The notes under the pieces: generated by a model
Told to the model about the DNA's origin: nothing
Seen by the model: only the letters and a program-made list of their open reading frames with translations
The model's database searches: none
Part shown: in pieces, positions 1 to 64,000 of the stretch
How the letters are laid out: each line of letters begins with the position of its first letter
Numbering within the stretch: the first letter of the stretch is position 1
Position numbers and translations under genes: made by a program
From: Thermoplasmatales archaeon SW_10_69_26
Lineage (GTDB): Archaea; Thermoplasmatota; SW-10-69-26
Length of the DNA stretch: 64,000 nt
Assembly: GCA_003009755.1 (NCBI GenBank)
Contig: PXUB01000001.1
Span: 85,854-149,853, forward strand
Reading direction: 5' to 3'

Positions 1-1
1 G

Positions 2-445
2 CCGGAGGACGCCGTCGTCGTCAACGACCGCATCGCCGACAACATGCTCCAGCAGTTGCTCACCCGCACCGACCAGTACGACGTGCTGGCGATGCCCAAC
101 CTCAACGGCGATTACCTGTCCGACTCCGCCGGCGGCCAGATCGGCGGCCTCGGCATCGCGCCCGGCGCCAACCTCGGCGACGGCCGCGTGCTCGCCGAGC
201 CCGTCCACGGCTCCGCGCCCAAGTACGAGGGCCAGGACAAGGTCAACCCGAGCGCGTTGATGCTCTCCGGCGTCCTCATGCTCGAGCAGATCGGTTGGGA
301 CGACGCCGCCAAGCTGGTGCGCGACGCCGTCGAGGCCCAGATCAGCTCGGGCCGGGTCACCTACGACATCCACCGCAACATCGAGGGCGGCACCAAGCTC
401 GCCACGAGCGAGTTCGCCGACGAGGTCGCCAAGCGGATCTCGTAG
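2..445 (+). CDS. icd: NADP-type isocitrate dehydrogenase, C-terminal part
   Basis: This is the C-terminal 147 residues of a decarboxylating dehydrogenase of the isocitrate/isopropylmalate family. The open frame runs from the window edge, so the listed ATG at 44 is internal. The order of motifs (DRIADNMLQQ, NLNGDYLSDSAGGQIGGLG, APGANLGDG, HGSAPKYEGQDKVNP, TYDIHRNIEGG) follows bacterial-type Icd closely; HGTAPKYAGQDKVNP-like segments bind the adenine and 2'-phosphate of NADP. It would oxidise isocitrate to 2-oxoglutarate in the cytoplasm. The close Icd-style motifs argue against isopropylmalate dehydrogenase. The N-terminal half is outside the window. Confidence 0.93.
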   Translation, partial: PEDAVVVNDRIADNMLQQLLTRTDQYDVLAMPNLNGDYLSDSAGGQIGGLGIAPGANLGDGRVLAEPVHGSAPKYEGQDKVNPSALMLSGVLMLEQIGWDDAAKLVRDAVEAQISSGRVTYDIHRNIEGGTKLATSEFADEVAKRIS

Positions 446-553
446 AGCACGCATCGACGGGCCTGGGGGATCGGCTATCCGCGGGCCGTCCAGGCTGGCC
501 CGAAAAGAGGCCCCCTGGGCCCCGCTCGTCGACCGCGTCTGCTGTCGGGGAAG

Positions 554-563
554 GCGTTTAGGA
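554..563 (+). promoter_or_regulatory. TATA-like box for the FMN reductase gene
   Basis: The AT-rich core GCGTTTAGGA stands out in GC-rich sequence and is centred about 27 bases upstream of the ATG at 586. The same spacing recurs before many genes in this window, which suggests leaderless or near-leaderless transcripts. The call is inferred from spacing and composition only. Confidence 0.5.
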
Positions 564-585
564 CCACCGTCGGCCTGCGAGGCTC

Positions 586-1221
586 ATGCCCACGTTCCAC
601 GGCGACGGGCCCCTCTCCGTCGTCGGCATCCCCGGCAGCCTGCGCGACCCCAGCTACACCCGCTTCACCGTTCGCTTGGCCCTCGCCGGCGCCGAGGAGG
701 CCGGCGCCCGGACCCACCTGGCCGACCTGCGCGAGTACGAGCTCCCCTACTGCGACGGCTCCCAAGAGCAGGGCGAGGTCGGTGACGTCGCCAAGTTGCG
801 TGAGGAGGTGCGCGAGGCCGAGGGCATCGTGCTCGGCACGCCCGAATACCATGGCGGCTACTCCGGCGTGCTGAAGAACGCGCTCGACCTGATGGGCTTC
901 GACGAGTTCGAGGGCAAGATGATCGGCCTCGTCGGCGTCAGCGGCGGCCGGATGGGCGGCTTCGGCGCCATGAACGCGCTGCGCGAGGTCGGCCGCGCCC
1001 TGCACGCCTGGGTCGTCCCCACGCAGACCTCGATCCCGAAGGCGTGGAGCGTCTACGACGACGAGACCGGCGAGATCGACGACGAGGAACTCGGCCAGCG
1101 CGTGCGCGAGGTCGGCGAGGAGGTCGTCCGCTACGCGAACCTCCACGAGGCCGAGGACAAGCTCGACTTCCTGCGCACGTGGGAGTGCGCCACCGAGAAC
1201 CCCGGCGCCGAGGCGCGCTGA
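586..1221 (+). CDS. NAD(P)H-dependent FMN reductase family flavoprotein
   Basis: A 211-residue flavodoxin-fold protein of the NADPH-dependent FMN reductase family. GIPGSLRDPSYTR near the N-terminus is the phosphate-binding loop (GSxRxxS type) for the FMN phosphate, and TPEYHGGYSGVLKNALD around residues 85-101 is the second family signature next to the flavin. Members use NAD(P)H to reduce flavins, quinones, azo compounds or metal ions in the cytosol, and the sequence does not identify the substrate. Length is typical of the family. The C-terminal 70 residues are acidic and helical-looking and may be an added tail. The gene stands alone with its own promoter. Confidence 0.88.
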   Translation: MPTFHGDGPLSVVGIPGSLRDPSYTRFTVRLALAGAEEAGARTHLADLREYELPYCDGSQEQGEVGDVAKLREEVREAEGIVLGTPEYHGGYSGVLKNALDLMGFDEFEGKMIGLVGVSGGRMGGFGAMNALREVGRALHAWVVPTQTSIPKAWSVYDDETGEIDDEELGQRVREVGEEVVRYANLHEAEDKLDFLRTWECATENPGAEAR

Positions 1222-1309
1222 GCGCTCGCCCGGCCGACGAGCGAGGTCCCCGGGCGGGCTCGCGCCGGACCGAAGGCGCTTTGGGCCCCCCACCCACGGT
1301 GAGGGTCGA

Positions 1310-1498
1310 GTGGACCTCCCCGACCTCGTCTCCGACCTCAGCAGCGACGAGGAGGCGGGCAGGGCTGCCGCCTGGAAGGAGGAACGATTCGACGAGATCG
1401 TCGCGGAGAACCTCGAGATCGCGGCAGCGGTCCCTGATCCGTCCCCCTCTCCCGCGGATCACGCACGGCTCGTGCCGCATCAGACCCAGCCGTCCTAA
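1310..1498 (+). CDS. small acidic hypothetical protein
   Basis: A 62-residue GTG-started frame, about 27 bases downstream of an AT-richer GCGCTTTGGG segment, which is the spacing seen for real genes here. The first 42 residues (VDLPDLVSDLSSDEEAG..., WKEERFDEIVAENLE) have the acidic helical composition of genuine proteins in this genome. The last 20 residues run into tRNA-Tyr-derived repeat sequence and look fused by accident. No family is recognised. It could be a small protein whose natural C-terminus was replaced when the repeat formed. Confidence 0.4.
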   Translation: MDLPDLVSDLSSDEEAGRAAAWKEERFDEIVAENLEIAAAVPDPSPSPADHARLVPHQTQPS

Positions 1499-1666
1499 TC
1501 CGGGAGAGGGGACAGCTGACGCTATTCCCCTGTCAGGATCTTGGATCAGTCCCCTCTCCCAGGGATCACGGACGACCGTGCTGCGGTGTCTGCGGTCGTC
1601 CTAATCCGGGAGAGGGGACAGCTGACGCTACTCCCCTGTCAGGATCTTGGATCAGTCCCCTCTCCC
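1491..1666. repeat. tandem 106-bp repeat carrying inverted tRNA-Tyr 3'-end copies
   Basis: A 70-bp block (1491-1560) recurs at 1597-1666 with one mismatch, an offset of 106 bp. A degraded third partial copy lies at about 1436-1470. Each block has CCGGGAGAGGGGA at its left and TCCCCTCTCCC at its right, which are the two orientations of the tRNA-Tyr 3' acceptor/T-arm segment. On the tRNA strand the real tRNA 3' end is therefore followed by inverted copies of itself that could fold into long hairpins. Between the copies is a further hairpin (GGACGACCG/CGGTCGTCC type). The repeat is seen directly; its role is unknown. Confidence 0.9.
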
Positions 1667-1770
1667 GGATTCGAACCGGGGACATCCTGCTCTCTGCAGC
1701 GCCTGTCGGGTGCTCACCCGAGAGTGTTCTTCTACAGGCAGGCGCTCCGGCCAGTCTGAGCTAAGAGGGG
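1656..1770 (-). tRNA. tRNA-Tyr(GTA) with a 40-nt intron
   Basis: On the minus strand a complete cloverleaf can be drawn: acceptor CCCCTCT/AGAGGGG with discriminator A, D arm GCTC...GAGC, anticodon stem CCTGC/GCAGG with loop containing GTA, and T arm CCCGG TTCGAAT CCGGG. The C1-G72 pair is the archaeal tyrosine identity pair. A 40-nt insertion follows base 37, the canonical archaeal intron site, and would be removed by the splicing endonuclease. Mature length is 75 nt without CCA. Inverted copies of the 3' end lie just downstream (the 1491-1666 repeat). Confidence 0.95.
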
Positions 1771-1932
1771 AGCGCCAGGCGATTCCAGAACCTGTACTTC
1801 AGCGTTCCGGCCCCGGCCGGGAGCGGACGTCGCGAACACCTGCCCCGAGCCCGGCAACTACAAGGTAGGCGAGGTTTTCATCGCCGCCGCGGTCGGCGCA
1901 GCGTTCCGCGGACCGCGTGCGGAGGACGACGC

Positions 1933-2310
1933 TTGCCCGACGACACCGTCACCGAGCCCGAGGAGCCCATCGTCGACGAGGACAAGGTCCAGGACCTGCG
2001 TTCCCTGCTCGGCGACGGCCCCGAAGGTGTCGACGGTCTGATCGACACGTTCGTCGACCGCATCCCCGAGGTCATCGAGGACCTCGAACAGGCCGCCAGC
2101 AACGGCGACCTCGAGGAGGTCGGCAACCTCGCCCACAAGGTGAAGGGCGAATCCGCCACGCTGGGCGCCAAGCGGCTCTCGGAGCTGGCCAAGCGCATCG
2201 AGGGGCAGGCCCGCAACGACGAGCTGGCGGACCCCGAAGCGGCGGTCCAACTGCTGATCGACGCCTACGCGGAGACCGAGGACGCCTACGCGGCGCGGCG
2301 CAAGGATTAG
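1933..2310 (+). CDS. histidine phosphotransfer (Hpt) domain protein
   Basis: A 125-residue single-domain Hpt protein. LAHKVKGESATLGAKRL (about residues 63-79) is the Hpt signature, with the phospho-accepting histidine in HKVKGE; the rest forms the helical bundle, preceded by an acidic N-terminal tail. Such proteins relay phosphate between a hybrid kinase and a receiver. The TTG start at 1933 is preferred because GGAGGA lies nine bases upstream. It faces a receiver-domain gene with no gap (Hpt ends at 2310, receiver ends at 2311), so the pair may work together, but no sensor kinase is encoded nearby. Confidence 0.86.
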   Translation: MPDDTVTEPEEPIVDEDKVQDLRSLLGDGPEGVDGLIDTFVDRIPEVIEDLEQAASNGDLEEVGNLAHKVKGESATLGAKRLSELAKRIEGQARNDELADPEAAVQLLIDAYAETEDAYAARRKD

Positions 2311-2709
2311 CTACTTGATCCGGCCCGAGCTGCCCTCCTCTCGCCGGAGCAAGCGGATCAGCTCCTCGACGTCCGAGGAGTGGATCGGCTTCTGCAGGAA
2401 GTCGAAAGCCCCCTTCATGATCATCTCGCGCACACGGGGATCGTCCTCCATCAGGCCCGTGATGACGACGACGCGCGTGTCGGGGTCCTCGTTGAACATG
2501 ACCTGAGCCGTCTGATCGCCGTCCACGTCGGGCAGCATGATATCCAGCAGGACGATGTCGGGTTTCTCCGCTCGGAAGACCTCGAGCGCCTCCTCCGAGC
2601 TCTCCGCCGTCAGGATCCGCTCATCCCGGTCCGTGAACCGCCGAAGCATCTTCTCCAACGTCTGGCGGATGACGGACGAGTTGTCGACGATCAGGTACGT
2701 GCGGCTCAT
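2311..2709 (-). CDS. single-domain response regulator (CheY-like receiver)
   Basis: A 132-residue receiver domain with no output domain. The phospho-acceptor aspartate sits in DIVLLDIMLPDVDG (about residue 56), the switch threonine in VVVITGL and the conserved lysine in FLQKPI. The first acidic position reads VDNSS, so one of the usual two metal-binding acids is Asn. It probably signals by protein-protein contact after phosphorylation, possibly from the convergent Hpt protein. The start ATG at 2709 lies about 25 bases past the predicted transcription start set by the TATA-like box at 2753-2765. Confidence 0.9.
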   Translation of the reverse strand: MSRTYLIVDNSSVIRQTLEKMLRRFTDRDERILTAESSEEALEVFRAEKPDIVLLDIMLPDVDGDQTAQVMFNEDPDTRVVVITGLMEDDPRVREMIMKGAFDFLQKPIHSSDVEELIRLLRREEGSSGRIK

Positions 2710-2752
2710 CGTTGGCGCTCGCGAGCGGTCCCCCCAGACCCATCTCGGTCCT

Positions 2753-2765
2753 CAACGTATAAGTT
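2753..2765 (-). promoter_or_regulatory. TATA-like box for the receiver gene
   Basis: On the minus strand AACTTATACGTTG is the clearest TATA-type element in this part of the window. It would place transcription start near 2730, giving a short leader before the ATG at 2709. Confidence 0.55.
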
Positions 2766-2799
2766 CCTGGCGTTTCCCCCTGCCGCGAAGGTCAGCCTC

Positions 2800-4257
2800 T
2801 CAGAACAGCGTCTCCTGCTTGCGGTGCTCCTCGCCGGGGATATCGACCGGATACCGACCGGTGAGGCATCCGGTGCAAAGGCTGCCCTCGGGCTTCCCGA
2901 TCGCTCGCTTGAGACCCGGGATCGAGACGTAGGCGAGGGAGTCGGCACCGATCGTGTCGCGGATCTCCTCGACGGACTTGTCGGCCGCGATGAGCTCCTC
3001 GCGCGTCTTCATGTCGATGCCGAGGTAACAGGGCGCCTGGATCGGCGGGCACCCGATACGGACGTGGACCTCCTCGGCGCCGGCCTCGCGCAGCATGTCG
3101 GTGAGCTGGCCCATCGTCGTGCCGCGCACGATCGAGTCGTCGACGAGCACGACCCGGTTGCCCTCGACGACGCTCTGGACCGGGTTGAGCTTGATGTTGA
3201 CGCCGCTGGCGCGCTCCTCCTGGCTGGGCATGATGAACGTGCGGTGCACGTAGCGGTTCTTCATCAGGCCCTCCGCCATCGGGAGATCGAGCTGCCGGGC
3301 GAACCCGAGCGCGTGCGATCGACCGCTGTCCGGCACGGGCACGACGATGTCGGCGTCCACCGGGCTCTCGTTGGCCAGCTGCTCGCCGATGCCGACGCGC
3401 ACGTCGTAGACCTCGCGGTCGTCGATGCGGCTGTCGGCGCGCGAGAAGTACACGTACTCGAACTGGCAGTGCGCCAGGTCGGCGCTTTGCGCGTTCGTCA
3501 TGTGGCCCTCGTAGCCGCCGGGCGTGATCTCGACGATCTCCCCCGGCTTCACGTCGCGGATCGGCTCGCCGCCCAGGGCCTCGATGGCGACGGTCTCGCT
3601 GGCGACGGCGTAGCCGCCGACCTCGCTCTCGGAGCCGTTCTGACCGCCGTAGGCGGCCGGCAGCTTGCCAAGCGCCAACGGCTTGATGCCGCGCGGGTCA
3701 CGGACCGCGAGGATCCGTTCGCCGACGACGAGCACGAGGCTGTAGGCGCCCACGATCTGCCGCATGACGCGACGCATCGCGCGCACCGGGGACTTCGCGT
3801 CGGAGAGCTCGTTGGCGAACAGGCGGACGATGACCTCGCTGTCGTTGTCCGTGATGAACGCCCAGCCGCTCTCCTGGAGATCCTCGCGGATCCCGTCGGC
3901 GTTCACGATCTCGCCGTTGTGGCCGAGCGCGATCGAGCCCTCGGCGCTGGAGACGCACACCGGGTGCGCGTTCTCGAGCCGCGAGGTGCCGGCCGTCGAG
4001 TAGCGGGTGTGGCCGAGCCCGACGCGGCCCGTCAGCTGCTCGAGCTCCTTGGCCTGGAAGATGTTCTCGACGAGGCCCATGCCTTTGATCGTCTGCAGAC
4101 CGTCGTCGAAGGTCGCGATCCCGGCCGACTCCTGTCCACGGTGCTGGATCGCGCGCATCGCCTGGTAGAGGGCGGGCGCAACGTCCCGCTCCGCGGCGAT
4201 GCCAGCGACCCCGCACTTGTCCTGCGCGAGCCCGGAGCGGTCCGGGAGACCATCCAT
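2800..4257 (-). CDS. purF: amidophosphoribosyltransferase
   Basis: A 485-residue PurF, first step of purine synthesis: glutamine-derived ammonia converts PRPP to phosphoribosylamine. CGVAGI at residues 15-20 carries the N-terminal-nucleophile cysteine of the glutaminase domain, so a short propeptide must be removed. HRGQESAGIA and GLGHTRYSTAG follow in the glutaminase half. VVLVDDSIVRGTTM (about residue 375) is the PRPP-binding loop of the phosphoribosyltransferase half. Length is normal. The C-terminal CTGCLTGRYP resembles the tail of iron-sulfur-type PurF enzymes. An AAACGTTGAAG box lies about 35 bases upstream of the start, and purK is encoded elsewhere in the window. Confidence 0.96.
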   Translation of the reverse strand: MDGLPDRSGLAQDKCGVAGIAAERDVAPALYQAMRAIQHRGQESAGIATFDDGLQTIKGMGLVENIFQAKELEQLTGRVGLGHTRYSTAGTSRLENAHPVCVSSAEGSIALGHNGEIVNADGIREDLQESGWAFITDNDSEVIVRLFANELSDAKSPVRAMRRVMRQIVGAYSLVLVVGERILAVRDPRGIKPLALGKLPAAYGGQNGSESEVGGYAVASETVAIEALGGEPIRDVKPGEIVEITPGGYEGHMTNAQSADLAHCQFEYVYFSRADSRIDDREVYDVRVGIGEQLANESPVDADIVVPVPDSGRSHALGFARQLDLPMAEGLMKNRYVHRTFIMPSQEERASGVNIKLNPVQSVVEGNRVVLVDDSIVRGTTMGQLTDMLREAGAEEVHVRIGCPPIQAPCYLGIDMKTREELIAADKSVEEIRDTIGADSLAYVSIPGLKRAIGKPEGSLCTGCLTGRYPVDIPGEEHRKQETLF

Positions 4258-4378
4258 GACGGGCGAGTCATGGGTCGCTGCGGTACTTCAACGTTTGCTT
4301 CCGCACCGTCGAGCACCGGACAGGGGATCTCCAGCCGGCGCCCTGGGACCGGTCGGCGAACCCCCTCGCGATCGAGCC

Positions 4379-4768
4379 TCACACGGTGGATTGGTCGAGG
4401 ACCCGGCGGGCCTCGGCGTTGTCGTCGGTGATCAACACGAAGTTGCCTTGCTTCCCGTACGTCGTGCCGAAGCAGCTCTCGATGTTGATGCCCGCCTTCG
4501 CCAAGCGTCGACAGACGTCGGCGAAAGCGTGTCGGTCGTTCGACAGCGTCATCACGTGCACGTCCTCGCGCGTGCCCGCGAAGCCGGCCTCCTCGAGCAC
4601 CTCGAGGCATCGGTCGCCGTCGCTGACGAGGAACTGCGCCTCGCCCTCGCGGCCTTTGGGGACCACGTTGACGCCCTCCACCTGCACCCCGCGCTCGGCC
4701 AAGATGCCCGTCAGCTTGGCCATCGCCCCCGGCTCGTCGGGGATCACGGATCGGATCACGTCCGCCAT
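4379..4768 (-). CDS. tandem ACT-domain protein
   Basis: A 129-residue protein made almost entirely of two ACT-like ligand-binding modules (SVIPDEPGAMAKLTGILAERG and the second half ending NIESCFGTTYGKQG). ACT domains bind amino acids or related effectors and regulate enzymes or transcription; no catalytic domain is attached. I chose the internal ATG at 4768 over the longer frame from 4798, because the minus-strand element CCTTATGCGG near 4797 sits where the TATA box would be for a leaderless start at 4768. The upstream ATG lies inside that element. The ligand cannot be told from sequence. Confidence 0.78.
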   Translation of the reverse strand: MADVIRSVIPDEPGAMAKLTGILAERGVQVEGVNVVPKGREGEAQFLVSDGDRCLEVLEEAGFAGTREDVHVMTLSNDRHAFADVCRRLAKAGINIESCFGTTYGKQGNFVLITDDNAEARRVLDQSTV

Positions 4769-4845
4769 CGGGTTGCTCAGATGTTCGGCCGACCGCATAA
4801 GGACTAGGGAAGGGCCGGGGATCGCTGCCGCCTGACCGACCCCCC

Positions 4846-4922
4846 GGTCGGCCGTCCGATCGAAGACGTCGTCGTGCTACATCGACTCCAACGCTCGGTC
4901 GAGGTCCGTCGTGAGATCGACT
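4846..4922 (-). pseudogene. duplicated 3' end of the cystathionine gamma-synthase-type gene
   Basis: About 77 bp here repeat 5071-5147 (offset 225 bp) with few changes, including the stop codon and the last codons of the 5102-6277 gene (ending DLDRALESM versus DLDQALESM). It has no start and no upstream coding sequence, so it is a dead terminal duplication. The rest of the 4769-5101 gap shows only GGTCGGCCGTCC-type repeats and no gene. Confidence 0.85.
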
Positions 4923-5101
4923 GGAACCCCCACCCCGAGCATCGGCTCCCCACGGTGGGCCCCGCAGCAACGATGCTCGGGATCCGGCCGAAGCAGAGCT
5001 TAGGCCTCCCGCTGGCGTCGGCCCTGCGGGCAGCGACGCCAGCGACACGGACGGCCTCGACGGTGGGCACGGTCGGCCGTCCTATCGAAGACGTCGTCGT
5101 G

Positions 5102-6277
5102 CTACATCGACTCCAACGCTTGGTCGAGGTCCGTCTCGAGATCGACGACGTCTTCGATCCCGACGCTCAACCGGATCAAGCCGTCGGCGATGCCGGCCTC
5201 GCGGCGTTCCTCGTCGGAGAGCGGCGCGTGCGTCATGCTGGCCGGGTGCTGGATGAGGGTCTCGACGCCGCCCAGGGACACGCCCAGGGTGGCGACCTCG
5301 GTCGATTCGAGGGCGCGGCGGCCGGCCTCGACGCCGCCGTCGACCTCGAAGGACACGATCGCGCCGAAGCCGTCCATCTGGCGGGCGGCCACGTCGTGGC
5401 CGGGGTGGGTCTCGAGGCTGGGGTGGTAGACCTCGGTGACGAGCGGATGGTCGTCGAGGAAGGCGGCCAGCTGGCGTGCGGTCTCGTTCTGGCGTTGCAC
5501 GCGCAGCTCGAGGGTCTTCATGCCGCGGTGGGCGAGGAAGGCGTCGTTGGGCGCCAGCGATGGGCCCAGCATCTTGTACGTCGTCCACATCGACTCGATC
5601 GTGTCCCGATCGGCGACGATGGCGCCGGCGGTCACGTCGCTGTGGCCGGCGAGGAACTTCGTGCCGGAGTGGAGGACGACGTCGGCGCCCAGCTCGAGCG
5701 GGCGCTGGTTGACGGGGCTGGCGAACGTGTTGTCGACGAACACCGGCACGTCCCTCTCGTGCGCGATGTCGCTGATCGCCTCGACGTCGGCGACCTGCAG
5801 CAAGGGGTTGGAGGGGGTCTCGAGGTAGACGAGGGAGGTGTCCTCGGTGATCTCGTCGGCGAACCGGTCGACGTCGGTGCCGGGCAGGAACGTCGTCTCG
5901 ACCCCGTAGTCCGGCAGCAGGCGGGCCATCATCTCTTGCGTGGCGCTGTAGAGGCTGTTCTGCGCCACGATGCGCTCGCCCTCGCGCGCCTGGTCGATCA
6001 AGGCGGTCGCGATGGCGCCCATGCCGGAGCTGGCGGCCAGCGCGGCTTCGCCGCTCTCGACGTCGGCCAGGGCCTCCTCGAAGCGGGCCACGGTCGGGTT
6101 ACCCCATCGCGCGTAGAACTCCTCGGGGCGCTTGGCTTGGGCGAACGCGGCGCCCTGTTCGGCGCTCTCGAGGCTCCAGGTGGCCGATTGCTCGATCGAG
6201 AGGCCAAGCCCGTCGTGATCTTCCTCGGAGGCGGTGGCTTCGAGGAACGCGGTGGCGCGTTGCCGGTCCCCGCTCAC
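5102..6277 (-). CDS. PLP-dependent trans-sulfuration enzyme (cystathionine gamma-synthase/lyase family)
   Basis: A 391-residue Cys/Met-metabolism PLP enzyme. YARWGNPTVARFEEALADVE is the phosphate- and substrate-loop region, ALAASSGMGAI the PLP-phosphate segment, VFVDNTFASP holds the aspartate that pairs with the PLP nitrogen, and LHSGTKFLAGHSDV holds the Schiff-base lysine. The family includes cystathionine gamma-synthase, gamma-lyase and O-acetylhomoserine sulfhydrylase, which cannot be separated by eye, so no symbol is given. The GTG start overlaps the stop of the upstream gene as GTGA, implying translational coupling. The 3' end is duplicated just downstream. Confidence 0.88.
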   Translation of the reverse strand: MSGDRQRATAFLEATASEEDHDGLGLSIEQSATWSLESAEQGAAFAQAKRPEEFYARWGNPTVARFEEALADVESGEAALAASSGMGAIATALIDQAREGERIVAQNSLYSATQEMMARLLPDYGVETTFLPGTDVDRFADEITEDTSLVYLETPSNPLLQVADVEAISDIAHERDVPVFVDNTFASPVNQRPLELGADVVLHSGTKFLAGHSDVTAGAIVADRDTIESMWTTYKMLGPSLAPNDAFLAHRGMKTLELRVQRQNETARQLAAFLDDHPLVTEVYHPSLETHPGHDVAARQMDGFGAIVSFEVDGGVEAGRRALESTEVATLGVSLGGVETLIQHPASMTHAPLSDEERREAGIADGLIRLSVGIEDVVDLETDLDQALESM

Positions 6278-7041
6278 GGGCGATCCCTCCGGGGGCCGGT
6301 CTCGTGGCGGTCGAGCACGGCGTCCACCTGCTCGTGCAGGATCTCCGGGTCGGGCACGTCGACGTCGTCGAAGCCGGCCGAGCGCTCGGGTTGGCCATCC
6401 AGGTCCGGATGGCCGGGCACGAGGTCCCCGCCGGTCGGCGGCGCCGGGCCGGGCGCCCTCACGGTGGGGCGCACGCGGTGGCGAGGGTCGTCGTCGGTCT
6501 CCGTCGAGGGCGCAGGGCGAGCGGGCACGCGGCGACCCGCGTCGGTCCCTCGCGGCGGGCGGTCCCTGGTCTCGGCGGGTCGGCCGGTCTCGGCGGACAC
6601 GGGCGCCGGCTGCGGCGCGGGCTCGGCCGGCTCGTCCGCGTCGATCGCCGGCTCGAGCTCGTCGGTCGCCACCTCGTCGGCCCCCTCGGTCTCGTCGAGG
6701 CTCTCCGGTTGGGGGTTCTCGGTCTCGTCGGCATCGTCGTCGCCGAGCCCGATGCGGCGCCGGAGCCGAGCCAGCAAGCCATCGTCGGCCTCGTCGACCT
6801 CCTCGGCGTTCTCGGCCGTGGCGGGGCTCTCGTCGGCGTCGGGGGCTTGCCCGGGGTCGAAGCGGTCGACGAGCTCGTCCACCACGCTTCCGCCGGACGA
6901 GCCGGTCGCCGATCCCGAGCGGCCCCGGGTGGGGACCATCGGGGTCGGCGGCGGAGCCGTCCGTGGGCCGGCGTCTGGTGTGCTCGTCGGCTGAGCCTGG
7001 CTGTCGTCGACCGTCGGCCGCGAGGCCGCATCCTCGACCAT
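6274..7041 (-). CDS. low-complexity acidic/proline-rich protein coupled to the PLP enzyme
   Basis: A 255-residue protein of unknown function, mostly disordered: long runs rich in Asp, Glu, Pro and Ala with a short basic helix (LLARLRRRIGLG, about residues 88-99) and a C-terminal helical tail (DPEILHEQVDAVLDRHE). No signal peptide or membrane helix is seen, so it is probably cytoplasmic. It is the first gene of a two-gene operon with the PLP enzyme (4-nt GTGA overlap). The ATG at 7041 is supported by GCCTTTACCTGG 27 bases upstream. It may be a linker or membrane-surface adaptor; nothing more specific is supported. Confidence 0.75.
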   Translation of the reverse strand: MVEDAASRPTVDDSQAQPTSTPDAGPRTAPPPTPMVPTRGRSGSATGSSGGSVVDELVDRFDPGQAPDADESPATAENAEEVDEADDGLLARLRRRIGLGDDDADETENPQPESLDETEGADEVATDELEPAIDADEPAEPAPQPAPVSAETGRPAETRDRPPRGTDAGRRVPARPAPSTETDDDPRHRVRPTVRAPGPAPPTGGDLVPGHPDLDGQPERSAGFDDVDVPDPEILHEQVDAVLDRHETGPRRDRP

Positions 7042-7062
7042 CGGCCGGCCAACCGCGTCCCG

Positions 7063-7074
7063 CCAGGTAAAGGC
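7063..7074 (-). promoter_or_regulatory. TATA-like box for the 7041-5102 operon
   Basis: Minus-strand GCCTTTACCTGG is centred 27 bases upstream of the ATG at 7041, matching the recurrent leaderless spacing in this window. Confidence 0.55.
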
Positions 7075-7090
7075 TTCCGGGCGCGGCAGG

Positions 7091-7903
7091 TCAGCCGTCG
7101 GTCAACAGCTTGCGGGCCTCGCGCCAGTCGCCCTTGCGCGGCTCGGTGCGGTCCTGGTCGGCGTAGAAGGCCTCGACGAGGACGCGATCGACGTCGGCCT
7201 CGCGCGTGGCTTCCAGGATCGCGTCGAGGTCGGCCTCGCCGGCGCCCGGCATCAGGTGATCGCGGATGCCGGCCTCGGTCTCGACGAGGTCCATGACGTG
7301 GGTGAGCTGCCAGGGATCGCCCAGCGCGTGGCCCCAGGTGTCCAGGTCCCAGCGGTTGCCGTCGCGGTGGGCCTGGATGGCCGCGTGGCCGGGGTCCAGG
7401 CAGAAGCCGACCTCGGTGAGCGGGTCGAGGAACGCGGCGACCTCTTGGGGGGTGCCCATCGGGGAGCCGGTGTTCTCGACGATGACGTCGACCTCGTCGC
7501 CGGCGCTGCGCGCCAGCGCTTGCAAGCTGGCGTGGGCGGTCTGCAGGCCCTCCTCGAGCACCTCGCGGCGCGGGTAGCCGCGGAAGTCGGGGGCCTCGAC
7601 GTGGAACACGATGTAGCTGGCCTCGGCGGTGCGGGCGATCGCCAGGCAATCCTGGGCGATCTCGCGAGCGGCCCGCGCCAGCGGCTCGCGGGGATGAGCC
7701 AAGGCCTGGGTCCGCCAGGGGGCGTGGATGCCCAGCCCGACACCCAGCTCGTCGCAGGTGTCGGCCAGGTCCGTCGGGTCGAGCCCGTCCGGCCAGGGTG
7801 CATCGAGGGAGAGTTCGACGAAGTCGTAGCCCGTCTCGGCCGCCAGCTCGAGCCCCTGGCGGGGCTGGCCGGCACCGATCCACCACGGCAAACCGAGCTG
7901 CAC
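7091..7903 (-). CDS. sugar phosphate isomerase/epimerase-like TIM barrel protein
   Basis: A 270-residue protein of the xylose isomerase-like TIM-barrel superfamily (AP endonuclease 2 / sugar phosphate isomerase group). Characteristic barrel strands are GYDFVELSLDAPW, LGIHAPW, YIVFHVEAPDF, VDVIVENTGSP, VGFCLDPGHAAIQ and VDRVLVEAFYA; the Glu, Asp, His and Glu at these strand ends would form the metal site. The substrate could be a sugar phosphate or a DNA abasic site, and the sequence does not decide. The GTG at 7903 fits a GGCTTTTCACGC box at 7923-7934. It is a single-gene unit. Confidence 0.8.
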   Translation of the reverse strand: MQLGLPWWIGAGQPRQGLELAAETGYDFVELSLDAPWPDGLDPTDLADTCDELGVGLGIHAPWRTQALAHPREPLARAAREIAQDCLAIARTAEASYIVFHVEAPDFRGYPRREVLEEGLQTAHASLQALARSAGDEVDVIVENTGSPMGTPQEVAAFLDPLTEVGFCLDPGHAAIQAHRDGNRWDLDTWGHALGDPWQLTHVMDLVETEAGIRDHLMPGAGEADLDAILEATREADVDRVLVEAFYADQDRTEPRKGDWREARKLLTDG

Positions 7904-8049
7904 ACCTCACGAACGCGGACGTGCGTGAAAAGCCAACGGGTGGGGAGGGGGGCCATAGGGAAGCTCAGCGCTTCGCCCGTCAATCATCCACAACGCGGAT
8001 GTGAATCTTCTCGAAGGGACGCTTTTACCTCTGTATGTTCTAGATTCGA

Positions 8050-8244
8050 ATGGGAAAACGAACGGTGGATCGGAGAGTTACTTTCGGGACCCTACTGGGT
8101 TTGGCGCTGATCGTGGCCGCTCTTCCCGCCGGCCTGGCAGACGCACTGACGTGCTCGACCAGCATGCCAGGATGCGAAATGGATCTCCTTCCATCCACAG
8201 GCACCGTAGAATCGGAGGTTCGCGTAGACCGGTATCGGGATTGA
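8050..8244 (+). CDS. small secreted peptide
   Basis: A 64-residue protein with a clear signal peptide (VTFGTLLGLALIVAALPAGLADA) followed by only about 30 mature residues containing two cysteines in CSTSMPGC. GCTTTTACC about 25 bases upstream of the ATG supports expression. It could be a genuine small secreted peptide or the signal-bearing stub of a larger secreted gene. The secreted protein that follows at 8328 is not a continuation. No family is recognised. Confidence 0.5.
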   Translation: MGKRTVDRRVTFGTLLGLALIVAALPAGLADALTCSTSMPGCEMDLLPSTGTVESEVRVDRYRD

Positions 8245-8327
8245 CCGGCGAAACAGACTGACGTAAGAGGGGGCGGGCCCCCCACTTAGACCCTCCAAAG
8301 ATAGCCCACATCACTGGAAGACGGATC

Positions 8328-9590
8328 ATGTCATCGCCGCGAACTGTCGTGTTCCTGGCCGTATTCAGCCTCACCCTGGGTTCGATCATCCCCACCGCGA
8401 TCGCGGTGAACCCGACGGACGACGATGCCGGATCTGGAGGCGATGCAGGCGATCGACCTGAGGCCGCGACCCGCATCCAGCCTGGCGTCTACGAGGGGGA
8501 GACGAGCCCACCGATGGACGAGTACGATTGGTACGAGTTCCACGCCGAACGAGGGGAGGGGCTGACGATCCAAGCCTCGAACTTGGCGAGCAGTCAACGA
8601 TTGTCTCTCTACGATCCCAGCGGAACTGAGAGGGTTGAGCTCTCCAGGTTCGACAGCACCCGGACGATCACCGTCCACGAGGCGGGCGTCTGGCAGGTCG
8701 AGATCCGTCAGAGCCGGTACAGCCTCAGCCCTCCGAGCGAGTACGCGTTCTCGGTCCGCTTGGAACCGCAGGAGGCCTTCGCGGTCGGGGAGGAGCTTCC
8801 CGGCGGTAGCGTCGTGGAAGCCTCGGTGGATCGACCGGCCTCGATGAACCTGCAGGCGTTCGCGTGCGCTCGGCAAGGCCCAGGCGTCGGCCCCGAGAGC
8901 GCCGGCTACCAGTTCTCCGTGAACGCCACTGTCGACGGACAAACAGGCACCCTCATGCTCATCGGGTTCATCGGTTCGTCTGGCACAGACGAGGCGGTGT
9001 TCGTGGACGGTCCCCTCGCAGGGAGCATAGAGCTCCCTCTCGAGGTTGATCTGGACCGCTTCGGCCACTGCATCGGGGTCATATTCAGCGGGGATGTGGA
9101 TCGCGCTCTCGTGCGGGGAGGGGTCTTCGCTCTCCACGCCGACACCGACTCGATCCTCTCCTTCGGCACCAACCGGACCGCCGAAACCCGGTCGTTCGCG
9201 ACCGACGAGGTCGTCCGCTGGGACGGAGCCTCCAACAGCACCCGGGTCCGCGGCCCTGGCGTGAACGTAGCCGACGACCGTTCCACCGAGCGAGCTCTCC
9301 CGGAGGGCTTCTTCGGTCGCTTCTCCACCTACGGCTCGGGGGGTTGGGTCGAGACACCCGACGGTTCACGGATCCAGATCGATGAAGGGGAAGGCGGGAT
9401 CGCGTTGGCTTCGCAGCCGTCGGGGGAATGGCGGTTCCACGTCGATCGGTCCGTCTCGGTCGTTGCTGCCGACCGCTCCTACCTGATCGGTGCCCGATTG
9501 CCAGCACTGGGTCTTGCCGAGCCTGTCACCGTCCTCACCGAGCCAGACCCCTGCCCCAGCGCCGAATGCCGGTTGACGATAGGGATCTGA
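8328..9590 (+). CDS. secreted protein with PPC-like N-terminal domain
   Basis: A 420-residue exported protein. Residues 1-26 form a signal peptide ending near TAIAV. Residues about 55-145 look like a pre-peptidase C-terminal (PPC) type beta-sandwich, with YDWYEFHAERGEGLTIQAS and RLSLYDPSG typical of that fold. The remaining 270 residues are beta-rich, with a few Asn-X-Ser/Thr sites and paired cysteines, but no catalytic motif. There is no C-terminal membrane helix, so it is probably released or loosely bound. A GGGGGCGGGCCCCCC hairpin-like stretch precedes the gene near 8270. Function is unknown. Confidence 0.75.
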   Translation: MSSPRTVVFLAVFSLTLGSIIPTAIAVNPTDDDAGSGGDAGDRPEAATRIQPGVYEGETSPPMDEYDWYEFHAERGEGLTIQASNLASSQRLSLYDPSGTERVELSRFDSTRTITVHEAGVWQVEIRQSRYSLSPPSEYAFSVRLEPQEAFAVGEELPGGSVVEASVDRPASMNLQAFACARQGPGVGPESAGYQFSVNATVDGQTGTLMLIGFIGSSGTDEAVFVDGPLAGSIELPLEVDLDRFGHCIGVIFSGDVDRALVRGGVFALHADTDSILSFGTNRTAETRSFATDEVVRWDGASNSTRVRGPGVNVADDRSTERALPEGFFGRFSTYGSGGWVETPDGSRIQIDEGEGGIALASQPSGEWRFHVDRSVSVVAADRSYLIGARLPALGLAEPVTVLTEPDPCPSAECRLTIGI

Positions 9591-9620
9591 GTCGGGCTCG
9601 TTCGCCGGGCAGTCGGCCCG

Positions 9621-10331
9621 CTATTCCTCGTCGACCTCGACGGGGACGCCTTGCACCTTGGCGCCGGCGGGCACGTGGCCGTCTTTCGGGACGACGCTGC
9701 CGGCCCCGACGACGGCGCCCTCGCCGATGTGGGCGCCGGGGAACACGATGGCGCCCTCGCCGATCGCAGCGCCGTCCTCGATCACGACCTCGTCGATGTA
9801 GAGGTCGTTGCCTTGACCGGCGTGGGCCATGACGACGGCGCTGCCGCCGATCACGACGCCGTCACCGATGGTGAGCAGATTGAGGTCGTACACCTGGGGC
9901 GTGTTGATGACGACGCCCTTGCCGACCTCGGCCCCCATCGCTCGATAGAACAGGATGTTGAACCGCGTGGTGCGGGTGAAGGGCAAGAACAGGTAGCGGG
10001 CGATCATCACGAGCAGGTTGTAGATGAAGAACTTCGTGACGGCCCACGAGCGCAGGTCCCTCTCGCCCTCGGGGACCGAGATCCGGAAGACGTTGCGGAC
10101 GAGCGCGATCGTCGTCAACAGGACAAGGCCCCACGCGATGAAGGTGAGGAAGCCGAGACCGCCGACGGCCGCGCCTCGGGCGATCGGGTGCAGACCGGTG
10201 ACCCAGCCCCACCACCAGCTGGCCAGCGGCCACACGACGGCGGTGGCTGCCCCGATGACGAGCGCCGAGATGCCGTAGCCGAGCATCGCCGGCGTGTTGT
10301 ACATGACGACCTTGTTCAGGCGCCGCAGCAA
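9621..10331 (-). CDS. membrane-anchored hexapeptide-repeat acyltransferase
   Basis: A 236-residue protein with two or three N-terminal membrane helices (GYGISALVIGAATAVVWPL, GLGFLTFIAWGLVLLTTIAL) and a C-terminal left-handed beta-helix built from hexapeptide turns (IGDGVVIGGSAVVMAH, IEDGAAIGEGAIVFPGAHI, VVGAGSVV). Hexapeptide acyltransferases move acetyl or other acyl groups from CoA onto sugars, often for surface polysaccharides or protein glycans. Membrane anchoring suggests a lipid-linked substrate. The TTG start at 10331 fits the CTAACCTTTTCC box at 10356-10367. The usual catalytic histidine is not obvious, apart from VVMAHAGQG. Confidence 0.8.
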   Translation of the reverse strand: MLRRLNKVVMYNTPAMLGYGISALVIGAATAVVWPLASWWWGWVTGLHPIARGAAVGGLGFLTFIAWGLVLLTTIALVRNVFRISVPEGERDLRSWAVTKFFIYNLLVMIARYLFLPFTRTTRFNILFYRAMGAEVGKGVVINTPQVYDLNLLTIGDGVVIGGSAVVMAHAGQGNDLYIDEVVIEDGAAIGEGAIVFPGAHIGEGAVVGAGSVVPKDGHVPAGAKVQGVPVEVDEE

Positions 10332-10355
10332 CGCGCCGGCCAGCCTGGCTTGCCC

Positions 10356-10391
10356 GGAAAAGGTTAGCCCGTCCCCGTCAGCGTTTTCCGG
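10356..10391. promoter_or_regulatory. divergent promoter pair between acyltransferase and PHP genes
   Basis: The minus-strand box CTAACCTTTTCC (10356-10367) lies about 30 bases upstream of the TTG at 10331, and the plus-strand box GCGTTTTCCGG (10381-10391) about 26 bases upstream of the GTG at 10412. Both fit leaderless transcripts of the divergent genes. Confidence 0.5.
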
Positions 10392-10411
10392 TCGAGCCCG
10401 GTGCAGGGCCC

Positions 10412-11260
10412 GTGTCCGAGCGCCCGATCGACCTGCAGACGCACTCCGTGCACTCGGATGGCACGCTCACGCCGACCGAGATCGTCGAACGCGCCGCCGA
10501 GACGGACCTGGCCGCCGTCGCGCTCACCGACCACGACACGACCAGCGGCTTGGAGGCCTTCGAGCAGGCGGGCGAGGATCGCGACGTCGAGACGGTGCCG
10601 GGCGTCGAGCTGTCGGCCCGCGTCGGTCGTCAGGACGTCGACATCCTCGGCTACTTCGTCGACCCGGACGACGAGACCTTGCAGGAGGTCATGGAGAAGG
10701 CTCGTCGGTTCCGGCGCGAGCGGGCGCCCGAGATGATCGAGCGGTTGGCGGAGGTGGGCGCGCCGATCGAGATCGAGGCCGTCGAGGAGCACGCCGGCGA
10801 GGCCGCGATCGGTCGCCCGCACATCGCGCAAGCCCTCGTCGATGCGGGCCACGTCGACGACGTGGACGAGGCCTTCGCCGAGCTGATCGGCGAGGAGCAG
10901 CCCGGCTGTGTACCCAAGGAGCGGCTGGATCCGCCCGAGGCGATCGGCGCGATCCACTCGGCGCATGGCGTGGCCGTGCTGGCGCATCCCTCGCACATCC
11001 ACCCGGCCGCGTTCGGGCGCATCCTCGAGGTCCTGTTCGAGGCGGGGGTCGACGGGATCGAGGTCTGGCACAGCGACCACGACCGCAACCACGAGCAGTT
11101 CTTCGGCCAGCAGGCCGCCAAGCACGGGCTCGTCAAGACCGGCGGCTCGGACTTCCACGGCGACAACAAGCCCGACATCGCGCTCGGCGAGGGCCGCGGC
11201 GACCTGGGCGTGCCCTACGAGTCGCTGGAACGACTGCGCCAGCGCGCGGGTTCGGAGTGA
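10412..11260 (+). CDS. PHP-domain metal-dependent phosphoesterase
   Basis: A 282-residue PHP-domain protein. DLQTHSVHSDGTLTP is the N-terminal HxH metal motif, ALTDHDT the second, PGVELSAR the third, VLAHPSHIHP the fourth and GGSDFHGD the C-terminal one, so all metal-site segments are present. The length and the inserted middle domain match the YciV/RnmAB-type nucleoside bisphosphate phosphatases or 5'-3' exoribonucleases. The substrate in archaea is uncertain. The GTG start at 10412 is set by the promoter spacing. The next gene runs convergently, five bases away. Confidence 0.88.
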   Translation: MSERPIDLQTHSVHSDGTLTPTEIVERAAETDLAAVALTDHDTTSGLEAFEQAGEDRDVETVPGVELSARVGRQDVDILGYFVDPDDETLQEVMEKARRFRRERAPEMIERLAEVGAPIEIEAVEEHAGEAAIGRPHIAQALVDAGHVDDVDEAFAELIGEEQPGCVPKERLDPPEAIGAIHSAHGVAVLAHPSHIHPAAFGRILEVLFEAGVDGIEVWHSDHDRNHEQFFGQQAAKHGLVKTGGSDFHGDNKPDIALGEGRGDLGVPYESLERLRQRAGSE

Positions 11261-11264
11261 GGGC

Positions 11265-12221
11265 TCAGATCACTTCCTCGGCCATCCACTCGGCCGTGGT
11301 GCGCACGGCCTCGTCGCTGGTGAGCTCGGGCTCCCAGCCGAGCTTCTCGAGCGTGGGGATGGCCAACCGCATCTTCTTGACGTCGCCCTTCCATCCGCCG
11401 CCGCCCTCGACGCCGCCGGTGTACTCGTAGTCGACGTCCTCGAGGCCCATCGCCTCGCACACGAGGTCGGCGATGTCGGTGACGCTGGTCCAGGACTCGG
11501 TCCCGACGTTGACGATCTCGGCCCGCTCTCGGCCCTCCCACGCCTGGAGGGCGAACACGGCGTCGACCATGTCGTCGATGTGGCAGTAGGATTTCTCCTG
11601 GCTGCCGTCGCCGAGGATCTCGAGCGTCGTCGGGTCGTCCTCGAGCTTGTGCACGAAGTCGTAGACGACGCCGTGCGTGAGGCGGGGGCCGAGGATGTTG
11701 GCGAACCGGTAGACGATCGCGTCGAAGTCGAAGGTGTGGGCGTGCCCGCTGACGATCGCCTCACCGGCGAGCTTGGAGGCGCCGTACGTGCTGATCGGCT
11801 TCATCGGGCCGTAGTCCTCGGGTGTCGGGAACTGCTCGACCTCGCCGTACACCGTCGAGGTGCTCATGAACAACAGCTCGTCCACGGCGTCGGTGGTGCG
11901 GCAGGCCTCGACGACGTTCTGCGTCGTCGCCACGTTCTCCTCGAAGTGGCGTTGGGCGTGCTTGTGACCGACGCGGACGTCGGGATCGGCGGCGCAGTGG
12001 ACGACCAGGTCGCAGCCCTCACTGGCGGCCCGGACGCGGTCGGCCTCGCGGAGGTCGGCCTCGACGAGATCGATCTCGCCCTTCGGCAGGAAGTCGCGGC
12101 GGCCGCTGGAGAAGTTGTCGTAGACGACGACCTCCGTGCCCCGGTCCAACAGCTCGTCGACGAGGTGGCTGCCGATGAAACCGGCGCCCCCGGTCACGAG
12201 CGCTCGCTCGGTGGAGCTCAT
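11265..12221 (-). CDS. NAD-dependent nucleotide-sugar epimerase/dehydratase
   Basis: A 318-residue extended short-chain dehydrogenase. VTGGAGFIGSHLVDELL is the NAD-binding glycine motif, STSTVYGE gives the catalytic Ser/Thr region and YGASKLAGE the YxxxK pair. It resembles GalE/RfbB-type enzymes acting on UDP- or dTDP-sugars; the exact sugar is not evident. I took the ATG at 12221, with GGAGG eight bases upstream, rather than the longer frame to 12605. The start overlaps the exporter stop by four bases (ATGA), making this the last gene of a four-gene overlapping operon with nop5, flpA and the exporter. Confidence 0.9.
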   Translation of the reverse strand: MSSTERALVTGGAGFIGSHLVDELLDRGTEVVVYDNFSSGRRDFLPKGEIDLVEADLREADRVRAASEGCDLVVHCAADPDVRVGHKHAQRHFEENVATTQNVVEACRTTDAVDELLFMSTSTVYGEVEQFPTPEDYGPMKPISTYGASKLAGEAIVSGHAHTFDFDAIVYRFANILGPRLTHGVVYDFVHKLEDDPTTLEILGDGSQEKSYCHIDDMVDAVFALQAWEGRERAEIVNVGTESWTSVTDIADLVCEAMGLEDVDYEYTGGVEGGGGWKGDVKKMRLAIPTLEKLGWEPELTSDEAVRTTAEWMAEEVI

Positions 12222-12886
12222 CTGTGGATCCTCCGCGTCAACAGGACGGCGAACACGGCTGAAGCTATAAGAACCAGGGAAGCCCGAAGAACGACATCGA
12301 GGCCGAAGACGAACACGGCGGCGCGGATCGCGCCGGCGGCGTAGGCCCAGGCGAACGAGGCCGTGAGCGCGCCGAGCATGATCGCCAGCCACGCGCGCTG
12401 GGCGGGCATCCCGACGAGACGGCCCAGCGTGATGCCGGCGACGGCGCCCGAGCCCTGCATCGGGAAGAAGACGAACAGGATCAGGCCCAGGAACGCCGAG
12501 CGGTCGACGATCGGCTGCTCCTCCATCCAGGCTTGCCCTCTCTCCATGAGCCGCTCGACGAGCTCGCCGACGAGCGGGATGCCGGTGATGAAGTCCCAGT
12601 TCCACGCCATCAGCCAGCCGACCGTCATGTCGATGCCGGCGATGTAGGTCGCGACGAGGAACGGCGAGAACCCGGCCGCGACGGCGGCGGGGATGACGGT
12701 CTCCTTGCCGGCGGGTGGCACCATGTAGGTGACCACCAGGCCGTAGAACTCGGCCCCGCGGTAGGGGAAGACGACGAGGACGGAGGCGATCAGGCCGACG
12801 ACGGCGGCCAGGGGCAACGCCAGCCGCAGCACGACACCGGTCCGCCCGCGCAGGACGCTGGGGAACTCGGTGACCTCGGTGCTCAC
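12218..12886 (-). CDS. putative small multidrug export-type membrane protein
   Basis: A 222-residue integral membrane protein with about five helices and the re-entrant VPPAGKETVIPAAVAAGFSP and FVFFPMQGSGAVAGI segments, which resemble the family named putative small multi-drug export protein. Transport substrate and direction are unproven for that family. It overlaps both neighbours by four bases (GTGA with flpA, ATGA with the epimerase). Being embedded in an rRNA/tRNA-methylation operon is unusual for a transporter. Confidence 0.75.
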   Translation of the reverse strand: MSTEVTEFPSVLRGRTGVVLRLALPLAAVVGLIASVLVVFPYRGAEFYGLVVTYMVPPAGKETVIPAAVAAGFSPFLVATYIAGIDMTVGWLMAWNWDFITGIPLVGELVERLMERGQAWMEEQPIVDRSAFLGLILFVFFPMQGSGAVAGITLGRLVGMPAQRAWLAIMLGALTASFAWAYAAGAIRAAVFVFGLDVVLRASLVLIASAVFAVLLTRRIHR

Positions 12887-13413
12887 GGTGAGGCCCCGTC
12901 GAAGTCGGCGACGATCATCACGTGGTCCTCGTGGTGGGGATCCAGGCTGACGATCTCCCGCACGGCGGCCTCCTCGGCGACGCGCTCGCGGGCCCGATCG
13001 AACACCTGCTCGGGCGGTCGGTCGACGGCGATCGAGCGAGCCTTGACGGCCAGGTAGCCGCGCTCCGGTTGGAAGCGGTCGGCGTTGTCGAGGAAGATCT
13101 CGACCTGGTCCGGCTGGGCGACGTCCTGGACCAACAGCCCGAGCTCGGGCACCAGGGGGCCGTAGGCCTCGGGCTGGCGGGCGTCACCGACGACGGGGAC
13201 GAGGTCGGCCTGGGCTTTCGCGCGCTCGACGAGGCGCAGGCCGGCGACCGGGCTCTTCTCCACGGCGAGCACGGAGGTGGCTTGGCGAGCGATCGCGGCG
13301 GCGCGTTCGCCGCCGGCCGCGCCGAGGTAGACGACGGCCTCGCCCTCGGGGGTGAAGCCCTCGCCGCCGGCGTCCTCGTAGGCGGCCAGCTTGCCGACCG
13401 TGGCCCGGCTCAC
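12883..13413 (-). CDS. flpA: fibrillarin-like 2'-O-methyltransferase, short form
   Basis: A 176-residue FlpA, the methyltransferase of the C/D box sRNP that 2'-O-methylates rRNA and tRNA. VVYLGAAGGERA is the SAM-binding motif I, VLAVEKSPVAG motif II, PVVGDARQPE motif III, and LLVQDVAQPDQVEIFLDNAD is the fibrillarin-specific stretch. AVKARSI is motif VI. It is shorter than most archaeal FlpA because the N-terminal beta-hairpin domain that contacts Nop5 is much reduced. The GTG start overlaps the nop5 stop (GTGA), so the two partners are translationally coupled. Confidence 0.93.
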   Translation of the reverse strand: MSRATVGKLAAYEDAGGEGFTPEGEAVVYLGAAGGERAAAIARQATSVLAVEKSPVAGLRLVERAKAQADLVPVVGDARQPEAYGPLVPELGLLVQDVAQPDQVEIFLDNADRFQPERGYLAVKARSIAVDRPPEQVFDRARERVAEEAAVREIVSLDPHHEDHVMIVADFDGASP

Positions 13414-14462
13414 CGGTCCGACCCCCGCATCGCTCGTCGGCGCCCGACGCGCTGGATCTCGTCGACGCGGGCTTGCAGGTCGGCCTCGAGCTCGCCGGCG
13501 ATGTCGTTGCCGGTCAACGCGTCGGCTCGGGCCGCGATCGCGACCTTGGCCGCCATCGCCCGCGCGATCGATCCGCGGTCGTCGGGGTGGGCCTCGTGGA
13601 TCATCGGGTGCCGGAAGATGACGCCGTGCTTGGGCGGGGGGGCGTCCTCGGTGAGGTGCTGGAACACGGCGCGCTCGGCACCGAGCATCTGGATCGTGCT
13701 CGCCGGTTGCTTGGCCAACTCCTCGAGGCCGCCGGCGTGCTGGATCAGGCGGGCGGCGATCGCCGGCGTCGTGAGCTGGGCGATGTTCGGCGCCATCTCG
13801 CGGGCGAGCTCGGTGACGAACCGTTCCAGCGGTTCGCGGGCCTGGGCCTGTTGCACGATGCTGGCGGCCAGGCCCTCCAGGGCGCGCATCTCGTTCGGGT
13901 CCAGGGCCGAGCCCATGCCGGGATCGACGTCGAGGGCGCGGGCGATCGCCTCGCGGTCGTCGTGGCGGGCGACCAGGCGCGCCAGCTCGACGCCGTCGTC
14001 GACCTCGTCGACGAGGGCGGGCGCGTGCAGCCGGAACCACGAGGTCAACCGCTCGATCATGCGGTTCTCGATCTCGTGGGTCTCGTCGAGGTAAGCCACC
14101 GCTTGCACGAGGTGGCGGCCCTCCGCGGACAGCTGGGCCTCGATCGCGGCCTCGGCGCGGTCGATCGCGGCCTCCTGGCGGAGGGCGGGATCGAGGTCGT
14201 GGTCGGCGGGTCGTTGGCGGGCCCGCGGGACCGGGCCCTCCATCGTGGCGGCGTGGGTCAGCAGGCGCTCGTCGGCGACCCGCACGTCCTCGACGCCGTC
14301 GAGCATCTGGCGCTCTTCGTCGAGCAGCTGACCGGTTGCGACCGCTTCGAGCCGTCGGGCGATGGCCTCGGCTCGCGCCGGGAAAAGCTCCCGGTCGACG
14401 AGGTCGTCGTCCTCGTAGAGGAAGACGCCGAACCACTGGGTGGCCAGGGCCCGCGAGACCAT
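13410..14462 (-). CDS. nop5: C/D box sRNP scaffold protein Nop5 (Nop56/58)
   Basis: A 350-residue Nop5, which bridges fibrillarin, L7Ae and the guide RNA. The signature Nop domain is present: MAPNIAQLTTPAIAARLIQHAGG, then AERAVFQHL and PKHGVIFRHPMIHEA, ending with a basic tail. Internally it has the long coiled-coil region (about residues 110-210). ATG 14462 was chosen over upstream frames because GCCTTAAGCC lies 25-33 bases upstream. It is the first gene of the nop5-flpA-exporter-epimerase operon. Confidence 0.95.
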   Translation of the reverse strand: MVSRALATQWFGVFLYEDDDLVDRELFPARAEAIARRLEAVATGQLLDEERQMLDGVEDVRVADERLLTHAATMEGPVPRARQRPADHDLDPALRQEAAIDRAEAAIEAQLSAEGRHLVQAVAYLDETHEIENRMIERLTSWFRLHAPALVDEVDDGVELARLVARHDDREAIARALDVDPGMGSALDPNEMRALEGLAASIVQQAQAREPLERFVTELAREMAPNIAQLTTPAIAARLIQHAGGLEELAKQPASTIQMLGAERAVFQHLTEDAPPPKHGVIFRHPMIHEAHPDDRGSIARAMAAKVAIAARADALTGNDIAGELEADLQARVDEIQRVGRRRAMRGSDR

Positions 14463-14485
14463 CGAGGCGTCGAGAACCCGCGCGT

Positions 14486-14495
14486 GGCTTAAGGC
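14486..14495 (-). promoter_or_regulatory. TATA-like box for the nop5 operon
   Basis: The palindromic GCCTTAAGGC-type element is the only AT-rich stretch upstream of nop5 and lies 25-33 bases before its ATG. Confidence 0.6.
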
Positions 14496-14509
14496 TTCTC
14501 GTGACGGAC

Positions 14510-14830
14510 GTCCTCCCCGAGGCGCGGAGCGGGATCGCTGGGGTTCGACCAGCGGTTGCGGTCCGGCGGTCTGCACGCCGAGGATGCCTTCGCTGTCCTG
14601 CTGGACGCCGGCCACGCAGAGGCGGCCCCTGGGGGTCGTGGACGACGTCCAGGTGGTCGTTGGTCCCGCAGCGGGCAGGGAGCCCGCGCTGGCGTCGGCC
14701 CGGTGATCGCCGCCGGTGGCGTTCACCGTGCCCTCCAAGCCGTCGACGCGCAGAGGCTCGGCGCCGGCGAGCCCGGCCGAGAGGCTCGCCGCCGACGACG
14801 AGCACCAGCCCTGCACGGTGACGTTGCCCG
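14510..14830 (-). pseudogene. possible decayed secreted-protein gene
   Basis: The 14463-14935 gap has no intact gene. On the minus strand a signal-like stretch (SSSAASLSAGLAGAEPLRV) leads into VDGLEGTVNATGGDH, and two frames then seem to alternate (HLDVVHDPQG in one, CVAGVQQDSEGILGVQTAG in the other), as expected of a frameshifted surface-protein remnant. The evidence is only composition and frame switching; it may be non-coding. Confidence 0.3.
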
Positions 14831-14935
14831 GCGGACGATCGCGGCGCGCCGTCGCGAGCGGTCCGCTGAGCTCGTCGAACCCGCCGGCCTCGCCACGTCG
14901 TTGCGAGATGCGAGACTACGAGTAGGGGACCCGCG

Positions 14936-16018
14936 TTGGCGGCCCGCGTGTACGGGGCGCTGAAACCGCTGTTGTTCCGCGTGGACCCCGAGCGCACTCA
15001 CGGGTGGGCCTTGTCCTACCTGTCGATGGTGCAGCGGTCGGGGTGGCTGCGGGGCTCGATCGCCCGGCGCCGGCCGGACCCGAACCCGCGGCTGAGCGTC
15101 TCCGCGATGGGGATCCAGTTCCCGGCCCCTCTCGGGTTGGCGGCCGGGTTCGACAAGGACGCCGAGGCCCACAATGCGCTGCTGGCTCACGGCTTCGGTC
15201 ACGTCGAGGTCGGCACGGTCACCCCCGAGCCCCAGGATGGCAACCCGCGCCCCCGCGTCCAGCGGTTCCCAGACCATCGGGCCCTCGTCAACTGGCTGGG
15301 CTTCCCGAACGACGGCCAGCAGACGGTGGCCGATCGGCTGGAGGAGCACCCGCCGGAGGGGGTCGTGGGCGTCAACGTCGGGCCCAACAAGGACTCGACG
15401 GGCGAGGCGGCGCTGGCCGACTACGAGGATGCCGCCGCGCGGCTGGCTCGCTACGCCGCCTACCTGACGGTGAACGTCTCGAGCCCGAACACGCCGGGCC
15501 TGCGCTCGTTGCAGGAGCCCGAGCAGGTGGCCGAGCTCGTCGCGCGCGTGCTGGACGCTCTGGACGAGGCCGGGCATCCGCGGCCCGTGCTGTTGAAGAT
15601 CCACCCCGACGCCGGCGGCGCCGAGACCCGACAGGCGGCCGAGGTCGCGGTGGATGCCGGCGCCAGCGGGATCGTGGCCGTGAACACCACCTCGGAGAAG
15701 CCCGAGGGCCTGGGCGACCCCGACCAGGGCGGCCTCTCCGGATCGCCGCTGAGCGGGCGCGCGACGCAGGTCGTCGAGCAGGTGTACGAGGCCGTCGGCG
15801 AGGAGGTCCCGATCGTCGGGGTCGGCGGCGTCGAGACCGGCGAGGACGCCCTCGACAAGATCCGTCACGGCGCGACGCTCGTCCAGGCCTACACCGGGTT
15901 CGTGTTCCGCGGCCCGCGGTTCCCGGGCCTGGTGCACGAGGAGATGCTGGCGACGATGGACGATCTGGGCGTCGACCACGTCACCGATCTCGTGGGTGAG
16001 GCCGTGGACGGCGATTGA
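14936..16018 (+). CDS. pyrD: dihydroorotate dehydrogenase, quinone-dependent class 2
   Basis: A 360-residue class 2 dihydroorotate dehydrogenase, oxidising dihydroorotate to orotate in pyrimidine synthesis and passing electrons to membrane quinone. The N-terminal VYGALKPLLFRVDPERTHGWAL is the membrane-associating helix of class 2 enzymes. LAAGFDKDAEAHNALLAHGFGHVEVGTVTP is the FMN site; VNVSSPNTPGLR carries the catalytic serine that separates class 2 from the cysteine of class 1. The start is taken as TTG 14936, because the frame opens directly into family sequence. It implies a quinone-based respiratory chain. Confidence 0.94.
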   Translation: MAARVYGALKPLLFRVDPERTHGWALSYLSMVQRSGWLRGSIARRRPDPNPRLSVSAMGIQFPAPLGLAAGFDKDAEAHNALLAHGFGHVEVGTVTPEPQDGNPRPRVQRFPDHRALVNWLGFPNDGQQTVADRLEEHPPEGVVGVNVGPNKDSTGEAALADYEDAAARLARYAAYLTVNVSSPNTPGLRSLQEPEQVAELVARVLDALDEAGHPRPVLLKIHPDAGGAETRQAAEVAVDAGASGIVAVNTTSEKPEGLGDPDQGGLSGSPLSGRATQVVEQVYEAVGEEVPIVGVGGVETGEDALDKIRHGATLVQAYTGFVFRGPRFPGLVHEEMLATMDDLGVDHVTDLVGEAVDGD

Positions 16019-16111
16019 TGCCGCCAGCCCCCGTGAGTCGGCGGTTCATACCAACCCGCCGCTTGCGAAAGGGTTAACCCAGGGCCCTGTTATCGCTGGG
16101 GCGGTGTCCCG

Positions 16112-16345
16112 GTGGCGGTGGGTTTCGTCCTGATCCACGCGAACACGGGTGAGGAGCACGATGTCTACAACGTCCTGCTGGACGTTCCAGAGATCATCGA
16201 GCTTCACCCGCTGTTCGGCGAGTACGACCTGATCGGCAAGGTCGAGGCGTCCGACTACGATACCCTCGGCCAGGTGATCACGTCCGAGATCCGTTCGGTC
16301 GACGGCGTGGAGGACACGAAGACCCTCACAGGGACCCGCTTCTAG
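16112..16345 (+). CDS. stand-alone Lrp/AsnC ligand-binding (RAM) domain protein
   Basis: A 77-residue protein equal to the effector-binding, oligomerising half of Lrp/AsnC regulators, without the DNA-binding helix-turn-helix. LIHANTGEEHDVYNVLLDVPEIIELHPLFGEYDLIGKVEA is the family fold, and VDGVEDTKTLTG its last strand. Such one-domain RAM proteins bind amino acids and may partner with full-length Lrp proteins. CTGTTATCGCT about 24 bases before the GTG at 16112 supports that start. A small membrane-protein gene follows 11 bases downstream, preceded by AGGAGGG. Confidence 0.86.
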   Translation: MAVGFVLIHANTGEEHDVYNVLLDVPEIIELHPLFGEYDLIGKVEASDYDTLGQVITSEIRSVDGVEDTKTLTGTRF

Positions 16346-16356
16346 GAGGGATCGCG

Positions 16357-16659
16357 TTGACGTTGCCCGTGTTCGGGAGCATCACGCTGGCCAGCTTCGC
16401 CTTGTTCACGCTGGGCTCCGGCCTGTTCACCGCCTACTTCGGCGCGGGCAAGTCCCGACGGATCGGGTTCGGCCTGGCCGTGTTCGGCCTGCTGGCCGCG
16501 CTCGTGTTCGTCGTCATCTCGTTCTCCCTGTTCCCGGACGTCATGGAGAGCCCCTGGAGCCTCGACGACATCCTCGTCGGGCTCGCGGGCGTCGCCGGCG
16601 CGATCGTCGGCGGCCTCGTCGGCCTGCTCGCCTTCCTCGGGAGCATCGTGCGCGCCTGA
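16357..16659 (+). CDS. small three-helix membrane protein
   Basis: A 100-residue hydrophobic protein with three predicted membrane helices (ITLASFALFTLGSGLFTAYF, IGFGLAVFGLLAALVFVVISF, ILVGLAGVAGAIVGGLVGLLAFLG). Function and family are not recognised. The TTG start has a good ribosome-binding site (AGGAGGG), consistent with an internal operon position after the RAM-domain gene. Confidence 0.7.
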   Translation: MTLPVFGSITLASFALFTLGSGLFTAYFGAGKSRRIGFGLAVFGLLAALVFVVISFSLFPDVMESPWSLDDILVGLAGVAGAIVGGLVGLLAFLGSIVRA

Positions 16660-16677
16660 TCGACCGGCCGGGCACGC

Positions 16678-17133
16678 ATGTCTGTCCAAGGTTGGGTTCT
16701 TCATGCAGCACGGGGCAAGCCCGGCGCGGTGGTCCTCGTGCCCGAGCATACCTCCGGCTGGGCCCTGTTCCGCATGGAGAGCCTCTCGTGGTTGAACATG
16801 GCGATCTCCGTCGTCCTGTTGGCCAGCGCAGCGCTCGTCACGCTGCCCGCCTGGACGTTCTGGACGACGGTCGTCGTGGCGGCCACGGTGATCGTGTTGG
16901 AGATCTTCGACGAGTGGGCCGAGCGCCACGACCTGGCCGAGGAGGTCGTGGGCCCGGAGAGCGTCGTGCTCGTCGCCGGGCTGTGGTTGACCGGAACCGT
17001 GCTCGTCACCGGCGGCCCAGCCTGGTTCGTGGCCCTCGCCGCGATCGGGGGCGCGGTGATCGCCGCAGGCGCCGCGATGAACGCGATCGAGTCCTATCGC
17101 CTGGATCCGACCACACGGGGTGAGGAACCGTGA
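16678..17133 (+). CDS. membrane protein of unknown function
   Basis: A 151-residue protein with four predicted membrane helices (MAISVVLLASAALVTL, FWTTVVVAATVIVLEIF, VVLVAGLWLTGTVLV, WFVALAAIGGAVIAAGAA), split by a charged loop DEWAERHDLAEEVVG. Two starts are possible: ATG 16678 or ATG 16774 (MESLSWLNM). The first 32 residues of the long form do not look membrane-targeted, so the shorter form is plausible. It follows the small membrane protein closely and is probably co-transcribed. No family is recognised. Confidence 0.6.
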   Translation: MSVQGWVLHAARGKPGAVVLVPEHTSGWALFRMESLSWLNMAISVVLLASAALVTLPAWTFWTTVVVAATVIVLEIFDEWAERHDLAEEVVGPESVVLVAGLWLTGTVLVTGGPAWFVALAAIGGAVIAAGAAMNAIESYRLDPTTRGEEP

Positions 17134-17204
17134 GACGACAACCGCCAAGACGCCGAGAACGTCGGGCTCTGGCCGCCGCACCGGCGATGGGTGCTTCGTC
17201 CGAA

Positions 17205-17213
17205 TCCTTAAGG
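17205..17213 (+). promoter_or_regulatory. TATA-like box for the bifunctional nuclease-domain gene
   Basis: TCCTTAAGG lies 17-25 bases before the GTG at 17230 and 23-31 before the GTG at 17236, fitting leaderless initiation at either codon. Confidence 0.55.
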
Positions 17214-17229
17214 GCTCCAAGGTGTACCT

Positions 17230-17733
17230 GTGGGTGTGGGTAAGATGGGAGACGACCCCGTGCGCTGCGAGATCGAGAACGTGGTCATGAGCACCCAGGG
17301 CCCGGTCGTCCTCCTGACGCCCGAGACGCAACCGAACCGGGTGCTCCCGATCTTCATCGACCACAGCCAGGCGTTCAACATCCAGACGGCGCTGAAGGGC
17401 CAGGTCCCGCCCCGACCGATGACCCACGACCTGATGAACCACGTCCTCCAGGAGCTGGGCGGGGTCGTCGAGAAGATCGTCGTCGAGGAGCTGACCCAGT
17501 CGACCTTCTTCGCCTCCCTGTTCATCGAGGTGGAGACGGACGGCGAGCAGGACCTGCACAAGTTCGACGCTCGCCCCAGCGACGGGCTGGCCTTGGCCGT
17601 GCGCGCCCACGCTCCCATCTACGTGCGCGGCGAGGTGCTCGACGATGCCACGATCAGCCGGGCCGACATCGAGGGCGAGTCCCTGAAGGTCGAGGAGACC
17701 GACGAGGACATCGACCTCGGCGTCGAGCCCTGA
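17230..17733 (+). CDS. bifunctional nuclease (BFN, DUF151) domain protein
   Basis: A 167-residue protein dominated by the BFN/DUF151 domain: VVLLTPETQPNRVLPIFIDHSQA, PRPMTHDLMNHVLQELGG and HKFDARPSDGLALAVRAHAPIYV are its three conserved blocks. Family members have been reported as nucleases in plants and as hypothetical proteins in many prokaryotes; the activity here is unproven. The acidic C-terminal tail (VEETDEDIDLGVEP) is extra. GTG 17230 and GTG 17236 are both possible starts. Confidence 0.88.
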   Translation: MGVGKMGDDPVRCEIENVVMSTQGPVVLLTPETQPNRVLPIFIDHSQAFNIQTALKGQVPPRPMTHDLMNHVLQELGGVVEKIVVEELTQSTFFASLFIEVETDGEQDLHKFDARPSDGLALAVRAHAPIYVRGEVLDDATISRADIEGESLKVEETDEDIDLGVEP

Positions 17734-17816
17734 CCCGATCGCCAACGGCTCGCGCGCCTCCCCGGCCGCCGTTGGGAACCTTCATTAGGCCCTTCCAAAT
17801 ACTCGGCTGTCCCGTC

Positions 17817-17900
17817 GCCGAGGTCGCCTAGCCTGGTAGGGCGCAGCATTGGAAATGCTGTGGGCTTCCACCCACGGGCGTTCAAATCGCCCCCTCGGCG
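17817..17900 (+). tRNA. tRNA-Ser(GGA)
   Basis: A complete class II tRNA: acceptor GCCGAGG/CCTCGGC with discriminator G, D arm with CCTGGTAGGGC, anticodon stem CAGCA/TGCTG enclosing TTGGAAA (anticodon GGA), a long variable arm (TGGGC...CCCA) and T arm GGGCG TTCAAAT CGCCC. No intron, and no surrounding tRNA-fragment repeats, unlike the other three tRNAs in the window. An AT-rich CCAAATACTC stretch upstream may be its promoter. Confidence 0.95.
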
Positions 17901-17967
17901 CTTCTCGCGGCCACGCGCCGCCTCGCCGAACCGAACACCTTATCCGCGAGCAGCCGATGGTGGGTCG

Positions 17968-18369
17968 ATGGACGGCCGAACGGCCCTCGGCCTCGCCGCG
18001 AGCCTCCTCTTCCTGCTCGCCGGATGCGCCAGCAGCCCGGCCAGCTCGACGGCCGACGAGCGGTTGACCATCGAGCCTATCGCGCCGGAGGACACCGATC
18101 TCCGCCTCGACGAGGGCGAGACCGTGACCTTCGTGGCGACGTGCGATTCCCCCGGGCCCACCAAGAACGTGGTCGTCGAGTGGGAGCACGCGATCCGCGA
18201 CGAGCGCGTCGCGGAGGACAAGCAGGATCTCACGACTTCCGCCAACGAGAGCGCGTTCACCGTCAGCTTCGAGGAGACCGCCGACCAGCTCGTGACCGCC
18301 GTCTGCACGACCGACGACGACCGGACGCAGCCCCGCGTCTGGAACGTGACCGTGCGCGCGGACGGCTAA
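17968..18369 (+). CDS. putative lipoprotein
   Basis: A 133-residue exported protein with a lipobox signal (ASLLFLLAGCAS), so Cys-19 or so would be lipid-modified and the protein anchored outside the cell. The mature part is an acidic beta-rich domain of about 110 residues with two further cysteines (VATCDSPGPTKN, TAVCTTDDDR) that could form a disulfide. This fold resembles an Ig-like surface module, but no family is certain. ATG 17968 is chosen over the upstream frame because ACCTTATCC lies about 25 bases before it. Confidence 0.72.
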   Translation: MDGRTALGLAASLLFLLAGCASSPASSTADERLTIEPIAPEDTDLRLDEGETVTFVATCDSPGPTKNVVVEWEHAIRDERVAEDKQDLTTSANESAFTVSFEETADQLVTAVCTTDDDRTQPRVWNVTVRADG

Positions 18370-18405
18370 CCCACGACGCAACGGCACCGCCCGAGACCGA
18401 ATCCG

Positions 18406-18723
18406 TCAGCTGCCCGTCAGATGCAGGCCCACGATCCCCACGAGGATCGTCGCGATGAAGCCCAACCGGGCCAAGCCGGGCGGCTCGTCGAAGAGCACGA
18501 TGCCGACGAGCGCGGTCCCGACGGCGCCGATCCCGGTCCACACCGCGTAGGCGGTGCCGAGCGGGATGCGTTCGACCGCTTGCGCGAGCAGGACCATGCT
18601 CACCGCGAGCGCGGCCAGGGTCGCGATCGACGAGACCAGCCGCGAGAACCCCTCCGAGTACTTCAGACCGACCGCCCAGCCGACCTCGAACAGGCCGGCG
18701 ACGATCAACCGCGCCCAGGCCAA
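18406..18723 (-). CDS. small multidrug resistance family exporter, guanidinium-exporter (SugE/Gdx) type
   Basis: A 105-residue four-helix SMR transporter that works as a dimer driven by proton exchange. LFEVGWAVGLKYSEGFSRL carries the essential glutamate in helix 1, and IPLGTAYAVWTGIGAVGTALVGI is the SMR signature; the WAVGLKY and LGTAYAVWTGIG forms fit the SugE/Gdx guanidinium branch better than EmrE. No riboswitch-like leader is visible; the upstream region is short and shared with the divergent 18849 gene. Confidence 0.9.
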   Translation of the reverse strand: MAWARLIVAGLFEVGWAVGLKYSEGFSRLVSSIATLAALAVSMVLLAQAVERIPLGTAYAVWTGIGAVGTALVGIVLFDEPPGLARLGFIATILVGIVGLHLTGS

Positions 18724-18848
18724 CGGACCACCTCACGAGAACCGAGCATCGTCCCACCGACGGCGGAGCCCGCTTAAAGGGGTCGGCCCCGGCGGGCGCG
18801 ACGGTGCCCAACGCCAGGTTCTTGCCGGGACGCCGGGCACGCACGAGC

Positions 18849-19178
18849 ATGCCCTACCGCTTCGTCCGCGCCGAGCCCAAGCCGGAGGAGCTGGCCGAGC
18901 TCAAACGCCGGCTCGACCAGAAGGAGATCGAAGCGATCCGCCCGTTCGGCCCCGCGATGACCAAGTCCCTCGAGCAGGCCCGCCTGGACCCGGAGACCGG
19001 CGAGGCGGTCTGGGTGGAGGAAGACCACTGCACGCCGCCGCTGGCCACGGAACGCGAGATCCTCGAGGACTACTTCCAGCAGATCACCGTGGAAGAGGAG
19101 GACGTCGACCGGGCCGGCGGCTGGCGACGCATCGAGGAGCTGCCGTCGATGTGGGTCGAGATGGGGGTGGAAGGGTGA
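18849..19178 (+). CDS. small acidic archaeal protein, unknown function
   Basis: A 109-residue soluble acidic protein with segments PEELAELKRRLDQKEIEAIRPFG and WVEEDHCTPPLATEREILEDYF. I recognise no domain. ATG 18849 was preferred because the sequence before it looks non-coding, but a CTTAAAG box at 18774-18780 would suit a leaderless GTG at 18804, which adds 15 residues. Codon usage is like the core genes. Confidence 0.65.
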   Translation: MPYRFVRAEPKPEELAELKRRLDQKEIEAIRPFGPAMTKSLEQARLDPETGEAVWVEEDHCTPPLATEREILEDYFQQITVEEEDVDRAGGWRRIEELPSMWVEMGVEG

Positions 19179-19193
19179 GCGCGAGCCCTCGCC

Positions 19194-20066
19194 CTAGCGT
19201 CGGTCTCCACGGCCTCGTCCCGCGATCCACGCTGCGACCGGGAGCGCGATCGGCGCGACAGACGTGATGGGAACGCTCGCTAGGCCTCCTGCATCCCCGT
19301 TCCCGTCGTCGGCCTCCTCGACGCCGCCGCCGTGGTGGTCCCCCTCGGCCCCGTGGTCGTGATCGTGGCCGTCCCCGCCCGAGCTCGGGCTGGTTCCCCC
19401 CAGCGACAGCTCGGCGTCCTCGACCTGGGCGACGATCGCTTCCCGACCCTCCGGTGTGCCGAAGGCGTGTTCGCTCACCCGGATGGCCGCGTCTGCGGTG
19501 TCCGCCCGGGGCTGCACCGATAGCGTCGCCAGGTGCGTCCCGCCGAAGGCCTTCGTTCCGTTCGACGCGAGCGTGATCTCCCCCTCGTCCCGTTCGACGC
19601 TCGCGTTGGCCTCGGCCCACACCGTCTCGACGTCGGTCACGTTTACCTTGGTGGCGTTGAAGCGGAGGACGACACGGTAGCGATCGATGCCTTCGAGGCC
19701 CATGTTGGTCAACCCGACGGGCACCTCCTCGGTGCCTGCGCCATCCCACTCGGTGTCGCGCACGGTGAACCGGAGCCCGTATCCGATCTTCGCGCTCTTA
19801 TGCATCTCCGTCACCGCGTCCTCGATCGCGCCTCCGAGGTCGTCGGCGGTCCCGTTCTCGAGGGTTCGGAGGACGGTCGCGAAGGCGCGGTCGGTCGGGC
19901 GGGTTCCCCGGTCGCCGTGGCGCAGGAAGTTCACCCGGTGGTTCCGGTGGTGCTGTTCGGTGTCCTCGAGCAGCTTCTCGGACCTGTCGGGCTCGGTGTC
20001 CATCGTCCGCAGCGCGATGAACAGCGGGCTCTCGATCGAGGCGACGATCCCGCTCACAGCACTCAC
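19194..20066 (-). CDS. His-rich surface protein with C-terminal membrane anchor
   Basis: A 290-residue protein. After an uncertain N-terminus (MSAVSGIVASIESPLFIAL may be a pilin-like or signal helix), about 180 residues form a beta-rich domain with several Asn-X-Ser/Thr sites. A linker rich in Gly, Asp and His (GDGHDHDHGAEGDHHGGG, about residues 235-252) follows, then a membrane helix (ASVPITSVAPIALPVAAWIAG) and a basic tail. The histidine cluster suggests metal binding at the cell surface. Family not recognised; the real start may be downstream. Confidence 0.6.
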   Translation of the reverse strand: MSAVSGIVASIESPLFIALRTMDTEPDRSEKLLEDTEQHHRNHRVNFLRHGDRGTRPTDRAFATVLRTLENGTADDLGGAIEDAVTEMHKSAKIGYGLRFTVRDTEWDGAGTEEVPVGLTNMGLEGIDRYRVVLRFNATKVNVTDVETVWAEANASVERDEGEITLASNGTKAFGGTHLATLSVQPRADTADAAIRVSEHAFGTPEGREAIVAQVEDAELSLGGTSPSSGGDGHDHDHGAEGDHHGGGVEEADDGNGDAGGLASVPITSVAPIALPVAAWIAGRGRGDRR

Positions 20067-20234
20067 CGCCCAGCGACGCGGACGGATTCACGGCCTTCGT
20101 CACCCCTCCACAACGACGGCGGCGACCGCCAGCAGGCCGAGATCGACTGCCTCGGGTGCCTTTGAGCACTCGCGGGGCGACCAGCCCTCGAAGCCTAAAG
20201 ACCAAGGAGGCCCAGCCGAACCGGGAGGCCGAGC

Positions 20235-21716
20235 ATGGACGTCGAAGCCGCGCTGGCCGTGGCCTTGGCCCTGGCCGCGGTCCCCGCCCTCGCCCTCCCC
20301 GGCGGCGCTGCCGAGCAAGGGGTCGACGCGTCCGCGGACGTCCCACCCCAACCCCACGGGCCGATCCAGGGGGACGCCGAGTTCGAGCTCCCCACCGCCG
20401 TCAACGGGGTCCGCTCCGGCAGCGGGACCGCCGAGGATCCCTACGTGATCAGCGACTGGGTGATCGCGCCGTCGACGACGTTCGCGATCCGCATCTTCGA
20501 CACGGACGCGCACGTTCGCATCGACACGATCCTCGTCCGCGGACAGGGCTGCCCGACCGACTCCGGAGCCACGTGCGACCTGACGGGGCTGGACCTCCGG
20601 GGAGCCGACAACGTCACCGTCGAGGACGTGCGCGTGCTGGGGGCCGGGCGCGGCCTGCACGCGACCGACGTCGAGCACCTGACGATCCGACGCTCGGCCT
20701 TCGGTCTCGCGACGGAGACGCCGTTCGTCGTCACGAGCGAGGGCCTCGACATCCACTTCAGCCGGGACGTCGAGGTGGCGAACGTGACGAGCGTGGCGGT
20801 CTTCCCGCTCGTCCTCACGCGCTCCGAGAACGCCACGTTCCACGATGTGACGCTGCTCGGCGATCCCGCGGCGGCCGAGTCGCTGGCCACCACGTTCGAT
20901 CCCGCCGTCACCGGGGACGACGCCCGCAACGTGTCCTTCGTCCGGACGGACGTGGTCGACGTCAACGCGTTCCTCGGCGGCGAGCGGGGCGACACCGAGT
21001 TCGTCCACAGCCGCTTCCTCCGCGGAGCCGGCCACGGCTTCAGCGAGGGATCCAACGACGCTACCTTCGATTCCCTGTTCGTGTGCGGCTCGACGTTCCG
21101 CGACGTCCCCGACGAGGCGCTCGACGTCTCGGACGTCGAGAACCTGACGATCGAGGGCAACGTGTTCACGAACAACACCGACGCCGTCACCACGAGCCTC
21201 GCGGACGAGAACGTGACCGTCGTCAGGAACCGGGTGGAGAACCAGTCGAGCACCGGGTTGGCGATCGGCGGTCACGACATCACGGTCCACAACAACTCGC
21301 TCGCGAACAACGGGGGGCGTGGGTTCCTCGAAGGTCACGACCTCTCCCCGACCGACGCCGACAACCCCACGGACGCGCGGTTCAACTGGTGGGGCCACGA
21401 GGACGGCCCGAACGTGACCGTGTCCGGCAGCGACGAGATCCTCAACCCGAGCCCCGGCGACCAGCTCGTCGTCGACGCGGTGGACGAGGTCGACTGGAGC
21501 GACTGGCTGAGCCAGCCCCCCGAGGTGGGGCCCGACGCCGTCGACTGCGGCGTCCCCGCGGGCGAGCCCGGCGCCGATCGCGGACCCGACCTGGACGTCG
21601 CCTTCCAGGCGGAGCTCGCGATCGAGGTCACGGTCGACGAACAGCTCGGCCCCACGCACGTCCGAGCCGAAGCCGAGGCCGTCGGCGAGACGGCTCTCGA
21701 CGCCGACGCAGGCTAG
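20235..21716 (+). CDS. secreted right-handed beta-helix protein
   Basis: A 493-residue exported protein with signal peptide (AALAVALALAAVPALALP). From about residue 55 it carries the motif GSGTAEDPYVISDWVI and then successive parallel beta-helix rungs (LDLRGADNVTVEDVRVLGAG, ATDVEHLTIRRSAFG, VSDVENLTIEGNVFTNN, IGGHDITVHNNSLANNGG), closing with FNWWGHEDGP, a common cap of NosD-like helices. Such proteins bind or cleave polysaccharides or bind copper in the envelope; no catalytic residues are evident. A fragment of a paralogue lies at 23.8-24.1 kb on the other strand. Confidence 0.82.
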   Translation: MDVEAALAVALALAAVPALALPGGAAEQGVDASADVPPQPHGPIQGDAEFELPTAVNGVRSGSGTAEDPYVISDWVIAPSTTFAIRIFDTDAHVRIDTILVRGQGCPTDSGATCDLTGLDLRGADNVTVEDVRVLGAGRGLHATDVEHLTIRRSAFGLATETPFVVTSEGLDIHFSRDVEVANVTSVAVFPLVLTRSENATFHDVTLLGDPAAAESLATTFDPAVTGDDARNVSFVRTDVVDVNAFLGGERGDTEFVHSRFLRGAGHGFSEGSNDATFDSLFVCGSTFRDVPDEALDVSDVENLTIEGNVFTNNTDAVTTSLADENVTVVRNRVENQSSTGLAIGGHDITVHNNSLANNGGRGFLEGHDLSPTDADNPTDARFNWWGHEDGPNVTVSGSDEILNPSPGDQLVVDAVDEVDWSDWLSQPPEVGPDAVDCGVPAGEPGADRGPDLDVAFQAELAIEVTVDEQLGPTHVRAEAEAVGETALDADAG

Positions 21717-21748
21717 GCCGCTCGCGGCGGGGGACCGGGCGAGCGCTG

Positions 21749-21862
21749 GGAACCTCGGGATGCAGAGGTCCGAGGCATCGATGCAGAACGAGGACCTCTG
21801 CCAACGACGGGAACACGAGGCCTGCAGATACCGTGGAAAGAGGCCGAGTGGTCCCGTCGGGA
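21749..21862. repeat. 102-bp palindromic repeat unit, copy 1
   Basis: First of three copies (others at 28286-28404 and 28613-28728). The unit has two hairpins, one with arms GCAGAGGTCC/GGACCTCTGC around a conserved loop with GATGCAGAACGAG, the second with GAGGCC/GGCC arms. It is bounded on the right by TGGTCCCGTCGGGA (21849-21862), identical to the tRNA-Glu 3' end; the left boundary is a degraded form of the same sequence 102 bp earlier. Confidence 0.85.
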
Positions 21863-21908
21863 CTTAGACCCTCTCGAGGAAATCGGGGCGAGCCAGATTC
21901 TGAGGCTC

Positions 21909-22124
21909 GTGGCTCGGAATGCAGGGTTCTCGCTAGCGCCCTCGCGGGCGCCTCCCTCTTCTTTTTCTCTTTCACTCCCCAGCCGCGAGGCTCGCCAGCT
22001 GCGCGACCAGCTGATCGAGGCGGCCGAGGACCCGCACCTGGAGGCCCTCGACGTCGAACCGGGGTGGCTGATCGCGTTCGCCGCCCACCTGACGGCTCAC
22101 CTGGAGGGGTGGATATCACGGTGA
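21909..22124 (+). pseudogene. gene fragment of unknown origin
   Basis: The 3' half of this frame (ARQLRDQLIEAAEDPHLEALDVEPG, then FAAHLTAHLEGWISR) has the composition of real acidic helical proteins here, while the first 25 residues look non-coding. It is probably the C-terminal remnant of a gene interrupted by the repeat at 21749-21862. The rest of the 21717-22141 gap is that repeat and AT-biased sequence with no gene. Confidence 0.35.
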
Positions 22125-22141
22125 CTCCTCCTTCCGCGGGG

Positions 22142-22516
22142 TCACTCGAGCATCGCCGCGATGCGGTCCACGAACCCCCGAGCGTCCTCGAGGACGCCGC
22201 GGGCCTCGTCCTTCGAGATCCCCGGCTCGGGCTCGTAGTCGCTGACCTGACGCTTCTGCATCGTCGTCGACAGCAACCGGCCCATCTCGCCGGGCAGCGG
22301 TCCGTCCTGCACGAACCGCTTGCCGAACTCGGTGATGACCCCGCGATGGGTGGAGGCGTCGACGCCTTCCTCGAGGAGAGCCGCCTCGGCGACGAAGAAC
22401 ATCGCGTAGTAGGCACGCGAGACGCAGGACTCGGGGTCCCCGTTGTCCAAGAGCAAACCGGCGCTGTCCAGGTAACGACCCGCGCGATCGAGCAGGGCCT
22501 CGACCTCGCCGGTCAT
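22142..22516 (-). CDS. HEPN-domain protein, toxin partner of the MNT protein
   Basis: A 124-residue HEPN protein. The core LDSAGLLLDNGDPESCVSRAYYAMFFVAEAAL is the family signature, followed by ASTHRGVITEFGKRFV. In MNT/HEPN modules the HEPN protein is an RNA-cutting toxin kept inactive by the nucleotidyltransferase partner. The classical R-x4-6-H active-site motif is not clearly recognisable, which is common in this branch. It is the second gene of the pair: its ATG overlaps the MNT stop by four bases (ATGA). Confidence 0.88.
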   Translation of the reverse strand: MTGEVEALLDRAGRYLDSAGLLLDNGDPESCVSRAYYAMFFVAEAALLEEGVDASTHRGVITEFGKRFVQDGPLPGEMGRLLSTTMQKRQVSDYEPEPGISKDEARGVLEDARGFVDRIAAMLE

Positions 22517-22833
22517 GCGGGCACGCCCTCGCGGCGGACGTTGCGAAGTAGGGGGCTGTTGCCTTGCTCGAAGTCCGGCTTGGCTACGGGGACGACGGAC
22601 AGGAGCACCTCGTGCTCCATGTCGATCTGCCAGGTGAGCTCGCCCATCCGGTCGATCTCCTCGAACCGGTCGACCGGGCCCTCGAGGACGACCATCAGGT
22701 CCACGTCCGAGGCGTCGGTCGCCTCGCCGCGGGCTTGCGAGCCGAAGAGGAGCACCTGGTGCAGGCGGTCGCCGTACAGCTCCTGGGCCCTCTGCTTGAA
22801 GGCCTCGACGGCCGATCGGGTCGCCTCGTCCAC
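22513..22833 (-). CDS. minimal nucleotidyltransferase (MNT) antitoxin
   Basis: A 106-residue MNT-type nucleotidyltransferase. VLLFGSQARGEATDASDVDLMVVL contains the GSxARGxx(x)SDxDL catalytic motif with the two metal-binding aspartates. In characterised systems MNT adds AMP to its HEPN partner and so neutralises it. The GTG at 22833 was chosen over the longer frame to 23058 because AACCTAAAGGACG (22857-22869) sits 24-36 bases upstream. It forms an operon with the HEPN gene by a 4-nt overlap. Confidence 0.9.
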   Translation of the reverse strand: MDEATRSAVEAFKQRAQELYGDRLHQVLLFGSQARGEATDASDVDLMVVLEGPVDRFEEIDRMGELTWQIDMEHEVLLSVVPVAKPDFEQGNSPLLRNVRREGVPA

Positions 22834-22856
22834 GGCAGGCCCTGGTAGGCGCTCTA

Positions 22857-22869
22857 CGTCCTTTAGGTT
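22857..22869 (-). promoter_or_regulatory. TATA-like box for the MNT/HEPN operon
   Basis: Minus-strand AACCTAAAGGACG is placed correctly for a leaderless GTG start at 22833. Confidence 0.55.
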
Positions 22870-22896
22870 CTCGCTTCCGGCCGCCCGCTGAGCACC

Positions 22897-22993
22897 GTCA
22901 ACCTCCAGTGAACACCATGTCAACCCGCCCGCGCCTCCTGGATCAGCCCCTTGCCGTTGACGAGGTTGACACCAACGTCGACCCGGCGTTGAC
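22897..22993. promoter_or_regulatory. cluster of GTTGAC motifs upstream of the winged-helix gene
   Basis: Within about 100 bp, GTCAAC or GTTGAC occurs five times (22897, 22919, 22956, 22965, 22988), and two more occur inside the downstream gene near 23310. The copy at 22988 is 27 bases before the GTG at 23015, where the promoter core should be. The cluster may be a set of operator sites for the encoded winged-helix protein. This is inferred from position and repetition only. Confidence 0.4.
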
Positions 22994-23014
22994 ATCGCCC
23001 CGGGAGGGAATCCT

Positions 23015-23820
23015 GTGAGCTCGGTTTCCGAGCTGACCGACGCCCAGCAGCGGGTCATCGAGCGCCTCTACGAGGGCAAGTACGCGGCCGCGATCGCCGA
23101 CGAGGTCAACGTCACCCGGCAGGCGGTCAGCAAGCACGTTCGCAAGCTCGAGGAGAAGGGGCTGATCACCGAGCACGCGGGCGAGACCGCCTTCTACCGC
23201 CGCTCGCTCGGACAGGGCACCTCGTTCAAGATCTACGGCCTCACCGACGCCGGCCTCCAGGCCCTCCGCGAGGCCCAGGGCCTGGGGCCAGGGGAGACGC
23301 CGCGGACGCCGTCAACGGGGTTGACGGAGCCTCCACCGGGGCAGTATGAGGACGTCAACGAGCCAGCCGTCCACAACGCGCCAGCCGAGCGTGGGCCGCG
23401 GGTCGAGGTGCACAACTATCGAAGTCAAGATCCCGATCGAGGACGACCAAGCCAAGCTCTGGCTACCCAACGAAGCCGAGCTCAACAACTGGACCCGCCG
23501 CTGGGACGAGAACGTCCACGGCGTCTTCCTCGAAGCCACCACCCGACACCTGCTGCGCGCCGGCGCCGAGGCCCGCTCGGTCGAGATCGCCGAGGGGCTG
23601 GTGCTCCGGAAGCTCGTCAAAGCGATCGAGCTGCTCGAGGACGCCTACGGGCTCGAGTTGGGCGCGCCCGAGTTCCGCTGCACCTACGAGCCCGGCAAGG
23701 GCAAGGTCGGTGTCACCGGCCACCCGCTGGCCGAAGGCCGCGGCCACGACGAAGGGGGGCTGGCGACGATCGACGACACGCCCGAGCCCGACACGATCCA
23801 CGCGACCGACGACCCGGCGG
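23015..23820 (+). pseudogene. frameshifted winged-helix DNA-binding protein gene
   Basis: The first 90 codons encode a winged helix-turn-helix (LTDAQQRVIERLYEGKYAAAIADEVNVTRQAVSKHVRKLEEKGLI type), followed by a linker and VEVHNY. The frame then shifts near 23410-23420, after which IEVKIPIEDDQAKLWLPNEAELNNW, FLEATTRHLLRAGAEAR and LVKAIELLEDAYGLELG continue in the +1 frame. Together they look like one protein of about 260 residues broken by a single-base change. The 3' end seems to stop where an unrelated beta-helix fragment on the other strand begins (about 23820). It lies in the decaying 21.8-28.3 kb region. Confidence 0.7.
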
Positions 23821-24065
23821 ACGTCGACCACGTCGTGGCAGTCAACATCGTCGGGCCCGTCCGCGCACCCCCACCAGTTGTGCCGCGCGTCGACGGTCGT
23901 GTCGGTGTTCTCGACCTCGAGCCCAATCCCGCCGGTGTCCTCGAAGTTCGTCTGCCGCACGGTCACGTTCTGGGTCAGCTCGACGTGCATGCCGGCGTCG
24001 GTGTAGTTGGTCACGTCGTTGTGCTGCCAGGTGGGGTCGTTGCGCTTGTAGCGTCCAAGCCGATG
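23820..24065 (-). pseudogene. fragment of a right-handed beta-helix protein gene
   Basis: On the minus strand about 80 codons read as beta-helix rungs (MHVELTQNVTVRQTNFEDTGG, GLEVENTDTTVDA) ending in RHNWWGCADGP, the same cap motif as the intact protein at 20235-21716. It lacks a start, signal peptide and most rungs. The frame downstream (HDVVDVRR...) is the reverse of the winged-helix gene, so this is a truncated copy abutting it. Confidence 0.7.
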
Positions 24066-24182
24066 TCGGCGCTCAGGCCGACGGCAATATCCCTAAGCCG
24101 GTCTGTATCCCTGGGGGTCACGCCGAGCTCGGGTTCACCTGGACGGCTGGGTGACGGGGAGGTCTATCGCCTCCGCTCGCCG

Positions 24183-24743
24183 TCAGAGCCGGCTTCTCCC
24201 AAGAAGCGCCCCAACGAAGGCGACGATAAGGAGGAGAGACCCCGGTGCAGGCGATGCTTTCTCCCCCTCTGGGAACTCGCCACCGTCACCGATCGAACCT
24301 TTGTCGTTCTCTTCGTATGGGGGCGTACCCTCGCTGCGGTTGTACTGGGGGACAGTAAGGCTCCCCTCTTCGCCTCGATCCCGATGGTCTCCCTCGTCAC
24401 ACCAGAACACGTATTCCCCTGGCTGCTCGAGGTGAACCGTCATGGCTGCCTCCTCGCCCGGCGGGACGGCATCCCCATCCCCGCTCACGCAGTTGATTGT
24501 ACCGTTGATCTCCATGCAGAGGTCGTGACCGACGGAGCCCTGGTCGTTGTCTAGGAGGACCGTCACGTTCCCCTTACCCACCTTCTCGCCAGGAGGGTTG
24601 AAGCAGTAGGTGTCCCCATCCGGGCAGCCCTCCTCGCGAACCTCGAAGGCCTGTGTCTCCTCCGCCAGAAGTGACGGGGACGCGAGCGACGCCATCAGAA
24701 GGGCGGAGAGGATCACCCGCGTCGTGTCGCCAGCCATGAGCAA
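24183..24743 (-). CDS. exported cupredoxin-like protein with C-terminal anchor
   Basis: A 186-residue exported protein: signal peptide (RVILSALLMASLASPSLLA), a cupredoxin-like beta-barrel, a disordered linker and a C-terminal hydrophobic segment with basic end (APGSLLLIVAFVGALLGRSRL) that resembles archaeal surface-anchoring tails. Candidate type 1 copper ligands are His in VGHDLC, Cys in YVFWCDEG and His in GDHRDR; the usual axial Met is not seen after the histidine. It could carry electrons outside the cell or be a copper-free relative. A CGTCTTTTCC stretch upstream may be the promoter. Confidence 0.72.
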   Translation of the reverse strand: MLMAGDTTRVILSALLMASLASPSLLAEETQAFEVREEGCPDGDTYCFNPPGEKVGKGNVTVLLDNDQGSVGHDLCMEINGTINCVSGDGDAVPPGEEAAMTVHLEQPGEYVFWCDEGDHRDRGEEGSLTVPQYNRSEGTPPYEENDKGSIGDGGEFPEGEKASPAPGSLLLIVAFVGALLGRSRL

Positions 24744-24888
24744 TGCTACCCGATGACGACGGAAAAGACGTGGGGAAGGATACGGCCTCTACCGACCAGA
24801 TTTGAATGTCCTCGAAGTTTCTCTACAATCGATTCTGGTATTCTGTACAAGGAAGGTCAAGGGTCCAGGCGCAATTTTTTCCCTCCTT

Positions 24889-26328
24889 ATGGAAAGGAAC
24901 AATCGAGCAGAGACCGTCCGAGGAACCGTAGGCCTGGCGTTTGTGATCCTGCTTGCAGGGGTCGGCCCCTCGGCGATCGCCACCGGGGCTGTCGACCAGA
25001 TCGATGAACGGTGCCCAGAGACCATCGGAGAAAGCGGTCCGGACCCAGTATCACGCTGCTCGGCCGAGGACAAGGTGATCTCCGACCGATGCATGCATAT
25101 CGCCATGGAGGGGGCACAGCTTGACGCAGCCGTTGACTGTGGCGGGTTCCCGCCGGGAGAAAGCGACCCCTGCGTCAGGGTAGAGGAGGGCCCGCCACCG
25201 AGCGTGGCCGTGAACACGGACCTCGGGGCCAACGGGACGGACGCCGCCAACGTCACCGACAACAGTTCAGTCCAAGCGGGGTCTGGAGGAGCCGGCGGAG
25301 ATGTTCTCCTGGATCTCGCGGATCCCCACGTCATCCTCATCACCGACACAGCCCAAGTGGCGACGGGGTCAGGCGGCGCCGGTGGCGATGTCAATGTGAC
25401 TCGCGAGAACCGTACCACGGATACGATCAACGGAACGGCAGGACCCGGTGGCGACGGAGGGAAATTGGGGATTCTCGCCGAGGCTAACATCAACGGGAAT
25501 CTCTCAGTCGGCGATGGGGGCGACGGAGGCTCGGCCTACGTGGAACACGTCGATGGTCCCTCCGTCAGTCACGGCGGAGACGGCGGTCGACCGGGTCTCC
25601 TAGGTCTCCCGACGGCCTACGACGCCGAGAGCCTCCACGAAGCTGGACAGCTGGAGGGAGCCAACTCTGGCGACGGCGGCGGAGCCTCCTCGACCTCCCT
25701 TTGTGCTCTCGAAACGAATGGTAGTCCTTACTGTGATGGCTCGGGCGATACGGATACCAGCACGGACAACGAGGATGGAAGAGACGGGGCGGACGCCAGT
25801 GGCCCCGGTAATGCCGGCGGCGACGGCGCAGCCGGCGCCGACGCCTACGCCGAGGGTGGTGACGGTGGCCCTAGATGCGTGCTCGTAGATCCCCCAGACC
25901 CCTACGAATGCGTTGCCATCACCGGTGGCAACGGCGGCAATGCCATCGCAGTTGCCGGGGAAGGAGGCCTCGGTGGAAACGGCGGCGACGGTGTGCACAA
26001 CTCCACCGAGAAAGCGATTCATGGCGGGGACGGTGGAGCAGGCGGTACGGGAGGGACGGCCGAGGCTTACGCCGGAAGCGCCGGATGCGCGACGGTCGGT
26101 GACCGTTGCGGACAGCCGGGCCATGCGAAGGCCCGGAGCGACGGTGGGGACGGAGGCATCCCCGGCGGCTCGGGGTGGACCGAAAACCTCTCCCAGACAA
26201 TCGAAGATAAATGCTCCTCAAACAGCCACGACCTCTGCTGGGAGCCCACACGTCCAAAGATGCCTGTGGACACGTCGGCATCGCTGCGAAGGGGGAAATC
26301 CAGGGACTATGATTGCCGAGAGCGATGA
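24889..26328 (+). CDS. secreted glycine-rich repeat protein
   Basis: A 479-residue exported protein. ATG 24889 is chosen because it begins directly with a signal peptide (TVRGTVGLAFVILLAGVGPSAIA), whereas the longer frame adds an implausible lead. The mature protein has many GGDGG, GGAGG and GNGG runs separated by short variable strands and cysteine pairs (CVRVEEG, CALETNG, CVLVDPPDPYEC). This resembles glycine-rich PGRS-like or Gly-rich beta-roll surface proteins that form extended triple-helical or beta structures. There is no anchor at the C-terminus. GC content is lower than in core genes, which suggests transfer. Confidence 0.72.
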   Translation: MERNNRAETVRGTVGLAFVILLAGVGPSAIATGAVDQIDERCPETIGESGPDPVSRCSAEDKVISDRCMHIAMEGAQLDAAVDCGGFPPGESDPCVRVEEGPPPSVAVNTDLGANGTDAANVTDNSSVQAGSGGAGGDVLLDLADPHVILITDTAQVATGSGGAGGDVNVTRENRTTDTINGTAGPGGDGGKLGILAEANINGNLSVGDGGDGGSAYVEHVDGPSVSHGGDGGRPGLLGLPTAYDAESLHEAGQLEGANSGDGGGASSTSLCALETNGSPYCDGSGDTDTSTDNEDGRDGADASGPGNAGGDGAAGADAYAEGGDGGPRCVLVDPPDPYECVAITGGNGGNAIAVAGEGGLGGNGGDGVHNSTEKAIHGGDGGAGGTGGTAEAYAGSAGCATVGDRCGQPGHAKARSDGGDGGIPGGSGWTENLSQTIEDKCSSNSHDLCWEPTRPKMPVDTSASLRRGKSRDYDCRER

Positions 26329-26443
26329 TCCGGACAATGAACAGACGTATCCACGACCGGGGGACGATGGGAGCACTCCATCGTACGATACGGGTTGTGA
26401 CCACGACAGCCAACATAGCCATATCTGAAGGAGTGCGACAGCC

Positions 26444-27136
26444 ATGAAACGGAACATCCCGAGAACTGCCATCGTCGGGCTAGGTTCCATTTTGATGCTG
26501 ACCTTCGCGGCCATACCATCTCTCGCGTCGGACGCTAATCCGCCGGACGTGGAGATCGAAGACCGCGTGACCTGGTTCCCTAATGCCCATCACCTTGGCT
26601 TCCAAGCCCACGCCGAGGCGTGCGACGAGCGTTCGACTGTACGTCTATCTTTGACAATCAAGGAGGTTGGGTCGGCGTCCGAAACCGGGAACTCCCCCTG
26701 TTTGGAGGTTTCCGAGACGTTCACCCTCCCCAGCCCGGGAGATCACAAGGCCAAGGCAGAAGCCCAGGATGATCACGGGAACGAGGCCCGAAATGAAGGA
26801 AAAGTGACCTCGAGGATTGTCCCCTTCGATACGGGGTCTGTGCCCGGTTACCCCCCGCTCGAGGAAATCCGAGAAACGGAGCTCGGTCCGCGTGTCACCA
26901 TCGAGACGCTGAACGACGCCGGGGGCACAGTGAAGCGCTACGAGGTCTCTTCGCAGGGGGCCGTCCTGATGAGCACCATGGCCGATGCCGTTCCCGAGGA
27001 CGGAGACTTCACGACTCGCGCCGTCCTTGACCGTCCTGTTGGATGGGCCGACGTCCACGTGGACGGTGACGTTACGTGGTCCGGTTTGATTTACCAGTCG
27101 TCGGAGGAATGGTGGCATTTCCGCGCTCTCAAGTAA
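26444..27136 (+). CDS. secreted protein of unknown function
   Basis: A 230-residue exported protein with a signal peptide (RTAIVGLGSILMLTFAAIPSLAS). The mature domain is beta-rich with a cysteine pair (EACDERSTVRL, NSPCLEVSE) and charged linkers. GAAGGAGT upstream could be a ribosome-binding site, so it may follow the glycine-rich gene in one transcript. Composition matches the lower-GC neighbours. No family is recognised. Confidence 0.68.
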   Translation: MKRNIPRTAIVGLGSILMLTFAAIPSLASDANPPDVEIEDRVTWFPNAHHLGFQAHAEACDERSTVRLSLTIKEVGSASETGNSPCLEVSETFTLPSPGDHKAKAEAQDDHGNEARNEGKVTSRIVPFDTGSVPGYPPLEEIRETELGPRVTIETLNDAGGTVKRYEVSSQGAVLMSTMADAVPEDGDFTTRAVLDRPVGWADVHVDGDVTWSGLIYQSSEEWWHFRALK

Positions 27137-27660
27137 TCGTCTCGTGGTGACCGAGGCAGGGTCGACGGCGAAGCGGAGCAGGCTGCATCCGGCTTGAGCC
27201 CGGCGGCCATCTGCATCGACAGCAATGGCCCCGGCGTTCGCCGCTGGCCACCTCGCCGACGTAGCGCTCGACCGAGATCCCTCTCGTGATACGTCTCCGG
27301 GTAGCCCGGGATCCAGCCGTCGGTGACGAGCGCCTCCAGCCCCAACCGTGACGAGATCCCGCCTCCCACGGGGCGATCATCGTCTTCGACGAACCGACGA
27401 GCTCGCTGTCGGGGACCGATCGGGGTGGGCGTGCAGGTGGTAGGCCCGCCAGGCCGTCCGCGAGGCGTCGGCGAACACCGTCTCGCTGAGCGCCACGATG
27501 CCCTCCACGTCCCTGCGGACGGCGGTCCCGCCCCGTGGATGGACCATCGCGCCGGGCAATCCTGCGCGAGCGGGAGCGCCTTCCGCCGTGTGGCATCCAC
27601 GCCAGACGTTAAGACCATCTCTCCACAACGTTAGAGCCTCCGCGGGCTGACCAGCGATTA
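27137..27660 (-). pseudogene. decayed gene, unidentified
   Basis: There is no intact frame. On the minus strand, protein-like stretches alternate between frames: EGIVALSETVFADASRTAWRAYHLHAHPD in one, GISSRLGLEALVTDGWIPGYPETYHERD in another, and LLSMQMAAGLKPDAACSASP. These look like one gene with two or more frameshifts. I cannot assign a family. Confidence 0.45.
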
Positions 27661-27686
27661 CCCCGACGTGACCACCGGCGGTAGAG

Positions 27687-27809
27687 CTAGGGTTTTTCCT
27701 CGCGGCCACGCACCCACCGATAGAGGATCCACGCGGAGACTCCCAACAGCAGGGCCACGACGAGAGCGATGATCAGTGAGGCGATCTCCACCTGGCGGAG
27801 CCCGAACAT
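27687..27809 (-). CDS. 40-residue single-helix membrane protein
   Basis: A short gene below the cut-off of the ORF track. The protein begins MFGLRQVEI, has one membrane helix (IASLIIALVVALLLGVSAWI) and ends with a basic cytoplasmic tail (RWVRGREEKP). GTTCTAAAAC lies about 20 bases upstream of the ATG on the minus strand, a good TATA-like element. The length and layout are like small membrane regulators or subunits; no family can be named. Confidence 0.6.
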   Translation of the reverse strand: MFGLRQVEIASLIIALVVALLLGVSAWILYRWVRGREEKP

Positions 27810-27854
27810 GGTCAGATGTTTTAGAACTGCTTGTTGTATGTATTATTCTAATGG

Positions 27855-28100
27855 GTGCGGGACCAGGCATTCGCCTGGCTGCAGGCCAGATCCGTCGGCG
27901 ACCTGCTAACAACTCCGGAGACTTTTCTGTTTGAGGATGTCAAAGGGAGATGGGCTTACCCGCACATCCTCGACGAGGGCCGGGACCTAGAGTGCCATTA
28001 CGTGATCACGGACGAGCCCACCGAAGGCGGCGTCACGTGGAACGACCAACCCAGCGGCGACGACCTGAACCTGCAGGACACGACGGCCACGAGAACGTGA
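27855..28100 (+). pseudogene. fragment resembling a DNRLRE-type surface domain
   Basis: An 81-codon frame with TPETFLFEDVKGRWAYPHI and, near the end, EGGVTWNDQPSGDD. The (E/G)GVTWNxQP motif is typical of DNRLRE-like surface domains. It has no signal peptide and stops where an integrase fragment begins in another frame, so it is most likely a truncated piece left at an insertion junction. Confidence 0.4.
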
Positions 28101-28103
28101 ACA

Positions 28104-28193
28104 CCACCAAGAAAAACTACGAGAACGAAGCCCGGTACCCCCAGAACCTGTATGGAGACCGCTGGCTGTTGCGAGCGCTCGAGGACTCGCTGG
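28104..28193 (+). pseudogene. C-terminal remnant of a tyrosine recombinase
   Basis: The frame reads TTKKNYENEARYPQNLYGDRWLLRALED, matching the end of the integrase at 35.9-37.1 kb (VRNYEQSVELHEKLYGDNWITRAFQ), including the NYE tyrosine segment and LYGD-W. Everything upstream is lost. About 95 bp downstream lies TGGTCCCGTCGGGA (28287-28300), the tRNA-Glu 3'-end sequence, the same integrase-then-att order as in the younger element. It marks the right end of an older integrated element. Confidence 0.75.
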
Positions 28194-28242
28194 CGGTCTC
28201 GAGGCTCGGACGGACCCTCGCTGGCGCTTCGGCTCCGTCGAG

Positions 28243-28286
28243 CTTCTCGACGGCTGCGCCGCCGTGGGGGATCAGCCGTCGAGAAG
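28243..28286. repeat. perfect 14-bp inverted repeat next to a tRNA-Glu 3'-end copy
   Basis: CTTCTCGACGGCTG and CAGCCGTCGAGAAG flank a 16-base loop and end exactly where the TGGTCCCGTCGGGA copy begins. It could be a transcription terminator of the old integrase or a recombination structure. Confidence 0.85.
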
Positions 28287-28404
28287 TGGTCCCGTCGGGA
28301 CGCAGAGATCCGAGGCATCGATGCAGAACGAGGACCTCTGCCGACGACGGGAGCACGAGGCCTGCAGATACCGTGGAAAGAGGCCGAGTGGTCCCCTCGG
28401 GATT
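28286..28404. repeat. 102-bp palindromic repeat unit, copy 2
   Basis: TGGTCCCGTCGGGA at 28287 and TGGTCCCCTCGGGA at 28389 are exactly 102 bp apart and enclose the same two-hairpin unit as copies 1 and 3. The left boundary and interior are themselves near-palindromic (GTCCCGTCG...CGACGGGA). Confidence 0.88.
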
Positions 28405-28530
28405 CTCGTACGAACCTCGCTTCGCTCGGTTCGGACGGCTCGCAAGCCCTTCCCGCTTGCTCGTAACCTGTGGTTCAAATCCCTCGGTCCCACTTCCTCT
28501 GGATGGTGGGCGAGAAGCCGCCCGTCGGGA

Positions 28531-28566
28531 TCTCAAGACGTGGCGGAGACCGGGCACGTCTTGAGA
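28531..28566. repeat. perfect 12-bp inverted repeat between repeat copies 2 and 3
   Basis: TCTCAAGACGTG and CACGTCTTGAGA enclose a 12-base loop; flanking CCCGTC and GACGGG extend the palindrome imperfectly. It lies between the two 102-bp units in a stretch (28405-28612) with no gene, only a T-arm-like GGTTCAAATCC near 28475. Confidence 0.85.
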
Positions 28567-28612
28567 GACGACGGGACCACGAGCGAACGTGGCCACAGGA
28601 GAAGGTGAGCGA

Positions 28613-28728
28613 GTGGTCCCGTCGGGATGCAGAGGGCCGAGACGACGATGCAGAACGAGGACCTCTGCAAACGACGGAGACCCGAGGCCTGGAGATACCG
28701 GAGAAAGAGGCCGAGTGGTCCCGTCGGG
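28613..28728. repeat. 102-bp palindromic repeat unit, copy 3 (left edge of the integrated element)
   Basis: TGGTCCCGTCGGGAT at 28614 and TGGTCCCGTCGGG at 28716, again 102 bp apart. The first shares 15 bases with the 3' end of tRNA-Glu at 37082-37096. Either one could be the left attachment site of the 8.4-kb element. Confidence 0.88.
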
Positions 28729-28873
28729 GACTATCCTCCATACCGGGAGGGGCTGGAGCCAAAACCGCCCCCGGTTTTGACGGTTTCCGGCTTGGACCCT
28801 GATACGTGGACGGCGAACCCGTCCGCGTCTCCCTCTTTCTCCATTTCAGACCCCCCACCTTCTCCGACCCCGA

Positions 28874-29245
28874 CGACGAGCCGAGCGTGCCGCAGCGCCC
28901 TCCGAGGGGCGACCGGCGATCAGGTCGGGCGGCCCATCATGGTCCCGCCCGAGCGACAGCGAGGGCGGGGCCTTGATGAGCGCCGGCCGATGCTCCGCCA
29001 GCCCCGAGGGGAAGCGAAGGCACGCGAGGCAGGAGGAGCGGGGAGCGGCCCCGACGGCGAGCCGAGACGCCGTAGCGACCCTCCGAGGCTCGCCCGCCAA
29101 CCGTCAACCTCACCCGCCAACTTCCCCCACAAGCAGACTCGGGAACGGGCCGTCGAAGGCGGGTGCGGAGAAACCTGGAAACCAGCCACGCACTCTTGTC
29201 TAGTAGACGGAAGCGCACGCACGGGCCGCCCCTATGGGGCGGCCC
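28874..29245. other. non-coding segment upstream of rep, candidate replication origin
   Basis: There is no convincing gene from 28729 to 29268. It holds a direct repeat of about 45 bp (GAGCCGAGCGTGCCGCAGCG-like at 28874-28918 and 29052-29097) and, just before rep, a perfect palindrome GGGCCGCCCC-TAT-GGGGCGGCCC (29223-29245). Repeats plus a hairpin directly upstream of an HUH rep gene are what a double-strand origin or rep operator would look like. Function is inferred. Confidence 0.45.
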
Positions 29246-29268
29246 GCTCGGTGTATCCTGCCCCTACG

Positions 29269-30252
29269 GTGGACTACGATGCAGCCCCACCCTCCACAGA
29301 CGAGGCCCAGCATCCGCCCGCCGTCTTCGCCACCCTTCCCGGCCAAGCCGACGAATGCGGCGAGAGCGAGTGCGGCAACGTCATCGGAGCCGAAGCCTGC
29401 TCCCATGCCGAGCACAACCCTGAGGACCACGACCTTCGGCTATTCTATCAGACCTGCGAAGGCCGCACCTGTCCCCAGGGATTCGAGGACTGGATTAACG
29501 ACCGCGCCGACAAAGCCCTCCACCGGCTCGTTGACGGAAAGAAGGCCTACGCTGAGGAAGGCAAGAACCTCGGCCCGGTCAAGCACGTAATCTTCTCCCC
29601 ACCCCCGGAGGAGACCGACGCCTATCGAAACGAGGATGGCTACGGCCAGCTCGTCCGCGATGCCTACGAGCACGCCCGCGAGGCCGGTATGGATGGGGGC
29701 GTGGCTATCCCGCACCTCTGGCGGCTCTCAGACGACCTCAAAGCCTGCCTGCGAGACGAAGGCTATGGAATCGGTGAGGAGAACGGCGGCCTCTGGCAAG
29801 GCGTCCACGACGACGCACTCGGCCTCGGCCATTGGCGAACCTACGTCACCTTCAGCCCCCACGTTCACCTCCTCGGTACCGGCTACCTGGAAAACGCCCG
29901 AGAGTTCAACGACCGAACGGGCTGGGTCTACCACAACAAGGGAAAGCGTCCCTCGCCGGGCTCGGTCCATTCCACGGCCGCCTACATCCTCAGCCATGCC
30001 GCCCTTGTGGACGGCAGCCGCGCCCTCCGCTGGTGGGGTGTCTTCTCCTACAACAAGCTCGCCAAGGTCGAAGAACTCGTCCGCCGAGAGCCGAAGACAT
30101 GCGAATGCGGCGAGCCGATCTATGAGTACCCGACCACCAAGGACGGTACCCGCGTCGGCTGGGAGCATCGGGGCTCTCCAGCAGAACGGGTGGAGAAGAC
30201 CGTTCTCTATCGGGTCGTGGGCAAGCCTCCGCCGGGGGGAGTGCAGTGTTAG
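29269..30252 (+). CDS. rolling-circle replication initiator (HUH endonuclease family)
   Basis: A 327-residue Rep-like protein. The HUH metal motif is in TYVTFSPHVHLLGTGYL (about residues 190-206), and STAAYILSHAAL (about residues 240-251) is a good candidate for the nicking tyrosine region. Cysteine pairs occur early (CGESECGN, CEGRTC) and late (CECGEP), suggesting zinc binding. The arrangement resembles Rep proteins of small haloarchaeal plasmids and viruses. GTG 29269 was chosen as it opens the coherent part of the frame, which otherwise extends upstream without protein-like sequence. The zinc-ribbon gene overlaps its stop. Confidence 0.8.
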   Translation: MDYDAAPPSTDEAQHPPAVFATLPGQADECGESECGNVIGAEACSHAEHNPEDHDLRLFYQTCEGRTCPQGFEDWINDRADKALHRLVDGKKAYAEEGKNLGPVKHVIFSPPPEETDAYRNEDGYGQLVRDAYEHAREAGMDGGVAIPHLWRLSDDLKACLRDEGYGIGEENGGLWQGVHDDALGLGHWRTYVTFSPHVHLLGTGYLENAREFNDRTGWVYHNKGKRPSPGSVHSTAAYILSHAALVDGSRALRWWGVFSYNKLAKVEELVRREPKTCECGEPIYEYPTTKDGTRVGWEHRGSPAERVEKTVLYRVVGKPPPGGVQC

Positions 30253-30362
30253 AGGTGGAGTGCGAGCGATGTGGCCATACGTGGATGGAACACGGAGTGG
30301 CCCAATGGGAATGTCCGCGATGCGGGAGCCTTTACGGTCGGTGGCCCGCAAACCGCGACTAG
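30246..30362 (+). CDS. 38-residue zinc-ribbon protein downstream of rep
   Basis: Too short for the ORF track. A GTG-started frame overlapping the rep stop by seven bases encodes VECERCGHTWMEHG and WECPRCGSLYGRW, a complete CxxC-x(n)-CxxC zinc ribbon of the kind often found beside rep in archaeal plasmids and viruses. It may bind DNA or assist Rep. The two intact CxxCG pairs argue that it is real. Confidence 0.75.
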   Translation: MLEVECERCGHTWMEHGVAQWECPRCGSLYGRWPANRD

Positions 30363-30439
30363 CCGCCCAACACCCGTTCGATAAGTAATCGTCCCGTCCG
30401 AGGATACCGCCTTCTCTCATCGGGAACGAAGATGAAGCG

Positions 30440-31552
30440 ATGGACGGCGTTCCGCGACCGGAGTCCCGGCTTGTTTCGCCTCCGACGGAGGGGAAACTAC
30501 AATTTAGCTGGGCTGCTTTAGACCCGGACGCGGAGACTGAGGGAGCGGCTGTGGAAGATGGTTTCGAATATCCGGGCTATCTGCTGTTCAACGAGATTGT
30601 ACATGTCCAGGAAATCGGCTTCGATGGCCCGCAGACGATAGGAGAGGAGCTTTCGACTTTCGGAGACGGGACCCCCACCAATCCATCGAAGGGGTTTCGG
30701 CAGCTTGATCTGAGTGAGGAGGTCGACGTGCGGGTATTCGAGACTGAGAGCTTCGCCCCTGTCGTCGAAGATATGCAATCCTTCGAGTATATAGCAGAAG
30801 ATTACGGTACCCAAATGGAGTTCGTGACAGGCGAGGGGGACCGCCAACAGGGACGCCCCAGAAGCTTGGACCGAGCCCATATCCATTGGCATTGGCCCGA
30901 CTACTTCTTCGTCCAAGGGTCACAATCTGTTGCCGAAGCTGCAGCAGAGGAGATAGTTTCAGAGCTGGACTTGGACAGCGCAGATGTTCAGCGTTTCACC
31001 TTTGACAACGATTTCTTCTTATGGATGTACAAGAAGAATCACGACGGAGACCCCCTTTCTGAATCACTGGATCTGCTCAAGTGGACTGACGCGGAAGCGA
31101 CGGGCGATCTTCCCTACCTCGGGAGTTCGACAGAAGTCCAGGAGTCAGAGGACGTTGGGCGTTCTATACCCATCCTCGTCGCGGTCCTACGGAATATGGA
31201 CCTAGCCTCGCTGGAGGGAATCTTCGAGGTAGGCTCGTACGCGATGACAGCTAGCATCGGAAGCCAAGGCAAAGTCCACGTTAAATCCGAGCAGACTGTG
31301 CAGAAAGCGTCCAATATCGCTCGGGTCTTTCTGTCAAATCTTTTCCTCCACGAACTTACCAACCTCTACGAGAACTGGAAAACTCTAGATCCTGAGGAGA
31401 AATACCCTCATCCCTCCTTCTTCTCTAGCCTCTGGGATAATGCCTCTGAACAAGGCGCCAACCTTGACATGGACTTCGACAGAGTCGTCGAGGAATACGC
31501 TGCGAAGCGTGGAGAGAGCGCAGAAGACTATGACTTCGATTTCGGTAACTAG
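30440..31552 (+). CDS. hypothetical protein of the integrated element
   Basis: A 370-residue acidic soluble protein, no signal peptide. The first half is beta-rich with HIHWHWPDYFFVQG; the second half is helical (SIPILVAVLRNMDLASLEGIFEVG, ASNIARVFLSNLFLHELTNLYENW). Codon usage is less GC-rich than in the chromosome, as for its neighbours. It is the first of a run of closely spaced plus-strand genes leading to the methyltransferase. No family is recognised; a role in defence or plasmid maintenance is possible from context only. Confidence 0.68.
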   Translation: MDGVPRPESRLVSPPTEGKLQFSWAALDPDAETEGAAVEDGFEYPGYLLFNEIVHVQEIGFDGPQTIGEELSTFGDGTPTNPSKGFRQLDLSEEVDVRVFETESFAPVVEDMQSFEYIAEDYGTQMEFVTGEGDRQQGRPRSLDRAHIHWHWPDYFFVQGSQSVAEAAAEEIVSELDLDSADVQRFTFDNDFFLWMYKKNHDGDPLSESLDLLKWTDAEATGDLPYLGSSTEVQESEDVGRSIPILVAVLRNMDLASLEGIFEVGSYAMTASIGSQGKVHVKSEQTVQKASNIARVFLSNLFLHELTNLYENWKTLDPEEKYPHPSFFSSLWDNASEQGANLDMDFDRVVEEYAAKRGESAEDYDFDFGN

Positions 31553-31563
31553 GGGTGTGAGAT

Positions 31564-32190
31564 GTGCTGAAAGCCTTGAGAAAAGTGGAAGGCGCCTCCG
31601 GCACCCACCCCAGAAGCCAAAACACAGAAAGCCTGCGGCTAGAGCTCCGCGACGAATGGCGCCTGAATCAAGCGGCCCTTGATGACTATCCATTTCTTGA
31701 TCAGTTAGTGCTGGAGGGACGGTATGAGTATTCAAAAGATCCGACCTGGGGATCACCGGAGCACGTCGATGGTTCCTTCCAACTCCGGACGGCCTCTGGC
31801 CTCCTTCTGATAGAGATCAGCGCAGATCGCCCATCCCCGACGGAGCTCGCGAAGGAATTCGATAAGGCTATCGATTCGGGCTTGCGTGTGAGCAGGGACT
31901 TCGTACCCTCTCGCGGGAAAGTGTGGTCTTTCGTTGATCAGGCGGATAGCGTTCTGAGTCTCCGGGCTCGAGACGAGACAGGACAGGTACGGAATCTTGC
32001 GGAAGTACATGACGCACAAAACCCCAGAGAATGGACCGTAGAACACGCGAGCTTGAAGTTCGGTTATGGTGGCGGATTCTTCCTCGATTTCGAGCGAGAC
32101 TCAATCTCCATATACGGAGTCGATGAGGGGGATGAGGAGCCAGCGATAGAAACTCTGGAAGTTGCCTTTTTGACAGGGATTTGGGACTAG
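31564..32190 (+). CDS. hypothetical protein of the integrated element
   Basis: A 208-residue soluble protein of alternating strands and helices (LDQLVLEGRYEYSKDP, FQLRTASGLLLIEISADRPSPTELAKEFDKAIDSG), with no recognised domain. It starts 11 bases after the previous gene and overlaps the next by ten bases, so the three are probably one operon. Composition is that of the element, not the host. Confidence 0.65.
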   Translation: MLKALRKVEGASGTHPRSQNTESLRLELRDEWRLNQAALDDYPFLDQLVLEGRYEYSKDPTWGSPEHVDGSFQLRTASGLLLIEISADRPSPTELAKEFDKAIDSGLRVSRDFVPSRGKVWSFVDQADSVLSLRARDETGQVRNLAEVHDAQNPREWTVEHASLKFGYGGGFFLDFERDSISIYGVDEGDEEPAIETLEVAFLTGIWD

Positions 32191-32777
32191 GGGGTCCTGG
32201 GGTGTCCACAGAGAGAATCAAAATATTTTGGAACAGAGCCCGGGAGTGGAGATGGTTTGGCTTCTTCACTTATGCGTCCACATTCCCTTGGATCGGCAGC
32301 TCATTCTTCCAGTCCTTTTCAACCGAGTGGTTTCTAATTGTCGGAGCAGCCCTTCTCACTCATGTTTTCCCTCTAGTCTGGGTGGGACTGACGCAGAGGC
32401 CGTTTTATCTAAAGGTCGATTGGGTCCCCTTAGACGATGAGGGCGTAGCTTGGCGGAGGAAGTCGTCAGGGATCGTAGCGATGGAAAATGGATCTGGCGC
32501 CATCCAGGTCTTCTTTGAGGTAATTGAAGGTGCGGAGGATATCGAGGTCTCTGTGGACGCTGATACGCCTTACTATGCGAGCCCTAACCAGCCTCCTGCA
32601 CCCCTTCGCTGGAGAGATGGCACGCTCTTGTTGGAAGATGGAGACTTGGAGAATAGGGAGTTCTACGTCAAGATAGAGCTCGTCCAGGATAGTGCTCTGG
32701 CTGGCGGAATGGACCATGAAGTCTATCTCCAGGATGAGCGGTCAGGGAAGGAGCTGTTGAGGGTACCCATCAATTAG
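32181..32777 (+). CDS. membrane-anchored hypothetical protein of the integrated element
   Basis: A 198-residue protein with two membrane helices near the N-terminus (FFTYASTFPWIGSSFFQSF, FLIVGAALLTHVFPLVWVGL), then a 120-residue beta-sandwich-like domain. TTG 32181 or GTG 32202 could be the start; the GTG form (VSTERIKIFWNRAREW) gives the more natural N-terminus. A membrane protein beside restriction genes might sense or secrete, but no function can be assigned. Confidence 0.62.
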   Translation: MGLGGPGVSTERIKIFWNRAREWRWFGFFTYASTFPWIGSSFFQSFSTEWFLIVGAALLTHVFPLVWVGLTQRPFYLKVDWVPLDDEGVAWRRKSSGIVAMENGSGAIQVFFEVIEGAEDIEVSVDADTPYYASPNQPPAPLRWRDGTLLLEDGDLENREFYVKIELVQDSALAGGMDHEVYLQDERSGKELLRVPIN

Positions 32778-32908
32778 GCTTCCGGAGGGCCAACCGGGGA
32801 GTCTTCCGGTCTCTCCGGCAACGATGAGGTCCTTCTTCACGGTGAAGGGAGTATCCTCTTAGGCAGGGAACTGGTTGCTCTACTCACTCCGACTGAGCGA
32901 GGGGATGG

Positions 32909-34306
32909 ATGATGGCGCTCCAAGAACCGATTCCCGGGCCAGATAGCGGAAAGCGGAACAAGCTCCTAGACCGGGACCGGGAGATACACGATTGGTATCG
33001 GTTCGTATTGGGGTATCCGCCCCACCTTGTCCGCCTCTACCTCGATAGGTTGGAAGCTGAACCCGGTGAAGACAGGGTACTTGATCCATTCTCGGGTACG
33101 GCCACAACACCCGTCGAAGCCCGGAAGAACGGCTTTTCGACCATCGGTGTTGACGCAAATCCGATAACTAGCTTGGCCACCCGCGTCAAGCTTCGATGGG
33201 GGTTGGATACGGACGACCTCATAGAACAGCTTGCCTCGATCATAGATGACGCCGCTGGCCGTCTCCTTGCTCACGATCTCGACCCGCTTGTAGACGGAGG
33301 CTTCCAAACTCGTCTTGAGGACAAGGCGTTTGAAGGAGACATACCCGATCTCGGCGCCCTAACCTCCGGCGCGGCCCCTTCTGAGCCAGTCAACGTTGAT
33401 GTTATCCTCTCGGAGAGCGCCAAGAAACTCATTCCGAAAGGGTTCATCAGCGAGAAGCCCCTCAAACGAGTTCTCGCACTCCGGCTGGCAATAGAGGAGA
33501 ATACCGAGGTCATCGAACGAGAGGAGTTCTTCTTCCTAGCCCTATCGAACACAGTCGTTTCCACGGCAGGTAACCTCGGCTTCGGGCCAGAAGTATATCG
33601 AAAGAGCCCGAAAGAGGATGCTGGAGTGTTGTCGGATTTCTTCGGCGTATCGGCCCAAATGATCCACGATCTAACCCGAGTCCAGAATCAAGGGGATCTG
33701 CCGTCCGCCTGGACTCGTTCCGGGGACGCTCGGACAATGGATTGTTTAGAGGGTCTCCCACCCAGCGATCTGATTATCACTTCACCGCCTTATCCGAACG
33801 AGAAGGACTACACGCGGAGTACTCGCCTGGAAACCGTCTTGCTCGGGCTCGTGGAGGAGCAGTCGGATGTTCAAGACATCAAGAGGTCACTGCTCGTCAG
33901 CAACTCCCGGAATTGCTACGTTGATGTAGATGATGGGAAGCATATCGAGGACATAGACGAGATTACCTCCCTCGCGGACAGGATTGAAGAAAAGCGGATT
34001 GAACTTGGCAAGGATTCAGGGTTCGAGAAAAAGTACCACGAGATAGTTAGGCATTATTTCGGCGGTATGTACCTGCATTTCGAGTCCTTGAAGGACCACC
34101 TTAACCCCGGTGCGAAGCTCGCGTATGTCGTCGGAGATCAACAGTCCTATTTCCGCATCAATATCCCAACGGCGGACCTTCTGGAGAAAGTTGGTAAGAA
34201 GGCGGGATACCAGCCTCTCGATACAGAGCTATGGCGCGAGAGGTTTGCTACGGAAACCGAAAAGACGATTGATGAAAACGTGCTCCTCCTGGAGTACCCA
34301 GGATAG
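32909..34306 (+). CDS. site-specific DNA methyltransferase
   Basis: A 465-residue SAM-dependent DNA methyltransferase of the amino-methylating class. VLDPFSGTATTPVEARKNGFSTIGVDANP (about residues 60-88) is the SAM-binding motif I-II, and LIITSPPYPNEKDYTRSTRLE (about residue 290) is the catalytic SPPY motif IV, so the product is N6-methyladenine or N4-methylcytosine. The long stretch between the two would hold the target-recognition region. The endonuclease gene starts five bases downstream, forming a restriction-modification pair. Either of two adjacent ATGs (32909, 32912) may be used. Confidence 0.88.
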   Translation: MMALQEPIPGPDSGKRNKLLDRDREIHDWYRFVLGYPPHLVRLYLDRLEAEPGEDRVLDPFSGTATTPVEARKNGFSTIGVDANPITSLATRVKLRWGLDTDDLIEQLASIIDDAAGRLLAHDLDPLVDGGFQTRLEDKAFEGDIPDLGALTSGAAPSEPVNVDVILSESAKKLIPKGFISEKPLKRVLALRLAIEENTEVIEREEFFFLALSNTVVSTAGNLGFGPEVYRKSPKEDAGVLSDFFGVSAQMIHDLTRVQNQGDLPSAWTRSGDARTMDCLEGLPPSDLIITSPPYPNEKDYTRSTRLETVLLGLVEEQSDVQDIKRSLLVSNSRNCYVDVDDGKHIEDIDEITSLADRIEEKRIELGKDSGFEKKYHEIVRHYFGGMYLHFESLKDHLNPGAKLAYVVGDQQSYFRINIPTADLLEKVGKKAGYQPLDTELWRERFATETEKTIDENVLLLEYPG

Positions 34307-34311
34307 TCCAG

Positions 34312-35124
34312 ATGTCTGAGGATGAAGCGACCGTCGAAATAGCCGGGTCAGAGATTCGCCTGACTCAGTTCTCAGACTACGAGCAAGTTCTCCTCGCTGT
34401 CTTTGCGGAGCACTACGAGGAAGGCGATGAGGAGATTGAGTTCGAGAAGGATGAGTTCGCCGACGCCGCAGATGATCTGGGTCTGAGAATAAGGAACATC
34501 CCGGACGTGGTCTACGCTTTCCGATCCCGTAGGCCTCTGCCAGACCCAATCACGACCATTGGAGATTGGATAATCCAGCCGGCAGGCAAGGGGTCATACA
34601 AATTCCAATTGCTACAGAGCGCCCCTCAGTTCGATTTGAACTTTGAGGCGTATCAGCCGATTGAAATCTATAACTCGGTTCCGGAGGTAGTTCAAAAATT
34701 CCTTCGGGACGATGAGCAGTCTCTACTCACTACCATCCTATACAACAGAGTCATCGATATTTTCACAGGGCTAACCTGCTTCCATATCCAGAACCACTAT
34801 CGGGCCAGCGTCCCAGGCACCGGCCAAGTCGAGCTCGACTCTTTTTACGTTGGCGTGGACGACAAGGGAGAACTTTACGCGATCCCTATCGAGGCGAAAG
34901 GTGCAGCGGAATCCGAGAAAATCGGGCGGGTGCAAGTAGCACACATGTCGGAACTCGCACAACAAGATTTCCCTAACTTAGACCGCCGGATTCTCGCCAT
35001 CAAAGAATTGGAAGATGGGACGATCTGTGCCGTCGAGTTCTCAGAAGGCGATTCGCCGGACGATTACAAAGTGAGACAAGTCCGGCGATTCGATCTAATA
35101 CGAGAAGACCGCACTCGTCCGTAG
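34312..35124 (+). CDS. putative restriction endonuclease (PD-(D/E)xK fold)
   Basis: A 270-residue protein directly after the methyltransferase. VELDSFYVGVDDKGELYAIPIEAKG (about residues 177-201) reads as the PD-(D/E)xK core, with Asp in ELDSFY and E-A-K on the next strand. The N-terminal half is helical and may bind DNA. Paired with the 32909 gene, this would be a type II-like system protecting the element. Recognition sequence unknown. It ends a few bases from a convergent gene. Confidence 0.78.
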   Translation: MSEDEATVEIAGSEIRLTQFSDYEQVLLAVFAEHYEEGDEEIEFEKDEFADAADDLGLRIRNIPDVVYAFRSRRPLPDPITTIGDWIIQPAGKGSYKFQLLQSAPQFDLNFEAYQPIEIYNSVPEVVQKFLRDDEQSLLTTILYNRVIDIFTGLTCFHIQNHYRASVPGTGQVELDSFYVGVDDKGELYAIPIEAKGAAESEKIGRVQVAHMSELAQQDFPNLDRRILAIKELEDGTICAVEFSEGDSPDDYKVRQVRRFDLIREDRTRP

Positions 35125-35128
35125 AAGG

Positions 35129-35782
35129 CTAGTCCGCCTTGTCCGGTCTGGTCCTTTTCTTTTCCTCCTCATCCAGGAGGTTGGGAGGATGATGACCTCG
35201 CTGGAGAGGGTAGGGCCAGGGATCGGGCGGAGTCCAGACATTCGCGCAGGCAGGGCACGCCCAATCGAGCCCAACCCGCCAATCAGCAATCTTCAACGCA
35301 AGGTCGTGGTGCTCCTCTGCCTCTCCTTCTTCGACCGGCTTCCTGGCTCGCGGGCTCAGGTACCAGTCCGGGATTTCCCTCTCAGGAATCCGCTTTGGTA
35401 GAGGATAAGGGTCAATCAGGTACCAAGTCCCGCACTCGGTACATCTCACCCGTTGTTGAGGCTGGACGCACTCAGCGTTTTCGCACCGCCCGGACCCTTC
35501 CTGGATCGAGTCGGCGCAAGCGACACAGTATCTCGCCTGACTGAGAGAGACATAGCCCCCAGCCCCAGGGGAGTGAATAACACGATATTCTTTCTTCAGT
35601 TCCCTCAGAGCACGGTTTTGCGTTCCGGACGGCTCTCCGCTGAACAGCTCTCGCTTGGAAGCGGGGCCATCCTCTAATTCCGTGAGGACTGCCTCTTTCT
35701 CCTCCTCTTGTCGACTCTTTGCCACCTCAGACTCCCCTCCTTGGACCCGCTCGCCCTTCTTCTTGGACCCATTCGGGCCCAT
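35129..35782 (-). CDS. winged-helix protein with zinc ribbons
   Basis: A 217-residue protein. Residues about 25-80 form a winged helix-turn-helix (EAVLTELEDGPASKRELFSGEPSGTQNRALRELKKE). Then come cysteine pairs CVACADS, CENAEC, CTECGTW and, near the end, CPACANVW, enough for two zinc ribbons. It is probably a transcriptional or copy-number regulator of the element. It runs opposite to the other element genes and converges on the endonuclease. Confidence 0.7.
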   Translation of the reverse strand: MGPNGSKKKGERVQGGESEVAKSRQEEEKEAVLTELEDGPASKRELFSGEPSGTQNRALRELKKEYRVIHSPGAGGYVSLSQARYCVACADSIQEGSGRCENAECVQPQQRVRCTECGTWYLIDPYPLPKRIPEREIPDWYLSPRARKPVEEGEAEEHHDLALKIADWRVGLDWACPACANVWTPPDPWPYPLQRGHHPPNLLDEEEKKRTRPDKAD

Positions 35783-35883
35783 TGACGGCTCCGCCTACTG
35801 ATGTGCTAGGGCGAGAATGAGAGCGTGCTTCGCTGGCCCGGGCGGTTCCCCTCCCGACCCGGGCCGGCGGGGCCACCTTAAGC

Positions 35884-37100
35884 ATGTCCGCTGAGAAGCC
35901 ATCCGCCCCAGGCTCGAAAGGGTTTCCCCCTGGATCACTCGCCGTCTCCCCCTCACGGAACGGGGAAAGCTCCAACTCACCGTCTCCTCCTGCGGCCCGT
36001 GGAGGTGAACGCCCAACACCACACACGGGCACACCGATGGCCGAACCCTGGCAAAACGAACACAACGCCAGGGTCCAAGCGATACTTGAGCGAAGCAACA
36101 CGGCAGAGTTCGATCCGACCCGAGAGGGCTGGAAGCAATGGATGAAGGAGGACCGTGGACTGGCGACGAAGACCCGGGCCAGCTACATTCGGAGCCTCGA
36201 CCGACTCGAACGGAACGGAGTCCTGACGGATGGCTCGGTCGGGGATTTCGTCTTGACCGCCCGGGAGCACTTCTTCCACCGCCGAGACGTGGAGGAGCGC
36301 CAGCGACCACTTTGAAGAACGACCTGAAGGCGATCAAGTGCTATGGCGATTATCTCGGCGTCCCCCGGAAACTTTGGCCGAAACAGCCCACGGTCAAGCA
36401 GAAGACCACCAAGCTACCCAGCCCCGAAGCCGTCCGCCACCTCCTGACCGACAACTACCGGGAGGACTCGACCCGCAACGAGCTCGTTCTGACTGTCATG
36501 CGGGTCATGTTCGGGCTAGGACTCAGACCCAAGGAGGCCTACGAACTCCGGCTCCAACACTTCTACCCGGAGGACCACCTCCTCCGAGTCCCGAGCGTAA
36601 AGAACTCGGCGGACGGAACAGAACCGCTCATCATCGAACCGGAATGGCTCTGCTGTGGAACCACCCGGCCCAGCCTGCTGAACTGGGTCGAGCACCACCG
36701 ACCGAAGCTCGACCCTACGACGGACGCCATGTTCCCGCACTTCGAAGGCGGGGACTGGCCCTCCGCCGAGGCCTTCTGGCAATACATCAAGCGCCCGGTG
36801 AAGAAGGTCTACCCGGGCTACTGGAACCGCCTCGGCCGCAAGTGGTCCGTCAACGCTCGCCTGATCGAGAGCAAGCAAGGCAGCCGGTACGACTGGAGGG
36901 GCGTGGCCAAGTTTCATCGACACACTACCGACACGTCAGTTCGGAACTACGAGCAGTCGGTGGAACTCCACGAGAAGCTGTACGGCGACAACTGGATCAC
37001 ACGCGCCTTCCAGAAGCTCCCGGGCGAGGAAACCGAGCCTCGCTGGGGGGTTTTGGACCCGTCCTCTTCTGGGGAGTACGATGGTCCCGTCGGGATTTGA
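35884..37100 (+). pseudogene. tyrosine recombinase (integrase), frameshifted
   Basis: Two frames join near 36290-36315. The first gives the N-terminal SAM-like DNA-binding domain (WKQWMKEDRGLATKTRASYIRSLDRLERNG...FFHRRDVEER). The second resumes with TTLKNDLKAIKCYGDYLG and the catalytic domain: the first Arg in GLGLRPKEAYELRL, a basic patch, KFHRHTTDTSVRNYEQ with the likely tyrosine in RNYE. A one-base change would fuse them. The real start may be ATG 36037. The last codons (DGPVGI) lie inside tRNA-Glu in antisense, as usual for integrases that overlap their attachment site. Confidence 0.82.
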
Positions 37101-37156
37101 ACCCGAGTGGTCGCCTCGAGAGGGCGAAATGATTGGCCGGACTACACCACGGGACC
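37082..37156 (-). tRNA. tRNA-Glu(CTC), integration target
   Basis: A complete cloverleaf on the minus strand: acceptor GGTCCCG/CGGGACC with discriminator A, GTGTAGTCCGGCCAATCAT D region typical of archaeal tRNA-Glu, anticodon stem TCGCC/GGCGA around CTCTCGA (anticodon CTC), T arm TCGGG TTCAAAT CCCGA. No intron. Its last 15 bases are the shared attachment sequence of the element to the left, and the gene stays whole after integration. Confidence 0.95.
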
Positions 37157-37307
37157 GTTCCGGCTTGCGCCGTGAGCCCAGCAACCCCATCAGCATCAAA
37201 AAGGTTGCGGGCGGCGCTTGCGACGCCTTGTCGCATCCGCCTTCCCCCTCGATCCACGCTCTCGGCTGGAGCCGCTGCTCTTCGCGTTCTTCCTGCACGA
37301 AACCTTG

Positions 37308-37844
37308 ACCAAGCCCCACGTAGTGACCCCGCCGCCGCTTACGTGCGGGCTGCGGGGGTAGCCTAGCCAGGTCATTCGAACGGATCGGAGATCCGTCCTC
37401 TCCCGGGATCCGCGCGAGTCGCCGTCGGTTCCCGGGATTCGCACGGACCTCGCACCGTCGTCGGTTCGTACTCGCCCGAGAAGGCAAGCTTCTCGGGCAT
37501 CCGTACGGCCAAGGCCGTACTCGCTCGGAACCGAAACACGGTTCCTCGCGGAAACCTTGACCTGGAGGCGACCTCCATCGGCACAAGTCTGCGGAGGTAG
37601 CCTAGCCAGGTCATTCGTACGAACCGTTCATCCCTGCCGGTTCGTACTCGCCCGAGAAGGCAAGCTTCTCGGACAGGAAACCTTGACCTGGCAGGCTCCC
37701 TCATTGCCACGAGGTCTGCGGAGGTAGCCTAGCCAGGTCATTCGCACGAACCGCGCGATCGCTACCGGTTCGTACTCGCCCGAGAAGACGAGCTTCTCGG
37801 GCAGGAAACCTTGACCTGGAAGCTACCTCCATCCCACGGTATCC
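37308..37844 (+). repeat. tandem promoter-plus-tRNA-Ser 5'-end repeats with hairpins
   Basis: Three partial copies of the first 23 bases of tRNA-Ser(TGA) (GCGGAGGTAGCCTAGCCAGG-type) start at 37352, 37591 and 37718, before the real gene at 37845; the last intervals are exactly 127 bp. Each copy is preceded about 30-40 bases upstream by AAACCTTGACC, as is the real tRNA, so each may have a promoter. After the tRNA piece come perfect hairpins: GTACGAACC/GGTTCGTAC and GCCCGAGAAG/CTTCTCGGGC, plus extra ones in the first unit (GTACGGCC/GGCCGTAC, GGAACCG/CGGTTCC). There is no protein-coding gene from 37157 to 37844. Confidence 0.88.
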
Positions 37845-37928
37845 GCGGAGGTAGCCTAGCCAGGTCAAGGCGCCGGTCTTGAAAACCGGTGGGCCTAGCC
37901 CACGGGAGTTCAAATCTCCCCCTCCGCG
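37845..37928 (+). tRNA. tRNA-Ser(TGA)
   Basis: A class II tRNA with acceptor GCGGAGG/CCTCCGC, discriminator G, anticodon stem CCGGT/ACCGG around CTTGAAA (anticodon TGA), variable arm TGGGCCTAGCCCA and T arm GGGAG TTCAAAT CTCCC. AAACCTTGACC lies 29-39 bases upstream as probable promoter. It is the only complete copy among the surrounding fragments. Confidence 0.95.
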
Positions 37929-38130
37929 CTTCTCCAGGGCAAGGCGCCGGTCCCGCAGGACGCCCGTCAGGGCGTCCGAGGTGCGGACGAACCGACGATT
38001 GGAGGGTTCGTCCAGCATTGAAAACCGGTGGGCTTAGCCCACGGGAGTTCGAATTCCGGGACCGAGCCTGCCGGCGCCTCGGCCCCGCAAGAGCACGGAT
38101 CTGTGATCCGTGCGAATCTCCCCCTCCGCG
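37929..38130 (+). repeat. dispersed second copy of tRNA-Ser(TGA) split by hairpin insertions
   Basis: Downstream of the intact tRNA the same gene reappears in pieces: CCAGGGCAAGGCGCCGGT (D arm to anticodon stem), then about 65 bases of insert, then TTGAAAACCGGTGGGCTTAG to the T loop (to about 38055), a second insert of about 58 bases, and GCGAATCTCCCCCTCCGCG. The inserts are made of perfect hairpins (GGACGCCC/GGGCGTCC, GGACGAACC/GGTTCGTCC, GCACGGATC/GATCCGTGC). The 5' acceptor strand is missing, so it cannot be a working tRNA. Confidence 0.85.
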
Positions 38131-38175
38131 CTTCTCTTCCCCGACGAGCCATCTGGCTCTCCAGCCCCCACCCCT

Positions 38176-39700
38176 TCACAACCGCCGTTCGCCCAACCCG
38201 TCGACTGCCGGGCCATCAACGACCTCACCTTCGGGCCCGAAGCGGGAGCCGTGGCACGGTCAGTCGAAGGTCTCGTCGCTGGCGTTCCACTCGACCTCGC
38301 AGCCCATGTGTGTACAGATGGCGCTGTTGGCGTGGAGGCCGCCCTCCTCGTCGCGGTAGGCGGCGACGGGTTCGCCTTCGTAGCGGATGATCTCGCCTTC
38401 CCTGGGCTCGAGGTCGATCTCGGTGGCTTTGCCGTAGCGGCGGATGCGGTCCGCGACGAACTCCTTGGCGGCGTGGGCGTTGTGGGAGAGGACCGAGCTG
38501 AGCGAGGTCCCCTGGGCGGGCGGGGTCGAAGGCGGCCAGCTCCTCGGGCGGGTCGGCAGGGCCTCGGCCAGCATGCGGCCGGCGGCGATCCCGTTCGTCA
38601 TGCCCCAGCCACCGAACCCCGTCGCGGCGTAGACGTTGTCGGCGCCGGGACCGACGGGCCCGACGAAGGGCATCTCGTCCAGGGAGACGAAGTCCTGGGT
38701 GGACCAGCGGTACTCGATGGTGTCGACGTCGAAGCGCTGGCGGACGGTCTGTTCGAGCTGCTCGTAGCGGTCGGCTTCGTCGGCTTCGCCGGTCCGGTGG
38801 TTCTGCCCGGTGAACAGGACCAACTCCTCCTGGCGGCCGGCTCGCGGGCGGATCGAGAAGATCGGGGAGGCGTCGTGGTAGTGCGTGCCCTCGGGTTCCT
38901 CGCCGTTCAGGCGCGCGGCGAGCACGTAGGATTTCGTCGGGTCGCACGCGCGCGAAGTAGCCGGCGCGGTCGACGATCGGGAAGTGCGTGGCGAGGACGA
39001 CCTGGTCGGCGGTGACCTCGTGGGATTCGGTCTCGATGCGGCAGGGGTCGCCCTCGTGGACGTCCTTGACGCGGGCTCGCCCGTGCACGGCGTTGGCGCC
39101 ACCGTTGAGGGCCTCGGCGAGGGCCAGCAGGTAGCGGCGGGGATGGAACAGCGCCTGGTCGTCGAAGCGGACGGCTCCCGCGACGTCGACGGGCACTGGC
39201 ACGTCGTCGACGAAGCGGGCGGGCAGGCCCAGCTCCTGGGCGGCCTCGACCTCGGCGTGGATCTCGTCGACGCGGTCCTCGTCCTCGACGTAGGTGTAGG
39301 CGGGGGCTCGATGGAAGTTGCACGCGACGCCGTCGGTCTCGACGCGGTCGGCGACGACCTCGATCGCGGCCTCGTTGGCGTCGGCGCAGCGTTGGGCCCT
39401 CGTCGGCCCGTGGCGATCGAGCAGCGTGTCGTAGATGAGGCCGTGCTGGCTCGTGAGCTTGGCGGTCGTGTGGCCGGTGACGCCTTCGAGGATGCGGTTG
39501 GCCTCGAGCAGGGCGACGTTGTGGCCGGCCTCGCTGAGCTCGTCGGCGGCCACGATGCCGGCGACGCCAGCGCCGACGATCGCGGTGTCGACGGCAATGT
39601 CGCCGGGGAGGACGGGCGCCCTCGTGCTGGAGGTCTCCTCGATCCACAGGGACTCGTGCTCGCTGGGCAGGGTCGCCAGCTTTTCGGGGGCGCGCGCCAT
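38176..39700 (-). pseudogene. FAD-dependent oxidoreductase with C-terminal Rieske domain, two lesions
   Basis: A DadA-like FAD oxidoreductase fused to a Rieske 2Fe-2S domain, about 507 residues if repaired. DTAIVGAGVAGIVAADELSEAG is the FAD-binding motif; after GYFAR (near 38950) the frame shifts in a GCGCGCG run and continues as DPTKSYVLAARLNGEEP and YAATGFGGWGMTNG. The Rieske part has CTHMGCEVEW, then TGA at 38260-38262 followed in frame by PCHGSRFGPEGEVVDGPAV. The TGA occupies exactly the second cysteine ligand (CxH-x15-CxxH). ATG 39700 is the start. It is most simply a pseudogene; sequencing error or recoding are alternatives. Confidence 0.8.
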
Positions 39701-39845
39701 GGTTCGCCTGGACCTCGGGGCTCGGGGAGGGAGCCCAGGGGTAAGCGAGGTGTCCAGCGCGGCCTGACCGCAGGCAACGGAGCCTTGGTCGCCAAGCGCG
39801 GGCGAGCCCGAAGGCCCTTGACAACCGTCGGGCCTGCCGGGATCG

Positions 39846-40124
39846 ATGCACGCCGAGTTCCTCGCACGCCGGGAAGAGGGTTGGACGTGGTTGGACGATC
39901 GCGTGCCGGTCGAGGCGGCCTTCGACGAGGTTGGCGCAGCGGTGGACGCCGGGATCGAGGCGATGGAGGTCGAGGTCGAGGAGGATCGGCTCAGCCGGCA
40001 GGAGGCGGCCGAGCTGGCGGCCGATGCTCGCTTCGAGCTGGGCAGCAACGAGCACCATCTCGGCGGGCAGGACTCGGCCGCGATCGAGGCGTTGGCAGCC
40101 TTCGAGGACGAGCTGCGGGCCTGA
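39846..40124 (+). CDS. small acidic hypothetical protein
   Basis: A 92-residue helical acidic protein (FLARREEGWTWLDDRVPVEAAFDEVG, LSRQEAAELAADARFELGSNEHHLGG). CCCTTGACAACC at 39815-39826 lies 20-31 bases before the ATG, as for expressed genes here. No family is recognised. It stands alone between the broken oxidoreductase and purK. Confidence 0.6.
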   Translation: MHAEFLARREEGWTWLDDRVPVEAAFDEVGAAVDAGIEAMEVEVEEDRLSRQEAAELAADARFELGSNEHHLGGQDSAAIEALAAFEDELRA

Positions 40125-40277
40125 CTCCACGGCCGGACGTGATCGGGGGACCCTCTCGTCGCCCTCGGGAGGGGAAACCGCGGAGCCCAGAGGATGGCCC
40201 ATCCCGTGTCGGCCGCTGAGATCTCGCCGGTTCGGACGATCTCAGGCACGCCCGACTCTCTGCTTCGGGCAGTGTCC

Positions 40278-40387
40278 GTCGACAACCCTCGAGGGTTGCC
40301 TTGCTCGGCCTCCGCGAGCCTGACACGCTGCCTCGCAGGAGCCCGCCGGGGCTCGCAGGCTCGGGAGACCGTACCTTGTCTCCCGAG
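40278..40387. repeat. dispersed palindromic repeat and downstream hairpin
   Basis: The 40125-40424 gap has no gene. At 40278-40317 lies a repeat containing the palindrome CAACCCTCGAGGGTTG, of which a second copy occurs at 61288-61327. At 40360-40387 CTCGGGAGAC and GTCTCCCGAG form a perfect 10-bp hairpin, 38 bases beyond the purK stop; it could help terminate that transcript. Confidence 0.8.
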
Positions 40388-40424
40388 ACCGGCGCGAGCG
40401 GTTCGGCAACCCCCGTCCGGCAGG

Positions 40425-41579
40425 CTAGCCGTCCGTGCGGAACGTCAGCTCGTCGGCGAGCTTGCTCGCGCGGTTCAGAAGGCGGTCGACGACGGCTTCC
40501 TGCGGGCCGCTGATCGTGAAGTGCCCCATCTTGCGGAGCGGGCGGACCTCGCGTTTGCCGTACCAGTGCATCGCGGCTCGGTCGCTGGCGAGCACGGCCT
40601 CCGAGCCCTGGAGGTTGGCCGGCTGGGGTTCGTCGACGTCGCCGAGGATGTTGGCGGAGACGGTGGGGGCGCGCAGCTCGGTCGAGCCCGTCGGGGCGCC
40701 GAGCACGGCGCGGACGTGTTGCTCGAACTGGCTGGTCGAGGCGCCCTCGATCGTCCAGTGGCCGCTGTTGTGGGGGCGGGGCGCGATCTCGTTGAGGAGG
40801 ATCTCGCCCTCGCGCTCGAACAGCTCGATGCCGTACACGCCGCGGCCCTCGAGCTCGTCGAGGACGTCCACGGCGACCTCGCGGGCCTGCTCGCGGATGT
40901 CCTGCCGGGTCCGGGCGGGCGAGACGGTGCGGCGCAGGATCTCTTCCTCGTGGATCGTCTCGGTGACGGGGAAGGCGTCGATCTCCTCGCGTCCGACGCA
41001 GCCGATGACGGACAGCTCGCGGTCGAAGTCGACGAAGGCTTCGACCATCGCGTCGCCGCCGACGGCCGCGAAGGCCGCCTCGACGTCGTCGGGGCCGTGG
41101 ATCGGCGCGTTGCCGCGTCCGTCGTAGCCGCCGGTCCGGGCTTTCAGCATCGCGGGGTAGCCCAGCTCGTCGAGCGCCGAGCCCAGCTCGTCCACGGAGC
41201 CGGCCTCGCGGAACGCGGGGCAGGGGACGCCGGCGGCCCGCATGTGGCGTTTCTGGACGAGCTTGTCCTCGATCAGGCGCAGCGTGTCCGGCGACGGGTG
41301 CACGGGGACGCCGGCCTCGGCGGCGGCCGTCTCGAGCCCATCGGGGTCGGCCAGTTCGATCTCGAAGGTGAGGGCGTCCGAGCGGTCGGCGAGCTCGGCC
41401 AGGGCCTCGGGGTCGTCGAAGTCGGCCACGATCTGGTCGGCCACGCGCGAGGCGGGCGCCTCGGGCGTGGGGTCGAGCACGACGACGTCGACGCCGAGCG
41501 GCGAGGCGGCTTCGCCGAGCATACGGCCCAGCTGGCCGCCACCGACGACGCCGAGCGTCTGGCCCTCCAGGGCAGGCAT
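40425..41579 (-). CDS. purK: N5-carboxyaminoimidazole ribonucleotide synthetase
   Basis: A 384-residue PurK of the ATP-grasp superfamily, making N5-CAIR from AIR, bicarbonate and ATP in purine synthesis. LGVVGGGQLGRMLGEAA is the N-terminal signature, AMLKARTGGYDGRGN the ATP-grasp lysine/glycine loop, and NEIAPRPHNSGHWTIEG the metal- and substrate-binding block near residue 265-285. The ATG at 41579 is used; GTTGATAAGG at 41601-41610 is the TATA-like element. No purE is adjacent, although the two are often neighbours. Confidence 0.95.
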   Translation of the reverse strand: MPALEGQTLGVVGGGQLGRMLGEAASPLGVDVVVLDPTPEAPASRVADQIVADFDDPEALAELADRSDALTFEIELADPDGLETAAAEAGVPVHPSPDTLRLIEDKLVQKRHMRAAGVPCPAFREAGSVDELGSALDELGYPAMLKARTGGYDGRGNAPIHGPDDVEAAFAAVGGDAMVEAFVDFDRELSVIGCVGREEIDAFPVTETIHEEEILRRTVSPARTRQDIREQAREVAVDVLDELEGRGVYGIELFEREGEILLNEIAPRPHNSGHWTIEGASTSQFEQHVRAVLGAPTGSTELRAPTVSANILGDVDEPQPANLQGSEAVLASDRAAMHWYGKREVRPLRKMGHFTISGPQEAVVDRLLNRASKLADELTFRTDG

Positions 41580-41600
41580 GGGCGTCGATGAACGCGGTCC

Positions 41601-41610
41601 CCTTATCAAC
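41601..41610 (-). promoter_or_regulatory. TATA-like box for purK
   Basis: Minus-strand GTTGATAAGG lies 22-31 bases upstream of the purK ATG. The remaining 41611-41876 sequence contains short direct repeats (CACGAAGG, GAGGCACGGAGGCACAGAGG type) but no gene. Confidence 0.5.
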
Positions 41611-41876
41611 GTAGCGGGAGGGCGGAGAGCGGCTGTCTCGTTAAGCAGGGGCCGCGAAGGACACGAAGGATCGCCGAGGCCACGAAGGGCCTGTGACTCG
41701 CCGCCGGGCGGCGTTGTCACGGCAGCTGCTCCCCGTTGTGCCCTGGCGTCCCCTCGCGTACTTGGTGGTCCCCCCGTTTCTTATCCTTGCAGCGCGGGGC
41801 GGAGAGCAGGGGATGGCGGGGAGCCCTCACACAGAGGCACGGAGGCACAGAGGATGCGGAGAGTCGGAGGGCACGC

Positions 41877-42845
41877 TCAGGCCTCCTGGCTCGTGGGGTA
41901 TGGCAGCTCGAGATCGGCCAGCACGTTCTCGATCTCGTCGCGGTCGTCCTCGAGCCAGGGCGGCAGGACGAGGCGTTCGCCGAGGCTCTCGAGCGGTTCG
42001 TCGGCGGTGAAGCCGGGCTCCTCGGTGGCGAGCTCGAACAGGACGCCGCCGGGTTCGCGGAAGTACACCGACCTGAACCAGAACCGGTCGATGACGTCGG
42101 TGGGGTTGAGGCCGTGGTCGGCGACGGCCTCGCGCAGGCGCTTCTCGTCGGACTCGTCGCCGGCGCGCCAGGCGACGTGGTGGACGGTCCCCCGGCCGCC
42201 GCGGGCTCGTTGGGCCTGGGGGGCGGCGCGCAGCTCGAGGTAGCCGCTGGCGGGATCGGTGCCGGCGTAGCGGTGCCAGGAGCCGTCCTCGCCGACGTGC
42301 TCCATGCCGAGGACGTCGGTGACCAGCGTCTGGGTTCCCTCGAGCGAGGTCTCGCGGGCGCGGACGGCGTGGAAGCCGCGCAACTGGTGCTGTTCTGGCA
42401 CGGGGCTGCGTTCCCAGGCGGTCCACTCGCGCTCGGTGGCTTGCTCGGTCTCGACGATGGCCAAATCGAGCCCGTGCGGGCCGGAGAACGTGAGCACCGG
42501 GTCGCCGAAGCGTTCGCCGCGTTGCTTCACATCGGCCTCGCTGTCGGGCCCCCTTAACCGATCCGACCAGTAGTCGAGGCTGTCGGGTCGGACCTGGAAG
42601 GCGACCTCGCCGACGATGCCGGCGCCTGTGCGGCCCCGGCGGCCGTCGGGGAAGGGGAAGAACGTGAGATCGGTGCCGGGTCGGCCCTCGCGGTCGGCGT
42701 AGAACAGGTGGTAGGTGGTCGGGTCGTCCTGGTTGACCGAGCGCTTCACCAACCGGAGGCCGAGCTCGCCGGCGTAGAAGTCGAGGTTCTCCTGCGGGTC
42801 GCCGGCGACCGCGGTCACGTGGTGGATGCCGCCGATCGAGGGCAT
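41877..42845 (-). CDS. ring-cleaving dioxygenase-like VOC protein
   Basis: A 322-residue protein of the vicinal oxygen chelate (glyoxalase/extradiol dioxygenase) superfamily, two VOC modules per chain. GIHHVTAVAGDPQENLDFYAGELGLRLVKRSVNQDDP opens the first, and GTVHHVAWRAGDE the second; the histidines in HHVT and HHVA and the Glu in GVLFELATEEPG would bind the metal. The pattern matches the MhqO/LinE-like ring-cleaving dioxygenases that open hydroquinones. The ATG at 42845 follows a GGCGTTAAGGGG box by 25-36 bases. The substrate is uncertain. Confidence 0.88.
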   Translation of the reverse strand: MPSIGGIHHVTAVAGDPQENLDFYAGELGLRLVKRSVNQDDPTTYHLFYADREGRPGTDLTFFPFPDGRRGRTGAGIVGEVAFQVRPDSLDYWSDRLRGPDSEADVKQRGERFGDPVLTFSGPHGLDLAIVETEQATEREWTAWERSPVPEQHQLRGFHAVRARETSLEGTQTLVTDVLGMEHVGEDGSWHRYAGTDPASGYLELRAAPQAQRARGGRGTVHHVAWRAGDESDEKRLREAVADHGLNPTDVIDRFWFRSVYFREPGGVLFELATEEPGFTADEPLESLGERLVLPPWLEDDRDEIENVLADLELPYPTSQEA

Positions 42846-42869
42846 GGTGGAGTGGGGAGCAGGGCCTAG

Positions 42870-42881
42870 CCCCTTAACGCC
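42870..42881 (-). promoter_or_regulatory. TATA-like box for the VOC dioxygenase gene
   Basis: Minus-strand GGCGTTAAGGGG is the only AT-containing stretch upstream of the gene and sits at the standard spacing. Confidence 0.55.
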
Positions 42882-42909
42882 CCGCCCCCAACGCCGGCCG
42901 CCGGCGCGC

Positions 42910-44892
42910 TTAGGTCGGTCGGCGAGCCGCGAGACCGGCGACCGCGATCGCCGCCAGCGCCACCGTGGCGGGCCAGGGCACCTCGTCGGTGCCGGCCGGG
43001 TAGCCCTCGAGGCTGGCGGGCCCCACGAGCTGGGTGTCCGGGGCATCGGGCTTGGCGTGGACCTCCATCGCCGCGTCGTCGACGGGCTCGAAGCGGACGA
43101 CGGGTCGCTCGCCCTCGCCGACGGTGAAGCTCTGCGAGGGCTCGAACGTCACCGTCACCGGCGAGTCCTCCCCCTCGCACCGTTCGGTCGGGAACGTGAT
43201 CGTGTCCGCGGGGGTGGGATCCTCGGTGGGGTCACCGGCGGCGAACGCGATCTCGATTGAGCCCCCTGTCTGCTCGGTGCAGTGGAGGGAGAGGGTCCAG
43301 GGATCGGTCCCGGTCTCGTAGGTCTCGCCGGCGGGCTGGGCCCCGACCCAGACGAGCGCGCCCTCGGGGCTGGTCTGGCGGGGACCGCCGTCGGGATCGA
43401 TCTCGTCGCGGGCCATCTCCCAGCAGCCCTCGGCGGGGCAGTCGGCCTCGGGGAGGGCCTCGACGGTCCCGAAGGTCCACGCAGGCCCGGAGGCTTCGGG
43501 GTCCTGCGTGTCGGCCTCGTCGGTCGTCTCCTCCTCGTCCTGGCTCTCCTCGGCGGGTTCGTCGGTGGCTTCGACGGTGACGGTCGCGAACTCGGTCCCT
43601 TCGAGGTCGCGGGCGGTTTCGTCGTGGACGGCGGCCTCGAGGGGCATGCGGACGGTCTGGGCCACCTGGGGCCAGGTCACGTCGCCGGTGAACGTCACGC
43701 GCAGGTCGAGGCGATCGGCGTCGCCGGAGGGTTGGACGCCGACTGTGACCGTCTCCTGGACGCCGTCCCCGTCGGGGCCGTCGACGATGGAGACGCTGGA
43801 CGCGATCGACACCGGGTCGCCGGTGTCGGCGTCTTCGGCTTGCCCCGAGAAGGAGGACAGGCGATCGTCGTCGATGTGGTCCGGGAAGACCAAGAACAGC
43901 TTCACCGAGGAGCCGTCGTTGCTCACCTGGGAGACCGTGTAGGTGAACGCGTGCTGGGCCTGCTGGTCGGCCTCGATCGGATCGGGGTCGACCTCGCCGT
44001 CGAGCAGCTCGATGGCCGGCGTGTTCTCGGTTTCGGTGGCGAAGGTGCTCGGGGAGCCTGCTTCGGTGGCGGAGCCGGCCTCGGCGTGGACCTTGAACAC
44101 GTAGCTGGTGCCGGGCTCGAGGTTCGCAACGTCGACGCTGAGGGGCCCAGTCGAGGGGACGGTCTGGGTGTCGGTGCGGGCCAGCGTGTCGTCCTCGTCG
44201 CCCTCGATCCAGTAGGTGAACCAGACGTCGGCGCTGTCGGCGCCGTCGAGCTCGGTGAGATCGCCCCTCAGGGTCGCGCTGGAGGTGCCCACGTCGTCGG
44301 CCGAGTCCGTGGCGACGGCGACGGTCGCCTGGCTGGTGGTCTCGGGTTCGACGGTGACCGAGGCGATCTCTACGAGCGTGACGTCGGGCCCGTCGGGGTC
44401 GATCACGGAGGCCTCGACGGGCATCTCGGTCGTCTCCTCGACCGTGGGCCACTCGATGCTGCCGGTGACGTTGACGAGGAGATCGCGCGTGGCTCGCTCG
44501 CCTTCGGGTTGGACGCCCACGGTGACGGTCTCCTGGATGCCGTCGCCGTCGGGGCCGTCGACGATCGAGGCGCTCGACGAGATCGACACCGTCTCCTGCG
44601 TCTTGCGGTCGGTGACCTCGCCGCCGAATGAGCCCAGGCGCTGGCTGTCGATCCGGTCGGGGAAGGTCACGAACAGCGTGCTCTCGTCGCCCTCGTTGGA
44701 GACGTTGTCGACCTTGTAGCTGAACGTGTGGTCGACCTCCTCGCTCTTGCCGACCGCCTGATCAGGGTCGGCGACCCCGTCGTGGACGTTCTCGGCCGCC
44801 GACGCCAGCCCGGCCACGCCGGTCAACGCGAGCAGGGCGGTCGCGATGGCGATCCCCGTCGGAACCTCGAGACGCTCCCGGTCGCCGAACAT
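42910..44892 (-). CDS. large anchored surface protein with repeated beta domains
   Basis: A 660-residue surface protein: signal peptide (AIATALLALTGVAGLASA), two homologous beta-domains of about 130 residues (FSYKVDNVSNEGDESTLFVTFPDRI and FTYTVSQVSNDGSSVKLFLVFPDHI each followed by IVDGPDGDG...QETVTVGVQP), an intervening fibronectin-like module (YWIEGDEDDTLARTDTQT...YVFKVHAEAGSA), an acidic linker, a further beta domain and a C-terminal helix (VPWPATVALAAIAVAGLAA) with RRPT. It probably decorates the envelope or mediates adhesion. A CAGTATAGGG element lies close upstream of the start. Confidence 0.78.
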   Translation of the reverse strand: MFGDRERLEVPTGIAIATALLALTGVAGLASAAENVHDGVADPDQAVGKSEEVDHTFSYKVDNVSNEGDESTLFVTFPDRIDSQRLGSFGGEVTDRKTQETVSISSSASIVDGPDGDGIQETVTVGVQPEGERATRDLLVNVTGSIEWPTVEETTEMPVEASVIDPDGPDVTLVEIASVTVEPETTSQATVAVATDSADDVGTSSATLRGDLTELDGADSADVWFTYWIEGDEDDTLARTDTQTVPSTGPLSVDVANLEPGTSYVFKVHAEAGSATEAGSPSTFATETENTPAIELLDGEVDPDPIEADQQAQHAFTYTVSQVSNDGSSVKLFLVFPDHIDDDRLSSFSGQAEDADTGDPVSIASSVSIVDGPDGDGVQETVTVGVQPSGDADRLDLRVTFTGDVTWPQVAQTVRMPLEAAVHDETARDLEGTEFATVTVEATDEPAEESQDEEETTDEADTQDPEASGPAWTFGTVEALPEADCPAEGCWEMARDEIDPDGGPRQTSPEGALVWVGAQPAGETYETGTDPWTLSLHCTEQTGGSIEIAFAAGDPTEDPTPADTITFPTERCEGEDSPVTVTFEPSQSFTVGEGERPVVRFEPVDDAAMEVHAKPDAPDTQLVGPASLEGYPAGTDEVPWPATVALAAIAVAGLAARRPT

Positions 44893-44970
44893 CTCGCTGA
44901 CCCTATACTGGCTGGAGGGGGATAAACGGTGTTCAGCGATCGTCGAAGCCGTGAGAGCCCCGTGGGGGCC

Positions 44971-45495
44971 TCAGACGTCGAGACGATCGACCCTCGCCCG
45001 CTGGGGCGCTTCGTGGGCGAGCAGCCAGCGCTTGATCGCCAGCTTGCCGTCCGTGTCGGTGCCGCGGGCCCCGCCGAATCCGCCCAGGCCGTCGCAAGCG
45101 ACGACGCGGTGGCAGGGCCACACGAGCGGGACGGGGTTGCAGCGGAGGGCTTGGCCGACGGCGCGGGCGGCGCCGGGCTTGCCGATGCGTCGGGCCAGCT
45201 CGCCGTAGGTCACGGGTTGGCCGGGTGCGATCTCGGTCAGCTCGGTGAGCACGCGATGCTGGAAGGCGGTGACGTCGACGTCGGCGAGGGCCACCTCCGG
45301 GTGGTCGGCCCGGCCCTCGAGGTAGGCTTGGAAGGCCTCGTGAACCGGCTCGGGAACGGTCTCTTCCTGGGGCGGGGCCTGGATCGCCAGGTCGACCGCT
45401 TGGACGCGGTCCTCGCTGTCGGTGGTGACGAGGATGGCCCCGAACGGGGCCTCGATGGCGGCCGGCATCGTGCTCGCCAGAGAGCCGGAGGCCAT
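44971..45495 (-). CDS. ogt: methylated-DNA--protein-cysteine methyltransferase
   Basis: A 174-residue O6-alkylguanine alkyltransferase, which transfers the alkyl group to its own cysteine and repairs DNA once. VPLVWPCHRVVACDG carries the active-site PCHR(V/I), and VTAFQHRVLTELTEIAPGQPVTYGELAR is the helix-turn-helix that enters the minor groove. Length is normal. It ends the minus-strand run after the large synthase gene, 23 bases from the synthase stop, so co-transcription is possible. Confidence 0.93.
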   Translation of the reverse strand: MASGSLASTMPAAIEAPFGAILVTTDSEDRVQAVDLAIQAPPQEETVPEPVHEAFQAYLEGRADHPEVALADVDVTAFQHRVLTELTEIAPGQPVTYGELARRIGKPGAARAVGQALRCNPVPLVWPCHRVVACDGLGGFGGARGTDTDGKLAIKRWLLAHEAPQRARVDRLDV

Positions 45496-45518
45496 GAACG
45501 TTGACCCGCTCGGCGGGG

Positions 45519-48500
45519 TCAGGCTTCGGGTTCGGCGAGCGAGAGGACGAGGTCGCCGATCGTGGTCCAGCGGGCCTGGAAGCCGCCCTCGGGGGAGTGG
45601 ATGCAGGCGCTGTCGCCGGCGAGGTGGGTGACCTCGTAGGCCTGGGCCGGTTCCTCGAGCCCGGTGCCCAGGGCCTTGGCGGCGGCCTCCTTGAGCGTCC
45701 AGGCCAGCGTCTCACCGAGGGTGGTCTCGATCTCGGCGTCGGCCAGCATCGCCCGCTCGTCGCTGGTCAGGCTGTCCTCGCGCCAGGCGTCCGAGCGGTC
45801 CTCGATGCGTTCGAGGTCGATCCCGATCGGGCTCCCCTGGCGGGCGGCGGCAATCGCCAGGCCGTGGCCGTGCGTGATGGACACGCTGCCCTCGGCACCG
45901 TCGACGACCGGGCGCCCGTCGTCGCGGTCGAGGCTCGCGTCGTCGCCGAAGGCCTCCTGCAGGGTACGCTCGGCGGCGTGCGTGCCGGCCTCGCGTTCGG
46001 CCTCGCGCTTGCCGCGCGGGTCGCGGGGGTCGAGCACGTCGACGGGCTGGCCGCTGAGCGCGACGCCGTCCGGGGCGAAGCTCACCAGCTCGCCGGTGAC
46101 CTGCTGGTTGGCGTCGGTGCGTTGCAGGCGGAGGCCGCGCACGTGGACGATGGGCTCCTCGCCGTCTCGGACGGTGGCGTCCCAGGTGGAGCCGGTGGCG
46201 TCGGCGGCGACGAGGCGCGCGTCGACGCGCACCTGGCCCTGCCTGGGCGCCGCCTCGAAGCTCAGGGTCTTGATGCCGACGGGCAGCTGGCGGCTCTCGC
46301 GGGTGAGGCCGGCGGCCTGCATGGCGGCCTCGATGGCGAGCGCGTGCGGGGAGGCGCCGCCCACGGTCAGGTCGGCTTGGGCCCTGACGTGGTCCTCGCC
46401 GGGCCGGGCCCGCGTGAGGACCTGGAAGCTGGGCCCGTGGAACAGGCGCTCGTAGATCGCCTCGGCCGCGATCGGGTCGGTCTCGGGGTCGGCGCGGTCG
46501 ACGGGCTTGACACCGGGCCCGGGGCCGGCTCGGGCGCGGGCGTGCACGGTGTCGTTCTGGGTCACCTGCCAGGCCTCTCCGGTTGCCTCGACCCTGAGCG
46601 TGGTCGGCTCCGTGATCCAGGCGGGCTGGGTGAAGCCGACCTCGTGGAGGGCCTCGACGGGGCTCGCGTCCGGTGCGGTCGCCTGGCGGAGGGCTTGCAG
46701 GTAGCGGACGCCGGGTACGAGCGGGCGGCCGGCGACCTGGTGGTCGTCGAGGAAGGCTTCCTCGCCGGTGAGGTGGAGCTCGTCGGTCCCGGTGTGCGGG
46801 GTCCGGGGCTGCTGGTCGGCGACGAGGAAGGTGCCGGGCTGGGCGAAGGCGTCGGTGAAGACCTCGGCGCCTCGCTCGGGGGCGAGGAAGGTGACCTCGC
46901 GGTCCTCGAGCACGGCGCGCACGGTGTCGTCGTCGGCCATGCCGCCGGCGGCGTCCCAGGCGGTCCAGTGGATGAGGGTCCCGTCGACCGGGGCCAGCAG
47001 ACCGGGCAGGCAGCCGTTGGCGAGCGCGTAGTCGGCTTGGCCGGGGTTGCCGTAGGCGCCGGCGATCGAGCCGAAGGCGACGTGGTGGGCCTCGGGCAGC
47101 TCGTCGGTGAGCTTGTGCACGGGCGTGAGCTTGGTGTCGAGCACGAGCTGCATCTCGTCGCGGGTCTTGTCGGCGAAGCCGCGCGAGCGGTCCACGCCGA
47201 CGCCGTGCACGACGAGATCGATCGCGCCCCAGTCGTCCTCGACGGTGGCGACGACCTCGGCCAGCGCGTCACCGTCGGTCGCGTCGGCGCGGTGGTAGCT
47301 GGTCTCGGCGACGGCGGCCAGGGCCTGGTAGGCGTGGGCGCGGCGGGCCTTGCGGACCTCGCGTTGGACCCGTTCTTCGATCTCGGCGGGTGTGGGGTCC
47401 TCGCCGGTCCTCTGGGCCTCGGCGAGCATCTGCTCGCGCAGGTCCTGGATCTCGTCCTCGTCGTCGGGGTCCAGCTCGGGATCCACGAGGGGGCTGCGGC
47501 CGACGAGGGCCAGGCGGACCTCGTGGCGGTCGGCCAGCTCGGCCAGGCAGGGTTGCACGGCGGCGCCGAGGCCGCCGGGGGCGAGCACGGTGATCGGTTC
47601 CGCGAGGTCGAGCTCGGCCTCGGGGTCGGTGGGGGCCGGGGCCGGGCGTTGGCGCAGCGAGCCGTCGAGACGGACGTCCGTGGTCGTGTCGGCGAGGATC
47701 TCGGCGACGAGGGTCTCGTCGGTGACGTCCTCGCCGACGATCACGGCGCGGGCGTCGATCTCCTCGGCGCGCAGCGTGCCGGCCAGCGCCGGGAGGCCCC
47801 GGGCGGAGGCGTCCTCGCCGGCTGCGACGAGCACGGTGCGGGCCTCCTCGGGGACGTCTTGGAGGTGGACGAGGAGATCGGTGAGCGCCTCGGGGTCGGC
47901 CTCGGCGGTCACCGAGACGACGTGCAGGGGCGCGTCGGGGCCGTCGCTGGCGTCCCCCAGGCGGGCCTGCGTGGCCTCGGGCAGCGGGCCCTCGATCGTG
48001 ACCTGGTCGGGCTGGAGGGATCCCTCAGGGGGCTGGGCGGGTCGCCAGCGCCAGGCGGTGCGCTGGATCGCGTCGGCCTCGTGGTGGGTGTCGGCGGAGC
48101 CGTTCTCGGAGGCGGTGTCGGCGTCGCTTGCGGGGGTGCCGGCGTGCTCGGCGAGCAGGCGGGCGGCGTCGTCGACGGTCGGCACGTCAGCCAGACTCAT
48201 GCCCTCGATCGGCGGGATGCCCAGCTCCTCGCGCGCCTCGGCGAGCACCTCGGCCTGCTTGACCGTGTCCACGCCCAGATCGGCCTCGAGATCCATGCCC
48301 GGATCGATCACGTCCTCGGGGTAACCGGTCTTGCGTGAGACGAGGTCGACGAGCAGTGCCTCGACCTCGCTCACGTCGGGGCCGTCGGTCTCGGTCGGCT
48401 GGGTCCCGCTGGAGCCGTTGGTGCTGGCGGGCTCGGCCGCGGCTTCGTCGGCGTCGATGTCGGCCTCGCTGCTTCCGTTGGTCGTGGCACCGTCGGCGCC

Positions 48501-51500
48501 GTCGACGTGCTCGGCGAACAGCTGGGCCGCGTCGTCGACGGTCGGCACGTCGGCCAGGCTCATGCCCTCGATCGGCGGGATGCCCAGCTCCTCGCGCGCC
48601 TCGGCGAGCACCTCGGCCTGCTTGACCGTGTCCACGCCCAGATCAGCCTCGAGATCCATGCCCGGATCGATCACGTCCTCGGGGTAACCGGTCTTGCGTG
48701 AGACGAGGTCGACGAGCAACGCGCGGACCTGGGCGGGATCGACGCCGTCGGTGTTGGCGGTCGAGCCGTCCTGAGCGGTGGCCGATCCGCCCTCGGCGGT
48801 GGGCTCGGGGCTGCGGTCGGGCAGGGGCTGGCTGGTGGAGCCCTTGCCAGGCTGGCGGGCGGCGGCCGGGCGCGCCTCGGCTTCGCGGGTCTGGGTCTGG
48901 GTCGTCTGCGTCTCCCGATCGGGGTCGACGGCGCGCAGCAGGCGGTCCTGGCGGGTGACGGTGGCGTCCCCGACCGCACGGGATAGCCAGTCCTCGAAGG
49001 TGGCCTGGTCGATCTGGCCGGGCGCCTCGGCGATGCGTTCGAAGCAGGCCATGGCGACCTGGCTGCCGAAGCCGGCGGCGAAGCGCAGCGAGCGCGAGCG
49101 GTCGGTCGGGCCGCCCTCGCTGAAGGTGAACGTCTCGAAGGCGGGGTCGGGTTGCTCGAGGTTGGCGACGGGCGGGGCCTGGCGGCGGCGCAGCAGGTCG
49201 ACGGCGATGCCGTCCTCGAGCCCGGCGCCCATGGCGTGGCCTGTGAGGCCCTTCGTGTTGGTGACGAGCACGTCCTCGGCGTCGTCGCCGAGCGCGGCTT
49301 GCAGGGCGTCGATCTCGGCTTCGGCGGACCCGCCGCGGGGCGGGGTGGCGGGTTCGTGGCTGACGAAGACGAGGTCCTCGGCCAGCTCGCTGCGCGACAG
49401 GTCGGCGTCCTGGCGGACCTGGTCGAGGAAGGCCTCGACCTCGGCGCTGACGTGGTCGGGATCCAGGCGGGCGCCGTGGAAGGCGCTGTTGGCGACGCTG
49501 GTCTCGGCGATCTCGGCCAGCGGGGTGAGGCCGCGCTCGGTGGCGGCCTCGTGGGTCTCGACGACGAGCCCGACGGCGCCGGAGCCGACGAGCATGCCGT
49601 TGCGACGCCGGTCGAAGGGCAAGGCGGCCTCGTCGACGGTGTCGGCGGTGCTGGCGGCGCCGGCGGCCATGAAGCCGCTGCCGATCCAGGGCAAAAGCTT
49701 CTCGTTGCCGGCGACGTCGGCGCCGAGCACGATCACGCGCTCGCAGCGACCCTGCTCGATCCAGTCCTGGGCGAGGGCGAGCGCGCTCGTGGTGCTGGCG
49801 CAGGCGGCGTTGACGTGCAGGTTGGGGCCTCGGGCGTCGACGAGCTGGGCGACCTGGGCGTGTCCCATGCCGAGCACGCGGAACAGGAAATCGCGCGGGA
49901 ACTCGTCGGTGCTGGCGTGGGCGGGCTCGGGCTCGGCTCGATCGGTGTCGAGGTGGGTCTGGGCGGCCCAGTCCATCAGCTCGGCGCGGCCCTCGGCGTC
50001 CAGGTGGTCGCCCAGACGGTCGATGGCGTCGACGAGCGTGTCGGGGTCGGCGCCGGCGGGTGTCGGGCTGGGGGCCTGGGTGTCGACGATGTCGAGCAGG
50101 TTGTCGTAGCCGGGGAAGGCGCTGGCGAGGACGACGCCGGTCTCGGCCTGCAGGGGTTCCGGCAGCGACCAGCCCTCCTGCAGCGTCGTGCCGGTGCTGG
50201 TCTCGTGCTCGTCGGGGACCAGCGGGATCGAGGCGTCACTGAGGGCCTCGAGCGCGGCGGCGACGGCCAGGCGGGCGGTCCGGTCGGCGTCCTCGAGCCA
50301 GTCCTCGTCGACGCCGTAGGCCGACAGGTCGACGTCGGCGATGCGGCCGGCGAGCGAGACGACGTCCTCGGGGTCGTCGACGGCCTCGAAGCTGGGGCCG
50401 CCGTCGCCGTTCTTGTCGAGGCGTTGGACGCCCATGTCGGCCATCGTGCGCCGCTCGCCGTCGGGGACCTCGCTGAGGAGGTTCTCGCCCTCGAGCAGCG
50501 CCTGGCGGGCGGCCGGGTCGAAGGGATCCTCGACGCCGGGCACGCCGAGGCTGACGCCGGAGACGACGGTGCGCGGCGTCTGGACCTGCCGGGGCTCGGC
50601 GGGGCGAGCTTGCGCCGGGGTCGGCCGGGGGTCTGGCGTGAGCTGCGTGCTCGGCTGCGGCTCGTCGGCCTCGGCGGTGGGAGGGTCGGCGAGGCCGGCG
50701 GCGGTGAGGGCCAGCCGGGCTCGCGAGAACGAGGCGAGCTCGCCGGTGCGCTCGTGCATGGTGGGCACGGCGGGGATGTGGTCGGCGTTGGCTTGCGCCA
50801 GGCCGGAGAGCACGCGACCGGGGCCCGTCTCGACGATCATGTCGAGGTTCGCGTCGTCGAAGGCCTCCATCGTCTCGACCCACTCGACGGCGCTGGCGAC
50901 CTGCTCGGCGAGCAGGTCCCGGATCGCGTCGGGGTCCTCCGGGTAGGGGTCGCCGGTGGCGTTGGCGATCACGGTCGTCTCGGGCGGGTCGACCGGGATC
51001 CGCTCGAGCACCTCGCGCAGGGGGGCCTGCGCGGGTTCGACGATCGGGCTGTGGAAGGCCGCGGAGACCTGCAGTTGGCTGTTGCGGACGTCAGACTCGT
51101 CGGCGCGCTCGGCCAGGGTCTCGAGCGCGGGCGTGGTGCCGGCGACGACGGTCTGCTCGGGACCGTTGACGTTGGCGGGCCAGGCGTCGAGGTCCTGGAT
51201 GAGATCGAGCGCGCCAGCGCGGTCGGTCTCGAGCGCGACGAGGCCGCCGGGATCGTCGACCTCGACGTCGGCCATCTCCCGGCCGCGCGCGCTGACGGCG
51301 TGCAGGGCGTCCTCGAAGCTGAGCGTGCCAGCCGCCACGAGCGCGGCGTACTCGCCCAGGGAGTGCCCGGCGACGATGTCGGGGTCGACGCCCAGCTCCT
51401 CGAGGACGCGCAGCATGGCGACGTCGGCGGCGAGCACGGCGGGTTGGCAGACCTCGGTCGGGGTCAGCGCCTGGATGCCGTCCTCGCCTTCCTTGGCGAG

Positions 51501-54500
51501 CAGCTCGGTCAGGGGTCGGCCCAGCAGCGGCGTGAGGACCTGGTCGGCTTCCTCGAGCACCTCGCGGGCGGCGGGGAAGTGCTCGGCCAGCTGCAGAGCC
51601 ATCTGCGGGTACTGGCTGCCTTGGCCGGGGAACACGAGGCCGAGCTTGCCCTCGGTGTCGGTCAGGTCGCCGACGGCGACGCCTTGCACCAGCGCCAGCT
51701 GGGGCGGCAGCTCGCCGGTGATGGCTTGCTCGATCGTGTCCTGGTCGACGTCGGGCGTGTGCGCGACGCGGACGGGGTCCTCGGGATCGAAGCGGCGGGC
51801 CTGGGGCGGCTTGGCGATCTCCTCACGCAGCGCCTGGCGGTCGGGGGCGCTGGCGAGGCGGGGCTCGGTCGGGTCCTCGGGGTCCTCGCCGCGGGCTTGG
51901 GGCGGGGCGGAGAGGACGACGTGGCTGTTCGTCCCGCCGAAGCCGAAGGCGGAGACACCAGCCAGGCGCTCGTCGTCGCTCCAATCGGTCGGCTCGGTCA
52001 CCAGGGACAGCGGGGTGTCGTCCCAGGCGACCTCGCTGGTGGGGTCGTCGACGACGGTCGGGGGCAGCGTGGCCTCGTCGATGGCCTTGGCGGCCTTGAT
52101 CAGGCCGGCGGCGCCGGCGGCGGCCTTGAGGTGGCCGATGTTGGCCTTGATCGAGCCGAGCCCGATCTCGCCGGGGTCCTCGTCCAGCACGGCCTCGAGC
52201 GTCTGGACCTCGGTCGGGTCGCCGACCGGGGTGCCGGTGCCGTGGGCTTCGACGAGCGTGAGGTCCTCGGGGTCGACGTCGGCGTCGTCGAAGGCGTTCT
52301 CGAGCGCGCGGCGTTGCCCGCTGGGGTTGGGCGCGGTGATGCCCTTGCCTTTGCCGTCGCTGCTGGAGCCGACGCCGCGGATGCAGGCGTAGACGTGGTC
52401 GCCGTCCTCGATGGCGTCCTCGAGACGTTTGAGGACGAGGCAGCCGGCGCCTTCACCCATCACGAAGCCGCTGGCGCGCTCGTCGAAGGGGAACGAGCCC
52501 TCGGGCGAGAGCGCGCCGATGGCGGAGAACTTGGCGAACGTGCCGGGATCCATCGAACGGTCGACGCCGCCGGTGAGGGCCACGTCGACGCGGTCCTCGT
52601 GCAGGAGGGTGACGGCGTCCTCGAGCGCGGCCAGCGAGCTGGCACACGCCGCATCCACGGTGCGGGCGGGGCCGCCGATGTCGTAGACGCTGCAGACGCG
52701 CGAGGCGACGATGTTGGCCAGCTCGCCGGGCATCGTGTCCTCGTTGATCTCGGGGAGGTCGTCCTGGGCCTGTTCGAGCGTGGCGAGCACGTCCTCGTCG
52801 GCGTCGTCGTCGGCGATGGCTTGCTTGGCCTCCTCCAGCGCCAGGCGGCGGCTGGTCCACATGCGTTGCTCGCCGCCCATCGCGTTGCCGAGGATGACGG
52901 CCCAGTCGTTGCGGTTCTCGTCCTCGAGCAGGCCGGCGTCGGCGAGGGCGTCGCCGGCGGCGTGCACGGCCCACTTCTGGCTGTCGTCCATCTGGTCGGC
53001 GACGTTGGGCGGGATGCGGTGCTCGATCGGGTCGAAGTCGACGTCGTCCTCGTCGACGAACCCGCCGAGCACGGTGTAGGTCTCGCCGCTGACGTCGCGG
53101 GTGTCGGCGAGGTGGGTCTGGGGATCGATCGGCCAGCGGTCCTCGGGGATCTCGTCCACGGCAACACGGCCCTCGAGCACGTTGTCCCACAGCTGGTCGG
53201 GGTCGCCGGCGTCGGGCATGATGCAGCCGAGGCCGACGATCGCGATCGCGTCCTCGGGCACCTCGTCGTAGCCGCCGATCGCGGGGGGTTGGGCCAGGCG
53301 TTCGTCGAGGGCCTGGGCCGCCTGGGCGGCGTCGTCGGTGACGCGGCGGTGCAGGTCCTCGATCGTGTAGGTGTCCTCGATGAGCTCGGCGCCTTGCCCC
53401 ATGAGGTAGTTGCCCTCCTGGAGCTGTTCGTCGCTGGACACCTCGTCGTAGGTTCCGTCGTCTTGTCGGGTGACGCCTTGGGCGGCCAGGCGCGTGGCGC
53501 CGAGGTTCTCGTCCTCGACGCGTTCCTTGCGTTCGTCGAGGTCGACGCCTTCGTTGACGAGCTCTTGCTCGAGCTCTTGGACGCGGTCGGTGAACGGGGT
53601 TGGGGCCGAGCGGGCGCGGATGCCGACGGTCTCGCCGGTGACCTCGGTCTCCCTGGAGGCGAGGACGAGGCGCTGGTACTCGGGCGTGGTGGCGCCGGTC
53701 GCGACGATCTCCTCGGTCGCGAGGTAGGCGGTGCCCATGAGCACGCCCACGCGGGCTTCGTCGACGCCGGCGGCCAGCGTGCCGGCCATCGCGGCGGTCT
53801 CGTCGTCGCTGATGCCGCCGGCCAGCAGGACCTTGACGTCCTCGCCGACGCTGGCAACCTCTTGCAGGGCGACGTCCCAGAGCACGAGGCTCGGCAGCTT
53901 GCCGATGTGGCCGCCGCACTCGTTGCCTTCCACGACGACGTGGTCGAGCCCGGCTTCGATCGCCGAGCGCACGAGCCCGCGGGAGGGCGTGTGCAGGTAG
54001 GTGTCGACGCCGGCGTCCTCGAGCTCGCGGGCTTGTTCGACGGTGCCGGCCGCGATGAGGGCCTTGTCGGGCTGCTCCTCGCGGATCAGGCGTTGGTGGG
54101 CGTCGCGCTTGTCCTCGTTGAGGTCGAGCCCGATGATGCCGCAGCCGAAGGCCTGGTCCTCGTCGAGGGTGTCCAGCGTGCCGTCCATGAGGTCCTCGGC
54201 CCACTCGGGGCGGAGGGAGGCGAAGGCGAGGAACGGCAGCCCGCCGGCGTCGGCGACGGCCTTGGCGAAGGCGGGTTCCTCGCTGACGTTGGCCATGGCG
54301 CCTTGGACGACCGGGAGGTCGGTGCCGTGGGCCTGGGCCAGGGGCGATCCCTCGGTGAGGGGGAACTTGTCGGCTTGCTCACGCACGCGGGTCTCGAGGT
54401 GGTCGAGCGCGGCCTCGAGCGTGCCCATCTCGGCGAAGAAGCCGGCGTGGGCGGCGTCGGCGCCGAGCGCGTGGATCGCGTCGTGGGGGTCCTCGGTCCA

Positions 54501-55262
54501 GTGCCCGCGCTCCTCGTCGAGCAGGGCGCGGAGGTGGGCGCGGCGCGTGGCGGGGCCGAGTTCGCTGGAGTTGCCTTGCTCGTCCTCCCAGGCGTCGTGG
54601 ACGTGTTCGTCGGCGGGGCGGGCCAGCGCGTAGAAGGGCTCGTCGAGCGTGGAGCCGAGCGCGCGGACGTCGCCGCCGTCGAAGGCGCCCAGAGCGCGGG
54701 TCCAGGCGTCCGACAAGCCGGCCTCGGGGAGCCCGTACAGCTGGGCGTCGAGGACGACCATGTCGGCGTGGACGAGCAGGGCGCCGGTCGCGCTGGGGCC
54801 GGCGCCGCCCCAGGCGATCGTCGGCAGGTCGAACTCGTCGAGCGCCGGCAACAGCACCAGGCTGGAGGTGTCGCTGGCGCGGCCGGGGCCTTCGCCGCCG
54901 CGGGCGACGAGCGCGTCGGCGCCGGCGTCGCGGGCGCGGCGGGCCTCTTGCACGTCGCGGACCTCGACGGCGGCGGGGACGCCGGCGGCCTGCCAGGCGT
55001 CGACGGCTTGCCGCAGCTGGGGGAGGCTTCCCGCGTCGATCTGCCAGGTGGCGATCACGGCGATACCGGCCTCGGGGATCGGATCGTCCTCGGGGCGGAC
55101 GCGCACGAGCGTCCGGCTGGGGTCGATCTCGGCCAGGCGGTCGTCGGCATACGGGCGGGTGCGGTCGACGAGCGCCCAGGCGCCGGCGACTTGCGCGGCT
55201 TCGGCGAGCTGGGAATCCGGGACCTGGGGGTCGGCGACGACGAGTCGCTCTCGTGCGTGCAT
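45519..55262 (-). CDS. giant type I fatty acid/polyketide synthase with built-in reductase and phosphopantetheinyl transferase
   Basis: A 3247-residue multienzyme. Rough order: 1-230 degenerate and 300-560 good nitronate-monooxygenase/PfaD-like FMN enoyl-reductase barrels (NECGGHIG, LLAGGIS); 668-1115 ketosynthase (DAACASSL, Cys873; EAHGTGT; KANIGHLK); 1200-1500 acyltransferase (GQGSQYPQM; GHSLGEY, Ser1301); 1563-2070 second ketosynthase (NAACASTT, Cys1821); two ACPs near 2170-2250 and 2290-2370 (LGVDTVKQAE, Thr2212 and Thr2333 where serine is usual); 2430-2810 ketoreductase (LAPGGLGA; GNPGQADYALAN, Tyr2745); 2825-3060 dehydratase (DDHQVAGRPLVPG, His2841); 3075-3247 phosphopantetheinyl transferase (GIDLERIE, WTLKEAAAKALG). 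No thioesterase is seen. All steps for a saturated acyl chain are present. It starts 13 bases after the carboxyltransferase stop. Confidence 0.93.
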   Translation of the reverse strand: MHARERLVVADPQVPDSQLAEAAQVAGAWALVDRTRPYADDRLAEIDPSRTLVRVRPEDDPIPEAGIAVIATWQIDAGSLPQLRQAVDAWQAAGVPAAVEVRDVQEARRARDAGADALVARGGEGPGRASDTSSLVLLPALDEFDLPTIAWGGAGPSATGALLVHADMVVLDAQLYGLPEAGLSDAWTRALGAFDGGDVRALGSTLDEPFYALARPADEHVHDAWEDEQGNSSELGPATRRAHLRALLDEERGHWTEDPHDAIHALGADAAHAGFFAEMGTLEAALDHLETRVREQADKFPLTEGSPLAQAHGTDLPVVQGAMANVSEEPAFAKAVADAGGLPFLAFASLRPEWAEDLMDGTLDTLDEDQAFGCGIIGLDLNEDKRDAHQRLIREEQPDKALIAAGTVEQARELEDAGVDTYLHTPSRGLVRSAIEAGLDHVVVEGNECGGHIGKLPSLVLWDVALQEVASVGEDVKVLLAGGISDDETAAMAGTLAAGVDEARVGVLMGTAYLATEEIVATGATTPEYQRLVLASRETEVTGETVGIRARSAPTPFTDRVQELEQELVNEGVDLDERKERVEDENLGATRLAAQGVTRQDDGTYDEVSSDEQLQEGNYLMGQGAELIEDTYTIEDLHRRVTDDAAQAAQALDERLAQPPAIGGYDEVPEDAIAIVGLGCIMPDAGDPDQLWDNVLEGRVAVDEIPEDRWPIDPQTHLADTRDVSGETYTVLGGFVDEDDVDFDPIEHRIPPNVADQMDDSQKWAVHAAGDALADAGLLEDENRNDWAVILGNAMGGEQRMWTSRRLALEEAKQAIADDDADEDVLATLEQAQDDLPEINEDTMPGELANIVASRVCSVYDIGGPARTVDAACASSLAALEDAVTLLHEDRVDVALTGGVDRSMDPGTFAKFSAIGALSPEGSFPFDERASGFVMGEGAGCLVLKRLEDAIEDGDHVYACIRGVGSSSDGKGKGITAPNPSGQRRALENAFDDADVDPEDLTLVEAHGTGTPVGDPTEVQTLEAVLDEDPGEIGLGSIKANIGHLKAAAGAAGLIKAAKAIDEATLPPTVVDDPTSEVAWDDTPLSLVTEPTDWSDDERLAGVSAFGFGGTNSHVVLSAPPQARGEDPEDPTEPRLASAPDRQALREEIAKPPQARRFDPEDPVRVAHTPDVDQDTIEQAITGELPPQLALVQGVAVGDLTDTEGKLGLVFPGQGSQYPQMALQLAEHFPAAREVLEEADQVLTPLLGRPLTELLAKEGEDGIQALTPTEVCQPAVLAADVAMLRVLEELGVDPDIVAGHSLGEYAALVAAGTLSFEDALHAVSARGREMADVEVDDPGGLVALETDRAGALDLIQDLDAWPANVNGPEQTVVAGTTPALETLAERADESDVRNSQLQVSAAFHSPIVEPAQAPLREVLERIPVDPPETTVIANATGDPYPEDPDAIRDLLAEQVASAVEWVETMEAFDDANLDMIVETGPGRVLSGLAQANADHIPAVPTMHERTGELASFSRARLALTAAGLADPPTAEADEPQPSTQLTPDPRPTPAQARPAEPRQVQTPRTVVSGVSLGVPGVEDPFDPAARQALLEGENLLSEVPDGERRTMADMGVQRLDKNGDGGPSFEAVDDPEDVVSLAGRIADVDLSAYGVDEDWLEDADRTARLAVAAALEALSDASIPLVPDEHETSTGTTLQEGWSLPEPLQAETGVVLASAFPGYDNLLDIVDTQAPSPTPAGADPDTLVDAIDRLGDHLDAEGRAELMDWAAQTHLDTDRAEPEPAHASTDEFPRDFLFRVLGMGHAQVAQLVDARGPNLHVNAACASTTSALALAQDWIEQGRCERVIVLGADVAGNEKLLPWIGSGFMAAGAASTADTVDEAALPFDRRRNGMLVGSGAVGLVVETHEAATERGLTPLAEIAETSVANSAFHGARLDPDHVSAEVEAFLDQVRQDADLSRSELAEDLVFVSHEPATPPRGGSAEAEIDALQAALGDDAEDVLVTNTKGLTGHAMGAGLEDGIAVDLLRRRQAPPVANLEQPDPAFETFTFSEGGPTDRSRSLRFAAGFGSQVAMACFERIAEAPGQIDQATFEDWLSRAVGDATVTRQDRLLRAVDPDRETQTTQTQTREAEARPAAARQPGKGSTSQPLPDRSPEPTAEGGSATAQDGSTANTDGVDPAQVRALLVDLVSRKTGYPEDVIDPGMDLEADLGVDTVKQAEVLAEAREELGIPPIEGMSLADVPTVDDAAQLFAEHVDGADGATTNGSSEADIDADEAAAEPASTNGSSGTQPTETDGPDVSEVEALLVDLVSRKTGYPEDVIDPGMDLEADLGVDTVKQAEVLAEAREELGIPPIEGMSLADVPTVDDAARLLAEHAGTPASDADTASENGSADTHHEADAIQRTAWRWRPAQPPEGSLQPDQVTIEGPLPEATQARLGDASDGPDAPLHVVSVTAEADPEALTDLLVHLQDVPEEARTVLVAAGEDASARGLPALAGTLRAEEIDARAVIVGEDVTDETLVAEILADTTTDVRLDGSLRQRPAPAPTDPEAELDLAEPITVLAPGGLGAAVQPCLAELADRHEVRLALVGRSPLVDPELDPDDEDEIQDLREQMLAEAQRTGEDPTPAEIEERVQREVRKARRAHAYQALAAVAETSYHRADATDGDALAEVVATVEDDWGAIDLVVHGVGVDRSRGFADKTRDEMQLVLDTKLTPVHKLTDELPEAHHVAFGSIAGAYGNPGQADYALANGCLPGLLAPVDGTLIHWTAWDAAGGMADDDTVRAVLEDREVTFLAPERGAEVFTDAFAQPGTFLVADQQPRTPHTGTDELHLTGEEAFLDDHQVAGRPLVPGVRYLQALRQATAPDASPVEALHEVGFTQPAWITEPTTLRVEATGEAWQVTQNDTVHARARAGPGPGVKPVDRADPETDPIAAEAIYERLFHGPSFQVLTRARPGEDHVRAQADLTVGGASPHALAIEAAMQAAGLTRESRQLPVGIKTLSFEAAPRQGQVRVDARLVAADATGSTWDATVRDGEEPIVHVRGLRLQRTDANQQVTGELVSFAPDGVALSGQPVDVLDPRDPRGKREAEREAGTHAAERTLQEAFGDDASLDRDDGRPVVDGAEGSVSITHGHGLAIAAARQGSPIGIDLERIEDRSDAWREDSLTSDERAMLADAEIETTLGETLAWTLKEAAAKALGTGLEEPAQAYEVTHLAGDSACIHSPEGGFQARWTTIGDLVLSLAEPEA
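48160..48365 (-). repeat. ACP repeat, downstream copy
   Basis: About 205 bp encoding the second ACP core is almost identical in DNA to 48523-48728 (offset 363 bp, 121 codons), including silent sites. Such similarity implies recent duplication or ongoing gene conversion between the two ACP modules. Confidence 0.92.
48523..48728 (-). repeat. ACP repeat, upstream copy
   Basis: Partner of 48160-48365. Both encode SRKTGYPEDVIDPGMDLEAD then LGVDTVKQAEVLAEAREELG and PIEGMSLADVPTVDDAA. The linkers between copies differ. Confidence 0.92.
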
Positions 55263-55275
55263 CGGGTGTGCCTCC

Positions 55276-56883
55276 TCAAAGGGGGGTGTTTCCGTGGGGC
55301 TTGGATGGGGACTCGTGGCCGGCGTCGGAGAGCCGGTCGAGCCACGTGATCATGCGGTTGCGGGTGTGACGGGGTTCGACGACCTCGTCGACGTAGCCTT
55401 CGCGCGCGGCCTGGTAGGGGTCGGCGAAGGCGTCCTCGAACTCCTGGCGGAGCTGGGCGCGCAGGGCTTCGGGGTCGTCTGCTTCGGCCAGCTGTTCGCG
55501 GTGGAGGACGCGGACGGCGCCGTCGGGGCCCATGACGGCGATCTCGGCGGTGGGCCAGGCGAGGTTGACGTCGCAGCCGAGGTGCTGGCTGTTCATCGCG
55601 ATGTAGGCGCCGCCGTAGGCTTTGCGGAGCACGCAGGTGAGCGTGGGGACCTCGGCTTCGGCGTAGGCGTGCACGAGCTTGGCGCCGTGGCGGATGACGC
55701 CGTTGTGCTCTTGGTCGGTGCCGGGCAGGAAGCCGGGTACGTCGACGAGGCTGACGACGGGGAGACCGAAGGCGTCGCAGGTGCGCACGAAGCGGGCGGC
55801 CTTGGTCGAGGCGTCGAGGTCGAGCACGCCGGCGAGGTGGGCGGGGTCGTTGGCGACGACGCCGACGGGGGTGCCGCCCAGGCGGGCGAAGCTCGTGCGG
55901 ATGTTCGGGGCGAAGTCCTGCATGACCTCGAGCGTGCGGCCGCCGTCGACGATGCGTCGGGTGACCTCGTCGATGTCGTAGGGCTTCTCGCGCTGGTCGG
56001 GGATGATGCCGTCGAGCACGGGCTCGGTCGTGGGCTCGGCTTCGGGGCCGTCTCGTGTCGGGAGCTCGTGCTGGGTGCTGCGGGGCAGGTAGTCGAGCAG
56101 GCGGCGGGCTTGGGCGATGGCCTCCTGCTCGTCGTCGGCGACGAAGTGCGCGACGCCGGACTCGGAGCCGTGGACGCTGGCGCCGCCCAGCTCCTCGCTG
56201 GTGACGTCTTCGCCGGTGACGGTCTCGACGACGTCGGGGCCGGTGAGGAACATCCGGCCCGAGCCGCGGACGAGGATGACGAAGTCGGTGAGGGCGGGGC
56301 TGTAGACGGCCCCGCCGGCGCAGGGGCCGGCGACGACGGTGATCTGCGGGACGAGCCCGCTGGCCTCGACGTTGCGTTGGAAGATGTCGCCGTAGCCGGC
56401 GAGGCTGGCGACGCCCTCCTGGATGCGGGCTCCGCCGCTGTCGTTGAAGCCGATGACGGGGCACCGTTGGCGGATCGCCTGGTCGAGCGTCTTGGCGATC
56501 TTGGAGGCGTGCGAGCGGCCGAGGCTGCCGCCTTGCACGGTGAAGTCCTGGGCGTACACGGCGACGGGCTTGCCGTCGACCTCGGCGCTGCCGGTCACGA
56601 CACCGTCGCCGGGGGCGGCCTTCGTGTCCCCGATCTCGGGGTCGCGGGGCTCGCGCAGCGCGTCGGTCTCGATCCAGCTGTCGGGGTCGACGAGCAGCTT
56701 CACGCGCTCGCGCGCAGTGAGCTTCCCGCGGTCGTGTTGACGCTCTTTGCGGGCCCGGCCTCCGCCTTCGTGGGCGCGCTGGCGGCGCCGCTCGAGCTCG
56801 CGGAAACCGTCGAGGTGGCCGCCTTGACCATCCGGGTCGCCTTCGCTACGGCGGTCTGGGACCGGTCGAGCGTCTTGCCTCAT
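55276..56883 (-). CDS. acyl-CoA carboxylase carboxyltransferase subunit
   Basis: A 535-residue biotin-dependent carboxyltransferase of the PccB/AccD type that moves the carboxyl group from biotin to acetyl- or propionyl-CoA. GKLTARERVKLLVDPDSW is the family N-terminal motif; FTVQGGSLGRSHASKI, IGFNDSGGARIQEGVASLAGYG, VAGPCAGGAVYSPAL (oxyanion region), then VPGFLPGTDQEHNGVIRHGAK and LRKAYGGAYIAMNSQHLG in the second half. ATG 56883 was chosen over TTG 56922, which falls inside the GGTTGAAG promoter element. It is the first gene of a carboxyltransferase-synthase operon and would feed malonyl- or methylmalonyl-CoA to the acyltransferase domain. Confidence 0.93.
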   Translation of the reverse strand: MRQDARPVPDRRSEGDPDGQGGHLDGFRELERRRQRAHEGGGRARKERQHDRGKLTARERVKLLVDPDSWIETDALREPRDPEIGDTKAAPGDGVVTGSAEVDGKPVAVYAQDFTVQGGSLGRSHASKIAKTLDQAIRQRCPVIGFNDSGGARIQEGVASLAGYGDIFQRNVEASGLVPQITVVAGPCAGGAVYSPALTDFVILVRGSGRMFLTGPDVVETVTGEDVTSEELGGASVHGSESGVAHFVADDEQEAIAQARRLLDYLPRSTQHELPTRDGPEAEPTTEPVLDGIIPDQREKPYDIDEVTRRIVDGGRTLEVMQDFAPNIRTSFARLGGTPVGVVANDPAHLAGVLDLDASTKAARFVRTCDAFGLPVVSLVDVPGFLPGTDQEHNGVIRHGAKLVHAYAEAEVPTLTCVLRKAYGGAYIAMNSQHLGCDVNLAWPTAEIAVMGPDGAVRVLHREQLAEADDPEALRAQLRQEFEDAFADPYQAAREGYVDEVVEPRHTRNRMITWLDRLSDAGHESPSKPHGNTPL

Positions 56884-56914
56884 AGGTACCCACTCCGCCC
56901 CGGATGACGTGGCC

Positions 56915-56929
56915 GACTTCAACCTTTGC
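56915..56929 (-). promoter_or_regulatory. promoter element of the carboxyltransferase-synthase operon
   Basis: Minus-strand GCAAAGGTTGAAGTC is followed about 30 bases later by the ATG at 56883. Its GGTTGAAG core is shared with the divergent biotin carboxylase promoter (57001-57010) and with the box before the secreted propeller gene at 63007. Confidence 0.55.
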
Positions 56930-57000
56930 GACCGCGTTCACCACAGACGCCGATGTCCGCCTCGGTGGTCGTCTCGCTCGTTGACGAACCCGTGGCCGGT

Positions 57001-57010
57001 GGGTTGAAGG
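57001..57010 (+). promoter_or_regulatory. promoter element of the biotin carboxylase gene
   Basis: GGGTTGAAGG lies 25-34 bases upstream of the ATG at 57035 and shares its GGTTGAAG core with the divergent operon promoter, suggesting joint control of the carboxylase halves. Confidence 0.55.
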
Positions 57011-57034
57011 CGGCGACGGGCGCCTGCCCCCGGC

Positions 57035-58846
57035 ATGTTCGATCGGGTGCTCGTCGCCAACCGGGGCGAGATCGCCGCGCGCGTCATCCGCACCTGCCAC
57101 GATCTTGGGATCGGCACGGTCGCGGTTCACGCCAGCGACGATCGGGCCCAGCCGCACGTCCGCCTGGCCGATCGGGCCGTCGACCTCGGCTCCGCGGGGC
57201 CCCAGGGCACCTATCTGTCGGGGCCTCGGCTGGTCGAGGCCGCCGTCGAGGAGGGCTGCGATGCCGTGCACCCGGGGTACGGGTTCCTCAGCGAGGACGC
57301 CTCGTTCGCGCGTCGCGTCGAGGAGGCCGGTCTGACGTGGGTCGGTCCGCCGCCGATCGCGTTGGAGAGCCTGGGCGACAAGGCGCGGGCGCTGAAGCTG
57401 GCCGAGGACCTGGGTGTCCCGACGACGCCCGGCAGCGACGGGTCGGTCGCCAGCGCCGAGGAGGCCCGCGAGGTGATCGCGGAGATCGGCACGCCCTCCG
57501 TGTTGAAGGCCGTGCACGGGGGCGGCGGCATGGGGATGCGGCAGGTCGACAGCCTGGACGAGGTGGAGACGGCCTTCGAGGAGGCCCGCCAGCAGGCCGA
57601 GGGCGCCTTCGGCTCGCCCGAGCTGCTCGTCGAGCGCTGGTGGGACGACCCCCGCCACCTGGAGGTGCAGATCGCCTTCGACCGCGAGGGCAACGGCGTG
57701 CACGTGTTCGAGCGCGAGTGCTCGGTGCAGCGCCGCCGCCAGAAGCTGTTGGAGGAGGCGCCGGCGCCCTGCGTGGACGAGGACCTGCGCGAGGAGATCA
57801 CCGGGTACGCCTTGGATCTGTGCGAGGCGGCCGAGGTCCACGCGCTGGCGACCGTCGAGTTCCTCTCCACCGACGAGGGGCCCGTGTTCAACGAGGTGAA
57901 CCCGCGCCTGCAGGTCGAGCACACCGTCACCGAGGAGATCACCGGCTACGATCTCGTCGCGTGGCAGCTGCGGTTGGCGGCCGGCGAGCCGCTGGTGGCC
58001 ACCCAGGACGAGATCACCCTCGAGGGGCACAGCATCCAGGCCCGCGTCAACGTCGAGGACCCGCTGGCCGGGTTCAAGCCGGCGCCGGGCCCGGTGACGC
58101 ACACCCACGTCCCCCAGGGCGAGGGCCTGCGCGTCGACCACGCGCTCGTGCCCGGCGGCGAGGTGGCCCCGCACTACGACAGCCTCGTCGCCAAGGTGAT
58201 CACCCACGGCGGGGACCGCGGGCAGGCGATCTATCGCCTGCGCGGCGGGTTGGCCGACCTGCGGGTCGGCTCGCGCCCGACGACGGCCGGGTTCCTGCGC
58301 TTCGTGCTCGACACCGACGAGGTCCGACGAGGCGAGATGGACACCGGGATCGTGGACGAGGCGCTCGTCGACGACTACCGGGCGATCGTGCATGCAGCGA
58401 TGGCTCGCCTCGTCGACGGCGTCACGAGCGGCGACCACGGCGAGGTGCGGCTGGACGGCCACGAGGCCGACTGGCAGCGCAAGGACGGCCAGGTGTTCGT
58501 CGCCGGCGAGGCCGTCGAGCCCAACGGCCAGCGGCTGGACCGCGCCCGCGTGCAGCTCGACGGCTACGTCTTCGAGGGGGAGGCCGCGCCCACGATCGCG
58601 CTCGAGACCGGTGCCGCGGCCCAGGACGAGGTCGACGTCGAGAGCCCGATCCCGGGCACGGTGGCCCAGATCCCCGTCGCACCCGGCGAGGACGTGCCGG
58701 AGGGCACGACGCTCGTCGTCGTGGAGGCGATGAAGATGAAGAACGAGATCGGCGCGCCGCGCGATGGGACGGTCGAGTCCGTCGAGGTCGCCGTCGACGA
58801 GGACGTCGACCAGGGCCAGGCGTTGGTGCGCCTGGACACGGAGTGA
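57035..58846 (+). CDS. acyl-CoA carboxylase biotin carboxylase/BCCP fusion
   Basis: A 603-residue fusion. Residues 1-450 are the biotin carboxylase: VLVANRGEIAARVIRTC, VHPGYGFLSED, LKAVHGGGGMGMR (glycine-rich ATP loop), ERECSVQRRRQKLLEEAP, FNEVNPRLQVEHTVTE. The C-terminal 70 residues are a biotinyl domain with the lysine in VVEAMKMKNE (about residue 570). It carboxylates its own biotin with ATP and bicarbonate; the divergent carboxyltransferase would complete acetyl- or propionyl-CoA carboxylase. Size matches the AccA3/PccA type. No biotin ligase is encoded in the window. Confidence 0.95.
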   Translation: MFDRVLVANRGEIAARVIRTCHDLGIGTVAVHASDDRAQPHVRLADRAVDLGSAGPQGTYLSGPRLVEAAVEEGCDAVHPGYGFLSEDASFARRVEEAGLTWVGPPPIALESLGDKARALKLAEDLGVPTTPGSDGSVASAEEAREVIAEIGTPSVLKAVHGGGGMGMRQVDSLDEVETAFEEARQQAEGAFGSPELLVERWWDDPRHLEVQIAFDREGNGVHVFERECSVQRRRQKLLEEAPAPCVDEDLREEITGYALDLCEAAEVHALATVEFLSTDEGPVFNEVNPRLQVEHTVTEEITGYDLVAWQLRLAAGEPLVATQDEITLEGHSIQARVNVEDPLAGFKPAPGPVTHTHVPQGEGLRVDHALVPGGEVAPHYDSLVAKVITHGGDRGQAIYRLRGGLADLRVGSRPTTAGFLRFVLDTDEVRRGEMDTGIVDEALVDDYRAIVHAAMARLVDGVTSGDHGEVRLDGHEADWQRKDGQVFVAGEAVEPNGQRLDRARVQLDGYVFEGEAAPTIALETGAAAQDEVDVESPIPGTVAQIPVAPGEDVPEGTTLVVVEAMKMKNEIGAPRDGTVESVEVAVDEDVDQGQALVRLDTE

Positions 58847-58911
58847 GGCTGGACCGTCCCTCAAACGACCGATCGCGAACCCTCAAGAGCAGCCCCGATC
58901 ATGCTTGCACC

Positions 58912-60567
58912 ATGGTCGCGAGCGAACGCGCGCTGATCGTGGGACCCGCGGTCCTGGCCGTCGCGACCGGCCTGGCCATCTTCGCCGCGGGAGCGAGCCT
59001 GGAGGCGGGACCCACCTCCGGGGACGACCCCGAGGGAGCCGTGATGGCCGAGCCCCGCGAGGGCGACCGCGGCGTTCTCGCGCCGCTGGGTGGCGACGAG
59101 GGCGAGACCACCGAGCGCGAGCTGGGCTGGAACAGCACCACGGTCCAGCTTCCGACCGGCGAGGAGCGTGAACTGCCCGCGCTCCTCACCTGGAACACGC
59201 GAACCGAGGAGGAGCAAAGCGACGTCCGCGGCGACGTGCAGGAGCGGACTACGCGGACGTACGGCCACGCCTTCGCCGACCTGCCCGGCACCGCGTCGGC
59301 CCGCGTGACCGAGGTCACGCACCGAGACACCTACGACGAGGGCTACGCGATCCACGAGAACCGGCGCACCGACCTCGAGGTCCGCGAGGAGTGCAACCCG
59401 CACCTGGCGCCCCGCCTCGTCGACCGCGCGCCCGACGAGGCCGAACAAGCCCTCGCCGACTGCCTGAGGAACCGCGTGGAGCGCCACGACGAGGCAACCA
59501 GCCTCTCCCTCGCAACGACCAGCGAGTGGAGCACCTCGGAGGAACACGGTGACGTCTGGACGGCCAACGCGAGCCTCGTCTACGACAACCGCACGGGCGA
59601 GCGCGTCGAGCTCAACGTCTCCGTGACGACGAGCCCCGAGGTCTCCCTGCCGCTGGAGGTCGCCACCCACCGGCGCCTGCTCGACGAGGGCGAGACCGAC
59701 GGCCCGGGCGGACTCGAGCTCGTCGAGTGGGAGGCCGGCGGGGACGCGCTCGAGCGCGATCACGATCCTCTCGGGACCGGCCCCGAGATCGCCACGGTCG
59801 CCTGGGACGGCCAGGGTCCCACCGAGGGCCGGTTCGGCACGTACCCGATCGCCGATGCTCGGGAGGCGGTGGAGCGCACCGACGAGGGCGAGGCGTTCTT
59901 CGAGGACGCCGACGAGACGCTCGTCGAGTCGGCTCGCTTCGTGGAGAACCGGGAAAGCGTGGGCGGCGCTGCGATCCCGACGGGCTCGTCCAGCGGCGCC
60001 AGCTGCCAGGCGCGCGAGGACCCCACGCCTCGGGCGCCCGGGCAGGCCGACGAGCTGTCGTGGCGGCTGTCGTGGGCGAGCGCCGACAGCGGCGAGCTCT
60101 CGGCGTTCGTCGACGCGCCGCGCGCCTCGCAAGACAACCCGACCGACCGCTCGCTGCCGCTCGAGGAGACCCGAGCCCACCGCAGCGAGGACCGGTCCCA
60201 GTTCTTCGAGTTCACATCGTCCCTCGAGGGCCCGGCCCTCGACGAGCTGTGGGCCCAGCGCTCGCTGGCCGACGCCTTCACCGACGAGGGGGTCCACGTG
60301 ATGGAAGCCGGCATCTCGCACGCCTACGACCGCGAGCCCGAGATGACCGGCCACGTGGGCCGCGCGAGCTGCTGGACGAGCAGCGACGGGACGCGGACGA
60401 CGCAGGAAGTCCTCGTCGGCTTCGCCGACGGCACCGCGACCAGGGTCTCGCAGTCGTTCTCCGAGCAGCACCACGAGGGCAACGGCCTCGTCGACCAGCC
60501 GTTCCACGACGACGGGGAGCCGCCGACGCGCGGCCAGCCGTGGCCGAGCTGGCTATCCGAGGGCTAA
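58912..60567 (+). CDS. exported acidic protein of unknown function
   Basis: A 551-residue protein with an N-terminal membrane/signal helix (RALIVGPAVLAVATGLAIFAAGASL), several Asn-X-Ser/Thr sites (WNSTTVQL, ANASLVY, LNVSVTT) and cysteines (EECNPHL, LADCLRN, SCWTSSD) that could pair. ATG 58912 begins right at this helix; the much longer frame from 56926 is the reverse or shifted image of the carboxylase gene. ACCCTCAAGAGC lies about 25-35 bases upstream. No catalytic motif or C-terminal anchor is seen, and no family is recognised. Confidence 0.72.
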   Translation: MVASERALIVGPAVLAVATGLAIFAAGASLEAGPTSGDDPEGAVMAEPREGDRGVLAPLGGDEGETTERELGWNSTTVQLPTGEERELPALLTWNTRTEEEQSDVRGDVQERTTRTYGHAFADLPGTASARVTEVTHRDTYDEGYAIHENRRTDLEVREECNPHLAPRLVDRAPDEAEQALADCLRNRVERHDEATSLSLATTSEWSTSEEHGDVWTANASLVYDNRTGERVELNVSVTTSPEVSLPLEVATHRRLLDEGETDGPGGLELVEWEAGGDALERDHDPLGTGPEIATVAWDGQGPTEGRFGTYPIADAREAVERTDEGEAFFEDADETLVESARFVENRESVGGAAIPTGSSSGASCQAREDPTPRAPGQADELSWRLSWASADSGELSAFVDAPRASQDNPTDRSLPLEETRAHRSEDRSQFFEFTSSLEGPALDELWAQRSLADAFTDEGVHVMEAGISHAYDREPEMTGHVGRASCWTSSDGTRTTQEVLVGFADGTATRVSQSFSEQHHEGNGLVDQPFHDDGEPPTRGQPWPSWLSEG

Positions 60568-60572
60568 CCGTC

Positions 60573-60983
60573 TCAGTCCGAGGCCGAGTCCGGCGAGCGG
60601 ACCTCGTTGCGGTAGTCCCAGGTCTCGCAGTCGTAGGCTCGGAAGTCGTCGGGGTCGGCCGTCACGACCTCGGTGCCCATCAACTGGGCCCTCGCGGCGA
60701 TCTGCGTGTCGGCCCACCCCTGGAAGCTTCCCTCCTGCAGGCCCTGGCGGCCGAGACGAGCGGCCTCGAGGATGTTCTCGCGGACGAGCGGGGCGAGTTC
60801 GAAGCTGCGTTCGATGTCGGCGAGCCCGGCGACGGGATCCTTCATCCCGGCCAGGTACTCGATCGCGGCCTGCGCGGGCACCACGAGCCGCTCGGGTCCG
60901 TCCGCGAGGACGTGGAGGGCCGCCTGGGCCGCGTCCTCACCCTGCTGGAGGTCCACCAGGAAGGTCATGTCAAGAATCGCCAT
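60573..60983 (-). CDS. vapC: VapC-type PIN-domain toxin
   Basis: A 136-residue PIN-domain ribonuclease. The four acidic active-site positions are visible: Asp in ILDMTFLVDL, Glu in AAIEYLAG, Asp in GWADTQIAA and Asp in TADPDDF. VapC toxins cut specific tRNAs or rRNA when free of VapB. Its start overlaps the vapB end by 14 bases, as usual for these pairs. Confidence 0.9.
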   Translation of the reverse strand: MAILDMTFLVDLQQGEDAAQAALHVLADGPERLVVPAQAAIEYLAGMKDPVAGLADIERSFELAPLVRENILEAARLGRQGLQEGSFQGWADTQIAARAQLMGTEVVTADPDDFRAYDCETWDYRNEVRSPDSASD

Positions 60984-61236
60984 GTCGTTCCTCCCACCGT
61001 TCGATCGCCTTCTCCCGGTCCGCCTCGTCCATCCGCTCGATCGCCTCGAGGTGCTCCTCGTAGCTGAGCGCGCGCTCGCGCTGGGATCGCGTGCGGACGA
61101 AGTGCATCGGGTCCTTGCGGCTGGATCGGGCCTCCTCGATCAGGCGGAGAACGACGTCGCTGTCGCTCTCGCCCTCCTGTTTCTCCTCGCGGAGGGCCTC
61201 GAAGGCCGGGTCGGACAGCGAGACCGGCTTCACCAT
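60970..61236 (-). CDS. vapB: VapB-type antitoxin (DUF217-like)
   Basis: An 88-residue antitoxin. VSLSDPAFEALREEKQEGESDSDVVLRLIEE at the N-terminus matches the ribbon-helix-helix-like DNA-binding part of the DUF217 VapB group; the acidic-basic C-terminal half would wrap the VapC active site. ATG 61236 is set by the dyad and TATA-like sequence (61232-61269). The longer upstream frames run through the operator and are not used. Confidence 0.88.
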   Translation of the reverse strand: MVKPVSLSDPAFEALREEKQEGESDSDVVLRLIEEARSSRKDPMHFVRTRSQRERALSYEEHLEAIERMDEADREKAIERWEERHGDS

Positions 61237-61724
61237 ATACACCCATATACGCACCCAGGTGTATATGGTTTGGGTCGATGGGCGCGCGTCGACAACCCGC
61301 GAGGGTTGGTTTCCTCGGGCTCCGCGAAGGGCGTGAGCTCCTCGGTGTAGGCGACGTCGTACAGCAGACGCTCGAACCCCGCGAGCACGGGGTCGAGCGC
61401 GGCGTCCGCGAGCCGCCGGAGGTGGTTCTCCAGCGTCGACCAGGTCACGTCCACGCGCCAGGCCAGCTGGTTCTTGTTCAGGCCCGGGCAACGATGGAGC
61501 GTGTCGACGATCGCCGCCCGAAGCGAGTGCTCGAGCAGCTCGCGTTGGAGGGGGTCGAGATCTTCGGCGTCCAGCGTCCACCCTCCTCGACCACGCGAAG
61601 ACGTCCTGGTGGCGGCGAAAGGTGTGTCAAAAAGCGAACCGAGGGTTGGTAGGCAAGAGACGAGGGGGTCGAGGCTGGCCCTCGCGCTTGTGAACAGGCT
61701 GCCGAGGGGAGGTATACCCGTCAC
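61230..61724 (-). CDS. winged-helix protein, C-terminus probably replaced
   Basis: A 164-residue frame with a winged helix-turn-helix at about residues 60-115 (ALRAAIVDTLHRCPGLNKNQLAWRVDVTWSTLENHLRRLADA-like). GTG 61724 overlaps the stop of the upstream propeller gene as GTGA, which supports it, but the first 45 residues look unusual and a downstream start is possible. The last 30 residues run through the dispersed repeat (61288-61327) and the vapBC dyad, ending inside the vapB start (ATGGTGA). The natural C-terminal domain has probably been lost. Confidence 0.5.
   Translation of the reverse strand: MTGIPPLGSLFTSARASLDPLVSCLPTLGSLFDTPFAATRTSSRGRGGWTLDAEDLDPLQRELLEHSLRAAIVDTLHRCPGLNKNQLAWRVDVTWSTLENHLRRLADAALDPVLAGFERLLYDVAYTEELTPFAEPEETNPRGLSTRAHRPKPYTPGCVYGCIW
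61232..61269 (-). promoter_or_regulatory. vapBC promoter-operator dyad
   Basis: ACCATATACACC and GGTGTATATGGT form a perfect 12-bp inverted repeat with a 14-base spacer. The distal arm holds the TATA-like core about 25-30 bases upstream of the vapB ATG, and the near arm overlaps the ATG itself. Binding of VapB or VapBC would cover both TATA box and start, a simple basis for autorepression. Confidence 0.8.
61288..61327 (-). repeat. dispersed palindromic repeat, second copy
   Basis: GTCGACAACCCGCGAGGGTT and the following CTCGGGCTCCGCGA match 40278-40317 with a few changes. In both places the minus strand encodes NPRGLST and the copy ends a coding frame, so it may be a mobile terminator-like element or a C-terminal scrap. 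Confidence 0.82.
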
Positions 61725-63007
61725 CCGACGCCATCAACACCGACCGTGCCGGTCACGCCGTCGGTGGCCCACGCCGCCGTCGCCGCGAACGGTTCAGCGT
61801 AACGCAACTGGTCGCAGTCGTTGTAGGGCTCGGCACAGGAAGGCGCCCAGGCGTGGCGTTTGTGCACGTACGAGACGTGCGGTCGCCCCTCTTGATCGAG
61901 GGCGAGGCTGGTCTGGAAGCCAGCCCACGTGCCTTCACGATCGATCTCCTGACTGTGCCAACCATCGGCCAGCTCCACAGCGTACACAGGCAACGCCGGC
62001 TCGGTCGGATCGTCCGGGAAGAACGGATCAATAGTCGTCGTGTACACGACGTGCGGCCGATCGTGCGCATCCACCACGATGTCCAAACTGAACCCCACAT
62101 CCCCACCGGCACGCGGAGGGACGAGCTCGCTGCCATCCTGCGCGACCTCCCGCGAGACCTCCACCCCCTCCGAGCTGCGCTGCGTGTACACGATGCCCTG
62201 GTCGTTATTGCACACCCAATGCACCGTCCCGCCCGTGTCCGTGGCGAGCGCATGATCGCGGCACTCCTCCGTCTTCTCCACCTGCCACGTCCCGTCAAGG
62301 GTGCGATGGGCGTACGTGCTGGCCGTGTTGTGACGAGTCCAGACCGCGTGGACGTGACCCTCAGGCCCAACCGCCATATCCAACCAGCCCAAGCCTTGGG
62401 TCGTGATCGACTCGAAGGCCCACTCCCCGGCGGTCAGATCGTAGGCACCGTGCTTGACGACATCGGGGGAGCCGACATCGACGAGGATGACGTGCAGGGT
62501 CTCCCCGTCCGGGCCGAAGGCGATGCGGGGGTTGGACCCGTCGGTGGGGACGTCAATCCGGCTCCAGGCCTCCTCGTCCGGGTCGAAGACCTCCAGGCGG
62601 GTGTCGGCGTTGTTCATCCAGACGACCCACCCCTGACCGTCCGGGCCGAGCGCGAAGTCGTCGACGAAGGCGGTGTCGTGGTCGGCGGGATGGTCATGCC
62701 AACCGGCTTCGTCGCGGATCTTGAGCCCGATGCGGGCCCGCGGCTCATCGTCGTGGGCCACCCACACGCGTCCTTCGTCGTCGACGGCGGTCTCGGTGTT
62801 GATCGAGGCGCCCTCCTCGTCCAACGTCTCGGTCCGCCAGGCACCCCACGGAGGATCGGTCAAGCCCGGCAGCGTGACATCGTCACCGGTGCTGGGCAGA
62901 GGCTGAGCCTCAGCGGTCGGCGTAAGCGGGCCCCACAACGCGGTGAGTATGACCACCGCGAGGGCCACGATGAATAGCGACCCCGACCTCCGGCGAAGCC
63001 GATCCAC
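61721..63007 (-). CDS. exported beta-propeller-like repeat protein
   Basis: A 428-residue exported protein. GTG 63007 (VDRLRRRSGSLFIVALAVVILTALWGP) gives a basic N-terminus and signal helix; the frame upstream of it is not protein-like. The mature part has at least six repeats with a core D-x-x-G-R/H-x-W/H-V-x-W/Y (DDEGRVWVAHDDE, GPDGQGWVVWMN, GPEGHVHAVWTRH, DAHDRPHVVYTTT, DQEGRPHVSYVHK), typical of BNR-like propeller blades. It has no membrane anchor. GAAAGGTTGAAGC at 63032-63043 is the likely promoter. A paralogue is divergently encoded from 63235. Confidence 0.78.
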   Translation of the reverse strand: MDRLRRRSGSLFIVALAVVILTALWGPLTPTAEAQPLPSTGDDVTLPGLTDPPWGAWRTETLDEEGASINTETAVDDEGRVWVAHDDEPRARIGLKIRDEAGWHDHPADHDTAFVDDFALGPDGQGWVVWMNNADTRLEVFDPDEEAWSRIDVPTDGSNPRIAFGPDGETLHVILVDVGSPDVVKHGAYDLTAGEWAFESITTQGLGWLDMAVGPEGHVHAVWTRHNTASTYAHRTLDGTWQVEKTEECRDHALATDTGGTVHWVCNNDQGIVYTQRSSEGVEVSREVAQDGSELVPPRAGGDVGFSLDIVVDAHDRPHVVYTTTIDPFFPDDPTEPALPVYAVELADGWHSQEIDREGTWAGFQTSLALDQEGRPHVSYVHKRHAWAPSCAEPYNDCDQLRYAEPFAATAAWATDGVTGTVGVDGVG

Positions 63008-63031
63008 GTGAACGATGCTCGTCCGGGACCG

Positions 63032-63043
63032 CTTCAACCTTTC
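63032..63043 (-). promoter_or_regulatory. promoter element of the propeller gene
   Basis: Minus-strand AAAGGTTGAAGC is 25-36 bases upstream of the GTG at 63007 and nearly identical to the carboxyltransferase-synthase promoter core. Confidence 0.5.
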
Positions 63044-63064
63044 CCCGTTGCGATCGGTCCTCAG

Positions 63065-63238
63065 AACAAGGAGTCTGTCACGTGGGCCCCCGGTAGCGAT
63101 GACTCGATTTACTACACCGTGGTCGTGGAAACGCAAACGGATGTCGATGTCGGCTACGAGGTAACCTTCTCGACCGACTGCAAGGAGCCACAGCGATCGT
63201 CAACGAGCTTCGGGAACACCTACAAGGTGGCCTCATGA
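63065..63238 (+). pseudogene. fragment of a secreted protein gene
   Basis: About 57 codons (VTWAPGSDDSIYYTVVVETQTDVDVGYEV, GNTYKVAS then stop) read as the last strands of a beta-rich exported domain. There is no signal peptide or convincing start, since the listed frame begins in the divergent gene's promoter. Its stop overlaps the next ATG (ATGA), so the original full gene may have been coupled to it. Confidence 0.4.
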
Positions 63239-64000
63239 CGAAGCGTTCCACCCCGCCGCGCAACGAGCAAACCTTGAAGAACCCGCCAACAGACAACACA
63301 CCCGTGCGGAGGCACACCGCTGGGCCCACCCTACCCATCGCCCTCGTCCTCACCGCCAGCGCCGTGGCGGGGCTGATGCTCGCCTTAGGCCCCACCGCCA
63401 GCGCCTCCCAATTCGACGACCTCGGCACCAACGACCCCACCGACATCGAAGGCGTCGACGACGCCCCCTGGCGAGCCTGGGACGTCAGCGAACTCCCCTA
63501 CGCGTGGTCGTACGGTCGAACTGACATCGCTACCGGCCCGAACGGCGAACCCTATGTGACCTGGGAGAGGACAGACATCTCCCTCGCCTACCCGGATGAT
63601 GGTTCAGAACCCGGAGCCAACTTCGCCGTGACGACGATCACAGATACCAGCAGATCCGCCCCTGGTGGCATCGCAGTCCGAAACGATGGTCAGGTCTGGG
63701 TCACCTACCAAGCTCAGAACGTCGAGGATGGCTTCGACGAGATCTACGTGAAAACCGCGACGGACCCCGGCGGTGAGTGGACCCGATATCGTCTAGCTGA
63801 GAAGGGATGGAACCCCCGGATAGGATTAGATGACGCCGGCGTCCTCCACGTCGTTTACGAGGGAGATAACCGAGTCCTCCACCACGCAACATTCTCCGAG
63901 GGCGAGGGGTGGTTAGACGAAACGATCACCACCGTGGATCCCAGCGGCGCACGCGATCTTCGGATAGCCGTCGACCACGGGAGACTGCACGTCGTGTGGG
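63235..64000 (+). CDS. exported beta-propeller-like repeat protein, 3'-truncated by window end
   Basis: The frame stays open from ATG 63235 to the window edge (255 codons). A basic N-terminal tail leads into a signal helix (LPIALVLTASAVAGLMLALGPTASA). Then come PWRAWDVSELPY, close to PWGAWRTETLDE in the divergent 61721-63007 protein, and repeats GPNGEPYVTWERT, RNDGQVWVTYQAQ, DDAGVLHVVYEGD and VDHGRLHVVW. It is a paralogue of that protein with the same blade motif. The rest lies outside the window. Confidence 0.8.
   Translation, partial: MTKRSTPPRNEQTLKNPPTDNTPVRRHTAGPTLPIALVLTASAVAGLMLALGPTASASQFDDLGTNDPTDIEGVDDAPWRAWDVSELPYAWSYGRTDIATGPNGEPYVTWERTDISLAYPDDGSEPGANFAVTTITDTSRSAPGGIAVRNDGQVWVTYQAQNVEDGFDEIYVKTATDPGGEWTRYRLAEKGWNPRIGLDDAGVLHVVYEGDNRVLHHATFSEGEGWLDETITTVDPSGARDLRIAVDHGRLHVVW

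What the first reader, a model, noticed from the sequence alone, without database searches (positions are those of the whole stretch)
28286..28728. 102-bp two-hairpin units bounded by tRNA-Glu 3'-end sequence
Three copies (21749, 28286, 28613) each have TGGTCCCGTCGGGA-like borders exactly 102 bp apart and the same internal hairpins. Border identity with the attachment core suggests tiny non-autonomous cassettes moved by the tRNA-Glu integrase, a satellite form I do not know to be described.
Basis: partly seen in the sequence, partly recalled or inferred. Interest (0 to 1): 0.72.

Follow-up and report, generated by a model that had tools for sequence, protein, structure and literature searches.

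The report
tRNA-flanking double-hairpin arrays in archaea
The three 102-bp repeats are part of a wider pattern in this archaeal lineage: many tRNA genes are flanked by short, gene-less, strongly folding DNA units that carry a copy of that tRNA gene's own end, which looks like an undescribed kind of miniature tRNA-associated repeat.

Summary
In detail: three units have tRNA-Glu 3'-end borders exactly 102 bp apart and the same hairpin. They are the only full-length copies in the genome. The proposed cause, a satellite moved by the tRNA-Glu integrase, is too narrow. In the same genome about half of the tRNA genes (20/41) have copies of their OWN 5' or 3' end beside them. Relatives show the same (18/35 in G002; fewer in G003, G004, G006, G010, G019, G043; none of 20 in G001). 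Reversed-sequence controls give 0. The copies mostly stop in the T-loop (3' side) or at the end of the D-loop (5' side). Each closes a stem with an inverted copy of the tRNA end around one or more hairpins. In the host genome the insert is often a covarying double-hairpin cassette (P3-GA-P4-GAA) that also occurs away from tRNAs. One array in the window shows two extra cassettes against its sister units. At tRNA-Glu two integrated elements, one with a tyrosine recombinase and one with a recombinase remnant, have wedged into the array and scattered the three units. Best reading: miniature palindromic cassettes in tRNA-fragment arrays, mobilising enzyme unknown. No description was found in seven full-text searches; no Rfam family matches.

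The parts
28287..28402 (-). 102-bp unit 1 with both tRNA-Glu 3'-end borders (28389-28402 and 28287-28300)
28614..28729 (-). 102-bp unit 2 with both borders (28716-28729 and 28614-28627)
21747..21862 (-). 102-bp unit 3; border at 21849 exact, at 21747 degenerate
28521..28613 (-). further unit: inverted tRNA end 28567-28582, unrelated CTCAAGACGTG hairpin, tRNA-end copy from 28532 down
   Evidence: fold z -6.5
28388..28493 (-). further unit: inverted tRNA 3' end 28472-28493, two hairpins (GCAAGC.., ACGAACC..), tRNA 3'-end copy 28388-28407; same plan as the unit after tRNA-Glu(TTC) on another contig
37082..37156 (-). tRNA-Glu(CTC), source of the border sequence
28730..37081 (.). integrated element 1 between tRNA-Glu and its array (DNA methylase 32909-34306, recombinase at the tRNA end)
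   Evidence: boundaries inferred from the tRNA-end repeats
36138..37100 (+). tyrosine recombinase, overlapping the tRNA-Glu 3' end
   Evidence: PF00589, E 7e-4, below the curated cut-off
21863..28286 (.). integrated element 2, inserted inside the array
   Evidence: recombinase remnant at 28097-28183, tRNA-end copies at both ends; inferred
28097..28183 (+). recombinase C-terminal remnant (38% over 29 aa to the recombinase of element 1)
37352..37590 (-). tRNA-Ser(TGA) 5' unit with three abutting cassettes (37374-37437, 37438-37498, 37499-37549)
37591..37717 (-). tRNA-Ser(TGA) 5' unit with one cassette (37613-37674)
37718..37844 (-). tRNA-Ser(TGA) 5' unit with one cassette (37740-37802)
37930..38131 (+). 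tRNA-Ser(TGA) 3' fragment copies with cassette-like hairpins; tRNA 3'-end copy at 38112-38131
1444..1654 (-). two tandem 3' units of the intron-containing tRNA-Tyr (copies of its 3' end at 1549-1569 and 1444-1462; inverted copies at 1603-1620 and 1497-1514)

Best explanation
The units are members of a lineage-wide class of tRNA-flanking palindromic repeats. Each is a fragment of the neighbouring tRNA gene: 3' fragments downstream, 5' fragments upstream, usually cut at a tRNA loop. An inverted copy of the same tRNA end closes a long stem around inserted hairpins. In this genome the commonest insert is a ~50-75-bp double-hairpin cassette (P3-GA-P4-GAA). SHOWN: own-tRNA specificity, architecture, covariation, occurrence of cassettes away from tRNAs, different cassettes in otherwise near-identical units, extra cassettes in one unit. 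INFERRED: cassettes are inserted as DNA into loops of tRNA-gene copies, with an intact tRNA kept each time; arrays then grow by tandem duplication; the tRNA-end copies serve larger integrative elements as extra attachment sites, which scattered the three 102-bp units. The mobilising enzyme is unknown; a host- or element-encoded tyrosine recombinase acting on tRNA loops is the leading guess.
For: Own-end copies beside 20/41 tRNA genes in the host, 18/35 in G002, 5/18 G003, 3/18 G004, 3/13 G006, 7/34 G010, 3/14 G043, 2/33 G019; reversed-sequence control 0 in all. 16/41 own 3' ends match at 14 of 16 or better, against 0.3% for ends of other isotypes (binomial tail about 1e-29). Inner boundary 14-20 nt from the gene end (T-loop region) in 50/60 3' copies and 22-25 nt (end of D-loop) in 12/18 5' copies. 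Covariation on 11 units from eight tRNA families, one of them from another class: 97.9% of cells paired, 24/31 pairs with two-sided changes, 0/500 shuffles, all slid versions far lower. Cassette model: 57 matches at E about 1e-3 or better in the genome, 21 within 1 kb of a tRNA vs 1.7 expected. Arg-TCG units 1 and 2 have an almost identical frame, including a non-tRNA spacer, but different P3 and P4 hairpins; the outer Ser-TGA unit has two extra abutting cassettes against its sisters. 5' units carry the cassette on the antisense strand, mostly pointing outward, which argues for a DNA-level origin. At tRNA-Gly(CCC) an element with a recombinase-like split gene and a methylase-like gene also lies between tRNA-end copies.
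Against: No mobilising enzyme identified; no Y1 transposase in the host or its class. No empty site between close strains was available. The covariation alignment was segmented by hand with loops shortened, on units chosen because they fold, so its absolute values are optimistic. A mutational mechanism (template switching that makes and repairs palindromes) could mimic part of this. Only 4 of 145 genomes of the phylum match the full three-hairpin model, so the cassette type is narrow even though tRNA-end copies are wider. The 102-bp units carry a single branched hairpin, not the double-hairpin cassette.
Confidence: 0.5

Rival explanations
1. Attachment-site scars: each unit is the remnant of a larger element that integrated at the tRNA by a tyrosine recombinase and was then lost by internal deletion; hairpins are leftover element ends.
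For: tRNA fragments are a usual product of integration in archaea (PMC9897764); 3' fragments downstream and 5' fragments upstream is the geometry that integration gives; two elements really sit in such arrays.
Against: Random deletions would not leave the same P1-P2-P3-GA-P4-GAA plan with covariation at many tRNAs, nor cassettes away from tRNAs; the ends of element 1 show no such cassette (no match of either model there).
Confidence: 0.2
2. Mutational palindromes: tandem duplication of tRNA ends plus template switching at stalled replication or transcription creates inverted copies and keeps stems perfect without selection or mobility.
For: Tandem identical or near-identical units exist (G002 tRNA-Phe, host tRNA-Gly(TCC)); inverted copies match the local tRNA end.
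Against: Does not explain a shared cassette consensus at different tRNAs and elsewhere, or different hairpins inside near-identical frames.
Confidence: 0.18
3. Functional RNA: units are transcribed with the tRNA and imitate its acceptor-T minihelix, acting as processing decoys or as small RNAs cut by RNase Z or RNase P.
For: 3' units end in the tRNA's own T-stem and acceptor 3' strand, closing a roughly 12-bp stem; strong structure conservation; 5' units lie within about 14 nt of the tRNA start, so may be in the leader.
Against: 5' units carry the same cassette on the antisense strand; presence varies between related genomes and tRNAs (0/20 in same-family G001); no Rfam match.
Confidence: 0.12

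Closest known systems
REPINs / REP elements with RAYT transposases
   Same: Short, gene-less, dispersed paired hairpins with conserved bases at the hairpin feet
   Different: No Y1/RAYT-type transposase found in the host or its class; bounded by sequence of the local tRNA gene
Double-hairpin elements and GC clusters of fungal mitochondrial DNA (PMC4478555)
   Same: Small hairpin elements that merge, shuffle and turn over quickly
   Different: Archaeal chromosomes; ends copied from the neighbouring tRNA gene; no target-site duplication established here
tRNA fragments left by integrative elements (PMC9897764)
   Same: Partial tRNA copies beside or near intact tRNA genes, breakpoints in tRNA loops
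   Different: Units of about 60-140 bp with no genes, tandem, on both sides of the tRNA, with an inverted tRNA end and hairpins
Integron attC cassette arrays
   Same: Folded sites in arrays and tyrosine recombinases nearby
   Different: No genes in the units, attC structure not recognised by eye, recombinase not detectably related to IntI (E 0.84)

Membership tests
REPIN/RAYT | RAYT (Y1, PF01797) transposase in the genome | tested here: not met
   0 matches in G000-G006
REPIN/RAYT | GTAG/CGTC-tagged REP palindromes in inverted pairs | not tested
   Feet observed are GA/GAGA and GAA; tag search not run
Double-hairpin elements | Two adjacent GC-rich hairpins in many dispersed copies | tested here: met
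   57 matches to the two-hairpin model in the genome
Double-hairpin elements | Presence/absence between related genomes at the same site | tested here: inconclusive
   Only tandem sister units could be compared; no close strain held
Satellite of the tRNA-Glu integrase | Confined to tRNA-Glu, borders equal to its attachment core | tested here: not met
   Same plan at many other tRNAs with their own ends
Satellite of the tRNA-Glu integrase | Excised circles or junction reads | not testable with these tools
   No reads available
Known RNA family | Match to an Rfam model | tested here: not met
   Only tRNAs matched at gathering scores
Tyrosine-recombinase attachment scars | Breakpoints at tRNA loops used by such recombinases | tested here: inconclusive
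   T-loop for most 3' copies, a known crossover region; the D-loop end of 5' copies is not a usual site as far as I know

The most novel reading that the evidence does not exclude
An undescribed class of gene-less mobile DNA that uses the tRNA gene itself as its terminal repeat: it inserts at tRNA loops on either side, restores an intact tRNA, copies the local tRNA end in inverted form to close its own fold, and builds arrays that larger integrating elements then exploit.
Probability: 0.3. Interest if true: 0.88.

Novelty: new variant of a known kind. Interest (0 to 1): 0.72.

Why it matters
tRNA genes are a main landing site of integrating elements in prokaryotes. Finding that in one archaeal phylum many of them are bordered by self-derived, structured, cassette-bearing arrays suggests either a new class of miniature mobile DNA with target-derived ends or an unknown function of tRNA leaders and trailers. 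It also warns that tRNA-end repeats alone cannot be used to draw element boundaries in these genomes.

Tried and rejected
Searching the 102-bp unit itself in 60 related genomes: one 24-nt match only. Rfam: only tRNAs. Full-text searches for tRNA-flanking repeats, palindromes, double hairpins and REPINs in archaea: no description. Y1 transposase as mobiliser: absent from the host and its class. Viral contigs for the recombinase and the element-1 ORF: nothing. The idea that 28627-30252 is an HUH replication protein rests on a motif seen by eye and got no profile or structure support, so it is not used. Naming the organism by two genome scans failed: the first gave nothing and the best hits of the purK scan were Halobacteria, probably by gene transfer. 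Haloarchaea as tRNA control: too few tRNAs in the fetched loci to judge; the three-hairpin model gives one weak match in 7 other archaeal genomes.

Full report
What was checked. The three units exist as described. Borders are at 28287/28389, 28614/28716 and 21747/21849, each pair 102 bp apart, and the border is the 3' end of tRNA-Glu(CTC) at 37082-37156 minus. The copies share 99-107 of 116 positions and have no further full copy in the 2.8-Mb genome. On the tRNA strand the plan is: tRNA-end copy, spacer of about 31 nt, inverted tRNA end (GTGCTCCCGTCG at 28345-28356), hairpin GGCAGAGGTCC..GGATCTCTGC, tRNA-end copy. In the third unit (28614-28729) the inverted end is degenerate. Between units 1 and 2 lie two more units of the same plan with different hairpins (28521-28613 and 28388-28493). 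The second resembles the unit directly after tRNA-Glu(TTC) on another contig.

The wider pattern. I took the tRNA genes found in the host genome and tested their flanks for copies of their own ends. 20 of 41 have one within 600 bp; the same test with the end read backwards gives 0. Ends of other isotypes match at the same level in about 0.3% of comparisons, against 16 of 41 for the own 3' end (binomial tail about 1e-29). The pattern recurs in G002 (18/35), G003 (5/18), G004 (3/18) and G006 (3/13) of the same class, and at lower rate in other classes of the phylum: G010 (7/34), G043 (3/14), G019 (2/33, a single-contig assembly). G001, of the same family but fragmented, has 0/20, and G005 0/5 with few tRNAs sampled. 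The tRNA samples of the relatives are partial and were not drawn at random.

Anatomy. 3' copies stop 14-20 nt from the gene end (T-loop region) in 50 of 60 cases, and 5' copies 22-25 nt (end of D-loop) in 12 of 18. In the host, downstream units typically read: tRNA end, spacer, inverted tRNA end, small hairpin P2 (GAACCnnGGTTC), hairpin P3, GA, hairpin P4, GAA, tRNA end. Upstream units have the same order on the other strand. In some upstream copies cassettes sit in the anticodon loop (tRNA-Val(TAC)) or in the variable and T-loops of a full tRNA pseudogene (tRNA-Leu(TAA)). Counted on 11 units, 97.9% of cells pair, 24 of 31 pairs change on both sides, and no shuffle reaches this. Caveat: I segmented these units by hand, shortened the loops, and chose units that fold.

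Cassettes as modules. A model of P3-GA-P4-GAA alone gives 57 matches at E about 1e-3 or better in the genome. 21 lie within 1 kb of a tRNA (1.7 expected), 36 elsewhere, several just after stop codons or near contig ends. Ten of the eleven training units are from this genome; taking ten off the tRNA-linked matches leaves 11 of 47 (tail about 1e-7). Of the 21, 15 point outward from the nearest tRNA by the script; two of the six others belong to the neighbouring tRNA-Ser array and are outward relative to it. In the tRNA-Arg(TCG) array the frame of units 1 and 2, including the non-tRNA spacer, is nearly identical while P3 and P4 differ. In the tRNA-Ser(TGA) array of the window the outer unit has three abutting cassettes (37374-37437, 37438-37498, 37499-37549) where its two sisters have one. 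This is the best evidence for insertion or exchange of whole cassettes; it compares sister units, not strains.

History at tRNA-Glu. A recombinase gene (PF00589, weak) ends in the tRNA 3' end. Reading away from the tRNA come element 1 (a DNA methylase among other genes), the unit array (28287-28729), element 2 with a recombinase remnant next to the array (38% over 29 aa), and one last unit (21747-21862). At tRNA-Gly(CCC) an element with a recombinase-like gene in two frames and a methylase-like gene (both named by eye from the translations) also lies between tRNA-end copies that share their flanks. The simplest reading is that integrating elements use the tRNA or its copies as attachment sites and scatter pre-existing units. 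Element boundaries are inferred.

Interpretation. Own-tRNA specificity, the shared plan and the modular cassettes argue against a satellite of one integrase and against random scars. The antisense orientation of 5' units argues for a DNA-level process, though an RNA role is not excluded. The enzyme is unknown: the host and its class lack a Y1 transposase, so membership in REPIN/RAYT is not supported. It works most like double-hairpin elements of mitochondrial DNA, with the added and, as far as I could search, undescribed feature that the outer stem is made from the neighbouring tRNA gene.

Noticed in passing
window 1444-1770: The intron-containing tRNA-Tyr also has two tandem 3' units with inverted and direct copies of its 3' end.
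   Followed up: partly
L338 (C32:99-173), L341 (C34:163-242), L328 (C41:38779-38869): A conserved module (TTGTTTTGCT..GCTCTCGCGCC, cassette, GAATGAGCG, then GGAAACCCCCTG in two of them) recurs, two copies lying within 300 bp of contig ends; its nature is unknown.
   Followed up: no
L334, L335, L339: Three similar intergenic cassettes with shared flanks (GGCGAACCCTCGCATC..); at two of the sites a second cassette lies back to back on the other strand.
   Followed up: no
window 22142-23058: Adjacent HEPN and nucleotidyltransferase genes on the minus strand inside inferred element 2, a likely toxin-antitoxin-type pair.
   Followed up: partly
window 40425-41720: purK-like protein up to 67% identical to Halobacteria homologues, closer than to those of most class relatives (about 40%, 62% in G001), suggesting gene transfer.
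   Followed up: no
L106 to L127 (G002): G002 units use shorter single hairpins with a recurrent GACGAGC..GCGAGTC motif (possible tandem G-A mismatches) in place of the double-hairpin cassette.
   Followed up: no
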